From contig NC_088711.1 of assembly GCF_963576615.1 (NCBI RefSeq), forward strand, positions 58,632,248-58,696,247: DNA of 64,000 nucleotides, given 5' to 3'. Shown in pieces: positions 1 to 64,000 of this stretch (position 1 is its first letter; each line of letters opens with the position of its first letter). The notes under the pieces are model-generated. The model was not told the origin of the DNA. It ran no database searches and worked only from the letters and a program-made list of their open reading frames with translations. The position numbers and the translations under genes were made by a program. This DNA is from Watersipora subatra (lineage: Eukaryota > Bryozoa > Gymnolaemata > Cheilostomatida > Watersiporidae).

Positions 1-430
1 AACTAAACACTTGAATAATTTCATGACACAATTTTGTTTATTCGTGAAATCTTATATTTCTTAACAGTATTGGGTTATTAGTAGTGGGTTATTGCAATAT
101 TGCTGTGATAGAATATAGTTTCATTGCCGCCTTGGCTTTCTGATTTTTGCTTTGTGTATTTCTGCTGATGAATTTTAGATGGACTTAAAATGTTAGCATT
201 GTGGCCAGTGTCTAATATTAATCATGATACATGTATTAAATTCTAGAAATCATATACATGTACTTGCCGTTTTTTTCTGACTTTATCAGCAATAGTATGT
301 ATAATTTTAGCTTTGATCTTGATTTTAAATACAAGCATATTTATGAAAAAAAATCTGGAAAATACATCTTTCTTGACTAACTCTGAACTTTGGATGTATG
401 TATTAGTATAACTTTATTTATCATTCTTAG
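1..430. other. AT-rich stretch, probably intron of an upstream gene
   Basis: No convincing exon, RNA gene or repeat is visible. It would be the last intron of the upstream gene if the exon at 431-573 is real. Confidence 0.3.
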
Positions 431-573
431 AACATCTAACACAATATTACAATATGCTACTGTTGATAAAACCAAAAGTATTTTGTTCTGAAACCGAACA
501 AGATATACCCACAAAACAATATGACTTGGGAGATGTGGATAATTGTGCAATACACGTAGATGAATCTCAGTAG
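431..573 (+). CDS. Probable last coding exon of an unknown upstream gene
   Basis: After a pyrimidine-rich acceptor ending at 430 (cattcttag), an open frame runs 47 codons to a TAG at 571-573. The predicted tail is polar and acidic in its second half (it ends DNCAIHVDESQ) and has no low-complexity bias. An AATAAA at 738-743 lies about 165 bp downstream, as expected for a 3' UTR. I do not recognise the protein. The rest of the gene would lie to the left of the window, with 1-430 as intron. The call rests only on acceptor, frame and polyadenylation signal, so a chance open frame is possible. Confidence 0.35.
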
Positions 574-737
574 ACCGACGGTTAAGCAGCTCCCATTTTG
601 GCATTATGTTGTCGTAGCAACTGGGCATGCGCAAGACGTGACAAAAACAGAAATTCCCCCGTCACGTGACCAGGTTTTGAGACCCTCCAGTTATACTCGT
701 CCCCAATTGGAAACCCGATTAGCCTTGCTTTTTGTCT

Positions 738-743
738 AATAAA
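738..743 (+). terminator. Polyadenylation signal AATAAA of the upstream gene
   Basis: A canonical AATAAA lies 165 bp after the TAG at 571-573 and about 250 bp before the MZB1 start codon. It would close the upstream transcript and leave a very short intergenic spacer. Confidence 0.4.
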
Positions 744-994
744 GCGCAGATCAAAGCCCTACACAAATACGTACTGCCGTTGTGAGCACGTGGTACAGCT
801 TTCGCTTTGTTGTTTGCTTGATGCAATTGGCCTCCATGTTTTAGTGAAAGCTTTTAATTGGGCAAGCTTAACGTGGTTTAAATTGGTTGGTTAATTGTAA
901 CAGCCGCTCGTTGTGACACATTGCACTGCTTTGCCGAAGGATTGATACATAGAGGCAGCCTTGGTTGTAGTTGCTGAATCTCAAGGCAAGTACA
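744..994 (+). promoter_or_regulatory. Short spacer and likely promoter/5' UTR of the MZB1 homologue
   Basis: This 250-bp gap contains a palindromic CACGTG at 787-792 and an ACGTGG at 871-876. Nine bases after the CGTGG comes GTTGG (886-890), which read on the minus strand is CCAAC-N9-CCACG. That is one base off the ER stress response element CCAAT-N9-CCACG. Two further ACGTG cores lie just upstream (636-640 and 664-668) but may fall in the neighbour's 3' UTR. No TATA box is evident. Regulation by the unfolded protein response is an inference. Confidence 0.3.
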
Positions 995-3900
995 ATGACA
1001 ATGAAACTGAAAATACTGACATGTTGGCTTATGATATTAGTTCTAATAATTAGTTGCAACCCAGTGCAATGTGAAGACGAGGAAGGGCAAGAAGATTTTG
1101 ACGAAGACGACGAGTTTGACGATGTACCTGCTGTTCCGGAAGGCATGTCCAGGGAGAATATGATGAAATGGTCCGCACCCGATTTGAATGACGAAGAAGC
1201 GCATTCCACCCGGCTTCCTAGTAATCTCAAGTGTGATGGATGTACTGCGATTGCTTTCCAGGTACATTGCAAGGTTGATAGGTTTTGTAAAATTAACGCA
1301 TTGAGAAAATAAAATGATTCTGCGACCGCATATTTCTTTTTAAAAATGAGTAAGTTAATATTTCCAAAAGCCATATATTCTAGCTTGCCATAAAACCAAT
1401 AATAAGTGTATCCTGCATTTTAGCGAAAGCTTTGCTGTGGTATAAGCCTAAGTGAAACTCCACAGGAATGGTGAAACAGTGTTTTGCAAACTGTTTCAAT
1501 AAGTCGACTGTAAATGTATAAAATAAAATAAGAAAACGTGTATTGGTAGCAACAAGTTAATAGTTAATTTAGTTTGCATAGTTGTCATCCATTCTTATGA
1601 CCATTGAGAGAAAGTAAGAGCATGTTGTTAAAATATTTTACAAATTAGTTATCAGTGAGAAATATTTGTGCTATTGAAATTTTTATTACATGTTAAACCT
1701 TTTTGTATTTTATTGTTAGCTATCCGTACTGATCCAAGCTTTTCATACAAGCAAGTTTGCTAAGAAAGGAAAGAAGGCACCCGAGTCAGATATCATTGAC
1801 TTAGTGGAGAAGATATGTGACAAGCAGGTATTTGACAGGTAAATGTGTGTCTGATCTTTCTAGGAGGCTTATCACAATGAAGAAGAGTGAATAAGAGTAA
1901 AAACTAAGTGTCTAAAATTGGGTGATGGCGAACAATATCATGAGCTATTGCTACTAGTATTGCTACTACTATTGCTACTACTATTGCTACTACTATTGCT
2001 ACTACTATTGCTACTACTATTGCTACTACTGTAGCAACAGAACCTCTTTGAGATTTGCAGATCCTTCAAGTTAGAAACCACTTTGCAAGATTTAAAAATT
2101 AATTGTTTTAATTTTGATGCATATACTAATAACTGTATCTGACCCTTCTACATTGTTTTGCTTGAGGTTGAAGTATAATGCAGTTTGCGTTCTTGCCATA
2201 GTGTTACTTTTTGCACTGTTTACTGTAGTCTTGACATCTCAGCTGTTATCACTTTAGCTATGGTGTGAAGCCTATGCATGGAGTGAACAGGCTGTCTGGA
2301 CCTGGACTGGAGGCTGCCGAGGAACCAGGAATGATGCAGGGAGGTGGGAGATGGCCCCACAGGTAACTTTCTTCTCTAATTTTTTTTCAATTGACATACT
2401 GTTTCCGTTGCGCGGATTTATAATTGTGTGCTCATTAAGTTACCGAGCGATAACTGTTTAAATGGCCATTTGCATGTTGCGGATTAGCGCGGGCGTTGTT
2501 TAAAAAAAGATAAGGAAAGTTACACCAGTGGTCAAAGCGGCACACTCCTGTCTCACTAAGCAGCATGGTTTCAATATAGAAATGACCAAAGTGTAAAAAA
2601 TGTTTAAAATGGAATAGCTTGCACAGAATTTTCTTGCGCATCATTCGCAAGTGCTGTTTCTATCTTTCGCTTGCATGAAACAGTGGTTAAAATTTTCAAG
2701 TAACAAAACTCGCTTGACTCGTGGGTTTTTGTCATTTCTGTCTTACAGATGAAACAAACTTGTGAATTAACCGTGTCATTGAAGCAGTTCAGTTACTCCT
2801 AAAAAGTTACTTCATAGAGGCATGAAGAACATCATCAGGATAACATTGACTGGTACTTCAAGGTTCTCTTCAACACATTATTTACTCTGTAGACAATGGT
2901 TGAAAAAAGAAGCCGTTGAGAGTTTTGCTATCCTTTCTCAAACTATAAACTTAAGTGTTTGTTTGTTGTATGTTCAGTTTTAGCGATTGAATTTTAGAAA
3001 CAAAAAACCACTTCACGTTGTCATTGAACTCGGAATCACCAGTTCTATGGTCAAGCGTGCTATCCACTGCACCATACGTCCGCTTGCAACACTATGGCAT
3101 AATTATTGACATACTAATTACACCTATCCGCCAAACTTTGATGACGCCCGCTTGCAGCTTTCGTGAAAATATTATTGGTTACTACTAGCAGGCATGAAGT
3201 TCGTGATTGTATGAGAGATCATGGTGTAGCGATTACAAGCCAGGGTTGGAAAACAACCACGGTTTTTTTATGAAAAAACCAGGTTTTTTTGGTTTTTATG
3301 GTTTAAACCAATTTTTATGGTTTTTTATAATTTCACCAAGGTTTTTGCAATTGTAAGTCTAATTAACATCACTTAATATGATTGCATGATTGAGTATTGA
3401 ACACACATATGTGGAATCAGTTGTTAAGGATGGTACTGTAGGAGTTGTTATGGGAAGAAAGAGAGTAAACATGGAAATCTCGGAATAAGTCTTTAATCAA
3501 ATATGATCGATAAAATACAGAGCAGAAATCTTATCACATAAAGTGAATATTTTGCATACAACTATGTATAAGTAGGAATTTTAATCCAAGTGATTAGTCG
3601 TGTGGTAGTGCAGAGCATCATGCAGATGCATTGCTAGTGTTTGGAACAGTGGCAGATGACTCAACTTCTATCACCTGAATACTAGCATCACTGTCTAAAT
3701 TGGTGTTTTCAGCTTGACATTTTGCTACGTGAGCTTTAAGCCTATCTGCGTGACCTCGCGTTATGACAGCACACCTATTACATTTTGCCTTAAAACCTTT
3801 GCCTGTTGCAGTTCGAGTGAAAAACTGTCAAACAGGATTCTGTTTGCGAGGCATGTTGGAAATTTGAGGCACAACTTTAACTTTTCAAAACACAAAAAAC

Positions 3901-6880
3901 TTGATAAACTGAGTTCTAGCAATCCAACTACTTTGGCTTGTGCCGAATAAATGAAATATTAGTTTGCAAACTTGAAGCTTTTGCCCAAAAGGATTTTATT
4001 GTTTTAATTTCTAATTATAAGTAATCCTTTCTCACCGGCCAGACTTAAGAAAGTATTCGTTCATTACTAGAGACAATGATTGGATTAGTATATTTCACAT
4101 GGTGTTTATATTTCATCAGTAAAGAGATCATCATATCACTTGATAAAACCAATTGAAAATGAAATTCACTAATCCATTGTTGTGCTATGGTTTCATGTAG
4201 TTTCAAATTGAGCTCTGCCATCAATTTATTACTGTGTCCTACATACACTTTCACAGCTGATAATTACATATAATTGCATTTCTACCGCACATGAACCACT
4301 AGGAGCTTAAAATATTATGTTTTTCACAAAAAATAATGAAAAAACCATAAAAACCGGTTTTTTTCGGCTGATTTAAACCATTGGTTTAAACCGAGTCAAC
4401 CCGGTTACAAGCACAATTATTTCAAGCCGTGCCTGCGTAGGTTAATGACAGTGCACTCGGCATCACATTTGTGCATCTGCCAAACGTATGAGTTCGATAC
4501 CTGGGAGGTGCAATATTTATTCCTAACGCTGGCTACAGATGGACGCAACTTTTGTTATAGTAAAGATTTGGATTAGCTGAAGTTATTCCAATCTCCTGAG
4601 TAAAGGGCAACTACATTACCTGCCACTATTTATAAACTGTTTTTAATCTTGAACGAAAGTGTAGCATAAGAAGTAAGAAATGTTTTTCAGCATTCTGTTT
4701 TAGCTATGCCTCGAGCTTTCAAATTCATTGGGTAAAGAAATGTAGCCAATAGCAACTACATTACTTGCCACTGTTTATAAGCTATTTTTAATCTTGAACG
4801 AAAGTGTAGCATAAGAAGTAAGAAATGTTTTTCAGCGAACTGTTTTATGCTATGTTTTATTCAGGCTCTGATGTCAATAGTCTCGTCAATTGTTCCATTC
4901 TATTTTACTACATTTATATAGTCAACCCTCATTACAATGGACCAGTCGAGGTGGTGGATAATCTGACCTATCTGATGGTCCAGTTTAACCGTTAGGCCTA
5001 TATACAGCTATATATTATATGAATTATGTCTTAATACAGAAATATTCACTCAAATGCAGAGCAGTAGAGTGTGAATTTGCAATTTCAATACTTTGTGAGA
5101 ATGGAAATTCCACAACATTTCCATGCTGCAGATATTTCTATAAAAAAATAGCAACAAAGTTTGGACAACTCCTGTAATGACAAGTTGATTGCGAAAATTA
5201 CAGTTCATGCAAAGTTGGAATTACTAGCGTGTTGTTTTGTTATTATTAAATACTAAATATTAAATAAGCTATTGCTTAAAACTAATTCAAATTTATATTG
5301 TGGTTTCTCAACACATTTATAAATCATAAGATTCTATTTCGCTATCATTGAATTCAAATAGGACTCATAAGATATGGTGAAAAAACATACAGTCAAACAT
5401 GGATAACTCGTCCACGGATAGCTCGAACACATGGTTAATTCGAACATTTCCTTTGGTCCGTTCCCACGTAATGATAAATTGCTATAGATAACTCGAACTC
5501 AACACTGTTAATTCGAACTGTTTTTTTGCCCAACGGCTACCGAAACGGTTGTTATCGCTTTAGAAAATCACTTTATTCAAAGCCATAGAGGTAAACTTCA
5601 TCTTTTCGTAATTCATAAGCGTCGTTATTACCACCATCGGCAAAATATTTTTGTCAACGACTTTTCTAAAAGTTTGGTGAAATTTGATTTATACTGCGAT
5701 ACGATGAATAGCACGGGCTAGCCGGGTCACGGGCGCAAGGATTTTCGCCACGCACATACAAAACAAAAATCGCATGTTGTTTTGTATGTGCGTGGCGAAA
5801 ATCCTTGAGTGCGTGACCCGGCTAGTCCGTGATGAATAGTTTTCCGACGTTGATTCCGTGTTGAATCAACGTCGGAATGTTGAATGTTTAAAACGTCTTA
5901 AAAAATGTTGTAATTAAACGTATACGTTGTCTGAGCTACAAAAAACTATTCATCGTTTGACCTAAACACAGGATACATGTGTACATTCAATAAGTATCTA
6001 TTAAAAAAGCGTGAGTGATATAGAATGTACCGTAAAACCTCGTAAAACTTCTAATTGAACTGCCTCGGAGTGTTGCTCTTAACGAATCCCAGGTAAAGTA
6101 AGGTAATCTGCATAAACTTCAAGAAAAAACGGCAAAATCGATCGTGGGTAAAGCCCCAAAAGAAAAAAATGTCTTTTCTTTTGAGCATTTCAACAACGAT
6201 CAAGTTTTGCCAATGTCAATCTGAAAAACGTCCTTGCAATAACATCACCTCAAACAACAAACCAATCTCAAGTGATAGAAAAATCTCTATACTTTTTCAT
6301 GAAAACGTTTTAAACTTTACATTAGAAGCATTTAATTTGAAACAAGCCATTTGTGCTTTTGATTTATATTATAGTTTGTATATGTACATGTATCTACTAA
6401 TAAATAAGTAAATATATGGACTTGTGACAGTGCTCTGATAACTTGAACGCTCTGATAATTCGAACACTTTTGCTCGGTCCCTTGAAGTTCGAGTTATCCA
6501 TGTTTGATTGTATTTTGCTTTTTCGAGTGATTTAATGCACATATAGGTGGCTCCAATAGCTGTGAGTTTTATACAATTAATCATTTTCTAAATTTTTATT
6601 ACAAATCATTGTACATGTGTACCAATTATTAATGGTTCAAATGTAGCTGCAATCAAAGTGATGGAGTTATTTGCCCATTATTGTGCAGTTTCCATATCCA
6701 TTCATCCTTTGCAGGCTGTCCATGATGTGTGGAGAGATAGTGGGCGAGGCTGATGAGTACGAAATATATGAGTACATTCTAGAGCACGGACCAGAGGAAC
6801 TGTTCAGCTTTCTGTGTGAAAACCCTGATAATGACACACTCAACAGCTGCGGCGGTCACAAACCCAAGGATGAATTGTAG
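995..6880 (+). CDS. MZB1: MZB1/pERp1 homologue, ER-resident saposin-like protein with C-terminal KDEL
   Basis: Four coding exons: 995-1261, 1720-1838, 2258-2362 and 6715-6880, all with GT-AG introns and consistent phases, giving 218 residues. The first in-frame ATG is at 995 (another at 1001) and starts a hydrophobic signal peptide (about residues 4-26). An Asp/Glu-rich stretch follows. Then come the MZB1-type core LNDEEAHSTRLPSNLKCDGC, the later motif SYGVKPMHGVNRLSGPGLE, and a cysteine-containing C-terminal helical part. The protein ends KPKDEL, a canonical ER retrieval signal. Human MZB1 (189 residues) aligns over the same motifs, including CDxCxAxAxQ and V-RLTGPGL. In mammals MZB1 is an ER cochaperone for immunoglobulin assembly and redox folding; here a general secretory folding role is inferred. 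The acidic insertion explains the extra length. A CNPY-family member was considered, but the MZB1 motifs fit better. Confidence 0.88.
1945..2030. repeat. 12-bp microsatellite in MZB1 intron 2
   Basis: About seven near-perfect copies of attgctactact lie in the intron between coding exons 2 and 3. It does not touch a splice site. Confidence 0.9.
2990..3090 (-). repeat. tRNA-like SINE head fragment
   Basis: Read on the minus strand, the segment has an A-box-like tggtgcagtggatagc followed about 35 bases later by a B-box-like gagttcaatga. No full cloverleaf or terminator is seen, so it is more likely a decayed SINE or tRNA pseudogene than a tRNA gene. Confidence 0.35.
3241..4404 (-). mobile_element. 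hAT-like DNA transposon remnant with perfect 8-bp target duplication
   Basis: The 1164-bp element begins cagggttgg and ends as the reverse complement of ccgggttgactcgg. Both ends carry subterminal ggtttttatggtttaaacc-type repeats. It is flanked by the exact 8-bp duplication ttacaagc (3233-3240 and 4405-4412), which is diagnostic of the hAT superfamily. A BED-type zinc finger frame survives on the minus strand, but no recognisable transposase core remains, so this is a nonautonomous deletion derivative. Confidence 0.8.
3618..3854 (-). pseudogene. Remnant of hAT transposase N-terminus: BED zinc finger
   Basis: A minus-strand frame starts ATG at 3854-3852 (MPRKQNPV) and ends TGA at 3620-3618. 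It encodes FKAKCNRC, then 13 residues, then HADRLKAHVAKC, the C-x2-C...H-x-C/H pattern of BED fingers common at hAT transposase N-termini. One in-frame TGA lies after residue 8, and the catalytic and dimerisation domains are absent. Confidence 0.6.
4599..4855. repeat. Segmental tandem duplication of ~110 bp
   Basis: The segments at 4606-4712 and 4748-4855 share a long near-identical run containing gcaactacatta, tttaatcttgaacgaaag and gtagcataagaagtaag. They are separated by about 35 unrelated bases. Confidence 0.7.
5712..5831. mobile_element. 120-bp fold-back MITE nested in the Tigger-type MITE
   Basis: Two arms of about 55 bp are near-perfect inverted copies: the left starts cacgggctagccgggtcacg and the right ends cgtgacccggctagtccgtg, around a loop of about 15 bp. 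Flanking 8-bp direct repeats atgaatag (5704-5711 and 5832-5839) mark the insertion. The size and 8-bp duplication suggest mobilisation by a hAT-class transposase. Confidence 0.8.
5843..5876. repeat. Perfect 13-bp stem hairpin next to the fold-back
   Basis: tccgacgttgatt (5843-5855) and its exact inverse aatcaacgtcgga (5864-5876) flank an 8-base spacer. The outer gatgaatagtttt also recurs inverted near 5941-5953, so the host MITE has its own internal fold-back structure. Confidence 0.7.
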
Positions 6881-7859
6881 ATCACCAAGTTGTCTAGCCA
6901 ATCCAATGGTGTGGCGGTGTTGGTCAACAATTTTGCAAACATTGTTTATATATTGTGAACAAATTTTCTTGTAAATGTTTTTCTTTTTTCAGTATCTGTT
7001 TAGGTCAGGACAAGTTAATGATCGGCTCAGGGTATCATGTAGCTTTCTGCTCAGCATTATCTGCATTCCATATGATACAGTTCAACCATGCATACATTTT
7101 GTATTATTCTCCAAGGCTTTTTATACGTGATGTATGTCTCTACAATTTTGCTATCATTAGTGTTGTTTATTGAACAATATATTAATGAAGTCATTATTTG
7201 AGTTGTTCTGACTTGCAAAATCTAGTCTTCAAGAGGTGAGCCATTTTATGGAAGATAATTCTAGAGAAGATACAATTGATTATGACAAGAGTGATCTGAA
7301 TTTTTCGTACCTAAACTTTTTGCGAGTCAACGTGATATATTGGGTACTTTGGAAACAACATGAGTATACTACATACATGTACACATCTTTGCAGACCAGT
7401 TCTAACAAACGGGTAGAGCCACTTATAATCATATATGCATACATAAATAGACAAAAAAGAACTGAGTTTGGCATACAACAATTTATTAAATATTTGTATT
7501 GTCCTATGGTATATATACACCCCATGCACACAGTATTTTCTGGCCCAGCATGCACAAGGAGTTAAACTGCTGTCGCCAACTAAGATAAATAGACTAAAGT
7601 TGATCTGCAGAAGATTCTGCCAAATCGATGACATGAACAATGAAATTTCGCTAATTTATATGACCATTTCGAACACTGATAGATTGAACCCGATTGAGCT
7701 CCAGAAAGACACTGCACTGCCAAAATGAGCGCAGCACCCAATTTATGTGTTAGAAAAATTACTAAAAGACCAGATGTGCAGGTTGTGCTTGTCCTTAGTA
7801 AGGCAAATGTAGGCAAAGCAAGCGATAGTGTAACAGTAACAAGCATACAATCCTCCTGC
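6881..7859. other. Convergent 3' UTR region between MZB1 and PP2A
   Basis: The gap holds the 3' ends of two convergent genes. Several open frames of up to 109 codons on both strands lack splice or family support. No repeat or RNA gene is recognised. Confidence 0.6.
7482..7487 (-). terminator. Likely polyadenylation signal of PP2A catalytic subunit
   Basis: tttatt on the plus strand reads AATAAA on the minus strand, about 370 bp past the PP2A stop codon. Confidence 0.4.
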
Positions 7860-14517
<6,658 letters not shown>

Positions 14518-15636
14518 CTTCGTCTACGATAAAATCAACCTTGCAATAGTCTCTAAGCCATGCTATATAGTCTGTATGTACTCGGTACTATCCAAGTCAT
14601 GCCAATGAAAGTTCGGTGCAAAGATCACAAGTCACGTAAGATAGTCTCAAAAACTTCGGTCCACCATCACATCATCGCACAGCAGATCATTGTATACAAG
14701 CCTTCGACAGTTTATCTGACATAATAATGTATTTTAACTCCTAAGCACTGTTGAAAGAAAACCAATGAATGTCCAAACCAATACTTATAAGAATTTACAT
14801 AGTGAGAGAGCTTCATGAATTATGAGACAATGGTACAGCCATTCTCTAATGTATATAGAGTATTGCAGACCAATGCGCTTATTTATTATCTCTGATCTGA
14901 ATCAAGTTCACCATCATTTTTATAATGCATTAAGAATTTTTCCAACAACCATAAGACAAAGATTTCAGTCTTGACTCGAAATAAAAAATAGCGTGCGGCT
15001 ATCTAAAAAACGACTCTTTAACTCGAAGATCAAAAGTTTATGGCAGTTCTTTTCTTGTACGATCTACGCAGCCTGCTTTACTATTAAGAACTAAAAATTT
15101 GTCTTTTACATAGCCATATTCCACATATATATATATGTAGCAACAGCAAGGTAAATGCTTCAAGCTGCCATATCTTAACCGAGCAGACAGCAATTTGATC
15201 TATGCAAACTAATAAAGTAAATATTTGAATTGGTCAATTATAAGAAATCTACTGAGCTTTGAATGTAAGTCATTTTGTCGTCGTACTAAAGAACAGGACC
15301 TGAGCAGCACTGGCATGCCTGACTAGACGTTCTGTGTTGTTTATAAAATCCACAGATAAAAACGTGTATGGCAAAAAATACAGCGATCAGACCATTTGTT
15401 TACCTAACATTTCCTGCCTTTGCTATCATCAAGACAAACAACCATGTATTGAGCTTCAACAATAACAATCTAGTAAAAGCAAAAACTAAACTAATGACAA
15501 TCTTAAATTTACCTGACCAATCGCGGTATGTAAAGGAAACATTTTACCAAATAAAAAGGCTGAATCTGTCAATGTTTCGTGTAATAGGCGCTATACTGAT
15601 ATTTCACACAAAGTAATTGCAAGATTTATTCATAGG

Positions 15637-16075
15637 GCTGGTTCACACTATATCGCTGTATCTCGGCGTTGATGCCAAAACACTTTGATGATCGTCGTTG
15701 ATTACAATGTTCACCCTATCACATAATCACAAACCCATCCGTGTTTGCATCAAAGAATATTCCGTGATGTAGTGTTCCCATTTTTCTTTTCAAACTTGCG
15801 CAAAGAAACCTCTTTGTTTCCGCATGCTTGAATCAAATACTAGTCTCGCTGCGACTATCATAAACAGAAATAAATCACTCTATCCCCGACCGCGAATTAC
15901 TATCGCCGAAATGGTTCACATTTCAAAGGCGGTCGTTGCAAACTTTTCCGACATATCTGCATTGCTACGTCGACGTTTCATCCATCAGTTTACGGTTTAT
16001 ATAATCGACAATGAATGCCGAAAGAAAAATGTTGACATACAGTGACAAAGGTTGAGCCAGCCTATAGTGAACACT
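15637..16075. mobile_element. Candidate MITE with ctggttcacactata-type ends
   Basis: The left end ggctggttcacactatatcg and the inverse of the right end (ctagtgttcactata) are similar but imperfect. The interior has no family match and no clear target duplication is visible, so boundaries are approximate. Confidence 0.4.
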
Positions 16076-16485
16076 AGTAGTTATAGTATAGAAGCCGGTC
16101 AGTTAGTTCAGTTTTAAGGATGAATTTACAACTCTGCCTGGACCTGAATGCATGTTTAGTTGCCTTTATATTAACCAAAAATTTTCTGGCTAGAGCTCTT
16201 TATGCGTTGAAGAAAATGCAATGTCAATATATCCAATGAGTGGAAGAATTGCCACAGGAGAGAGTGATGATCAACCAGAGTACATTAAATAGTCGTTATA
16301 ACATTGTAGAATTACATACTTTCAGTCAAATATGAATGCATAATAATCAAAGGATTACAGTTTCAACAATGATTTCAACAAATGGTGGTAGCTTGATGCT
16401 GTAACTTGAGCAATGATTTCGCAAACCAGTATGTTAGAGGTTTTTCTATCATTACTTATATTACTACCATTCAACACATTTAAAA

Positions 16486-16903
16486 ATGAACTTACACAAA
16501 ATCTTTGTAGATTCTACCAAAAAGTATCGGTATTTTTCTATTATTTGTGATTGTTTTGTTGCTTAAGGTGATTTGATTGCTAGATTAAAATCAATAAAAC
16601 TAGATCCGGATTGATAGGCTCAAAAAATATGTGCGGAATGACGTCACTAGTAGTTATCATTGATATCGGCTGTATGTGTACAAGTAGAAGCGTTACAGGT
16701 CTCTATTCTGTCAGTCTCTTTGCAATTACTGACATATTCACACTTTCGATAGGTCTGAACGTTTTAACCGCGATCAAGTTTTATCAATTTTAATCTTGAA
16801 ACATTCTAACAATTAGATCACCTTAAACATAAAAGCAATCGCAAATGATAGAAAAATACCGATACTTCCTGTTAAAATTTACAAAAATTTTGTGTAAGTT
16901 CAT
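16486..16903. mobile_element. MITE with ~100-bp terminal inverted repeats
   Basis: The left end atgaacttacacaaaat, then aagtatcggtatttttctat, recurs inverted at the right end (ending gtgtaagttcat) over roughly 100 bp with scattered mismatches. Its right half (cgatcaagttttatcaattt, then gatagaaaaataccgatact) resembles the interior of the Tigger-type MITE at about 6190-6300. Target duplication is uncertain (catttaa on both sides). Confidence 0.65.
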
Positions 16904-17979
16904 CATTTAAGTAGCCTTTTCAGCTCTTGGACAATGCAGCCAGTAGCCTACTACATACTCAGTGCAATGTGTATTGATTACATCAGCAGCAATGCACATA
17001 TTATGGATCAGGATTGTAGGTAAAATGACAAAAGCTTTAATATCTATGGTAGTCGTAGAAGGAATATGCAGGTGTCTGTTTTTCTGCACTAGAACATGAT
17101 AATACCAACCCGCAAAACTTTGCAAGATCTGAAAATGCTGCAGAGAAAGACCGTACAATGAAACACAGTGTAAGTACAAAGATAGAGTGGGCAATTGAGG
17201 CTACAATGTTTAAAAAGTAGCCACATTAACCCCATGCGGTTTCTCTTCCCAAAAATATTGTTCGACAAGAGCCACTAACGCTTTTAAAAACACTTTATAA
17301 AAAAACGCAAGTCAACTGGGCAAAAAAAAAGTTTATCAGAACTGTCAAATATTTTAGACTAAAACTGATTTTTCGGCACAATAAATGTTAAAAATGAAGC
17401 ACTTTCGTTTTTAAAAGGCTAATTCGTGAGTGTAAGAAAATTATAGCAGGACTTGATAACAAGTAAATATAAATTTAGTAGATCACTGTAAGCAATCCCT
17501 TTCGTACTTAAGAGTATGCAAGTTTAATCTTGAAATGGAGCGAACCCGGCTTTTAGGATATCTGTATATTGATAAATTCGTCGAATAAAGATTTTAATTG
17601 GTTGTCTAACGATGTGAAACAATTGCGTTTTTAAACCTACACATTGATAATGCACCGATGAGTAAAATTCCAACATACACTGCCACTGGTAGTCACTTTG
17701 TAAGCAAATCTCTCTGTAATATGTAACTATCGTAAGTGGTTCAAACGATGGAAAAGCATTTAAAAGCACTGATATCGGTGAGTTATCTACATTAAGTTTA
17801 TGGAGCATAGTTTTTCAAATCATTCACACGAAAAGAATGCACCGTACATAATAAAAAGCTACAACAACAACATGCACACAAGTCTATTAATACACCCCTA
17901 ATCCAATTATGAACAATAGTACTGAAAAAGCGTGTTATTTCCGGGACTTACTTGGAAAAAATATTGGAAAACGGTCACC

Positions 17980-17987
17980 AAGATGGC
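17980..17987 (+). promoter_or_regulatory. YY1-like motif AAGATGGC upstream of RACK1
   Basis: ccAAGATGGCTGC matches the core YY1-type motif frequent near start sites of translation-machinery genes. It lies about 290 bp before the RACK1 ATG. Functional use is inferred only. Confidence 0.25.
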
Positions 17988-18180
17988 TGCTAAGGAGTAG
18001 TGGACGAGGTAATAGCATGCTCAACATTCAAAGTGTGATTTTGTTTAACTTTTTAGATAAAATTTAGTGCTAAAAAATGTATTAAAATCAAACATTTAAA
18101 TTAATTGCTCTAAAATAACTTTACCCACTTTTCAAAAAAATTAAACAATGTTCCCTTGCAGCGTCGCTTCTAGCCTGGGT

Positions 18181-18188
18181 CTTTTTCC
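18181..18188 (+). promoter_or_regulatory. Candidate 5' TOP-like start of RACK1 mRNA
   Basis: gtCTTTTTCCgg offers a C followed by a pyrimidine run about 95 bp before the ATG. RACK1 mRNA is a known terminal-oligopyrimidine message in vertebrates, so a TOP start here is plausible but unproven. Confidence 0.3.
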
Positions 18189-18276
18189 GGTTTATCTGCC
18201 ACAGCTTTGTGACTAGATTACCAACACCGCTTGGTAATCTGTAGACATCTTCGTTGTGAAGTGAATAATCATCATC

Positions 18277-21200
18277 ATGACTGAACAGATGACATTGCGT
18301 GGAACCCTGCGGGGTCATAATGGATGGGTTACACAAATTGCAACCACGCCTGTCTTTCCAGATATGCTTCTCTCTGCATCCCGAGGTAAATCCTACTAAT
18401 TGATCAGTTGAATGATAATTTGTATATGTGTGCTTGTTTATATCATAACTTTGTCAAAATATTAGTTGGAGAACCAATTTTTATTTTAACCAATTTTAAA
18501 TCAACTGCTCAAGTACTTAGGTCAGTTATATTCTACGTTATTGCAGATAAGACTCTAACCTTGTGGAAACTTACCAGAGACGAACTTAGTTACGGTATCG
18601 CTGAGAAATCACTCACTGGGCATGGTCACTTCGTGTCTGATGTTACCTTGTCAACCGATGGCCAATTTGCTCTTTCTGGTTCCTGGGATAAGACTCTTCG
18701 TCTTTGGGACTTGCATACGTATGTTCTAACGAAGGAAAACCTTGCGTATATCTAAAATTTGAAGTTAAGCCTACTTTATACATTGTTGGTACACACTTTA
18801 TGTTCAATCATCGAAATGCAAAGTTAACCATTCTTGATATATGCTTCATACGTTGAAACTGATATCTGTTTGAGCACATGTCCCTATATCTTACAAGCCT
18901 ACATTTTATTGTTTATTTTGCATTAGACTACAAAGGCAGTAATGAAGATTTAAAGTTATTAGATATAGCATTAAATATAACTAGACCAAATAAAAATGAT
19001 TTATGGGAAAACGTAACAATCAGTAAAACAAGGTTTGCATTGTTACTTCAAAAACATGTGAATGCAAGTGTAGGCTTAACAATTTGCATGTTTGATGGTA
19101 AACACTGATAAAAATATGTGAGGCGGCTTACTTTCAATTGACATGTAAGTTAACAGTAAGTCATTGACATAATCCATTTTATTATTTTTCATGAGCTTTT
19201 TTATGTTTTATTGAAAACTGTTGTTGAGGTAAGTTTTGGTCATTGCATGTTAAACGTTACTTCATATATTGAACAAAACAATTGTTTGCTCAAATTTTAT
19301 ATTCGGTGTCAAAAGTTCATATATTGAGGTGATCAGAAGATGAGGTTAGATTCTATGCTTCTCATGTGTAATTTTTCATCCATCACACTCTTCCAAACTT
19401 GATGATAACTTGCCTATGATTTAATGAAATTACTCCTGCAGTACTGATGAAGAGTGGAAAATGTATTTTAGAGTTAACAAGTTGGTAATACATCATTTTA
19501 TTACTCATCCTTTTTCATCGCTAGAGGACAGACGACCAGACAGTTCACTGGTCATACCAATGATGTGCTGAGTGTGGCCTTTTCAGCCGACAACCGTCAG
19601 ATTGTATCTGGGTCTCGGGATAAAACCATCAAGTTGTGGAACACTCTTGGAGTTTGCAAATATACTATTCAGGTAGATCATTAAAAAGTGCAAGAACCTT
19701 TCTACATTTTCTCATCGTAATGCAATAATGGTTTTTATTAACTAAAATGCATTTATGTGTATGTATACTGTGTCCATTCCAGCGTATACACTCTAGGTCC
19801 TCAAATTGGTGGGAAGCTGTGGTAACCATATTTTATATGCAGATGGCTATATTATCTTTGCCAGGAAGATGGTCATTCTGAGTGGGTATCGTGTGTGCGA
19901 TTCTCTCCCAATACGAACAACCCAATCATTGTATCAGCTGGGTGGGACAGAATTGTCAAGGTCTGGAACTTGACCAACTGCAAGCTAAAAACTGACCACT
20001 TTGGACATTCTGGATATGTAAATACTGTGGCAGTATCTCCTGATGGCTCTCTCTGTGCATCCGGTGGCAAGGTTCGTCTAAGCTGTACCTTGATTGGTTT
20101 TAGCTTATTTTGCCCATGCAATTAACATGGTAGTCAGTTCTATTGTATAGTTCAGGGGTCGGCTAGTTGTCCAGTTTATGTACTGTTTACTCTGTCATTT
20201 TCGCTATTAGAAATAATATTTTAAAACGGTAAATATTGTTGCTGTAAATACTCAAGCAGAGCCTCTCTAAATCCATTGTAGATGGGTTCACAGGTTTTAG
20301 ACAATTGCATTGCCATAACGTAAAAAAAATTATTTTACGTTTTTGCTTCCTACTACATAAAAAATTCTATATGACGTAAATTGTCAACTCAGGCGAGTTT
20401 TCAAATTCCACGTTTATCTATCTCGCTGTACCTGCGTAGAATAAAAAACCGATGTGCGATTAGCATTATACCAATCATATATACAACTTTGACAACAATC
20501 TAGTTCGTCGTGATCGATCACCAGATGTGTCAACAAAACGGAGAATAAGGTAGCTGCGCATTGTTCATAAATACAAAGGCGATCGATTGGTGCAGGTACA
20601 GCGTCGGTCCATCAATCCGAATTTCACGAGTTGGAGTATCATCGAAGGTTCTCTTATCCTAACTTTGAAACTGCTTACAGATAGATGACGAACTTGTGCC
20701 GCTTTTTGTAAAATATTTTGTTGTTTTGCTTTGTTGTAGACGTATAAAATATTTATTAGTTTTACTTGGCAGAGTAGACTTTGCTGTTGAAAAAAATGAG
20801 CAAATCATTGTCAGTGAACGTCAAAAATGTGCGCTCCCCATCAAATTACTGTAGAATTACTACAATAATGGTCTATAAAACCCGTGAGATTGATCACAAA
20901 AAGGAGAAAAGTTGTCTGTGCAAAGTAATAATGCTGCATTTATGGTACAGCCCACAAATTAAAAGAGTTGATTCAAGTATTTTCTTTTTATATACTCAAA
21001 GGGGTGAGTTTGAAAAGATCTTTGGGAATGGATGAGGCAATTTACATGTATTTTACTGGAACGGATATTACGGAATGCAACGGATTATTTACGTTGTAGG
21101 AGTGTGTACTGCATTAAAAAAAGCAATGTTGCAATAATTTTCCTGGGGGCAGTAAAAATACTACTGCGAAAAATATGGTTTTTACCGTCTCCCCTGAATA

Positions 21201-24200
21201 AATGGAGAAAATATCACAAGGCAATCATAGGGCAATAAATTCAAACTTGAGCCTCGTTCCCATATCGATTGCGAGACTCCGGCGGTAACTTGCGCAGCAA
21301 AACGCTTGCAATGCTAGTGTCGGTGGCATCTGTTCACATATTCACATATTCACATATTAAAGATGTAGTTGCGTCAAAATTTAAGTTGATCTTAAAAGAA
21401 AGCATTTTTTTTCTCTATCAGTTGATATGTTGTTTGTTGTGTTACGCGATCGCATTGCCAAGATATTTGAAGATTAAAACCGAAAAAATCTGATCACCGT
21501 AAAAACGCTCAGGCCACAAAAACGTGCCCAGCCTCGCCAAAAATGATGTCACGCGTTTGGCAACCTCTCTCTATCTCTCGTATTCACATCGGCTATTTGC
21601 GATAAAAGTCTAGTCTTACGCGGCTCTATTGGCATATATCTTATTTTGTATTTGCTCGTGTTGGCTAGAATAAAATTTTAAATCCTGTTACAGATGCATT
21701 ATTATGAATGTTTAAAAGGCCTCAAATAACGAAAATTGAAAGTTTGTTCTACTCACTTTCTCCAAATATTGTGTAAACATTTGGGTACCGACTACCAATT
21801 CTACCGGTCTACGGTAATTCTGTCTAGTCACTTTATGTAGAACGCGGTCTTTGCATCAGCACAGTTCTGCAGCTACCCATATAAACGATATACAGCCTCC
21901 CATAAGCCCCGCCCACATTATGTCGCCTATTACCTATTGCCTACGTACTAGTTTCTTACTAGTTTCTTACTACTAGCAAGCCACCTCTTTGAAAAGAATA
22001 TAGACAGGGATAGAGTTTTAAGGATGAGAAGTCTGCTGCAAACTGGATTTGAACTCACATTCTCCAGTTCTGCGGACACCCATATACCATATCCGATTCA
22101 CTACAATATTCTGCAAATCATGTTTTGCATTATCTTCAACAATATTATTTTATTATATAATTTTTACAAGCAAAAATATTTTCATCTCGGCATAAAGCTT
22201 TTATTAAAAATATTCATCAAGTCGTGGCCACTCACATAGTATTAGCTGATACAATAAGACAAATTCATCTACTGCAACAAACTCAAACAAAACATCATCC
22301 AGCACGCATTCAAGTCTTGCTTTCTCCTTTATAGCAGTTTCCACACTGACAAAGCTTCTTCGGCTGGTGGGACGACATAAACATTCTGTAATCAGTAAAA
22401 CAAGTAAATGTAAACAAAGTAGATGCAATAAATATGTCATTCATAGATATGTCATTCTAAAGCGTATCTATTGACAGCTTCCAAATTGGGAGTTAAATAG
22501 ATTGCGAGTGTAATTTTAAAAACGAATAAACATTTAATAAAGGCACAAGTACGCCAAGCCAACGATTCGAAGCTTTGGTTCTGGAAATTAAAGATTTGCA
22601 ATGATCAATCGATTTTACCCACTTCCTACGTGTGAAAATAATTTGTAATCATGACTCTAATTTACCAAAGAAAATTCGAAAAAAATATTATAGCTAGGTA
22701 AAACGGCAGATAAGCTATGAAACGATGATTGGAGATAGCAAAGAATTATCATTTTATTAATTAGTATATGTATTTATGACTATAAAAAAATATTACATTT
22801 ACTAAAGTATAGAAGACTCTAAGTTAATTTACCTCCATTCTGTCTTCTTCTGCAGCAAAACGCTGCTGACGCCTGTCAGCTTTGGCCATAGGCTGTCTAC
22901 TCTAATCTTTTACTAAACGTTGCTCAGATAACTCTGAGTAGCGGTCGCTCGAACTTGAAGCCATTTTAAAACTATGTATAACTTAGTAATTGTTGAAACG
23001 CGTTGAATCAGTAACGATGAGCATGAATTCTCTAGCGATGAGAATCTTCGAGATCACAGACAACGCGTTTTACGAGTGATAACATTTATTACGGTCTATA
23101 TAAAAATTTCGCGATCGTGATTGGCTAACGAAGCGACCTCATATTTATCGCTCGTGGTTTCGTTTCAGAAAACAAGCTAGTGACGTCACGAAATTGGCAC
23201 CCGCTGGAACGTGAGCTTTTTAAAAGAGGGCCTCATTCAAACGCATATATCTCTGGACAGGGTTGGTCTACAAAGACAAAAATGGCATCAAATTATAGCT
23301 GATGTTTTAGCCTTTTATGGGTCCTAATTTCATTTTTGACGCAACTACATCTTTAAGCTGCATTGCTAAACATAATCGCGTAATTAAATAAAATGTTCGC
23401 TCGCCGGGCCGTTTCTGTAATGGTGACCTTCACCTGTACATAGCATTTCGGGAAGGTTTTGTCTGCGATCTTTTGCGAAATTTTAACAGCGTTAAACTAT
23501 TGCGTTGCCCCCGCCGGCAACTACCGGCAATACCCGGCGCGTAGGTTCCTGTTTCACCGCTAATAGCCTGCGGTGCTGTCGTCGGTGCTTTGCGATGTAT
23601 ATGGGAACCAGGCTTTATGCTTCTTGCTATCTTTCAATGGTGTAATTAGTCTATTTACACTAAAGTCAAGTTAGCCTCAATATGTGACCCCAAGCTAGTG
23701 GGAGGCAAGATGCAATTCCTAGCAAGTGGTGACATGGATTTCGTTTTCTCCGTAAAAATTTTATTGCCAAGTTGTATTTGTTTATAGTTGAATAACGAAA
23801 TAACTAATTGGCTGAAATGCTTCAGCAAAAAAGAAGGCTAATTGGAGCAATCCTTGTTATCAAAGTTGGTGATATGAGCTAAACTTCCCAAGTGCAGAAT
23901 GAACATAGGTTTTTTCGTTATTAAGGTGTGAAACTTGTTACTCCGTGGGAGAGAACTGACAAAAGTTCATCAACTGGTTCATTGTTTACAGTTGCTGAAA
24001 GATTGATATACAACTCAAAGCCATATTTTCATTTAAAATTTTGAAATTGGTCATATTTTACATATAAACCATTTATACAAACCATATACCATTTGCCGCT
24101 TCCTAATTCTCTCACGGCACTTGACGGTAAATACCAATTTTTCTCACCCTTACGGGATAAATTTAATAGTTCCCGGCAAAAATATAACCCTGTTAAAAAG

Positions 24201-25752
24201 TGGCTTTAAATAAATATTAACCTCGGTTTAGAATATTCATGGGGATAAATATGTAGGTTGAAAACTTATTCTATTGGATTGGTGAACAGTGTGGACAAAA
24301 CAAAAGTGTACAAGTTATGAGACTGCATAACAGTTACGAGTGGCTGGTTTATAGGAGTTCTGATGTTCTAGTATCAGCCTAGAGTGTGCCAATTTATGCC
24401 ACATGAGTAATTTAACCGTGGTTGTAGTCATCTAGGAAACTCTGGCATTGTGGCAACTTTTGAAAAGTTCATCTGATTGTCAATTTTGTTTTTCTATCAG
24501 ATTGTCTGCATCTTATGGGTTTTCGACAAATCTGCTTCTGTATATCTACAGAAAAATTTGCAACGTGTTCTTTGATGTTCTAGTTCTTTCAGCTTGGTAT
24601 TTATTCGTTCAGCAGTGTTGTGGTATGTGGACCGTCTGCGTATTTTGATATTAGATTACATTTTAAGTGTTGTCACTGATAGACAATCTCTCAGTTGTGT
24701 AGTTGTTACTCCAGTATGTTTTTCTTAGTTTCTATACTATGCATGTTCAACGTCTATTTCCAAGTTCTATGTTTAGGATGGGTCAGCCATGCTGTGGGAC
24801 TTGAATGAAGGCAAGCACTTGTACACACTTGATGCAGGAGAACCTATTAATGCCATGTGCTTCAGTCCTAACAGATACTGGCTCTGTGCTGCTAGTGGTC
24901 CACAAGTGAAGATCTGGGTAAGTGTTTTGGATGTTGTACACAAAGGCAAGATTTGTAGTTATTCCGTATGATCAGAAAATTGCTGTTCATTGTTTTCTGG
25001 AAGGTAAATACTTTTTTCAACCAGCTCCTGTGTTCCCTTGCTGGAAATAGGTTACAAGATCTTGGCAGCCAGCGTTGAGTACATGCAGTCTTGCGTATTC
25101 GCAAAAATGATTCAGGTCAAAAATTAAATGCGTTAATAACAGTCAATACCCTGACTGTTATTGATTCACATTTACATAGGAAAATTTACTTTTGATTTGA
25201 AACATAAATTGGCATTTTGAATTTATTATTGTCATCTTGTCTTTGGAAAACTTTTGTTAGCTATATTTATCACTTACTTTTTTGCTTTTATGTAAATCTG
25301 ATACGTATGGTTTACTTTTTGGCTGCTTGGTTGGATATTGTCATACGGAATGATATAAATTCTGTTACAATGTCTCTAAAAAATATTTTGTGGTTCTGCT
25401 GTGGCTTGCGCAGGCCCACGTTTACGAAACAAGTGTTCAACATTTGTCAATCATCTCCCATGATGACACATTGCATATGAATTAATGAAATAATACCTGC
25501 AGTGCTGAGGGGGCAACAAGTTGTCTGTGCGTATGTATTTCTCATTCGCAAGTTACTACTTTTGTAATCTCCTTATAGGATTTGGAAGGAAAGATGATTG
25601 TGGATGAACTCACTCCTGCTGTGCACACCACCAGCACCAAAGCTATCCAACCAGAATGCCTCTCGCTAGCCTGGTCCGGTGACGGTCAGACTCTCTTTGC
25701 TGGTTATACTGACAAACTAATCCGTGTCTGGCAGGTGTCGATGGCCCGATAG
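18277..25752 (+). CDS. RACK1: RACK1, seven-bladed WD40 ribosomal scaffold
   Basis: Six exons: 18277-18385, 18547-18718, 19525-19672, 19865-20071, 24777-24917 and 25579-25752. Together they give 316 residues (human 317), beginning [20 protein letters not shown] and ending [12 protein letters not shown]. Seven WD repeats are recognisable from GH and WD/WN pairs, including [39 protein letters not shown] and [17 protein letters not shown]1 binds the 40S subunit head near the mRNA exit channel and docks kinases such as PKC. Introns 2 and 5 each carry a box C/D snoRNA about 70-77 nt upstream of the next exon. Intron 4 (4.7 kb) is swollen by transposons. AATAAA at 25823-25828 closes the transcript. 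Confidence 0.97.
19386..19456 (+). ncRNA. SNORD96: SNORD96-like box C/D snoRNA, copy A (RACK1 intron 2)
   Basis: Box C ttGATGA (19399-19405) and box D CTGA (19444-19447) enclose about 38 nt. An outer stem pairs cactcttc (19386-19393) with gaagagtg (19449-19456). The guide actcctgcagt precedes box D. Its fifth base before box D is the C that pairs with the G of ACTGC in invertebrate-type 5.8S rRNA, equivalent to human G75 targeted by SNORD96A. Box D lies 77 nt before exon 3, the usual spacing for intronic box C/D RNAs. Box C begins T instead of purine and the stem is offset from the boxes, so this copy is less canonical than copy B. Confidence 0.65.
20072..21249 (+). other. First part of RACK1 intron 4, no recognised feature
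   Basis: AT-rich sequence with a short inverted aacgtaaaa...ttttacgtt at about 20316-20342. Open frames here lack family or splice support. The segment may contain degraded transposon sequence. Confidence 0.5.
21250..23616. mobile_element. Terminal-inverted-repeat element of unknown family, split by a TTAA-flanked element
   Basis: The left end agcctcgttcccatat and the inverse of the right end agcctggttcccatat match at 15 of 16 bases, followed by GC-richer subterminal repeats around accgacg/ccggcg. About 110 bp of this element lies to the left and 260 bp to the right of an inserted element at 21361-23352. The family is not identified. Confidence 0.55.
21361..23352. mobile_element. TTAA-flanked DNA transposon (Kolobok or piggyBac-like), ~2 kb
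   Basis: The left end AGATGTAGTTGCGTCAAAA and its inverse at the right end (ttttgacgcaactacatct) match over 19 bp. TTAA flanks lie at 21357-21360 and 23353-23356, a duplication typical of piggyBac and Kolobok superfamilies. The minus strand shows exon-like pieces: an ATG near 22963 ([16 protein letters not shown]) with an early in-frame stop, and a frame at 22204-22440 preceded by an acceptor-like site. I cannot assign these to a transposase, so the copy is probably nonautonomous. Confidence 0.6.
23617..24776 (+). other. Last part of RACK1 intron 4, no recognised feature
   Basis: AT-rich intron sequence. Weak box C/D-like matches near 24570-24680 were examined and not accepted. Confidence 0.5.
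25455..25513 (+). ncRNA. SNORD96: SNORD96-like box C/D snoRNA, copy B (RACK1 intron 5)
   Basis: A canonical box C ATGATGA (25460-25466) and box D CTGA (25505-25508) are closed by a terminal stem of ctccc with gggg(g), including one G-U pair. The guide acctgcagt (from 25495) pairs with the ACTGCAGG stretch of 5.8S rRNA; the fifth base before box D selects the G. Box D is 70 nt before exon 6. The interior (acattgcatat, then taatgaaat) is clearly homologous to copy A, so the two arose by duplication within the host gene. Vertebrate RACK1 hosts SNORD96A, whose guide has the same register. Confidence 0.78.
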
Positions 25753-25822
25753 AAACAAGTTTTAACATCTTCAGAAGGCTCAATATTTTATACTATGGTA
25801 TTTTTCCAGTACCTGGTACTAT

Positions 25823-25828
25823 AATAAA
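25823..25828 (+). terminator. RACK1 polyadenylation signal
   Basis: AATAAA 71 bp after the RACK1 stop codon. Confidence 0.7.
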
Positions 25829-28800
25829 GTTGAGCTGACCCAAAGTTATGACTTCTCTTTACATCTGCATATTGTCATGCAAGTTGTTCTTAAATGTCAT
25901 TCCATCCATGTATTCCAGTGTAAATCGGTCTACTTGTGTAATTTTATAATTACGTAAATTAATTTTGCGTAAATGGATTACATATACATACTTAGCTTAG
26001 AACCTTTAGCTCGTGATTCACTGTGTTAATTTCTATGGTACCTTTTTCGTCCTTTAAAAGGAGCACAAGTGATTTGGAATAGAATTACAAGTGGTACTTG
26101 ATTGCCGATAATGAACTTGGCTGGAATAGTAGAAAAACTGACATTAGGAATATATGGAATGTTTAGTCCGTCAAACGCGCGTGATGCATGGTTTAGATGT
26201 ACACCATCTCAAACGTTTCAGCTAATATTAGTAGATCTGATTTTTGTATTGCAATACATTTCATAAAATATTCTGTCTTAGAGGATGTTCAACAACTTTG
26301 TTCACTATTGTTATTTATTAGCATTACCCCTATTTTCAAAGATCAATCATTTGTATATTATTAATCTTGATAATTAAGGTAAGTTCTTGCTGTGGTACCA
26401 CCACATTGTCGAGTGTAGAAAACTAGGTGTGGTTTATGAATATGCTATGAGCTAAACTAGCTTGGAAAATAGTTTAGTCGAAATGGGCATGGCTCCAAGC
26501 AGAAATTGTAAAAACAAAGATTGCAAGCAATACTCCTTGCTTGGAGCCATTTATCATGAGAATTGAAAGTTCACTACCATCATGTAGAAAAATGTGTGTA
26601 TTCTGATTGTACAAAGACATGAATAGTTTCACGAGAAATTATAAACTACTGTAAGTAGATAGCAAATAAGGTTGTTGTATACATTAAAGGCATTCTTCGT
26701 GTAGTAACTGTCAATATCTGTTTGTCAATTAGTTCCGCACAGATTTCATAGTCTGCCAGAATAGCTGCAGATTCTCATAGTCACCCGAAAAAAATTATCT
26801 AGCTGAGATGAGATTTCTCTGCTACTAGGACAGTTCCTAGGGTTACATCGTCAAAGATAGAGCTATCCAGTTCCAGTAAAGTATGCTAACACGAACAGGT
26901 GTGTGCTAGGCTTACTTGGACTATGTGCACAGATCAGATTAGTTTTATAGCTAATTTTACGAAGCATGTTGGAGGTTATTATGAATTTTTCCTTTTTATA
27001 CATCTGGATTTCATGATTTCCACTTTAGATAGGCTGCTGGCAGGACAACAGTATCTACTGTTATTATGAACAATGTCACAAGTAAGCGATACAAATACAT
27101 GTCTATTAATTCCTTGTGCGTATTCTTACATCATTCTGCAAATCAGTTATTATATGGGATATATGTCACACACTTCTAGTGAGAATCGCCGTTCTATGCA
27201 TGTCAACTGGCGTGGGTTGTGGTACCAAAATTCTGCATATTTATTGTAAGCAATAGAAACTTTTAAACAGGTAGATAAAAAAGTGGAAGTTTTGCATCTT
27301 CAAACACCGCGAATGCTAGAATGAACCAGAAATGCTTAGATAATTTAGTTCCATATTATAATTAATATTAAACTATATCAGCCCGTATTTAGAGCTGATC
27401 TTGGCATATTGGCAACTGTTGACAGCAGTACTGGGCAGTCACTACATACCTACAAGTATTTCATCTTATGTAGTAGATTTGCTAATCACCAGTCATTAAC
27501 AAGTGTGCAGAGATCAAGGTGTGTATAACCTTTTATTGGCATCAGTGATAATCAACAAAATGATGTTTTTCATTACATGCAAAAAAATGGAAAAGCAGTA
27601 ATTATTAATTGAGTTGAACAAAAGTGTTTTAAAAGTTAGTTATGTAATTAGGATAGTGTCGAGATGGTGAATTGAAGGTTGTAGTAACAGAAAGTTCATA
27701 AACTGAAACATACGATGGTGGATGCCGTAAGTTGGTGTCACAAAATAGAAAACATTGGGGTCATGTATGGAAGGAGAAATACAAATATTCTGGGATAATT
27801 TACGCAGGATTTTGAATCTACAACACATGGAAAAAGACGAAATTTAAAAATAAGTCAGCCTAGATTTGCTAACAAATCATTAGCTTTCACAAAATAAACT
27901 TTTCTATAGATGAGTAAGTGTTGGGAAGTTGAATACTAGAGAAGTCATACTAATGTAGAATTTGGATAAGGTAATGTTTAAATATAAAAACTTCTTTGTT
28001 TTGGATTATTAGAATTTTTATTTTGCTGGTACTACCAAAAAGAAATATATTTGTATGGCATTTCTTTGAGACAAATAAAAATAGGTAGTTTTCCAAGAAA
28101 CACTTGTGAAAGCTAGCTTGTAGCAAGATAACAGTTCACTTTTTACACAAACCTACCAGACAATTTGTCAAGGGTTTAGTTGGTCTGTTTGTGACCCAGT
28201 TTGGTATTTCCTTTTGTCATCTTAAAGGTTTTCATAGCTTCTCGTTTATGATAATGAAACAGTGATTATCTATATACACTATGAGTGCTTTTACGTAGGA
28301 TCCTATCTGTTTAGCTGCCTATTGCGATAAAACTTGTCTATTTTATCTGTGGTTGCCATATTATTTATGAACTTGAACAAAGATATTGGTGGTCAGTTTT
28401 GGCAAAACCACAATAAAAATGAGCAAGTTGAAAAATATTCTGTTAACATTATCAAAACAGCCAAATTTCTCTGAGAGTAATCGTGTAAACAGCAGATGCT
28501 ATTTTATAGTAAATTTTTCCTTTACTCAGTATGTATGTACCCCTAGGATTCCTGTTTAAGGAAACATGACTCCAAAGTACATCAGAGTTGTCTGCACTAT
28601 AATAATTTTTGCAAATTGGATTGACTTTGTTACTATCATATCACTCTTTAAGATATTTTAGTCTGTTGCAAAAGTCTGCAAACAGTGTCAACGTTAATTA
28701 GGCTCACATTTTGGTCTTGACCTACTGTGGGTGGACACACAGCGTCGCAGAAGAGCAGTCTGCTTGCGAGTTGAGTGTGTAAAGGTGACTAGCGAAGAGA

Positions 28801-31073
28801 AATGTTTGTAGTTTCTCCACTCTCACATTATTATTGCTCATATAACTAGTAGAATTTTAACAAATCTTTTTATTATATTCAAAACATGTTGTAACCCACA
28901 CTACATGAGCAGCACAGCAGCCTTGGTCAAGTGCTCTAGAACACCTTACCTGCTAACAACAGGTTGGGATTTTATTTCCAAAAAGCTGATGCTGGTGACA
29001 GGAATGACATCCAATCTTAAATTGCTCTTTGCAATTGGACCTGTCTCCAGTTGTCATTGTTTACTTGGCACTGCAACAGATATTCCATGGGTTGCTCATA
29101 CGACGCATGGCATGTAATAAAACAATAAATGTAGCACATTCTATTACCTTTGATTAAGATGTAAAGCATTATAAGAAGTATTTTATTATAATATCGTATC
29201 TCAAGGCTGATATGATATTTGCCTGTGAACACATTCAGATGAGTTCTTTAGCAGAAGTTGCACAAAATACAAATAGCCATTTGTAAAGCTTCCATTGTAT
29301 GAGATTTGTCTCCTCTTATCAGCGTAGCATGACTCACAATCCTCTGCTATCTGTCCTAGCTGTTATTGGTTAATTTCAATTAGATTATGAGTAGAATCAT
29401 TCCTACAGGTTTATTAAATGCTCTATTTTTTCCAGGACTGCCCCCCATGCTGTCAGTTTATCAAACTAACTTCAGACTCGCATGTGATCAACACACTGTC
29501 GCAATGAGGACATGACTGCGCTTTCATTGCATTTGGTGATCCTAATGTATTTTAGAAGCTTAAAAGAGATTTTTGCGGGAAAAAATAATGCAAGTAGTGA
29601 CTAAAAAAACCCAACTTAAACCAACTCTATATTTGGAGTCTGTAGTTCTGACTTGTTCGGAATTGGACTCTAGAATCTGTGGATTAGTTGTCTGAGCCAA
29701 TCAGGATCTATGAGATGGTTCATTGAACCAATCACCTTTTGCATGTACCTTTGACATTGCTAATTAGTTTTTATACCTGTGATGCTCTTGTGTCGGCATG
29801 TCAGGAGTTGAATGAATTAGACATATAGGTGAGTTGAGTGAGGCTATCTTACATACTGATGAGGGATACGGACTAATCATGCGTACATACACTAATCATG
29901 TATTAACATTCTCCTCCGTAAAAGCCTTTCTTTCTACTGAACATTCCCCCATATTAGCCCTCCATGTAGCAGGCCTTGCTAACTTTAAATACGGTTAATA
30001 TTTATATTATATATAAGTGTGTATATATATGATTATGAATTCCTTATGGTTAATAAATACCAGTTATTGCTCAATAGTTCTCCATTGTATTTCGTTTCCA
30101 CGAAGGTGTATAATTGTATTAGGTGTATAATTGGTATACGCCTTTTACATATACATGTAGGTGTATAATTTATATTATTGGTTGTCTTTGTTTGGACACT
30201 GTGCAGCAATGTATTTCCAGTCATCTAGAGAAAAAAGTGAATTCACAAAACAATTGCCTCTTCTGTTATATCAAGCTGATGCCTCTAAATAACATGTGAC
30301 ATCTAGCTGCTTTGTTGACAGAGCGCTTTATTACTCCATCCATAACATTGAACCAAACTTCCCCTGCAAATAGACATCCTGCAATATAGACTCTACCTTA
30401 GAATCTCCTTTTGAGAAGTGTTGAACTTTTTAATCGAGGTTGGTCCAGTAACATTTCTAGATTGCTTTGAATACTTGAATAATTTGTAACTGTTTACATA
30501 CAGCTGCATGTGTACAAGTCCTTTAGAGTAAGATTAATTTTCAAAAAATCAAGTTTTTAGAAACAAAATTTTTAAAAACTACGGTATGAGTAGAAACCTT
30601 GTGAACTCACAACCAGAAATGATTTTTATGGTGAATGGACAGTGACCTTTTTGTAATTGTTTGGCAAGATTTTCAGACATCAAAGCTATGCCAAGAGTGA
30701 CAAAATCTGTTTTTTGCTTTTAGCCTAGACTCATAACTTAATTGAGGTTCTACATGGTCTCACTTATTATATTAATTTTAAAAAAGTAGAAATACTATAT
30801 TCACCTCTTTTTTAAACAAGAAACTAGCTTTCGCATTATTTCTATGTATCGGTAACCAGCAGGTTTAAAACCAGCTTGATGGCACCAGTTTCACTCATGT
30901 CACAGTATCAGTGAGGCATTGTTGAGGCGATGTAGTACACTCATTCAGAAATCTGATACGCATGCTAAAGGTCATGACCTTAAGCAAGGCACGCGTTAGA
31001 GGAGCCCAGAGGTCGGGCACAGATTTGCCTGAACAGCCTCCTGACTCGTCGCTAGCTGGCAGCAATAAGCAAG
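25829..31073. other. Intergenic region between RACK1 and the PDZ gene
   Basis: About 5.2 kb of AT-rich DNA without a supported exon. A 13-bp inverted pair atggctccaagca/tgcttggagccat spans 26489-26552. A patch at 28980-29060 (gctggtgacaggaatgacatcc) looks like a decayed dispersed repeat. The 3' end should contain the PDZ gene promoter and 5' UTR. Confidence 0.5.
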
Positions 31074-34000
31074 ATGGCAGCCGCTCAGCAGATACAGACC
31101 ATCACAGTCTCATTGCGGAGGCACCAGAATAGTACTCAATGGGGATTTAAGATGCAAGGCGGGAGGGACCAAGGGCTTCCCTTGTTTATACAGAAGGTAA
31201 GAAACCTAGTCACCTCATAATATAACGACAGAGGTTCAAGCCTGAAACATTTCCAACTACCTTCCTTTTTGAAAAGATTTTTTGTTCAAATTAGTTATAA
31301 ATTTAAACCATTTTGATGACTACATCTTTTCATTTAGTCTAATATTTTTTGATGAGCTTTTATGGCTGCTGTCAAAATAATAAACTCAATCACAGTTTAA
31401 TTACCGACTAGCTAAACAATGGGCATCTTTCTTGGCCTAGTTCTCTGTAGGCGCAACAAAAGATGCATAACAAGGGAATGGAGTAAAAAGAAATATATCT
31501 AGCTAGTTACTTGTAGGAGTTGACAAGCACGCCGTAGGTATGCATGTGACTGTTTTATGTACATACCGATATCGGGTGTCGTAAGCTTTCCATATTTGGG
31601 TTGCTACTGTAAATAATGCTGTTGTTGTTAAGGTTTTACCTCAATACTAGTAGTCTATAATATCAGCATTTCCTTTTTATATCTTTATTTCATTTGCTTA
31701 AAATTTTACAAAAGTTTCTTTGCTTTACTATAAAATGTAATCACCGATTATTATATGACTCAACATTTGACAAGGTTGTGTACACACGTTTATATATGCC
31801 TTGTCAGCTGTAACGTCTTAGAGCTTCTTTTCAACTCCGTTCATGCAGTTACGAATAGTGTTTCACTTGTGCTTGTCATCTAGCTCGTAGCCTGAGAACC
31901 GTGTTGGCGTGTAACATGATGTAACCGTCATTACCTGTAGACTTAACATAAAGTATTTGAAACAGTAAATGAATTTTTGACTAATTACTGTTACTGAATG
32001 TGTTAAAATACTAGTTTAGGGGCTACTAACGTATTGATGTTGATTCTTGGTGAAACATCCGGAGTCCCGCCTAAAAACTAGCTCATTATGAAAAGGTCAT
32101 GAGATGAAATGGCGATTATATGAGGAAGTCATCTCCCATGATTGCGACCAAGGCCTCTGATGTGAAGCTTGCAGGAGTAGCTTACGATATTGGCGTGGGA
32201 GCTGGTCTACGGAGGGACTGGATGTTTACATAAAACAAAGATCATTGTTTGCTTGAAGCTAGTTCATTAGTAAAGCTATCAAATCCTGTTCCTCAAGTCA
32301 TATTTCATTAATCTAATTGTGGCTGGTTTAAAAATAATCATTTGCTGGAATGAATTCAAACATGAGCTTTTTTGATAGTAAACATGGCATAAGTAGAACC
32401 CAATGTTACTGCAGCATACTTCTTACTGGTACAGAAGTCATAACTCTCCTTGGTTTAATTTTGGTGTTTTCTTACTTTTCCATCTCTGACCAATATACTA
32501 ACATTAACCATATTTGCTTTTATCGAAATAATTTGTATTAATTGGAAATTTTGTAAAAGCTGCATCCTACAATTGCATTGAACAAAATCAAACAAATTAG
32601 GAAAAGTAAAAAGAACGAAGTTTTTTGTGTAGCAATAGGTGGAGGAGGAAGATATCACAGTTTATTTACTTTCAGGGTGCAGTGCACTGTTACAGCTCTA
32701 CTTACAATAACTAAATATATTGTATTGTTCTCCCTTGATCTTATACTGCGTATACTTAGCTGCCTCTCCTTCCTCTATTGCCATTCACCTTACTTCTATC
32801 GCCATGGAGAAGCAGTCAGCAAGTCATCCTTTTCAAAGTCATTAATTATGCTGCTAGGAGCAATTCCAATGCTGTTGCTGATGATGTCATCACTTTCCAA
32901 CAAAGGAGCTTGAATTTACAACCCTGAGATACAGCTATGCTATTTCCTTTCAACATGAAGGAATATTGCTGAGATATCGAGGATGGTAGAAGATGATTAT
33001 TAGAATAGTGTAGGGCATAGAGTATAGTGTATTAATAGAGTAGCGCGCACAGAGCAGCGCGTATAGAGCAGCGCGTATAGATTAGCGCGTACAGAGTAGC
33101 GCGTACAGAGTAGTGCGTACAGAGCAGCGCGGATAGAGCAGCGCGTATAGATCAGCGCGTACAGAGTAGCGCGCACAGAGCAGCGCGTACAGAGCAGCCC
33201 GTACAGAGTAGCGCGTACAGAGCAGCGCGTACAGAGCAGCGCGTACAGAGCAGCGCGTACAGAGCAGCGCGTACAGAGCAGCGCGTACAGAGCAGCGCGT
33301 ACAGAGCAGCGCGTACAGAGCAGCGCGTACAGAGCAGCGCGTACAGAGCAGCGCGTACAGAGCAGCGCGTACAGAGCAGCGCGTACAGAGCAGCGCGTAC
33401 AGAGCAGCGCGTACAGAGCAGCGCGTACAGAGCAGCGCGTACAGAGTAGCGCGTACAGAGCAGCGCGTATAGACCCTGTGCTGCAGTTCTGATGGTTCAG
33501 ACAGCAATAATGATTGGATATATCTGTCTGACCTTTGTAGGGCTGCTGCCTAATCTTCCCTACTTGCTTCTTTTCATTTACTGACTTACCGTTCATTACT
33601 ATTATTACTCTCTTATCATTTTAAATTAAAAGAAATAATAAGAGCGTGAATAGCTCATGTATGTAATGACTGCAACTCAATTCATAGTTTATCCATAGTT
33701 TGTTGTTTTCATGGAATAATTCTAGAATATTCTTGGTTTTAGGTTCATCCTAAAAGCCCCGCTGCCAAGCGTGGCCTTCGACCAGGAGACATGGTGTTAG
33801 CAATTTGTCGTACTCCCGCTGCCAACCTCTCACACGATCAAGCCAAGATGGAAATCCTCCGCGCTGGCAATGACCTTGACTTCACAGTGCAAAGGTATTA
33901 ATACTCATGCACAATGCGTGGGTCCAATGGCTAATAGATTGCTAGTTGCGTTGCCCGCAGATGTGTGAGATGTATATTTGGGTACATGAAGCCGTTTAAA

Positions 34001-37000
34001 GGCAGCTTTATATTAGGTAGTCTATAGAGGTCACTTTTATTTGAGTAATTTAAAAAAAAAATACTTTTTTTTTTAAATCAATTCGCTTTGCTACAAAGTA
34101 ATTGTGACTGAACAAAGTTATATTATGGTACTGCTAGTAAACGAGCAAATGCAATCTACAGAATAGAAACTGCATCTGTAATTGGTCATTTGCTCAAAAA
34201 TATTTTTTAGACAACAAAAGTGAATTGCTGGCTATGATCAAAAGTCAATTGGTATACTTTGTGATTTACTGTTACCACAGAAGTTATAGTAACACACAGT
34301 TATAGATGGTAAAACCATTTATATAAACTATCAAATGTAAGCGAATGGACCTTAGTTGAAAGTCGGAGAAGAGGTCCAGGGTGAAAGGAGAAACTGCAAA
34401 CACAGGGGTAGGTGTAGGGAGATGCAGTAGGTGTTGGTATAGACAGAGCCAGCTGTTCAGAAGATGGTGAAAGGAGGTTACAATATCGTTGAAACAAGGT
34501 ATGATCAACGGTATTGACATGAAGACTGTTGATGTGGGACTTTCAATTTTTTCTTGTTTCTAAAGTTACAACTTAACTATATTTACTGTTTTAAACCCGT
34601 CTTGAATTCTGCTAAAACTTCCATTCGTCTAACACTTCTATTATTTGTTTTCCTGCGTCCATCATCCTTTGTTTTGCTCGCTTTGTCTTCCAGTGCTTTA
34701 CTGGATCATTAGACTAACACGCTGCTGTAGCCGCTGCCCTCTTGCCCCAATTATGATATTGCACCAGTTATCTTGCAATAACTCGTTCTTAACATAATGG
34801 AATTCATAAGACAGAGACGAGTATATACAGCAGCTTAATTGCATGCTACGCAACATCGTGACTTGCATCATGCATTCATTCTTGCGTGATGTTAGCTCAT
34901 AGTATGCGCATATATGCAATTACAGGTTAGCCTATGCTCTCGCAGAATCCATGCAACTCCAGAATCTGTGTAAGGCAGCTGTTGTTTTTCTGCACACTAA
35001 GGCTAACCAATTTGTTGAAATATTTTTTGTGGTCTTCATTACCTCTGGCATGCTCTTAATCTATGAAGGGTTTTATCGCTACAAAGATCTAAGCAGGAGG
35101 TATTGTATGGTTACTCGATACTCCGGGTGCGGCATTGGATAGCTTGGAAAGAGAAGTCACTTGATAAGAATCTCTACTGTTTAATTCTGTAACTGTTACA
35201 CATGAAAACCTGTCAGAAGAAATAGCCTTGATTATCTGTGTGCTCTCGAACTCTCGAACGCTTATGAAGTACACATACAAGTACATGTGAGGTGTTCAGA
35301 CTCCAATCGCGTATCCTTCACACTTTTAGAGAAGAAATAGGATAGTTTTTGCCTTGAATAGGGTACACAATAACTGTGGCCGATAGGTTCGGCTGACAGC
35401 CCTGGCCCGAGATCTCTATAAATAGTTCAATATTTGTAAGTCGTGGTGACTGAATGCTTTCCTTATAGCAAACGCTGCCTAAAGTTGGCTAAAGTGTTTG
35501 TTTTGTTGGATCATCGATAGAATGATTGTTGGGTGAGTCAGTTATTGTTGAGAGTGGCATGAGGAGGATAACTCCCAGTTTATGGATACACATGAGACTA
35601 ACTAAATGCTCATTGCAAACCTCATTCCATGATAGAAGTTTTTTTAATATTTAGTCCATCATACCCCTCGAGTAGAAAATCGGAAAAGATTGCAATATTA
35701 TTTTTGTTGGTCCAACCGCATTCCTCAAGCATTAAAATTTGTTCCGCTATCTATTTTTACACATACCCAAAATAAAAAGTCAGTTATCAGCATTTGCCAT
35801 CAGTAATTTTTGAGTATTCTTAACAGAAACTGCATAATTTATGTTGATTCAATCTCTTAAGCCTGGTTCACGATGGACACTGCTCGAACTCTAGGACAGT
35901 TACATGGCTAATTCTGACCTCTACTAGTCAGGTCACCATACACACATATGTGTTTTCTCTCAACCATCGAATCTTTGAAGTAATCTAGATTCCATCTATA
36001 ACAACAGGTTTGGACAAACACTCTCCTACGTGAAAGTCATTACTCATTTTTTATAATTAATAATTTTTTTGAAGCCATAACATACATTTACGTACCGTTG
36101 ATGGTGGACACGGATCTGTAATCAAAATAGTTGAGTAATCAAACTACTAGTTACTATCCAACCTTATAGTCAACAAATGCACCAGTTATTATACTCAAAC
36201 TGTTGTTATTGCTGTTGTTTACAACTGTTTATAAGCTCTGGAAAGTTTTAGTCATTCTAAAACCTGGATGGGATCATGTTTAATTTTTTTAAAAGCTTTT
36301 TTTCAGAATTACTAGAATCTCTTTTACTACTGCTCATAAACATAGAGAGATATGATTGGCCGACTTTGACAATTTACTGCTACTAGTATGCTCCCAAACC
36401 GACTGACGCTGACTCTATCAGCTATAGTATACAGCGGCTGACTCTAGTTGACTTATCTGATATGATGAATAGAATAAATTCTATGGATGAGCCAGTATGG
36501 CTTGAAAAGACACATGAATATAACTATAGTGTCATAATAGCAAGATTGCCTGCTGGCAAGAGCCTCCTCTATTCTTAAGGGTGATTCACTGCTATTTTCA
36601 TTGGCACCTAAAACCTGAAGAAAATGATCCCAAAAAGTCTGTTTATATATATATATTATATAATCGGTTAGATGTTCGGACATAACAAAGGTTGTCAAGT
36701 CTTATCTACAGATTGGATAAAATGGAGACAACTGAATGAACTGCTGCAGCTAATGGAACAACTAAATGAATGAAGCAGCTATTTGCAACTACTCCTTCCC
36801 TTATAACTAGCTACTATGTTGCTTACTTAAAGTGTTGGTTGGTGCAACTTCTTAGCGTGGCTGATTTGTGATATGTGGCATTTGTGCCAATGACAATAAA
36901 TAGCACCTGGAGCAGGTACTTGTTTTTGGCAAATCGAGATTCGCGTGGTTCCAAGCTTGCTATTATTTTGTGTAACTATGAGATAACATTTTGGTTTTTG

Positions 37001-40000
37001 CAAGTACACCCTCCTGCTTAACCATGGTTGTTTATCCACATCGCTTGTGATGTCATCCTGGAAATTCCTGTTTAGGGAAACATTTTAATTGACTTGCCAT
37101 AGCTGATTGTATATCTTTTTATGTTTGATAGATTGCGGTGTCTATGGTTTAGCTTTTGTTGAAATGGCAACAGATGACTATAAGAATATAGTAAAAAACA
37201 TTTGAAAAATAGTGTTAGTGAGGAGGCCCAATTGCGCAATAGTGCTGCAACTAGCCAAGGCGCTGGGCCGTAGGTTGTCAGATGTAAGCATTTATAAGTA
37301 TAATGAAATAGTAAGATTTCTATTCATTCAATTTTTTCCCTAATTTATACAGGCAGCCATATATAAAAAGCTTGTATTGCAAAACACTTAATCCACTGCC
37401 AGAGTTGTTTTCTCTTACATTATTAATCGCATATGGAGATTGTTCGATATCTGACAGAACCAGTTCTTACTGTTCTACCATAAAATTTTTAACCTGAGGA
37501 AAATGCTGGTAGTGATACTACAAAAGCTTTATTTGAGAGCTAACATGCTCTATATTTCAACCCTTCCATTAGAATGACCTTATATCAAAGGTGACATTCA
37601 AATAAAAGGTGGCGTTTTATTTTTTAAACACTTTATCAGAGTATTGAGAAAATAAATTTAACGCATTCACCCATTTGACGCCCATATTTTGCACTCTCCT
37701 TCAGACGGTGCGACATTAACTCTTTTGGACACAAGAAATTTGCTAACTTACTTACAACTTGTCATAGATCTCTAAACAAATATGGACGAGGAAGATGATA
37801 CTTGTTTCTACCTGTTGATATCTATTGCTTTCAATTAACTTACGATGATCTTATAGCCTGCATTGCAATTTGGTGGAGCTTTCAAGTCTTTTATTTCATT
37901 TTAAATTTGAAGGCGTATTTTCATTTTATACCTATACTTAACAAGGTTGCATAAAAGCTTATCGCACTCCTTAATATGTTTGCTACAGTTTGCAGCCAAA
38001 ACTGGCTTTTTATGTGCAATAGAATAGGAGTTACGAGCGTGGTCGATCCATTGTAGGCCAGTTCAGATTACCGCAATCATGCTATCAAATAATATGCTAT
38101 AAATCTGCAAGTTTAAAAGTTCTATAATAATAATCTATCAAATGTTACAAATATATATTCAAGAACAAGGGACATAACAAACCATAATTATATTACATGC
38201 AGCAACAAAAACTATCTTTTTAAAACAAGTATTAACATCTTGAAAACAAAACTATTAGCATCGTTTGCTCGGCCTGTTGCGTTCTGATTGTTGCTTCTGT
38301 TTGGAACCATTCATATTCTTCTTGCTGTTCAATACCTTCCACAATGTCTTCTGACCTGCTGACCTCAATCCATCTGCATAGCTGAGGTAGTCGATATTAG
38401 CGTCCAAACAATTTTTCAGATAAGCAAAACATTTATGTGATGTCATTTTAAACAGAAACTTCTAGCGCAAATAAAGAGAAACCACATGTAATCAAAATAG
38501 CCTCAAAATATTAGCCTCAAAATACGGAGTAACACATCTTCCATTGTAAAATACGTAGTAGCATATTTTCCATCATAAATGCAAAAACTTTATTGCGCAT
38601 ACATCGAAGTATCAAGACTGCATTAAAAAAACCTACTATCAGCCTGATACTAATTGTTTCCATGATAGTTTTTAACAATGAAAGCAATGAAAGTTTTTAA
38701 CAAAAATCCCTAAAAACCTGAAGTTGGAAAACAGCCTTTGATACAAACAAAAACAACGAACGAATTAATTTTTATTGATGTAATTGGCGATTGAGAATGT
38801 CAAATAGCATCAGTCAACTAAAGGGCGGCGCTCAAATAGAGGTGGCATTCAAATAAAGGTGCTGTTCAAATACAGGTTTTACGGTAGCTATGAAACTCTC
38901 GAACAATAGATATAGTTTTGCATGTCTATGGCTATTGAGTGACTATTCTTAGCGCAGATAATAATTAGCATTATATACTCACACGTAGGTAAACTAACTT
39001 CGTTAATTCTCTGCTTGCTAGAGGGGCTATTGACATTAACCACCCAGCCTTTGGAATAACAGCGCCCGCCCCTGAGCAGAGGTCAGAGGTCGAAGAAAAC
39101 AGCCAATACTCTCAGCCTGGTCACCACCCCTTCCGACAAGTTTATTCTCGAACATACGCTATTTTGGAAAATCAATTGGAGGAGTCGGAACGCGGAGGTT
39201 GGTGTTATAGAGACTACCTTCTAACCAGTATGCTTCTATTAGCAGAAAATCTTTCTTAAAATATTTATATACCTTCGACAAATTTTCCTGAGCTCATCTT
39301 CAAATAAAACCAATGAAATCAATATGCATTTCAATTTTCAATAATATTCAGATAAAAAATATCTTAGAAATATTAATATTAACTATTAAAATTTAAAAAC
39401 TAAAACTATATAATTACTGACAAGCATCAGTATTTGATACTTACCAGCAACAAATATCAAAACTACTACTTTTCTGACTTGCAATGTTTGAAGGATACTC
39501 GTTCTTGAGAATGTAAAGGATTCCAAAGAAATTGATGTTAATCTTCAGGACTTTGCAAAGCAGTCTAGAGCTGTAGCATGTTTTCCATAATCCCATTCAT
39601 TAGAGGTAGAAATTTTACACCACAAGGGTGAAAAACTGTAGTTGCTGAGGCTATTATTTCAGCTATCTACATTTTCATCTTTTCAGTTTCACCTACGATC
39701 AAGGTTTCTCATCTTGTAACAAGTATTGATAAGTCACAACTATGCCGAGCTGGGTTATGATTCTGAGCAAAAGTGATCAATTGCTAAGGGTGTTTTCAGG
39801 TTACCCTATACATTGGAAGTTTGCACATGCGTGATGTGTGGATTCCAGTCACCTACCTCTCACAATTGCAGAGAAGTGACAGTATCTTTGGTCGTGGTTG
39901 CCGTATATAATAGTTATAGAAGCTTTGTTGGCTGTGGATAAACTGTAAATTTCTCAAATCCTCATTAAAAACCATATCCTGAGATCTTTATAAATAGTTG

Positions 40001-42059
40001 AAACATATAAATTAAGACAGCAGATCATTGTCCGTATAAACATTGTACGAGTGCAGCGATTGTTAAAATGTTTTTGTTAGATAGTCAATGTGTGGATCAC
40101 ATATGGAAGAAATCAGCAAGTAGAGGATAACTCCAAGCTTATGGACATGCATATTCATCGACAATTGTCCATCAAGTAGCCTCGTTCAGCGATAAATGTT
40201 TTTTCAAGCACACCTGAAAAAATATTTATCAAGGTGGGATAAATATCACACCGTAATAAATATTGGGATACAATATTTATTAAGGTAGTACATATGGATA
40301 TCATCTTGGTATTAATGTATACCACCGGGTCCGTGTTGATACCAAGGTGATATCAAAGGTACACATATTCCTTACATGTACACCTGTTAAGGTGTACATG
40401 TAAGGAATATGTGTGAAGGAGTGCGAGGAATAAAGTGTGAAGGACTCAATCCTAAATGTGACTTGGTATGACAAAAAATTATTCAGCATGGCCTGACTTG
40501 CAGTTCCAACAAGAGCTTGATATTCTAAAATGAAATCTGACAGACTTCTGGCAGTTTTCTCAAGGTTTTGTTGATTATTTGCTTAGCGCCACACTGGATG
40601 TTTCTAAAAAATTAATGCAACGAGACGAACCACTGCCGACCATTAAAAATACATCTACTCGTAAACAATTAGAAACTATCACGTTTTACCAATGGTAATG
40701 AATTTCACTCGACTTAAAACTGCTTGTTTCCACCAAAAACAAATGATTTTACTAATTAATAACATTCCTTCAATAACACGGTTTATCCATAGAGCGCTCA
40801 CCCCTTAATCCTTATTCTATAGAACATTAAATTTAGGAATACAGGCATATAGATCTATTCCATCTATAGCTAAGGTATTTGATGACAAATGCAACAGGTA
40901 CTTGATGTCACCAGCAGCAGGTGTCAAAGCCACTTGTACTGTATTTTGCAAATTTAGTTATAACTAAGCCACACTGGTAAATCACTACTAATTTCAAATA
41001 ATTATTATAACTTGTTACAAGAAGAATTCCTAACTGGTGTTGCTGCAGTTGTTAAAGGTTGACTTGCAATAAAATTCACATTACAATTATTTGGTATCAA
41101 AAGATTCACCATGTCTTACTCTGTTGCGTTGTAGGTGCCAAATATGTGGAAATGTGATTACAAGCTCCTAAAAGCTCAAAAACAAAAAGCCGCCGTAGAT
41201 TGGAATCTCTTTATTTCGATGACGTAGCCATGAAATTTGGTTCTTGTCACGTATGTTCTCACGCGAATTGGAAGGCCAATAAAAAGCTCAATATAAAACT
41301 TATCGTAGCATTAGTTTATGACAAACACTTCGGGTTTTACCGAAGACCCCGTATCAAATATAGATGCTCGCTACTTTACAGTTTTGTTTCGGCATTATTC
41401 AATCGTCAAGTCGTTCTCTGATCATGTGACCCAATACTTCGCAAATAATTTTTGCAGCACTTTTCGATTATCACAGGTGACCAACAGGCTTGTCATGATT
41501 ATCAGACAACGATATGTACTCCTTCGAGGTAAGGCTAAAAAATAAATGAATTTTTACGGCAAGTTATAAGATATCACTGCTAAAAGTGACAGCATTTACA
41601 AAGCCGATAAAACAGACGCGTAAGAACAATAAACATGGTTTTATTAAATGCGTGAAGTATATTTGTGAAAATACTTCGACGAATAAGGTTGCATGAAAGT
41701 GTAAACAGAAATCATCTCCCACAACTACGTCACATTTGAGCCGTTTTGGAAAGAGAATCCAAACTACGGCGGTCTCGTGTGGCTGCGATTAACTGTTCGT
41801 TTTTGAGCTTTTAAGAGCTTGTAATCACATTACCACATATTTGGCACCTACAACACAACAGAGTAAGACATGGTGAATCTTTTGATACCAAATAACTGTA
41901 ATGTGAATTTTATTGCAAGTCAACCTTTAAGCAAAATTCCACTCCGTATGAATGCGAGCAGAGTACCAGGTTTAATGTTATTCTATTTAAGATCATTACC
42001 AATCTTATCACCCTTTACCCATTACGAGTTTCACATGAAAGTTAAGTTTCTCTTTACTT

Positions 42060-42097
<38 letters not shown>

Positions 42098-42342
42098 TAG
42101 AGCAGTTTTTGAAAAACTATCATTTCCCATCCGTAGAATTGCTGTCATTCAAAATGGCTTAAAGACAGCCTAGTAGTTTGAGTTGGCAATTTGCTTCGTT
42201 AATGCACTATCTGGCATCACAACTATTCTGACCTATTGCAGGAGAGCAGCCGGCAGCGATAACTGATGTGAACTATGAAGATAGGCCTGACTACATAAGA
42301 ACAGAAGACCACACAATTCAAAAGGCTTATGGTCAGCGTTAA
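31074..42342 (+). CDS. Short PDZ protein of PDLIM/Zasp type without LIM domains
   Basis: Four exons: 31074-31196, 33743-33894, 39022-39197 and 42242-42342, phases 0, 2 and 1, giving 183 residues. Residues about 8-91 form a PDZ domain: TITVSLRRHQNSTQWGFKMQ, GGRDQGLPLFIQKVHPKSPA, AKRGLRPGDMVLAI, then LSHDQAKMEIL and LDFTVQR. The WGF-x(3)-GG-x-D ligand loop is that of PDLIM/ALP-Enigma/Zasp proteins, which anchor at Z-discs and actin through alpha-actinin. After the PDZ comes a polar linker (INHPAFGITAPAPEQRSEVE), then FRQVYSRTYAILENQLEESE and a tyrosine-rich tail ending IQKAYGQR. No LIM finger is seen before the stop at 42340-42342. Exon 3 could instead run through its weak GTTGGT donor to a stop at 39257-39259. 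AATAAA follows at 42459. Confidence 0.8.
31197..33742 (+). other. PDZ gene intron 1
   Basis: Apart from the 14-bp minisatellite at 33037-33473, no feature is recognised in this 2.5-kb intron. Confidence 0.6.
33037..33473. repeat. 14-bp GC-rich minisatellite in PDZ intron 1
   Basis: About 31 copies of agagcagcgcgtac, near-perfect in the centre and diverged at the edges. The core GCGCGTAC is a strict alternation of purine and pyrimidine. Because 14 x 3 = 42, all frames stay open in 14-residue cycles, which creates long artificial open frames on the minus strand. Confidence 0.95.
35343..35660 (+). repeat. Dispersed repeat, copy b
   Basis: It shares agtttttgccttga and gagatctctataaatag with copy a (9270-9392, inverted). 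It shares gagatctctataaatagtt and gaggataactcccag with copy c (39978-40200). The family is unknown. Confidence 0.5.
37480..38885 (-). mobile_element. Candidate DNA transposon remnant
   Basis: The right end (38823-38885) carries repeated (g/t)caaata-type boxes and ends acaggttttacggta, whose inverse taccgtaaaacctgtatttg is a terminus type found in invertebrate DNA transposons. Related boxes occur at 37588-37620, but in direct orientation, so the left boundary is uncertain. A minus-strand frame at 38255-38446 (SHKCFAYLKNCLDANIDYLS) may be a transposase tail. Family not assigned. Confidence 0.4.
39978..40200 (+). repeat. Dispersed repeat, copy c (partial)
   Basis: It matches copy b in cctgagatctttataaatag and later in gaggataactccaagcttatg, with diverged sequence between. 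Confidence 0.45.
40254..40414. repeat. Three consecutive hairpins in PDZ intron 3
   Basis: 40254-40282: 12-bp perfect stem taataaatattg, 5-base loop. 40297-40354: 19-bp stem gatatcatcttggtattaa with two mismatches, 20-base loop. 40361-40414: 25-bp perfect stem starting acacatattccttacatg, 4-base loop gtta. They sit head to tail with little spacing and resemble a decayed fold-back element more than a microRNA cluster. Confidence 0.8.
41056..41926 (+). mobile_element. TTAA-flanked MITE with long inverted ends, copy 1
   Basis: The 871-bp element begins AGGTTGACTTGCAA and ends with the inverse, flanked by TTAA (41052-41055 and 41927-41930). The terminal inverted repeats extend over about 130 bp (through ccatgtcttactctgttg and ccaaatatgtggaaatgtg). 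A second copy at 55124-55998 is in opposite orientation and highly similar throughout. An internal frame (41318-41545; SNIDARYFTVLFRHYSIVKS) is conserved in both copies. Superfamily Kolobok or piggyBac by target site. Confidence 0.85.
42063..42096. repeat. (TA)n microsatellite
   Basis: About 17 TA dinucleotides in PDZ intron 3, 145 bp before the last exon. Confidence 0.95.
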
Positions 42343-42458
42343 TCTAAGGTTCACCTCATCTCTTCGACAGCGTTTGTCATTGGCAGGTCATTCCGCCAAC
42401 GATGTGCGGATTATAATATATTAACAGAGAACAGAATTGATGATGAAATTAGCCATCA

Positions 42459-42464
42459 AATAAA
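42459..42464 (+). terminator. PDZ gene polyadenylation signal
   Basis: AATAAA 117 bp after the PDZ gene stop codon. Confidence 0.5.
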
Positions 42465-43409
42465 AGATAGCGCTACTTTTGAACTTATCTATAGAGTTGA
42501 CTCCATTTTACCAATTTGTTTAGCTGCCAACAGACAGCAAACCTGCTCTAAAACTGGAATGTAGAATTAAATAGGCTGAATGTATGATAATTATATTTAT
42601 TGTCAGAAAATATATTTGACTGCTGGTATGGACACCAATTTATTAATCAACTGCATTATATATCTACTGAAATAATGCTTTGAATCTATCAATTTCGCTA
42701 GCGAGAACATTGATTGGAACAGTGATTCAGTTTTATCAACATATACTGGTTTGTGAAACCTGAAAGTGTACAGAACCACAGTGATGTGAGGCAAGTAAGA
42801 AAAAGGCCGTCTTGGCTTATTTGATCCAAAGTTAGTTTTGTTGGTGTGCTTATGGTTATCAAATATTTTAATACTAATTTGTTCAATTAGAAAACACGCC
42901 GTGACATGTGAACCAGCAATACCCAACATCACTGAGAATAATTCTGCGTCATTCTTGAGAAATTTAAGCTACGAAAACAAGATACAAAAAGTAGAGTATG
43001 GAGAGATATCTACAAAATCTATGAAAAATAATCATAAATGAGCAATACTATCATTGGCACCTTAGAAAGAGTTGTCTTCTCATGCTGACCAAAGCGAACT
43101 ATACAGTTGTTAGTATATGTTACCAAGAACAAACTGGTTTTAATGGATAGCTACACTACTGAACATACCAGATGAACAAAGTCTTGAAAATAAAAATATG
43201 GAAATTAATATTAGGGCAAAAAGTCTGCCATAGAATTAGATCATAAGAATGGAATTAACCACTGAGCAAATAACTTTAAGGATTATGGCTATGTCGCTGG
43301 CAACAAAACCTGATTGTAGATGACAAATCCTCACAATGTACAAACAAAATCAATCAATGATGAAATTATCAAGAAGTAAATATGAAAATATCTCCGCAAT
43401 ACATGTATA
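42465..43409. other. Convergent 3' ends of the PDZ gene and SAMD8
   Basis: This gap of under 1 kb should contain the SAMD8 3' UTR. TTTATT near 42595 and 42636 could serve as minus-strand AATAAA signals. No other feature is recognised. Confidence 0.5.
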
Positions 43410-46400
43410 TTATTCAGTCTTTTCTCTATCTCTAAATAAATGCTTAGAAATAAACCTTGGCAAACCCAACGGCCAATCATATTCGTGTGGTATCGAACCA
43501 TCCGCCTCAGACTCAAAATAGGTAAACAATGGAAACCACATCTTCCTTCTAGACGTATCATATCTCAAGCGCGCGTTGTTGTCAGCCAGTGTGTGGTAAT
43601 AGAGAAATAACCTACAAATTTAAGGAAATTCTACAATTCAAGCAAGGAAAGACAAGAACTACATTTTGTAAAAGATAAAAAAATATATGTATGATATATA
43701 TATGTACTAGCTGCGCCTCCCGGCGTACCCCAGGTGTTGAAAATCAGCTTACAAACCAAATGAGCTAGTAAGCTTACTAATTCTAAGCTAGTAAGCTAGT
43801 AATTCCAGCAAGCTAGTTAATAGGCGCTAGGCTTCTAATGGTAGTAGGCCATAACGTTTTGTCAGCATTGTTGTCCAGCTATAGCGACATTGTAATAATA
43901 GCTATAGCCAGAATGACAGACAGATGACATACATACTTTGAGAAATATATATATATAAAGATATATAATATATATGTGATATGAGATTATTCGTCTTACA
44001 GACATTGACATCCCTGTTGGTGTGAGGTAGGAAAGCATGACAGGTCAGTTAGTACAAGTATTTCTGCATTCAGGTCTCTAAGGTACACTGACAATAGCAA
44101 ACTATTGCAATGCATTAGTAGTGTAGTAGGCATTTTTTTACATTTAACTTAGTTTTACACTTATATTCATGCTTTCTGTAATTACTCGAAGTATTTATGA
44201 AAGTTTCTGGCTGTGGAACAAATTAAATGAATTGCAGTGAGTGTACATTTAGGGAAATAAGTCCTCCAACATATGGCAGTTCGAACAGATGAAACAGATC
44301 TCACAAACAGACTTTGTGAGCGGAGGTATGACACACATGCGTAAGCAACCAGTGTTGATGTAAACAAGTTGAACTTTCTGATAATTTAGCTTCATCAGCA
44401 ACCAGAACTCTGATTGGACGTAGCATCCTAAACATATCGCGTGGCTTGCCGAGCAAATTTGCCATTTCTACCAAATGCCCTTAGCCATATACCAAAACTA
44501 CATCAACAAGTTCCTCACAAATTAAATATTCTCTGATTACTGAAATTAAACGCGACTGGGCTTGAGATTTGGAAAAGTTAAAATATACATAAGCTAGTAA
44601 AAACCAATTAATAGCTAAAGAGAATCTATGAATACCTCGTAGTTAGATAAAAGGCAATGAAGACATCAATAGAGTAATGCTCATGTCCTGCCATGACGAA
44701 GAATATTCCAAATAGAGCGAGGATCCAGCATAGAGTTTTCACTATAGGATACCTTTTGTCTGAGTCTACAATCAAACACCCTACTCATGTTAGTAGTCTG
44801 AGTCTACAATCAAACACGCTACTCATGTTAGTAGTCTGAGTCTACAATCAAACACACTACTCATGTTAGTAGTCTGAGTCTACAATCAAACACGCTACTC
44901 ATGTTAGTAGTCCGAGTCTACAATCAAACACACTACTCATGTTAGTAGTCCGAGTCTACAATCAAACACACTACTCATGTTAGTAGACTGAGTCTACAAT
45001 CAAACACACTACTCATGTTAGTAGCCTGAGTCTACAATCAAACACACTACTCATGTTAGTACTCTGAGTTTACAATCAAACACCCTACTCATGTTAGTAG
45101 TCTGAGTCTACAATCAAACACTCTACTCATGTTAGTAGTCTGAGTTTACAATCAAACACACTACTCATGTTAGTAGCCTGAGTCTACAATCAAACGCCCT
45201 ACTCATGTTAATAGTCAGAGTCTACAATCAAACACTCTACTCATGTTAGTAGAATGAAATACATCTGTCAAATTCAATAGACTCAACAAAGTGTCTAAAA
45301 ATTAAAAGTTCACATAGAGAGAACATGTGTTCTACAGAAATGACTGGATTAATAAATGAAGCTGTGCCTTAAAAGGACACACAATACCTCAACACTGAAT
45401 CACCTTTGTGGCAACTCTAACGTCTCAAATGTATCTATAGAAACACAGACTGTGTATAATAAAGGACAGTGAATATGCAAGTAGAGGTTTATGACATATA
45501 CATACATTCATCAATAAATAGACTGACGAGGGTGAGGAGAGTTGTGTGCCCACTGAACATATAGTCTCCACAGTAACGCACCCCATTCAATGCCATTCCA
45601 CCACAGCAGACTATGTCCCAAGCTCTCTTTAGTTTAGAGTACAGGTCTGGATCCGACTGCAGAACACCACATCACGCACTGGTAACCTGGGTCCCACTAA
45701 CCCTAACAATAAGGGTGATAAACAAATATTTAAAACTAACACTATTTATATTAAATAAAACTAGTACCATTCTCATTTGCCATGAGAGATCGTCAAGTGT
45801 GTCGATAAAACACAGAGAGTAACTATGTGCACAATTATTTGGGAATGTATATTGCGGCTGACTAGTGTAGATGTTTCCGCATCGGGCAAGTTGGCCGAAT
45901 GTCTCGAGGTTGAATCCTGCACGAAGCAATATTTTTTCCCGGCCTCAAACCTTGGCCTCGGACAGGCAGACGAACATGGCTCTTATTATAGTAAAGATTA
46001 TACAGGATAAGACAATTGTCTAAAGTCAAATGAAACATGATGCTTGTGATGTACAGCTATGGAATTCATGTACACAGTCAGCTACAATGACATTATAACG
46101 TTGCAACTTGTGTAGGAAGAGACCCAGCTTGATCAGTTCTGAAAACTCAGTGAATGATGCAAGATCTAAGGATGACCTTATGACCTTGCAAAATATGATC
46201 AAATGAAGATGACGGGGTAGAATGGTCACTAGCAAATATATTAAAAGAAACAATAGACAAGGACTTCTATATTCTCATTACTCACAGGTAGTGATTTTGA
46301 ACAATGATGTGGTGCGAAGGCAAGTGGTAAAGATATCATCACTGAGCTATGCATAGCCATAAATTTCCAATTTAATTTTCTATCATGTGTTATATGAGTG

Positions 46401-49400
46401 CTAATGATTGCTGATGTTACAAGAGAAGTTCAGATTTGTATCCTACTCACTGCTCCTCCATAAACCAAGTTTATATTAATTGACATTGCTAGGATTTTCA
46501 CAAAATTTTATTACAGTTTAATCTAAACATACAAAGTTAATCTATTTTGATATTTTCTTTTAAAGTTGAAGCATTCGTTTGTTGAAGCAAATACTCTTAT
46601 ATGAGTGTACTGTATTAGTGTACCGTACTCTTATATGAGTGTACTGTATTAGTGTACCGTACTCTTATATGAGTGTACTGTATTAGTGTACCGTACTCTT
46701 ATATGAGTGTACTGTATTAGTGTACCGTACTCTTATATGAGTGTACTGTATTAGTGTACCGTACTCTTATATGAGTGTACTGTATTAGTGTACCGTACTC
46801 TTATATGAGTGTACTGTATTAGTGTACCGTACTCTTATATGAGTGTACTGTATTAGTGTACCGTACTCTTATATGAGTGTACTGTATTAGTGTACCGTAC
46901 TCTTATATGAGTGTACTGTATTAGTGTACCGTACTCTTATATGAGTGTACTGTATTAGTGTACCGTACTCTTATATGAGTGTACTGTATTAGTGTACCGT
47001 ACTCTTATATGAGTGTACTGTATTAGTGTACCGTACTCTTATATGAGTGTACTGTATTAGTGTACCGTACTCTTATATGAGTGTACTGTATTAGTGTACC
47101 GTACTCTTATATGAGTGTACTGTATTAGTGTACCGTACTCTTATATGAGTGTACTGTATTAGTGTACCGTACTCTTATATGAGTGTACTGTATTAGTGTA
47201 CCGTACTCTTATATGAGTGTACTGTATTAGTGTACCGTACTCTTATATGAGTGTACTGTATTAGTGTACCGTACTCTTATATGAGTGTACTGTATTAGTG
47301 TACCGTACTCTTATATGAGTGTACTGTATTAGTGTACCGTACTCTTATATGAGTGTACTGTATTAGTTCAGTCTGTTTCAGAGCCCAAAACTAAGGGGGA
47401 AAATCTAGTGATTGAACAAAGCGTCTAAACAGATGCATTACATTAAATTGCATCAGTAAAGTGAAATGAGGTTTTCATTATTACTTATCCTAGAGACCTA
47501 CAAGTTACAATGTAGGCTCAGTAATATGTAAATTCAGTGGCAGAGTAGATATTAGGAATATGCGATGTAATTTGTTCTAATGTACAATAGAATGTGCTTT
47601 TATTAACTAAATTCATCTAGTTTTTTCCTTATTTTTACATTTTATGTTGTATCTCCACCAACTTTTTTACTTTTACTAAATTGCATTGATTTGAGAAATT
47701 TCAGATGTAGTGTATCGCGAACTACTTGGAATGCCAAAACAATTTGCTCACAATTGATGTTGTATATTGAGAAATTCGTATTTAAAAGTAATCGTAAGTT
47801 GAGGTTTGATTGTAGCAGGAAGCTTCTAAAAATGGATTTGCCTGCTCTACAAAGGTTAAGTGTTTGCTCTGTTTGTGCCCTTGTATTAGTAGAAAACCCA
47901 AGCTTGCTTCTATGATGACAGAATAGAAGTAAGAGAATCAAGGATGACCGATACATTTGCTCGAAAGTATCACTATTTAAAAGTCACAGACAAACTGGAA
48001 CCTTTATATTTAGCTTGAGAACTAGCTTTATGTATTACAACTGTCATCAGTAACTAATAGTATTGATATTAATGACCAGTAGTAACTAGTATTCATCAGC
48101 AGTAGTTAGTAATTGCAGTAACTCATAATTGACTAGCAGTCGCTAGTACTGGTCAGCGGTCACTAGTACTGGTCAGCGGTGGCTAGTACTGGTCAGCAGT
48201 CGCTAGTACTGGTCAGCGGTGGCTATTACTGGTGAGCGGTGGCTAGTACTGGTTAGCAGTAGCTAGTACTGGTCAGCAGTAGCTAGTACTAGTCAGCAGT
48301 AGCTAGTAGTGGTCAGCAGTAGCTAGTACTGGTCAGCAGTAGCTAGTAATGGTCAGCAGTAGCCAGTACTGGTCAGCAGTAGTGAGTACTGGTCAACAGT
48401 AGCTAGTACTGGTCAGCAGTAGGTAGTACTGGTCAGCGGTAGTTAGTACTGGTCAACAGTAGCTAGTACTGGTCAGCGGTAGTTAGTACTGGTCAGCAGT
48501 AGCTAGTAATGGTCAGCAGTAGCTAGTACTGTCAGCAGTAGTTGGTACTGGTCAACAGTAGCTAGTACTGGTCAGCAGTAGCTAGTACTGGTCAGCAGTG
48601 GCTAGTACTGGTCAGCAGTGGCTAGTAGTGGTCAGCAGTAGCTAGTACTGGTCAAAAGTAGTTAGTACTGGTCAACAGTAGCTAGTACTGGTCAGCAGTG
48701 GCTAGTACTAGTCAGCAGTAGCTAGCACTCGCCAACAATTACAAGCAGCTAGAATTACGTAGTCCATTGTTCCTCATACCTAATATTAGTTGAGAACAGG
48801 CAATAGCAATCTCTCCCTAGCAGGCACTACATGTACTAATATTAGTTGAGAACAGGCAATAGCAATCTCTCCCTAGCAGGCACTACATGTACTAATATTA
48901 GTTGAGAACAGGCGATAGCAATCTCTCCCTAGCAGGCACTACATGTACTAATATTAGTTGAGAACAGGCAATAGCAATCTCTCCCTAGCAGGCACTACAT
49001 GTACTAATATTAGTTGAGAACAGGCGATAGCAATCTCTCCCTAGCAGGCACTACATGTACTAATAAAAAAACTTACATAGCGATAACACTGAAAAGTGCG
49101 ACAAGGTACAGAGAGGGATGTGATGAGCATGCAGATTCCTCTCAGCAGAAATAAAGTTCCAACCAATGAGCAGTAGCGTCTTAGTATTATGAACCTGAAC
49201 AAACAAAAATCCGGCGAATGAGCTGTCATGTCTAAATGAGTCAGTTTTAACGCGAAACCACATCATAGAGAGATTTAACTGAATTTACACCAGTCCATAC
49301 TGTTTAAAGCAAATTATATCATGAGACAAGCAACAAAAAATAGTAAAGTAAATTATGTGTATTAAAAAAAATGCTCATATTGCATAACACTGTTCTGTAA

Positions 49401-52400
49401 TGTGAATTGGCAAGATGTTGGTGTCTGATATAAGGTGTAGTGTTTTCTTTCGGGAGGCAGGAATGAAATAGACTCTTTGGCTATTATGCTGCAAGGCTCA
49501 ACTTCAAGATATTCATTTATAAGAACAACTGAATAACAGGTTGTCCATAATGTCTTACATGAAAAAGCAGCAGTTTTATTGGAAATAGGAAACTTCTTAC
49601 AAATAGAAAAGTTCCAACGAATGCAACATAACACTCAACATGGTTTTTCGAATAAAATTTCCTTGCTATTGTAAATAGATAATGGAAATGAATGTAGACC
49701 TTATTTGGTGCAGGTGATCCATTGAGGCACCGAAAATATAACTTAAATATAAAATTTAGCTTGTGATTATACATGTAGATCTATTAAGATTTTAGAATTT
49801 AGCTTGTGATTATACATGTAGATCTATTTAGATTTTAGAATTTAGCTTGTGATTATACATGTAGATCTATTTAGATTTTAGAATTTAGCTTGTGATTATA
49901 CATGTAGATCTATTTAGATTTTAGAATTTAGCTTGTGATTATACATGTAGATCTATTTAGATTTTAGAATTTAGCTTGTGATTATACATGTAGATCTATT
50001 TAGATTTTAGAATTTAGCTTGTGATTATACATGTAGATCTATTAAGATTTTAGAATTTAGCTTGTGATTATACATGTAGATCTATTTAGATTTTAGAATT
50101 TAGCTTGTGATTATACATGTAGATCTATTTAGATTTTAGAATTTAGCTTGTGATTATACATGTAGATCTATTTAGATTTTAGAATTTAGCTTGTGATTAT
50201 ACATATAGATCTATTTAGATTTTAGAATTTAGCTTGTGATTATACATGTAGATCTATTTAGATTTTAGAATTTAGCTTGTGATTATACATGTAGATCTAT
50301 TTAGATTTTAGAATTTAGCTTGTGATTATACATGTAGATCTATTTAGATTTTAGAATTTAGCTTGTGATTATACATGTAGATCTATTTAGATTTTAGAAT
50401 TTAGCTTGTGATTATACATGTAGATCTATTTAGATTTTAGAATTTAGCTTGTGATTATACATGTAGATTTATTTAGATTTTAGAATTTAGCTTGTGATTA
50501 TACATGTAGATCTATTTAGATTTTAGAATTTAGCTTGTGATTATACATATAGATCTATTTAGATTTTAGAATTTAGCTTGTGATTATACATGTAGATCTA
50601 TTTAGATTTTAGAATTTAGCTTGTGATTATACATGTAGATCTATTTAGATTTTAGAATTTAGCTTGTGATTATACATGTAGATCTATTTAGATTTTAGAA
50701 TTTAGCTTGTGATTATACATGTAGATCTATTTAGATTTTAGAATAATGGATGTTGGCTGTTGGTAACAATGGGTTAGCTATTGTAGGCAAATATTGGAAC
50801 TCTATACAACCAAACATCATTGAATCTGAATATAAGAATGTATTCAAACTCAATGCATTCTAATATTTGCTTCATGTGCCTAAATTGTAATATAATTGTA
50901 ATATATTGGAGCAAATATTCCCATAAGAATACAGTATATTTTAATTCTCAATCCAAAGCTTGAAAAACCATGATAAATACTTCACGTAATTATATACATG
51001 TATAGCATTAAAACAAATGTATTATATACAACTATAAAAAACCAAATAAAAAAAACTAAACAAAGATTTTTTTGTTACTTTAAAGATAGAAATGTAGACT
51101 TGGCAATACATGAGGCAGGCAAAAGCTGATTACATGGAGCTGCTTGCTCTTTTATATGATAGAAACTTTTCCGTCACGGATTATAGTCAACTGTACAGCC
51201 AACGTTGACAATGGTTTGCGCAGAAGATGCAGAAGCAATTTCGAGTAGAATGTCTTTCATTGGCAACAAAAATTATAGCAGGATTGAAAACTGCAGACCA
51301 GAAAGTATATCGTGAAGGAGTATTGTAAGAATCCTGTGGCAACAGCAAAGTCTGGTCAAGGCCAAGACGATTGCATAGCCCTTAAAAAAGGCGATTGTCT
51401 AATATTTCGACTCAGTATTTGCACCAAAGACCATTATAGCTATACAACACAATGGTACATACTCACCGGTGCTTGTGGGTTATAGCTATATAACACAATG
51501 GTACATACTCACCAGTGCTGGTGGGTTATAGCTATATATCACAATGGTACATACTCACCAGTGCTTGTGGGTTATAGCTATATAACACAATGGTACATAC
51601 TCACCAGTGCTTGTGGGTTATAGCTATATATCACAATGGTACATACTCACCGGTGCTTGTGGGTGAAGACAACAAAACCAAAGACAGCGAAAAGGGTGAG
51701 AGCGATGTACTCGGCTGCGTGAAAAGCCCACGGAACAAAGGGTAAAATGTCAAGGAACAAGTCTGGCAGGGGAGGATAAGTCTCCATGTCAGGGACCCTC
51801 TCATTGACTATGGTCATGATGACAGCGCACAAGTACATGACAGCGGATGAGTAACACGCAGCAACACACATCTTGAACTTCTGTGGAATGACAGAAGCAT
51901 GAACTTAGCATAACTGTAGAAATACCGAACGTTTCCAAGTGTACATCTTCACTACATACTTCAGCAACAGTAGACTTAGGCCTATAAGGCTATAGTTTTT
52001 AAAAACTGATCAACGAGCTCATGTTATAGTCCAACGTTGACATATCGGGCTAATCCATACTAATATTTGCTTCATAAGACATGACAGTTGTGCAGGTCAA
52101 TCTTGACCTACGAACATATCTACATTCAAGTTGAACAACTATTTGACTTGAAGCAGAGCAGCTTATAACATATCACATCCAAAATTTCTCGAAAATTGCA
52201 GTTATGTAAGTAAGTACACACGTATACAGTTATCCTTCAGATATCTGGATTCTACAAAAGCTCTAATAATATTAAACAGTGTATTCCTTTTTAAGTTATG
52301 AATCTAAAGGAGACCAGTGAAAGTACTAGCAACAATGCAGAAGGAAAAAGGCGATGCTTTTCTCAGAATTAAAACAAACAAAGAATAAACAAACAAGACA

Positions 52401-54848
52401 AGCATTTCTGTGTCAATTCCTTGAAGAATCTCCAACCTTGACTAGAGGTTACGGTGAAGAAGAAGATGTAATTGATGCAAAGAAACATAATTAGTGATGC
52501 GAGAGATGCTGACCGAGATAATTTAAGGTACTAATAAGAAAATTCAATATAAAAGTTGACTGAGTCTAATTTAAACTTCTTACGTATCTCTATTCTGATC
52601 TCTACCTTCATATTGAGGTTATATTGTGTCTCCAAGGCTACACCTTTAGTGAAAAGTCGAAAAGACAATAGAAGCCTTTTTGATCACTTTTCAATTAATA
52701 TACTTGAGTTTCTTGCTTTCAGTTGTTACATAGTAGTATATATGTATAATTATATACATCCCAATACCTGATATTTTTCCTTTAGTTTTTGAAGATGTAA
52801 AACGAATTAAATAAACACAATGCCTTCATAAATTAGAACCCTTGCTTCAGCATACAACTGTCTCGACCTAATTACGAAGCCAATATCAAAAGCTGATAAA
52901 CTTTGTATGTCGAGGTTTGACTGTATGTTGATATAATTCGTTTTTATAAATAATCGTTCATATAAATTAATGTAATTCATATTCTTTTTATTACCTTTAC
53001 ACGTTATTTTTAATTTCTACCTGCATTTTTACTTTTACTTACCAAGTTTTAATGTTTCAAGAGATTTTGTATGTTAAAAACAATTTCTCATGATGAGACA
53101 AATATTTGTTCAGACTTTACATCGCAAATTAAAACATTTGTATGCAGGGGTGTCAGATGTTGAGAGTTGAAATACGGCCAACACTACGGCAAAAACACAG
53201 CTATATCAACTTTATATTGAACTAATAAAGCTTTGTTATATCTCATCTTATTATATACAAACTGCATTGCAGTTTCAAGCAAACTGAGTATTATCCCAAT
53301 GGTACCACCCAGAATAAGTTGACTTCAACGTAACCGTGTACCTCAGGCTTAAGGTTTGTTGAATACCTCCTCCTATTACTTTCTGTATAAGACGAGCTCG
53401 AGTTGAACTTTTCGGTGTTGGAAGATTGAGACGTGACAGATGATTGAAGTTTGATTGGGCAATCTGCATCTACGCGGAAGCGATTTCTTGAGGGGACGAG
53501 TTTGTCAATAGCACCAATTATTCGCTTGATGTCTCCAAGTTTTTCCATGCTCACAGGAGGCCGCCTGTACAAGATGATAGCGCAAGACTATTTCAACACT
53601 AGCAAACATGTCTACCATGAAGTACACAAACCCGTCTGCCTATTAATTTGTTCTAATAATAAATTAGTAAATATAAATAAAAAACCAGTGTGCCCTGAGA
53701 GATTGTCATGTGTAATAAGTATGTGCACAATTATTCTTAGATGTGAAAAGGTGGAGTGGAGCAGTGGTAGTGCGCTTGTCTTCAACTCCGAACACCTGGG
53801 TTCAATTCCCATACTAAGCAATCCTTTTTCCTAATGCCCTTAGCATGACTTCGGACAAACAGCTGGACCCGGCTCTAATTATAGTAAAAATTACATTGAG
53901 AATAGCAAGCGGTATATGAAATTTTATGAGCAAGCTGATACACCAACTCTTAAAACATCAGTGTGCTGGCACTGTAGTGATGATCAAACGAGAAATATTT
54001 GACATAATAGTCACCATTAACTTTCGCTAGCTTGTCACAGTCATAAAACAATTCTGTAAAAAATATCTGGTGTGTTTAAAGATATAACTCACGGTAATGT
54101 TTATTTCCAAAACACAATAACAAATGTACGATGTAACTCAATGCCAAACAATTGCTATCAAATGAAACTATTTAACAAAAGCTTGTTTCTTGGGAGGTTT
54201 TACATGTACGTTTCATTACAAAGCTGACCATTGAAAACTTACACGCAAAAGATCTAAAACAGAAAAAAAATTAAATTAAAACTTGCGAAAGAGCTATGAT
54301 ATCACTTTCACGTTCTGGAAAGTTCTGAAACTTTCTCAAAAACAACATCTGCTAATTATGGCTAACCAGCGTTTCTTGGCTCTAATATCAACTCACGCCG
54401 AGGCAAGGACTTTATTAGTTTAGCCACACTCATGTTTATATCCACATAGCAAGTAGCAAGCACATAGCAAGCAGAGTAGCTAGACCCATGCACCAAGAAG
54501 GAAAATCTGCCACTGACCTGAGGTCATCCTCTGTGAGCCTCACCAAAGTGTATCCATCAATATCATTTCTCAGAAAATAATATTCACACAAACTAAAGCC
54601 TCTGGAATGAAGCCACTTCACGACTGTGTCCGTGCTCCATAACTCAACCTCACTTACAGAGACATAGACTTCCTGTAGAACACGCAACAACACTGATAAT
54701 CAACAAAATCAATTACTCGTTCCTAGTGATTGATGTGTACAAAGATGAAGCGCGTGGTACTGTCGTCTTCTGCTACATTCAAACCTTTACACCTGACCAC
54801 CTCTACCTGGGAAACTTTGGACATGTGGCATAAACATTGAGCAGACAT
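43410..54848 (-). CDS. SAMD8: SAMD8/SMSr, SAM-domain ceramide phosphoethanolamine synthase
   Basis: Minus-strand exons: 54848-54807 (tentative start exon), 54672-54518, 53564-53342, 51880-51651, 49194-49077, 45656-45506, 44765-44636 and 43611-43410, total 416 residues (human 415). The N-terminal SAM domain (STDTVVKWLHSRGF through LGDIKRIIGAI) is followed by a Ser-rich linker and six predicted membrane spans. Sphingomyelin-synthase family motifs are all present: PPLPDLFLDILPFVPWAF, RRYCSLVGTLFLLR, CGDYMFSGHT and HEHYSIDVFIAFYLTTR, supplying the His, His and Asp catalytic residues. SMSr makes ceramide phosphoethanolamine in the ER and restrains ceramide levels. Exon 3 joins correctly only if the GTACAC donor at 53341 is used, restoring the family's LxPE-x-[FW]-K junction. 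Five of the introns are rich in minisatellites, two of them built on splice sites. The start exon rests on phase and an open ATG only. Confidence 0.93.
44759..45252 (-). repeat. 38-bp minisatellite of iterated 3' splice sites, SAMD8
   Basis: Thirteen copies, read on the transcript strand. Each has TACTAAC (a perfect branch-point consensus), about 20 nt of spacer, TTTGATTGTAG and then ACTCAGAC. The copy nearest the exon supplies the functional acceptor, with the exon starting at 44765. The equivalent AG junction recurs every 38 bp, up to 45221. Units differ by a few substitutions. The host intron is only about 740 bp, so the array makes up most of it. Confidence 0.93.
45782..46006 (+). repeat. 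SINE copy 2
   Basis: The head is gagagatcgtcaagtgtg, then atgtgcacaattatt. The B-box-like part is gaggttgaatcctgc (45908-45922), then the tail ggacaggcagacgaacatgg and cttattatagtaaagatt. It shares head and tail with copies 1 and 3. Confidence 0.6.
46593..47367. repeat. 34-bp minisatellite, essentially identical copies
   Basis: Twenty-two full copies plus 27 bp of actcttatatgagtgtactg + tattagtgtaccgt, with no visible differences between copies. It lies in the 3.4-kb SAMD8 intron between 45656 and 49077. Confidence 0.97.
48131..48730. repeat. 20-bp minisatellite, diverged copies
   Basis: About 30 copies of ctagtactggtcagcagtag with frequent single substitutions. It is in the same SAMD8 intron as the 34-bp array. 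Confidence 0.95.
48780..49063. repeat. 56-bp minisatellite next to a SAMD8 donor
   Basis: Five copies of a 56-bp unit beginning ctaatattagttgagaacag, with only an a/g alternation. The array ends 12 bp from the 5' splice site at 49076, but the units do not contain the splice site. Confidence 0.95.
49752..50745. repeat. 43-bp minisatellite in SAMD8 intron
   Basis: About 23 copies of a unit starting gaatttagcttgtgattata, nearly identical, with rare substitutions in gatctattt(a)agat. AT-rich. Confidence 0.97.
51432..51660 (-). repeat. 46-bp minisatellite of iterated 5' splice sites, SAMD8
   Basis: Five units, read on the transcript strand. Each has about 12 nt of exon end (CCCACAAGCACCG) followed by GTGAGTATGTACC. 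The functional junction is 51651/51650, and equivalents occur at 51605, 51559, 51513 and 51467. Three downstream copies carry CACTG and one carries CACCG before the GT. Use of any downstream donor would read into an immediate in-frame TGA. Confidence 0.93.
52838..52935. mobile_element. Small pogo/Tigger-like terminal repeat fragment
   Basis: The segment ends gtatgtcgaggtttgactg followed by TA, a pogo-type terminus. A weak partner (catacaactgtctcgac) lies 80 bp upstream. It is probably a short MITE remnant in the SAMD8 intron. Confidence 0.35.
53696..53892 (+). repeat. SINE copy 3, with tRNA-like head
   Basis: The head is tgagagattgtcatgtg, then gtgcacaattatt. An A-box-like gtggagcagtggtagtgcg (53753-53771) and a B-box ggttcaattcc (53799-53809) give the clearest tRNA derivation of the three copies. 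The tail ends ggctctaattatagtaaaaa. It overlaps the SAMD8 intron between the SAM exon and the next exon. Confidence 0.65.
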
Positions 54849-55123
54849 ATACGAAGTACCATCTTTCCCAAATAATAAGATAGGGCTTATATTAATTTTC
54901 TTCCTAAACATGACATGGGAGATTACTTTCGAGGAACGTTTTATTTTCATAGATTAAGAGATAGCATATGAAGTGCAACTTACGAGATTTCTAAATATAC
55001 AGAAATTAATAAACATGGCCCACATTCACTTAATCTTAGCGTGTTTTTAAAAAAAACGAGTCATGTCAGTCTTCTCAGAAATTTTTTTTCTTATTTTAGG
55101 TTGGTCTGTTCGCCTGTCCTTAA

Positions 55124-55998
55124 AGGTTGACTTGCAACAAAATTCACATTACCGTTATTTGATATGAAAAGATTCACCATGTCTTACTCTGTTGTGTTGT
55201 AGGTGCAAAATATGTGGAAATGTGATTACAAGCTCTTAAAGCTCATAAACGAACAGAAAATCGCAGCCACACGAGACCGTCGTAGTTTGGATTCCCTTTC
55301 CAAAATGGCTCAAATGTGATGTAGTTGTGAGAGATGGTTTCTGTTTACACTTTCTTGCAACCTTATTCGTCGAAATATTTTCACAAATATACTTCACGCA
55401 TTCAATAAAACTATGTCTATTGTTCTTACGCGTCTATTTTATCGTCATTGTAATGCTGTCACTTTTAGCACTGATATCTTATAACTTACCGTAAAAAATC
55501 GTTAAACTTTTTAACCTTAGCTCGAAGGAGTACATATCATTGTCTGATAATCATGACGAGCCTGTTGGTCACCTGTGATAATCGAAAAGTGCTGCAAAAA
55601 TTATTTGCGAAGTATTGGGTCACATGATCAGAGAACGACTTCACGATTGAATAATGCCGAAACAAAACTGTAAAGTAGCGAGCATCTATATTTGATACGG
55701 GGTCTTCGGTAAAACACGAAGTGTTTGTCATAAACTAGTACTACGATAAATTTTATATTGAGCTTTTTATTGGCCTTTCAATCCACATGAGAACATACGT
55801 GACAAGACGATAACCAAATTTTGTGGTTACGTCATCGAAATAAAGATATTCCAATCTACGGCGGCTTTTCGTTTTTGAGCGTTTAAGAGCTTGTAATCAC
55901 ATTTCCACATATTTGGCACTTACAACACAACAGAGTAAGACATGGTGAATCTTTTGATACCAAATAACTGTAATGTGAATTTTGTTGCAAGTCAACCT
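55124..55998 (-). mobile_element. TTAA-flanked MITE with long inverted ends, copy 2
   Basis: The 875-bp inverted-orientation counterpart of 41056-41926, flanked by TTAA (55120-55123 and 55999-56002). The internal frame (SNIDARYFTVLFRHYSIVKS, 55731-55537) differs at few positions from copy 1, showing recent common ancestry. Confidence 0.85.
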
Positions 55999-56728
55999 TT
56001 AAACATTTTAACATCCACATTCTTTTTTTACATGATGTAGTAGTTCCTTCCAAGTGCTCCCTCCACTAGTCCTTTCTTGTAGTCGATCGAGTAACCTTTT
56101 CTTGCACTCATCTTGTTTTGCGATGAAATAACCAAATTATTTCTTTGAACAAGCAATTTCTTAGAAAGGACTTTTTCATGTTATTTTTAATCAACCACTG
56201 ATCAGCTCTACTCTTGGTCGTTGAAAAGTTTCTCATGACGCGCATTTACATAAAATAAAAATTGAGTACTTTATAAAGAATGTACTCTCTTGCACTTCTA
56301 CCGCTTTTAACTCAAACTTATGTTGAAGGTAGGGACTGTATTACAACAATCCTTAAAAATCACACTCTTATTATTGGGGAACCACAACAGTTCTCAACAT
56401 TCAATGCCAAATTTTTCAAAGCAATGCAGTTTTGTAAGTAAACATGTAAGAGGGTTAGTAGAAATTGAAAGGAGAATCGATAACAGCATATATAAGTTAC
56501 AATACAATACTCCAACATATTTATCACTCGCTCGACATCTGAACTTACGCATTGCCCAATCTAAACTTCTGTTTACATGTCTCTGAAATATAGTAACGAC
56601 AAAAACCTTGTTAGTCCAGTATTATTGCTTTTTATATATATAATTATAGTTTACTTACTTATTTTTTGCATAGTTTACATAATACATTTGTTTCAATGCC
56701 ATATATATATTATGGTATATATGCCATT

Positions 56729-56764
56729 ATATTTCAAATAATTATATATAATTATTTGAAATAT
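56729..56764. repeat. Perfect 36-bp AT palindrome
   Basis: atatttcaaataatta + tata + taattatttgaaatat; both 16-base arms match exactly. Confidence 0.9.
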
Positions 56765-56917
56765 TTATCATTACTCTAACTTATGTTTAACACAGTTTTT
56801 AACAAGTTTGCTCTGATGGTTCGTTATAAGCAGAAATAGGTATAACTTTTATGCTTCGTGTATAAGCTACCACTATGTATAGGCCACACCCTAAACTTTG
56901 AAAAGAGCTTTTCATGT

Positions 56918-57065
56918 TACGAGTATACAGTGTGAATACTTGTATACACATTGTATACAAGTATAAAGCATGCATACTTGTATACACGCTGTATACAAGT
57001 TTACGCTGTACAAGTAAACTTGTACAGTATACAAGTTTGGCTTGTACATCATGTATAAGCCAAAC
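56918..57065. repeat. Cluster of cttgtataca/tgtatacaag hairpins
   Basis: At least three stem-loops of acttgtataca with tgtatacaagt (or shorter variants with ttgtacag/gtacaag) follow one another, then ggcttgtac...gtataagcc. Arms are 9-11 bp with 2-5-base loops. Confidence 0.75.
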
Positions 57066-57283
57066 TCGCTGGGTTTTCAATTATTTAACACATTTAATTT
57101 AAGCTAGCCACCCGAGCCGTTCAGCAAGTCTACTGTCTTTGTCTGTTGACACACACACACATTGACTGACGAGGTAGCAATCAACCAATGAGTGTTTTCA
57201 CCTCTGCGGAAAAAGTGCTATACCTTCAGCCAACCACAAGAAACAAAAATACCAAATCAGCGAGCACAATTGGCAACCCATGT

Positions 57284-58173
57284 AACCGAGAAGAGTAATA
57301 TAGAATGTCACCGAGAAGAGTAATATAGAATGTCACCGAGAAGAGTAATATAGAATGTCACCGAGAAGAGTGAATATAGAATGTCACCGAGAAGAGTAAT
57401 ATAGAATGTCACCGAGAAGAGTGAATATAGAATGTCACCGAGAAGAGTAATATAGAATGTCACCGAGAAGAGTGAATATAGAATGTCACCGAGAAGAGTG
57501 AATATAGAATGTCACCGAGAAGAGTAATATAGAATGTCACCGAGAAGAGTAATATAGAATGTCACCGAGAAGAGTAATATAGAATGTCACCGAGAAGAGT
57601 GAATATAAAATGTCACCGAGAAGAGTGAATATAGAATGTCACCGAGAAGAGTGAATATAGAATGTCACCGAGAAGAGTAATATAGAATGTCACCGAGAAG
57701 AGTAATATAGAATGTCACCGAGAAGAGTGAATATAGAATGTCACCGAGAAGAGTGAATATAGAATGTCACCGAGAAGAGTAATATAGAATGTCACCGAGA
57801 AGAGTAATATAGAATGTCACCGAGAAGAGTGAATATAGAATTTCACCGAGAAGAGTGAATATAGAATGTCACCGAGAAGAGTGAATATAGAATGTCACCG
57901 AGAAGAGTAATATAGAATGTCACCGAGAAGAGTAATATAGAATGTCACCGAGAAGAGTGAATATAGAATGTCACCGAGAAGAGTGAATATAGAATGTCAC
58001 CGAGAAGAGTAATATAGAATGTCACCGAGAAGAGTGAATATAGAATGTCACCGAGAAGAGTGAATATAGAATGTCACCGAGAAGAGTAATATAGAATGTC
58101 ACCGAGAAGAGTAATATAGAATGTCACCGAGAAGAGTAATATAGAATGTAACCGAGAAGAGTAATATAGAATG
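57284..58173. repeat. 25/26-bp minisatellite with two unit types
   Basis: About 35 copies of accgagaagagt(g)aatata + gaatgtc. Units with and without the extra g alternate in blocks, often two of each, suggesting a higher-order pattern from multi-unit duplications. Confidence 0.95.
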
Positions 58174-60019
58174 CAACATTTTAATTGAAAGTTGTGAATG
58201 TAGCTTCGGAAACTACCAGCTGAAATGCTGCAGTTTTTGACATCAACAAAAAACTAACCGACGAATAGAATGAAGTGGTGGTGCGGTCGCATGACATTCA
58301 CCACAACTTATGCCCTCATCACATGTGCACAAGTACTGGACGTTTTTTAGTGTTTTACTGTTAAATAAATTGTCTTTAGCATTTGTGCATTTCCACAGCT
58401 AATTCAAATTGTAGTAATAGTTATTGTTATCAAAATCTTATTAAAATTTATTAATATTTTATATAATCTTTTAATATAGTTATATTTAGATCTTTTCATT
58501 ATATGTAATGCTAGGTTTCTCATGTGACAGTACCTAACCCTGAACATAGTGAGAAGTTTACAGGTATAATTTTTAGACTGCACAAGGTATAAGCAGGTAC
58601 TCCAAACTTTCAAACAAAAATTTTAGTTTCACAGGTGTCGCTTATCTACGAGGATTTACGGTATTTTGCTTATTTACCATTTGTATCAGTCAAAGTGTAG
58701 ACTCTTCAGAAACCTTGTTTCAGTCAGTACGTAATAATAACAAAATGGTAGATCATGGTACTCATGTACATGGAACAGTATTTATACAATCTATTTTGAG
58801 CAATTAATAAGTCCTTTCACATACAATAGATGATGTTTGTATGCACGGATTGATTAATCTAGAATGGCACAGATTTTTCAGAAAATAATTTGAAACTGCT
58901 ACAGCTGACTTCTTATTTGTTAATGTATTACCTGTTAATATTAAATTTATTAATTTATTTGTGTGCTTTTATGGACAAACTTAATTTTTGCCTGAGAATG
59001 AAAATTGGTCTTCATACATGATACATATTTTTCAGCTGAATCTATATTATAGTTCTAATGGTAGTTTGTAAAATGTTTCAAATGTGTGTAGTATTGACAA
59101 ATTTTATGCGTTTGCATATTTATTGTGTTTTTATTCTCAAGTAATATTCCAGAGCTAGGTTTAATCATTTATACAAACTTGCATGTAGCAGCTTCAGCAG
59201 CTGACTTGTTTACATTAGAAAATTTCCCAACTCTTGACGTGTCATAAAACTTTATGTATTTTGCGAGCTTTTAAAACACCTTCTAGATGATCCACCAAAA
59301 GCTTTTTCCATGAGATGACTCAGCTACCAAATCTGAAGACACCCAGAAGCATGGTTGCCTATTATGTGTTTTACATCTTCAAATAACTATGAATGTTATT
59401 TAGCTATCATGAATTAAAAGGTAAATGACATCAAAAATATGGTGAAACCAGCTCTGTTCCTGAGGTAATGATGTGGCGGAAAATTTTCAAACTAGTATTA
59501 AGTGATCAGACAGAAGAACGTGGTGCAATTAAAGTTATTCAGTATAGATTCATAACTGACCATGGAGTTCCTCTGAACCATTACTTAAGGTTCATAAATG
59601 TGTTCTTTCAGATTTTTAAGTGAATAGCTAGAGTCAATGACAGTAATATCTTATTTGTAGAAATGTGTATGTAAAACTAGTACCAAAGAAAGGCGAAATA
59701 ACAACCAGAACTAACTGAGCCCTGTTCTGAAACCTAGCCAAAAACCCAAAGCGTTCGATGAACCATTTCTAGGTTCTAGATTGAAATAGAGCCTTCAGAT
59801 CCCAGGGCCAAGTAAAAGAAGGCCATCAATTCGATGGCGCTTCATAAAAAACGCTTAATAATAGCCACACAAGTTACGTGAAGTTAGGGGTGGTAAGCTT
59901 TGGTGATAAAATGTTTGGTTTGTGGATAGTGCCAGGGGTGCCCGGCTTGCTGCCTGTCTGGTTTCATGATTGTGAATAAAATTTTGTATTATTTAAAAAC
60001 TGTTGATAATCGAACTGTG

Positions 60020-60503
60020 ATCACTCCCGAATAAAAACCGGAACACTAAAGACATGAAAGCATTTTTTTCGTCTATGTGCTAAGAGTTTGATATTGAGAA
60101 TGTTGCGTGCCTCCAATACACTCAGTGTACCCTTAATCCCTGAAATAAAATGAATTGTCTTCCTTTGCACAATTTCCAAAAGTGTTATCTGTCTCATCAA
60201 ATATGGGTCCCACACCTCACTGGCATATTACATTATTGGCCGAATCAATGTGAGGTATGGGATCCTTTTCACTTTTCTGGGGCGCCATACAAAACATGCT
60301 TAATCATACCAAGCCTTTGAGACGCCCTGGCAGTTATTGAGTCTATGTGCAGGTGCCAGTTAAAATCATTGGCAATATTTACTCCCAAATATTTAAAATG
60401 TATCACAGTATCTAGTTGCTCACCGTTAAGTTAATAAGAAAAATCACTGTTAATAAGTCGCTTGGAAATGCATTTGAATCTTAAATACATACATATATTC
60501 CAA
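60020..60503 (-). mobile_element. LINE fragment: 3' part of a reverse transcriptase (CR1/Jockey-like)
   Basis: On the minus strand the frame reads RLINSDFSY, LNGEQLDTVIHFKYLGVNI, then WHLHIDSITARASQRLGMIK, RIPYLTLIRPIM and YASEVWDPYLMRQITLLEIV. This is the conserved C-terminal RT region YLGV...W..HI...YA..VWDPY...LE..Q of non-LTR elements. Two in-frame stops (before LNGEQL and before YASEVW) and one frameshift (after the APEK segment) show it is dead. The reading continues to 60503, where the LTR of the next element begins, so its upstream half probably lies beyond that insertion. Confidence 0.8.
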
Positions 60504-60726
60504 TGTTGGTCGTAAAAGGCTCGACTAGGACTCATTCAGTAACAACAGTTAATTTCCAATTTTCATGGGAACTGTTATATTAGTTAGTCTTGTTTATGTA
60601 TCTATTATTGGTTTCCGAGGCTAGGTTTCTGCCAGGGAGTCGCCATCTTGATATTATTTTTCAGTCACTAGTCTGATGCCAATAAAGCTGGACTTACATG
60701 CATCTTATTACATAAATGATATAACA
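60504..60726 (+). repeat. Probable 5' LTR of the Ty3/gypsy element
   Basis: The 223-bp segment starts TGTTGG and ends ATAACA, giving a TGTT...AACA inverted terminus. It contains AATAAA near 60682 as a polyadenylation signal. The 3' LTR lies outside the window, so identity between LTRs cannot be judged. Confidence 0.65.
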
Positions 60727-60746
60727 TGGTGTCAGGACTTTGAACC
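60727..60746 (+). other. Primer-binding region of the Ty3/gypsy element
   Basis: TGGTGTCAGGACTTTGAACC follows the LTR directly, as expected for a tRNA primer site starting TGG. The tRNA was not identified. Confidence 0.5.
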
Positions 60747-63700
60747 ACGCATTTGCCGTTTTTGTTATCTGCACTGTGAATTGACTTTATTTCGACGGGA
60801 ATATTAAAGAAGATTGTGGCTAGTATCATATCGGAATGGCGGAGGCCGATGCTGCACGCCCCCCGCCGTTGAGGATAAAAGTTGACACTCCTGGACATTT
60901 GGATTTTGTTAATGCCTCCACGCAGTGGACAGAGTGGTTAAAAAGGTTTCAGCGGTTTAGGAACATTGGTGGCTTAGCAGAACAGTCTAATGCAGTGCAG
61001 ATCGATTCTTTGCTCTATATAATGGGTCCGGAAAGTGAGGATGTATATGCACAGCTGCAATTTACGGGAGATGAAGCGGACAGAACATTTAAAGCAGTAG
61101 TGGATGCCTTCACTGCTTACTTTCAGCCACGCAGAAATGTTCTCAATTACAGGAAGCAGTTTTACAACCGTAAGCAGAGTGCTGATGAGTCGGCTGAAGA
61201 GTACATTCGCAGCGTTCACACTTTGGCAGTTAAGTGTCGATTTGATGCAGGATTGACACAAAATGATATGGTCAAGGACCGACTACTCTCTGGTATGTCT
61301 GATACTTCGCTTAGTTCCGAGCTAAAGCTTGATGAAGACGTAACACTAGATGCTGTTATATCTAAGATGCGCGCTAAGGAGGCAATAGTGAAACAAATGC
61401 AACTCGAAACGAAAGTTGCTGCAGTTAAATTAACCGGTACTGCTAAGAGTAATCAGAAACAAACACGCATGATATGGGACTGCAAATATTGTGGAGGTTC
61501 TCATCCGCCACGTTCATGTCCAGCTTTTGGAAAGAAGTGCAACAAATGCTCCAAAGGTAATCACTTCGAACGTGTGTGTAAGCAGAGCTCAGGCTGCCGA
61601 GGTAACCGCGAATGGTACAGCTAAAAGTGAAGACTAGGATTTCTTCATTCATACACCAAACTTACATGCCGATGCTGTTAGCAATGACACTAAAACCATT
61701 TATGTTGATAGGTTTGATTCTGCTATTATTACTCATGCTTTTAGTATCACTAATGAATGGTTGGAAGATCTTGTTGTGAATGGTCAGGTGTTAAAAGCAA
61801 AAATAGACACTGGTGCTCAGGCAAATGTTATCACATCTAATGAACTTCAACGGGTTGCCCCAAATTCTGTGATTAATCCTAGTCGCACGAGGTTGACTGC
61901 CTACTCGGGACATGTTCTGCCTGTTGTAGGTGTGAGTGAGATGCAGGTATCATACAAGGGACAAAAGCATTCTCTTAGCTTTCACATACTGAAAGGGGAA
62001 CGAACAGCACATACTTTGATTGGATTGCCGTCCATAAAACGACTGGGCCTTCTCAGTGTCTCTGTGGTAGGTTCAGTAAATTCTGATACTGTAGGTAGTA
62101 AAGGTAAGTGTAGGATAGCCGGTCAGTTCCCAGATGTCTTTGAAGGTTTTGGTAAGTTGAACATTACACATAGTATTATAATCAAACCAAATGCAGAGCC
62201 ATATTCTTGCCCGCCAAGGTTGGTACCGCATGCACTCAAAGCCAAACTGAAATCTGAGTTAGAGCGATTGGTGTCATTGGGAATCATTGCTGAATGTAAA
62301 GAACCAAGTGAATGGGTCAATCAAATAGTGCCAGTCCTAAAACCTGATGGATCACTCCGCATATGTCTTGACCCACAACAGCTCAATGCAGTGACTATCA
62401 GAGACAGATATGTTTTACCAACTATCAGTGACATATACGCAAGGTTATCTGGCTCCATAATTTATACTACTTTGGACGCACAATCAGGATTTCACCAAAT
62501 ACCATTTGATGAACAGTCCTCCAAACTAACAACATTCATGACACCTTTTGGTCGCTTTAGGTACCTACGTTTGCCATTTGGTCTCACATCCGCACCGGAG
62601 TTCTTTCATAGGACTATGGTGGACATAGTAGGGGATATACCAGGGGTGGAAGTATACATTGATGATGTATTGATACATGGCACTACAGAAAAAGAGCATG
62701 ATGAGAGACTTAAAGAAGTTCTCACTCGATTCCGAGCAGCTGGTTTAAAATTAAATGCAAAGAAATGTCAGTTTAGGGCTCAAAGTGTGAAATTCTTGGG
62801 TAATATTTTGTCCAAAGATGGTATCCGGCCATCTCCAGACAAAGTTCGAGCAATACAGAACGCTAAGACACCCAGCAATAAGTCAGAAATTCGTTCATTT
62901 CTTGGTTTGGTGACGTACCTGGCTAAGTTTTGTCCAAATTTGTCACAGTGCACAAATCCCTTACGACAATTGGTTAAAGATGGGGTGTATTTTTGTTGGG
63001 AGTCTGCTCAGGAGCAAGCATTTCAAAAGGTGAAAAGTTTGGTCACAAACGCACCAGTATTGGCACTCTATGATCCTAAAGTTGATGTAACTGTGAATGT
63101 AGATGCAAGCTCGCATAGTTTAGGTGCAGTACTCATGCAAAAGGGACAGCCAATAGAATTTGCAGCACAATCGCTAACTTCGACACAATGTTTGTATGCT
63201 CAAGTGGAAAAAGAAATGCTAGCCATTCAGTTCGAGCTTACACGTTTCCATCAGTATGTATATGGGCGAGAAGTGATTGTCGAATCTGATCATCAGCCTT
63301 TAGTTAAAATTAGCAAGAAACCCCTCAGTGACTTAACACCCAGACTTCAACGAATGCGCATGCAAATTCAGCACTACCAATACCAAGTAGTACATGTACC
63401 AGGCAAGCAAATGTTTGTATCAGATTACCTCTCAAGGTCTTGCAAGGCAAAACGCATGAAGTAGACTTGAATTTAGATGATCCTATGCCTCAAATCTGTG
63501 CGCTCAGAGTTCGTGATGCAACTGCTGTTGATGCTTACAAAGAAGCTACTGCTAGTGATGATACATTGAAAATAGTAATGCACTATACCAAGACAGGCTG
63601 GCCAAACCAGAAGCGATTGTGTCATGCATTGGCTAAACCTTACTGGAAATTTCAGAGTGAAATCAGTGAGTGCAATGATTTGCTGTTTTATGGTAGCCGG

Positions 63701-64000
63701 CTTGTGGTCCCTTATGAAAAGCAACAGGAGGTACTTGATCAGCTGCACGCTAGTCATTTGGGTATTACAAAAACGCAGCAGCGTGCAAGAGTAGCTGTGT
63801 TTTGTCCTGGCATGAACCAAAGAATAGAAGACAAGATCATTTCATGTAGCGTATGCAAAGCTCATGAGAAGTCCCAGGTTAGTGCACCTCTCATACCCAG
63901 TGAAATTCCAGATTACCCTTGGCAAATCATAGGCAGTGATCTTTTCCAGTTTGATGGTGGCCACTACTTGCTGAATGTGGATTACTACTCCAAATGGGTA

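Follow-up and report, generated by a model that had tools for sequence, protein, structure and literature searches.

The stretch of DNA that we analysed (the window; 64,000 nucleotides, 36.4% GC) contains three genes that could be modelled, namely SAMD8/SMSr, a PP2A catalytic-subunit gene and RACK1. The protein read from the joined SAMD8 exons matches human SMSr (PDB 8ijr) with E = 4.2e-96; the main match covers query residues 122-386, the SAM domain aligns as a separate match, and Pfam identifies a PAP2_C domain. Intron 2 was set by eye (53341-51881, donor GTACAC, phase 0). The PP2A gene has a best match of E = 4.9e-144, with 264 of 284 residues (93.0%) identical to the human protein, and RACK1 has 251 of 314 (79.9%). 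Coordinates of the genes, and of the tandem arrays that adjoin their splice sites, are collected in Table 1.Table 1. Genes, exons and boundary arrays in the window (positions count from its first letter).
Feature	Position	Strand	Remarks
SAMD8/SMSr coding region	43413..54648	minus	7 recovered exons, start codon unplaced
SAMD8 exon upstream of the array-bearing intron	45506..45656	minus	homology and spliced alignment
SAMD8 exon downstream of the array	44636..44765	minus	130 nt, SDKRYPIVKTLCW...FYLTTR; homology and spliced alignment
38-bp x 13 array	44759..45252	minus (transcript strand)	per unit: TACTAAC, TTTGATTGTAG, then ACTCAGA(C) from the exon start
Unit U13, authentic 3' splice site	44759..44796	minus	exon start 44765
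46-bp x 5 array, donor of another SAMD8 exon	51434..51664	minus	first unit holds the authentic donor; exon end 51651
56-bp x 5 array, next SAMD8 intron	48780..49065	minus	starts 11 bp inside the intron; donor GTAAGT at 49076 outside the array
23-bp x 13 array, PP2A catalytic-subunit gene	13624..13924	minus	first unit at intron base +1 (13924)
RACK1 gene	18277-25743	plus	5 introns

Other elements lie around these genes. Two copies of an element of about 880 bp (41052-41930 and 55120-56002), which we take to be of the MITE or foldback type, have terminal inverted repeats of 121-138 bp that are 96% complementary; the two lie mostly in opposite orientation and share 88-96% identity where they match. 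A 28-base pattern taken from an inverted-repeat element had 0 matches in viral contigs and 0 in prokaryote genomes, and the SMSr protein had none in viral contigs, neither collection including animal genomes. Near the window end (60824-64000, plus strand) are a gag-like frame and a frame with protease-like, reverse transcriptase and RNase H parts, from a retrotransposon, possibly of the Ty3 type, the gag and protease matches being below Pfam's cut-off. Frames at 971-6877 (plus strand) resemble, by eye, a canopy (CNPY) family gene; the two tried against Pfam gave no match.

The SAMD8 intron of main interest ends in a tandem array. When the two flanking exons are joined (45656-45506 and 44765-44636) they read ...FIDEYSDKRYPIVKTLCW, and the alignment to human SMSr is gapless at the junction; a spliced-alignment script likewise places the intron over the array at 45505-44766 (740 nt, phase 1). 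Both the gene name and the exon start given by the first-pass annotation are borne out by these alignments. Tandem Repeats Finder reports 38 bp x 13.0 copies with 94% matches at 44758-45252, and our unit table agrees with it on the thirteen tandem copies that had been described. The units (U1 to U13, the last adjoining the exon) run head-to-tail and in register, 13 x 38 = 494 bp. On the transcript strand each consists of TACTAAC ... TTTGATTGTAG followed across the boundary by ACTCAGA(C), that is, an intron end plus 7-8 exon-derived bases; the consensus is C TACTAAC ATGAGTAG N GTGTTTGATTGTAG and then ACTCAGA. In our judgement, chance does not produce a run of 13 units that are 94% identical.

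The units are less uniform than the claim that every one is perfect would have it. TACTAAC is present in 12 of 13 (U2 has TATTAAC) and the acceptor AG in 11 of 13: U3 and U5 read TGTAA, with AA for AG, and their next AG is 6 nt further on. Box and AG are both intact in 10 of 13 units (U1, U4 and U6-U13), so the twelve upstream decoys are indeed in register, as proposed, but only 9 of them are fully intact acceptors. The identification of the last unit as the true exon start holds, since U13 alone preserves the reading frame and the junction is fixed by protein homology. Outside the array TACTAAC occurs 11 times in the window, 7 of them on the array strand; a perfect copy is absent from the branch region of the 14 other introns checked, in which the best agreement was 5 of 7 bases.

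Only 18 of the 494 array positions differ from the consensus, and 7 of these differences fall at position 17, which is hypervariable (T in 6 units, G in 3, A in 2, C in 2). Units farther from the exon have more differences (Spearman -0.66, nominal p = 0.014, 13 units), also when position 17 is excluded (-0.65, p = 0.017). Such a gradient would be seen if the array were fed, or purged, at its exon end. Among the 11 decoy changes outside position 17, 7 hit one of the 8 positions that derive from the exon (nominal P = 0.003; changes shared between units are not independent). The splice signals of the decoys are not preferentially eroded, and the excess of changes at exon positions is no more than suggestive of selection on those signals, given the shared changes.

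All 12 upstream units would be entered in the frame Y-S-x-Y-stop, the stop being the TAA inside the branch-point box, within five codons. Because the frame runs into TAC TAA in every one of them, each would give an immediate stop; this count treats the lost AG of U3 and U5 as used, 10 of 12 having kept it. Decoy use would never lengthen the SAMD8 protein, which would stop shortly past FIDE and lose the part beyond. The frame shift that had been put forward as the consequence of choosing a decoy is a secondary effect, the main one being the in-frame TAA in 12 of 12 upstream units. The first-pass annotation also suggested distal-to-proximal scanning; since most units carry their own branch-point box, picking a branch point likely picks its acceptor as well.

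Splice-site strength was considered as the selector and rejected. With a crude position matrix from the window (13 donors or 14 acceptors), the authentic acceptor scores 4.8 and decoys up to 6.9, so the authentic site does not stand above them, and the five donors of the 46-bp SAMD8 array score equal. The exception is the PP2A array, where all 12 decoy donors score below the authentic one.

Two further arrays in the window carry donors. The 46-bp unit in SAMD8 consists of the last exon bases, CCCAC(A/C)AGCAC(C/T)G, followed by the donor, GTGAGTATGT. Its exon piece encodes HKHR, and because this is common to human SMSr, the gene probably seeded the array here, not the reverse. Any of the four later donors, if used, would give HKHR and then a stop (4/4). 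In the PP2A array (13624-13921 by Tandem Repeats Finder), the authentic GTGAGT lies in the first unit and is followed by 10 GTTAGT and 2 GTTGGT decoys, all 12 of which would lead to a premature stop if used. At all three sites (acceptor, SAMD8 donor and PP2A), the exon-adjoining unit is the authentic site and the sole unit that keeps the frame. One SAMD8 intron also contains a 34-bp x 22.8 array with 100% matches (46592-47367), which either expanded very recently or was produced by the assembly, and a 20-bp x 29.8 array (48135-48729); TACTAAC occurs four times in this intron and is visible in some of the 20-bp units. The five introns of RACK1 contain no tandem array of at least four copies.

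In total, the window has 10 arrays with at least 4 copies and a period of at least 10 bp, 7 of them in introns of the three modelled genes. We placed each of these at random within its own intron, with an overlap of 15 bp into the exon permitted; the test excludes the 12-bp array at 1945-2030, whose nearest exon, presumed by eye, is some 230 bp away, and the arrays at 33037 and 57280, which are outside the modelled genes. Four of the 7 lie within 12 bp of a splice site, against 0.34 expected (nominal P = 4.6e-5). Without the SAMD8 acceptor array the figures are 3 of 6 vs. 0.14 within 12 bp (nominal P = 2e-4) and 2 of 6 vs. 0.09 within 3 bp (nominal P = 0.003), all P values being nominal for a test framed post hoc on three genes. 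With 10 qualifying arrays in a repeat-rich region some overlap with splice sites could arise by chance, but the size of the excess, and its persistence without the array that drew attention to it, make a chance association very unlikely. If the excess is genome-wide, it would bear on the origin of minisatellites and on how introns are gained through tandem duplication.

The first-pass annotation knew of no described precedent for the acceptor array, but minisatellites that span exon-intron boundaries have been published as amphioxus “mirages” (PMC3087553, PMC3902484), and there are human CBS cases. We consider it likely, from the sequence, that the SAMD8 acceptor array is a mostly neutral mirage of which the exon-nearest copy is used, the decoys being largely silent. 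It has tandem units of minisatellite size (38 bp x 13, 94% matches); the units combine exon and intron sequence with a splice signal (AG in 11 of 13); and the authentic junction lies in the exon-side unit, the only one that keeps the frame. The array would go back to a tandem duplication of 38 bp of the gene itself, a stretch that began at the branch-point box, crossed the intron-exon junction and reached 7-8 nt into the exon; the array would then have expanded and been homogenised. Units would accumulate on the intron side only, since the reading frame is kept by the copy next to the exon.

Under the mirage reading most SAMD8 transcripts would be spliced to 44765, presumably selected by nearness to the downstream donor across the 130-nt exon (exon definition) together with exonic enhancers, and decoy products with their immediate stop would be degraded. 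In the available parts of a study of human data, long introns go with a preference for the nearest sites across the exon; of near-equal 3' splice sites at least 20 nt apart, the upstream one is preferred under intron definition, and exon definition only significantly reduces this preference (PMC9225289). Since competing human 3' sites favour the upstream one, nine decoys intact to the branch-point box are not obviously harmless. The matrix scores of the acceptors and the uneroded decoy signals likewise weigh against the mirage reading. The acceptor array is a harder case than the donor arrays, and some leakage would not be surprising. SAMD8 thus offers a natural experiment on duplicated splice sites, in which the correct donor is transcribed first and the correct acceptor last: a first-come rule would get the donor array right and the acceptor array wrong, whereas exon definition would get both right.

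If instead the decoys compete effectively, the array could act as a rheostat, a form of the control by nonproductive splicing suggested in the first-pass annotation, with immediate-stop products degraded and SAMD8 output dropping as copy number rises, whether selected or not. We regard this as unlikely, although several observations point toward it: nine intact decoys carry a perfect TACTAAC, unmatched in the 14 other introns (best 5/7); all 12 upstream units lead to a stop; the intron-derived signals of the decoys look less changed than their exon-derived positions, a weak sign; and in the human CBS boundary VNTR, according to the parts of the report available, more repeats go with lower activity (PMC5188458). 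Against it, among the 12 decoys two lack the AG and a third departs from the branch-point consensus, similar arrays at the second SAMD8 site and in PP2A look genome-general and not specific to SAMD8, and the mirage authors, in the portions accessible, report or infer that regular splicing is undisturbed in amphioxus (PMC3087553, PMC3902484). A broader proposal, that minisatellites are preferentially born at splice junctions here and that the SAMD8 array is a copy-number-dependent poison switch, is more doubtful still. Were it true, each extra unit would add a branch point and an acceptor that ends translation at once, and array length would set the amount of SAMD8 protein, varying between individuals or even cells.

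RNA structure could also single out U13 if neighbouring units paired and hid the inner acceptors, leaving U13 open because the adjoining exon is unique sequence. The U13 acceptor is indeed predicted to be the most accessible of the 11 AG-intact units in 4 of 4 window settings; however, it still comes out on top in 58 of 100 runs with the downstream exon shuffled, so its top rank is largely an edge effect. The two units that lack the AG are roughly as accessible as U13, or more accessible. In the PP2A array the authentic donor has the lowest accessibility of all 13, and in the SAMD8 donor array the authentic copy is outdone by the fifth. With the donor arrays contradicting it, we rejected structure as the selector and think it a highly improbable explanation. 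Tandem arrays are often miscounted, and an assembly or sequencing artefact, or a wrong copy number, has to be weighed as well; the mirage in BflGb6 haplotype 1 of amphioxus is described, in the text available, as aberrantly assembled (PMC3087553). The SAMD8 acceptor units, on the other hand, differ from one another in a patterned way, and similarly placed arrays occur at other splice sites in the window; an artefact would not create register with three different splice sites, and it is the least probable of these explanations.

Several known systems resemble the SAMD8 acceptor array in part. NAGNAG acceptors lie 3 nt apart and share one common branch point. As in these and other tandem acceptors, several acceptors compete at one exon; in the SAMD8 array, however, they are 38 nt apart and have separate branch-point boxes, which sets it outside the NAGNAG class. 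Human CBS provides two cases. Its 31-bp VNTR at the exon 13/intron 13 boundary (PMC5188458) is likewise a short tandem repeat on an exon-intron boundary, variable in copy number, but unlike SAMD8 it is non-coding sequence in a human gene. In 844ins68 the intron 7/exon 8 junction is duplicated, and the distal copy is strongly favoured and gives normal mRNA (PMC2630376); this is one duplication, SAMD8 an array. Variable repeats at exon-intron boundaries in human segmental duplications may form new introns, according to the accessible part of PMC2812944. We rejected as a parallel the intronic minisatellites of C. elegans with splicing-regulatory motifs, for which the available text describes no boundary duplication (PMC4039745), and the accessible portion of PMC8724738 contains nothing on the choice among natural arrays. 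In those parts of the open-licence literature that we could consult, we met no array in which 13 acceptors each come with a branch-point box.

The closest relatives are the amphioxus mirages, described, in the parts of the two papers available, from Adh, the globins BflGb6 and BflGb9, TnC and PGBD5 (PMC3087553, PMC3902484). Unit sizes there are 10-72 bp in Adh3, 150-160 bp in BflGb6 and 60 and 108 bp in PGBD5 (PMC3087553, PMC3902484). The acceptor mirage of BflGb6 comprises the 3' end of the intron and the 5' part of exon 2, with 6 and 3 units in two haplotypes, and intron gain by tandem duplication has been proposed for the amphioxus globins (both from the accessible text of PMC3087553). The 13 units in SAMD8 come from one haplotype. 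If the host of the present window is not a cephalochordate, mirages would extend beyond that group, the name being one that we met only for amphioxus in the open-licence literature; RACK1, at 79.9% identity to the human protein, looks low for a cephalochordate. SAMD8 has a donor and an acceptor array in one gene, and the PGBD5 repeats, as far as the available text goes, are also found at 5' and 3' splice sites. As in amphioxus, tandem minisatellite-like units lie over exon-intron boundaries, at acceptors as well as donors, and many carry splice signals; unlike the amphioxus mirages, the SAMD8 acceptor array has 13 short units, 12 of them with a perfect TACTAAC.
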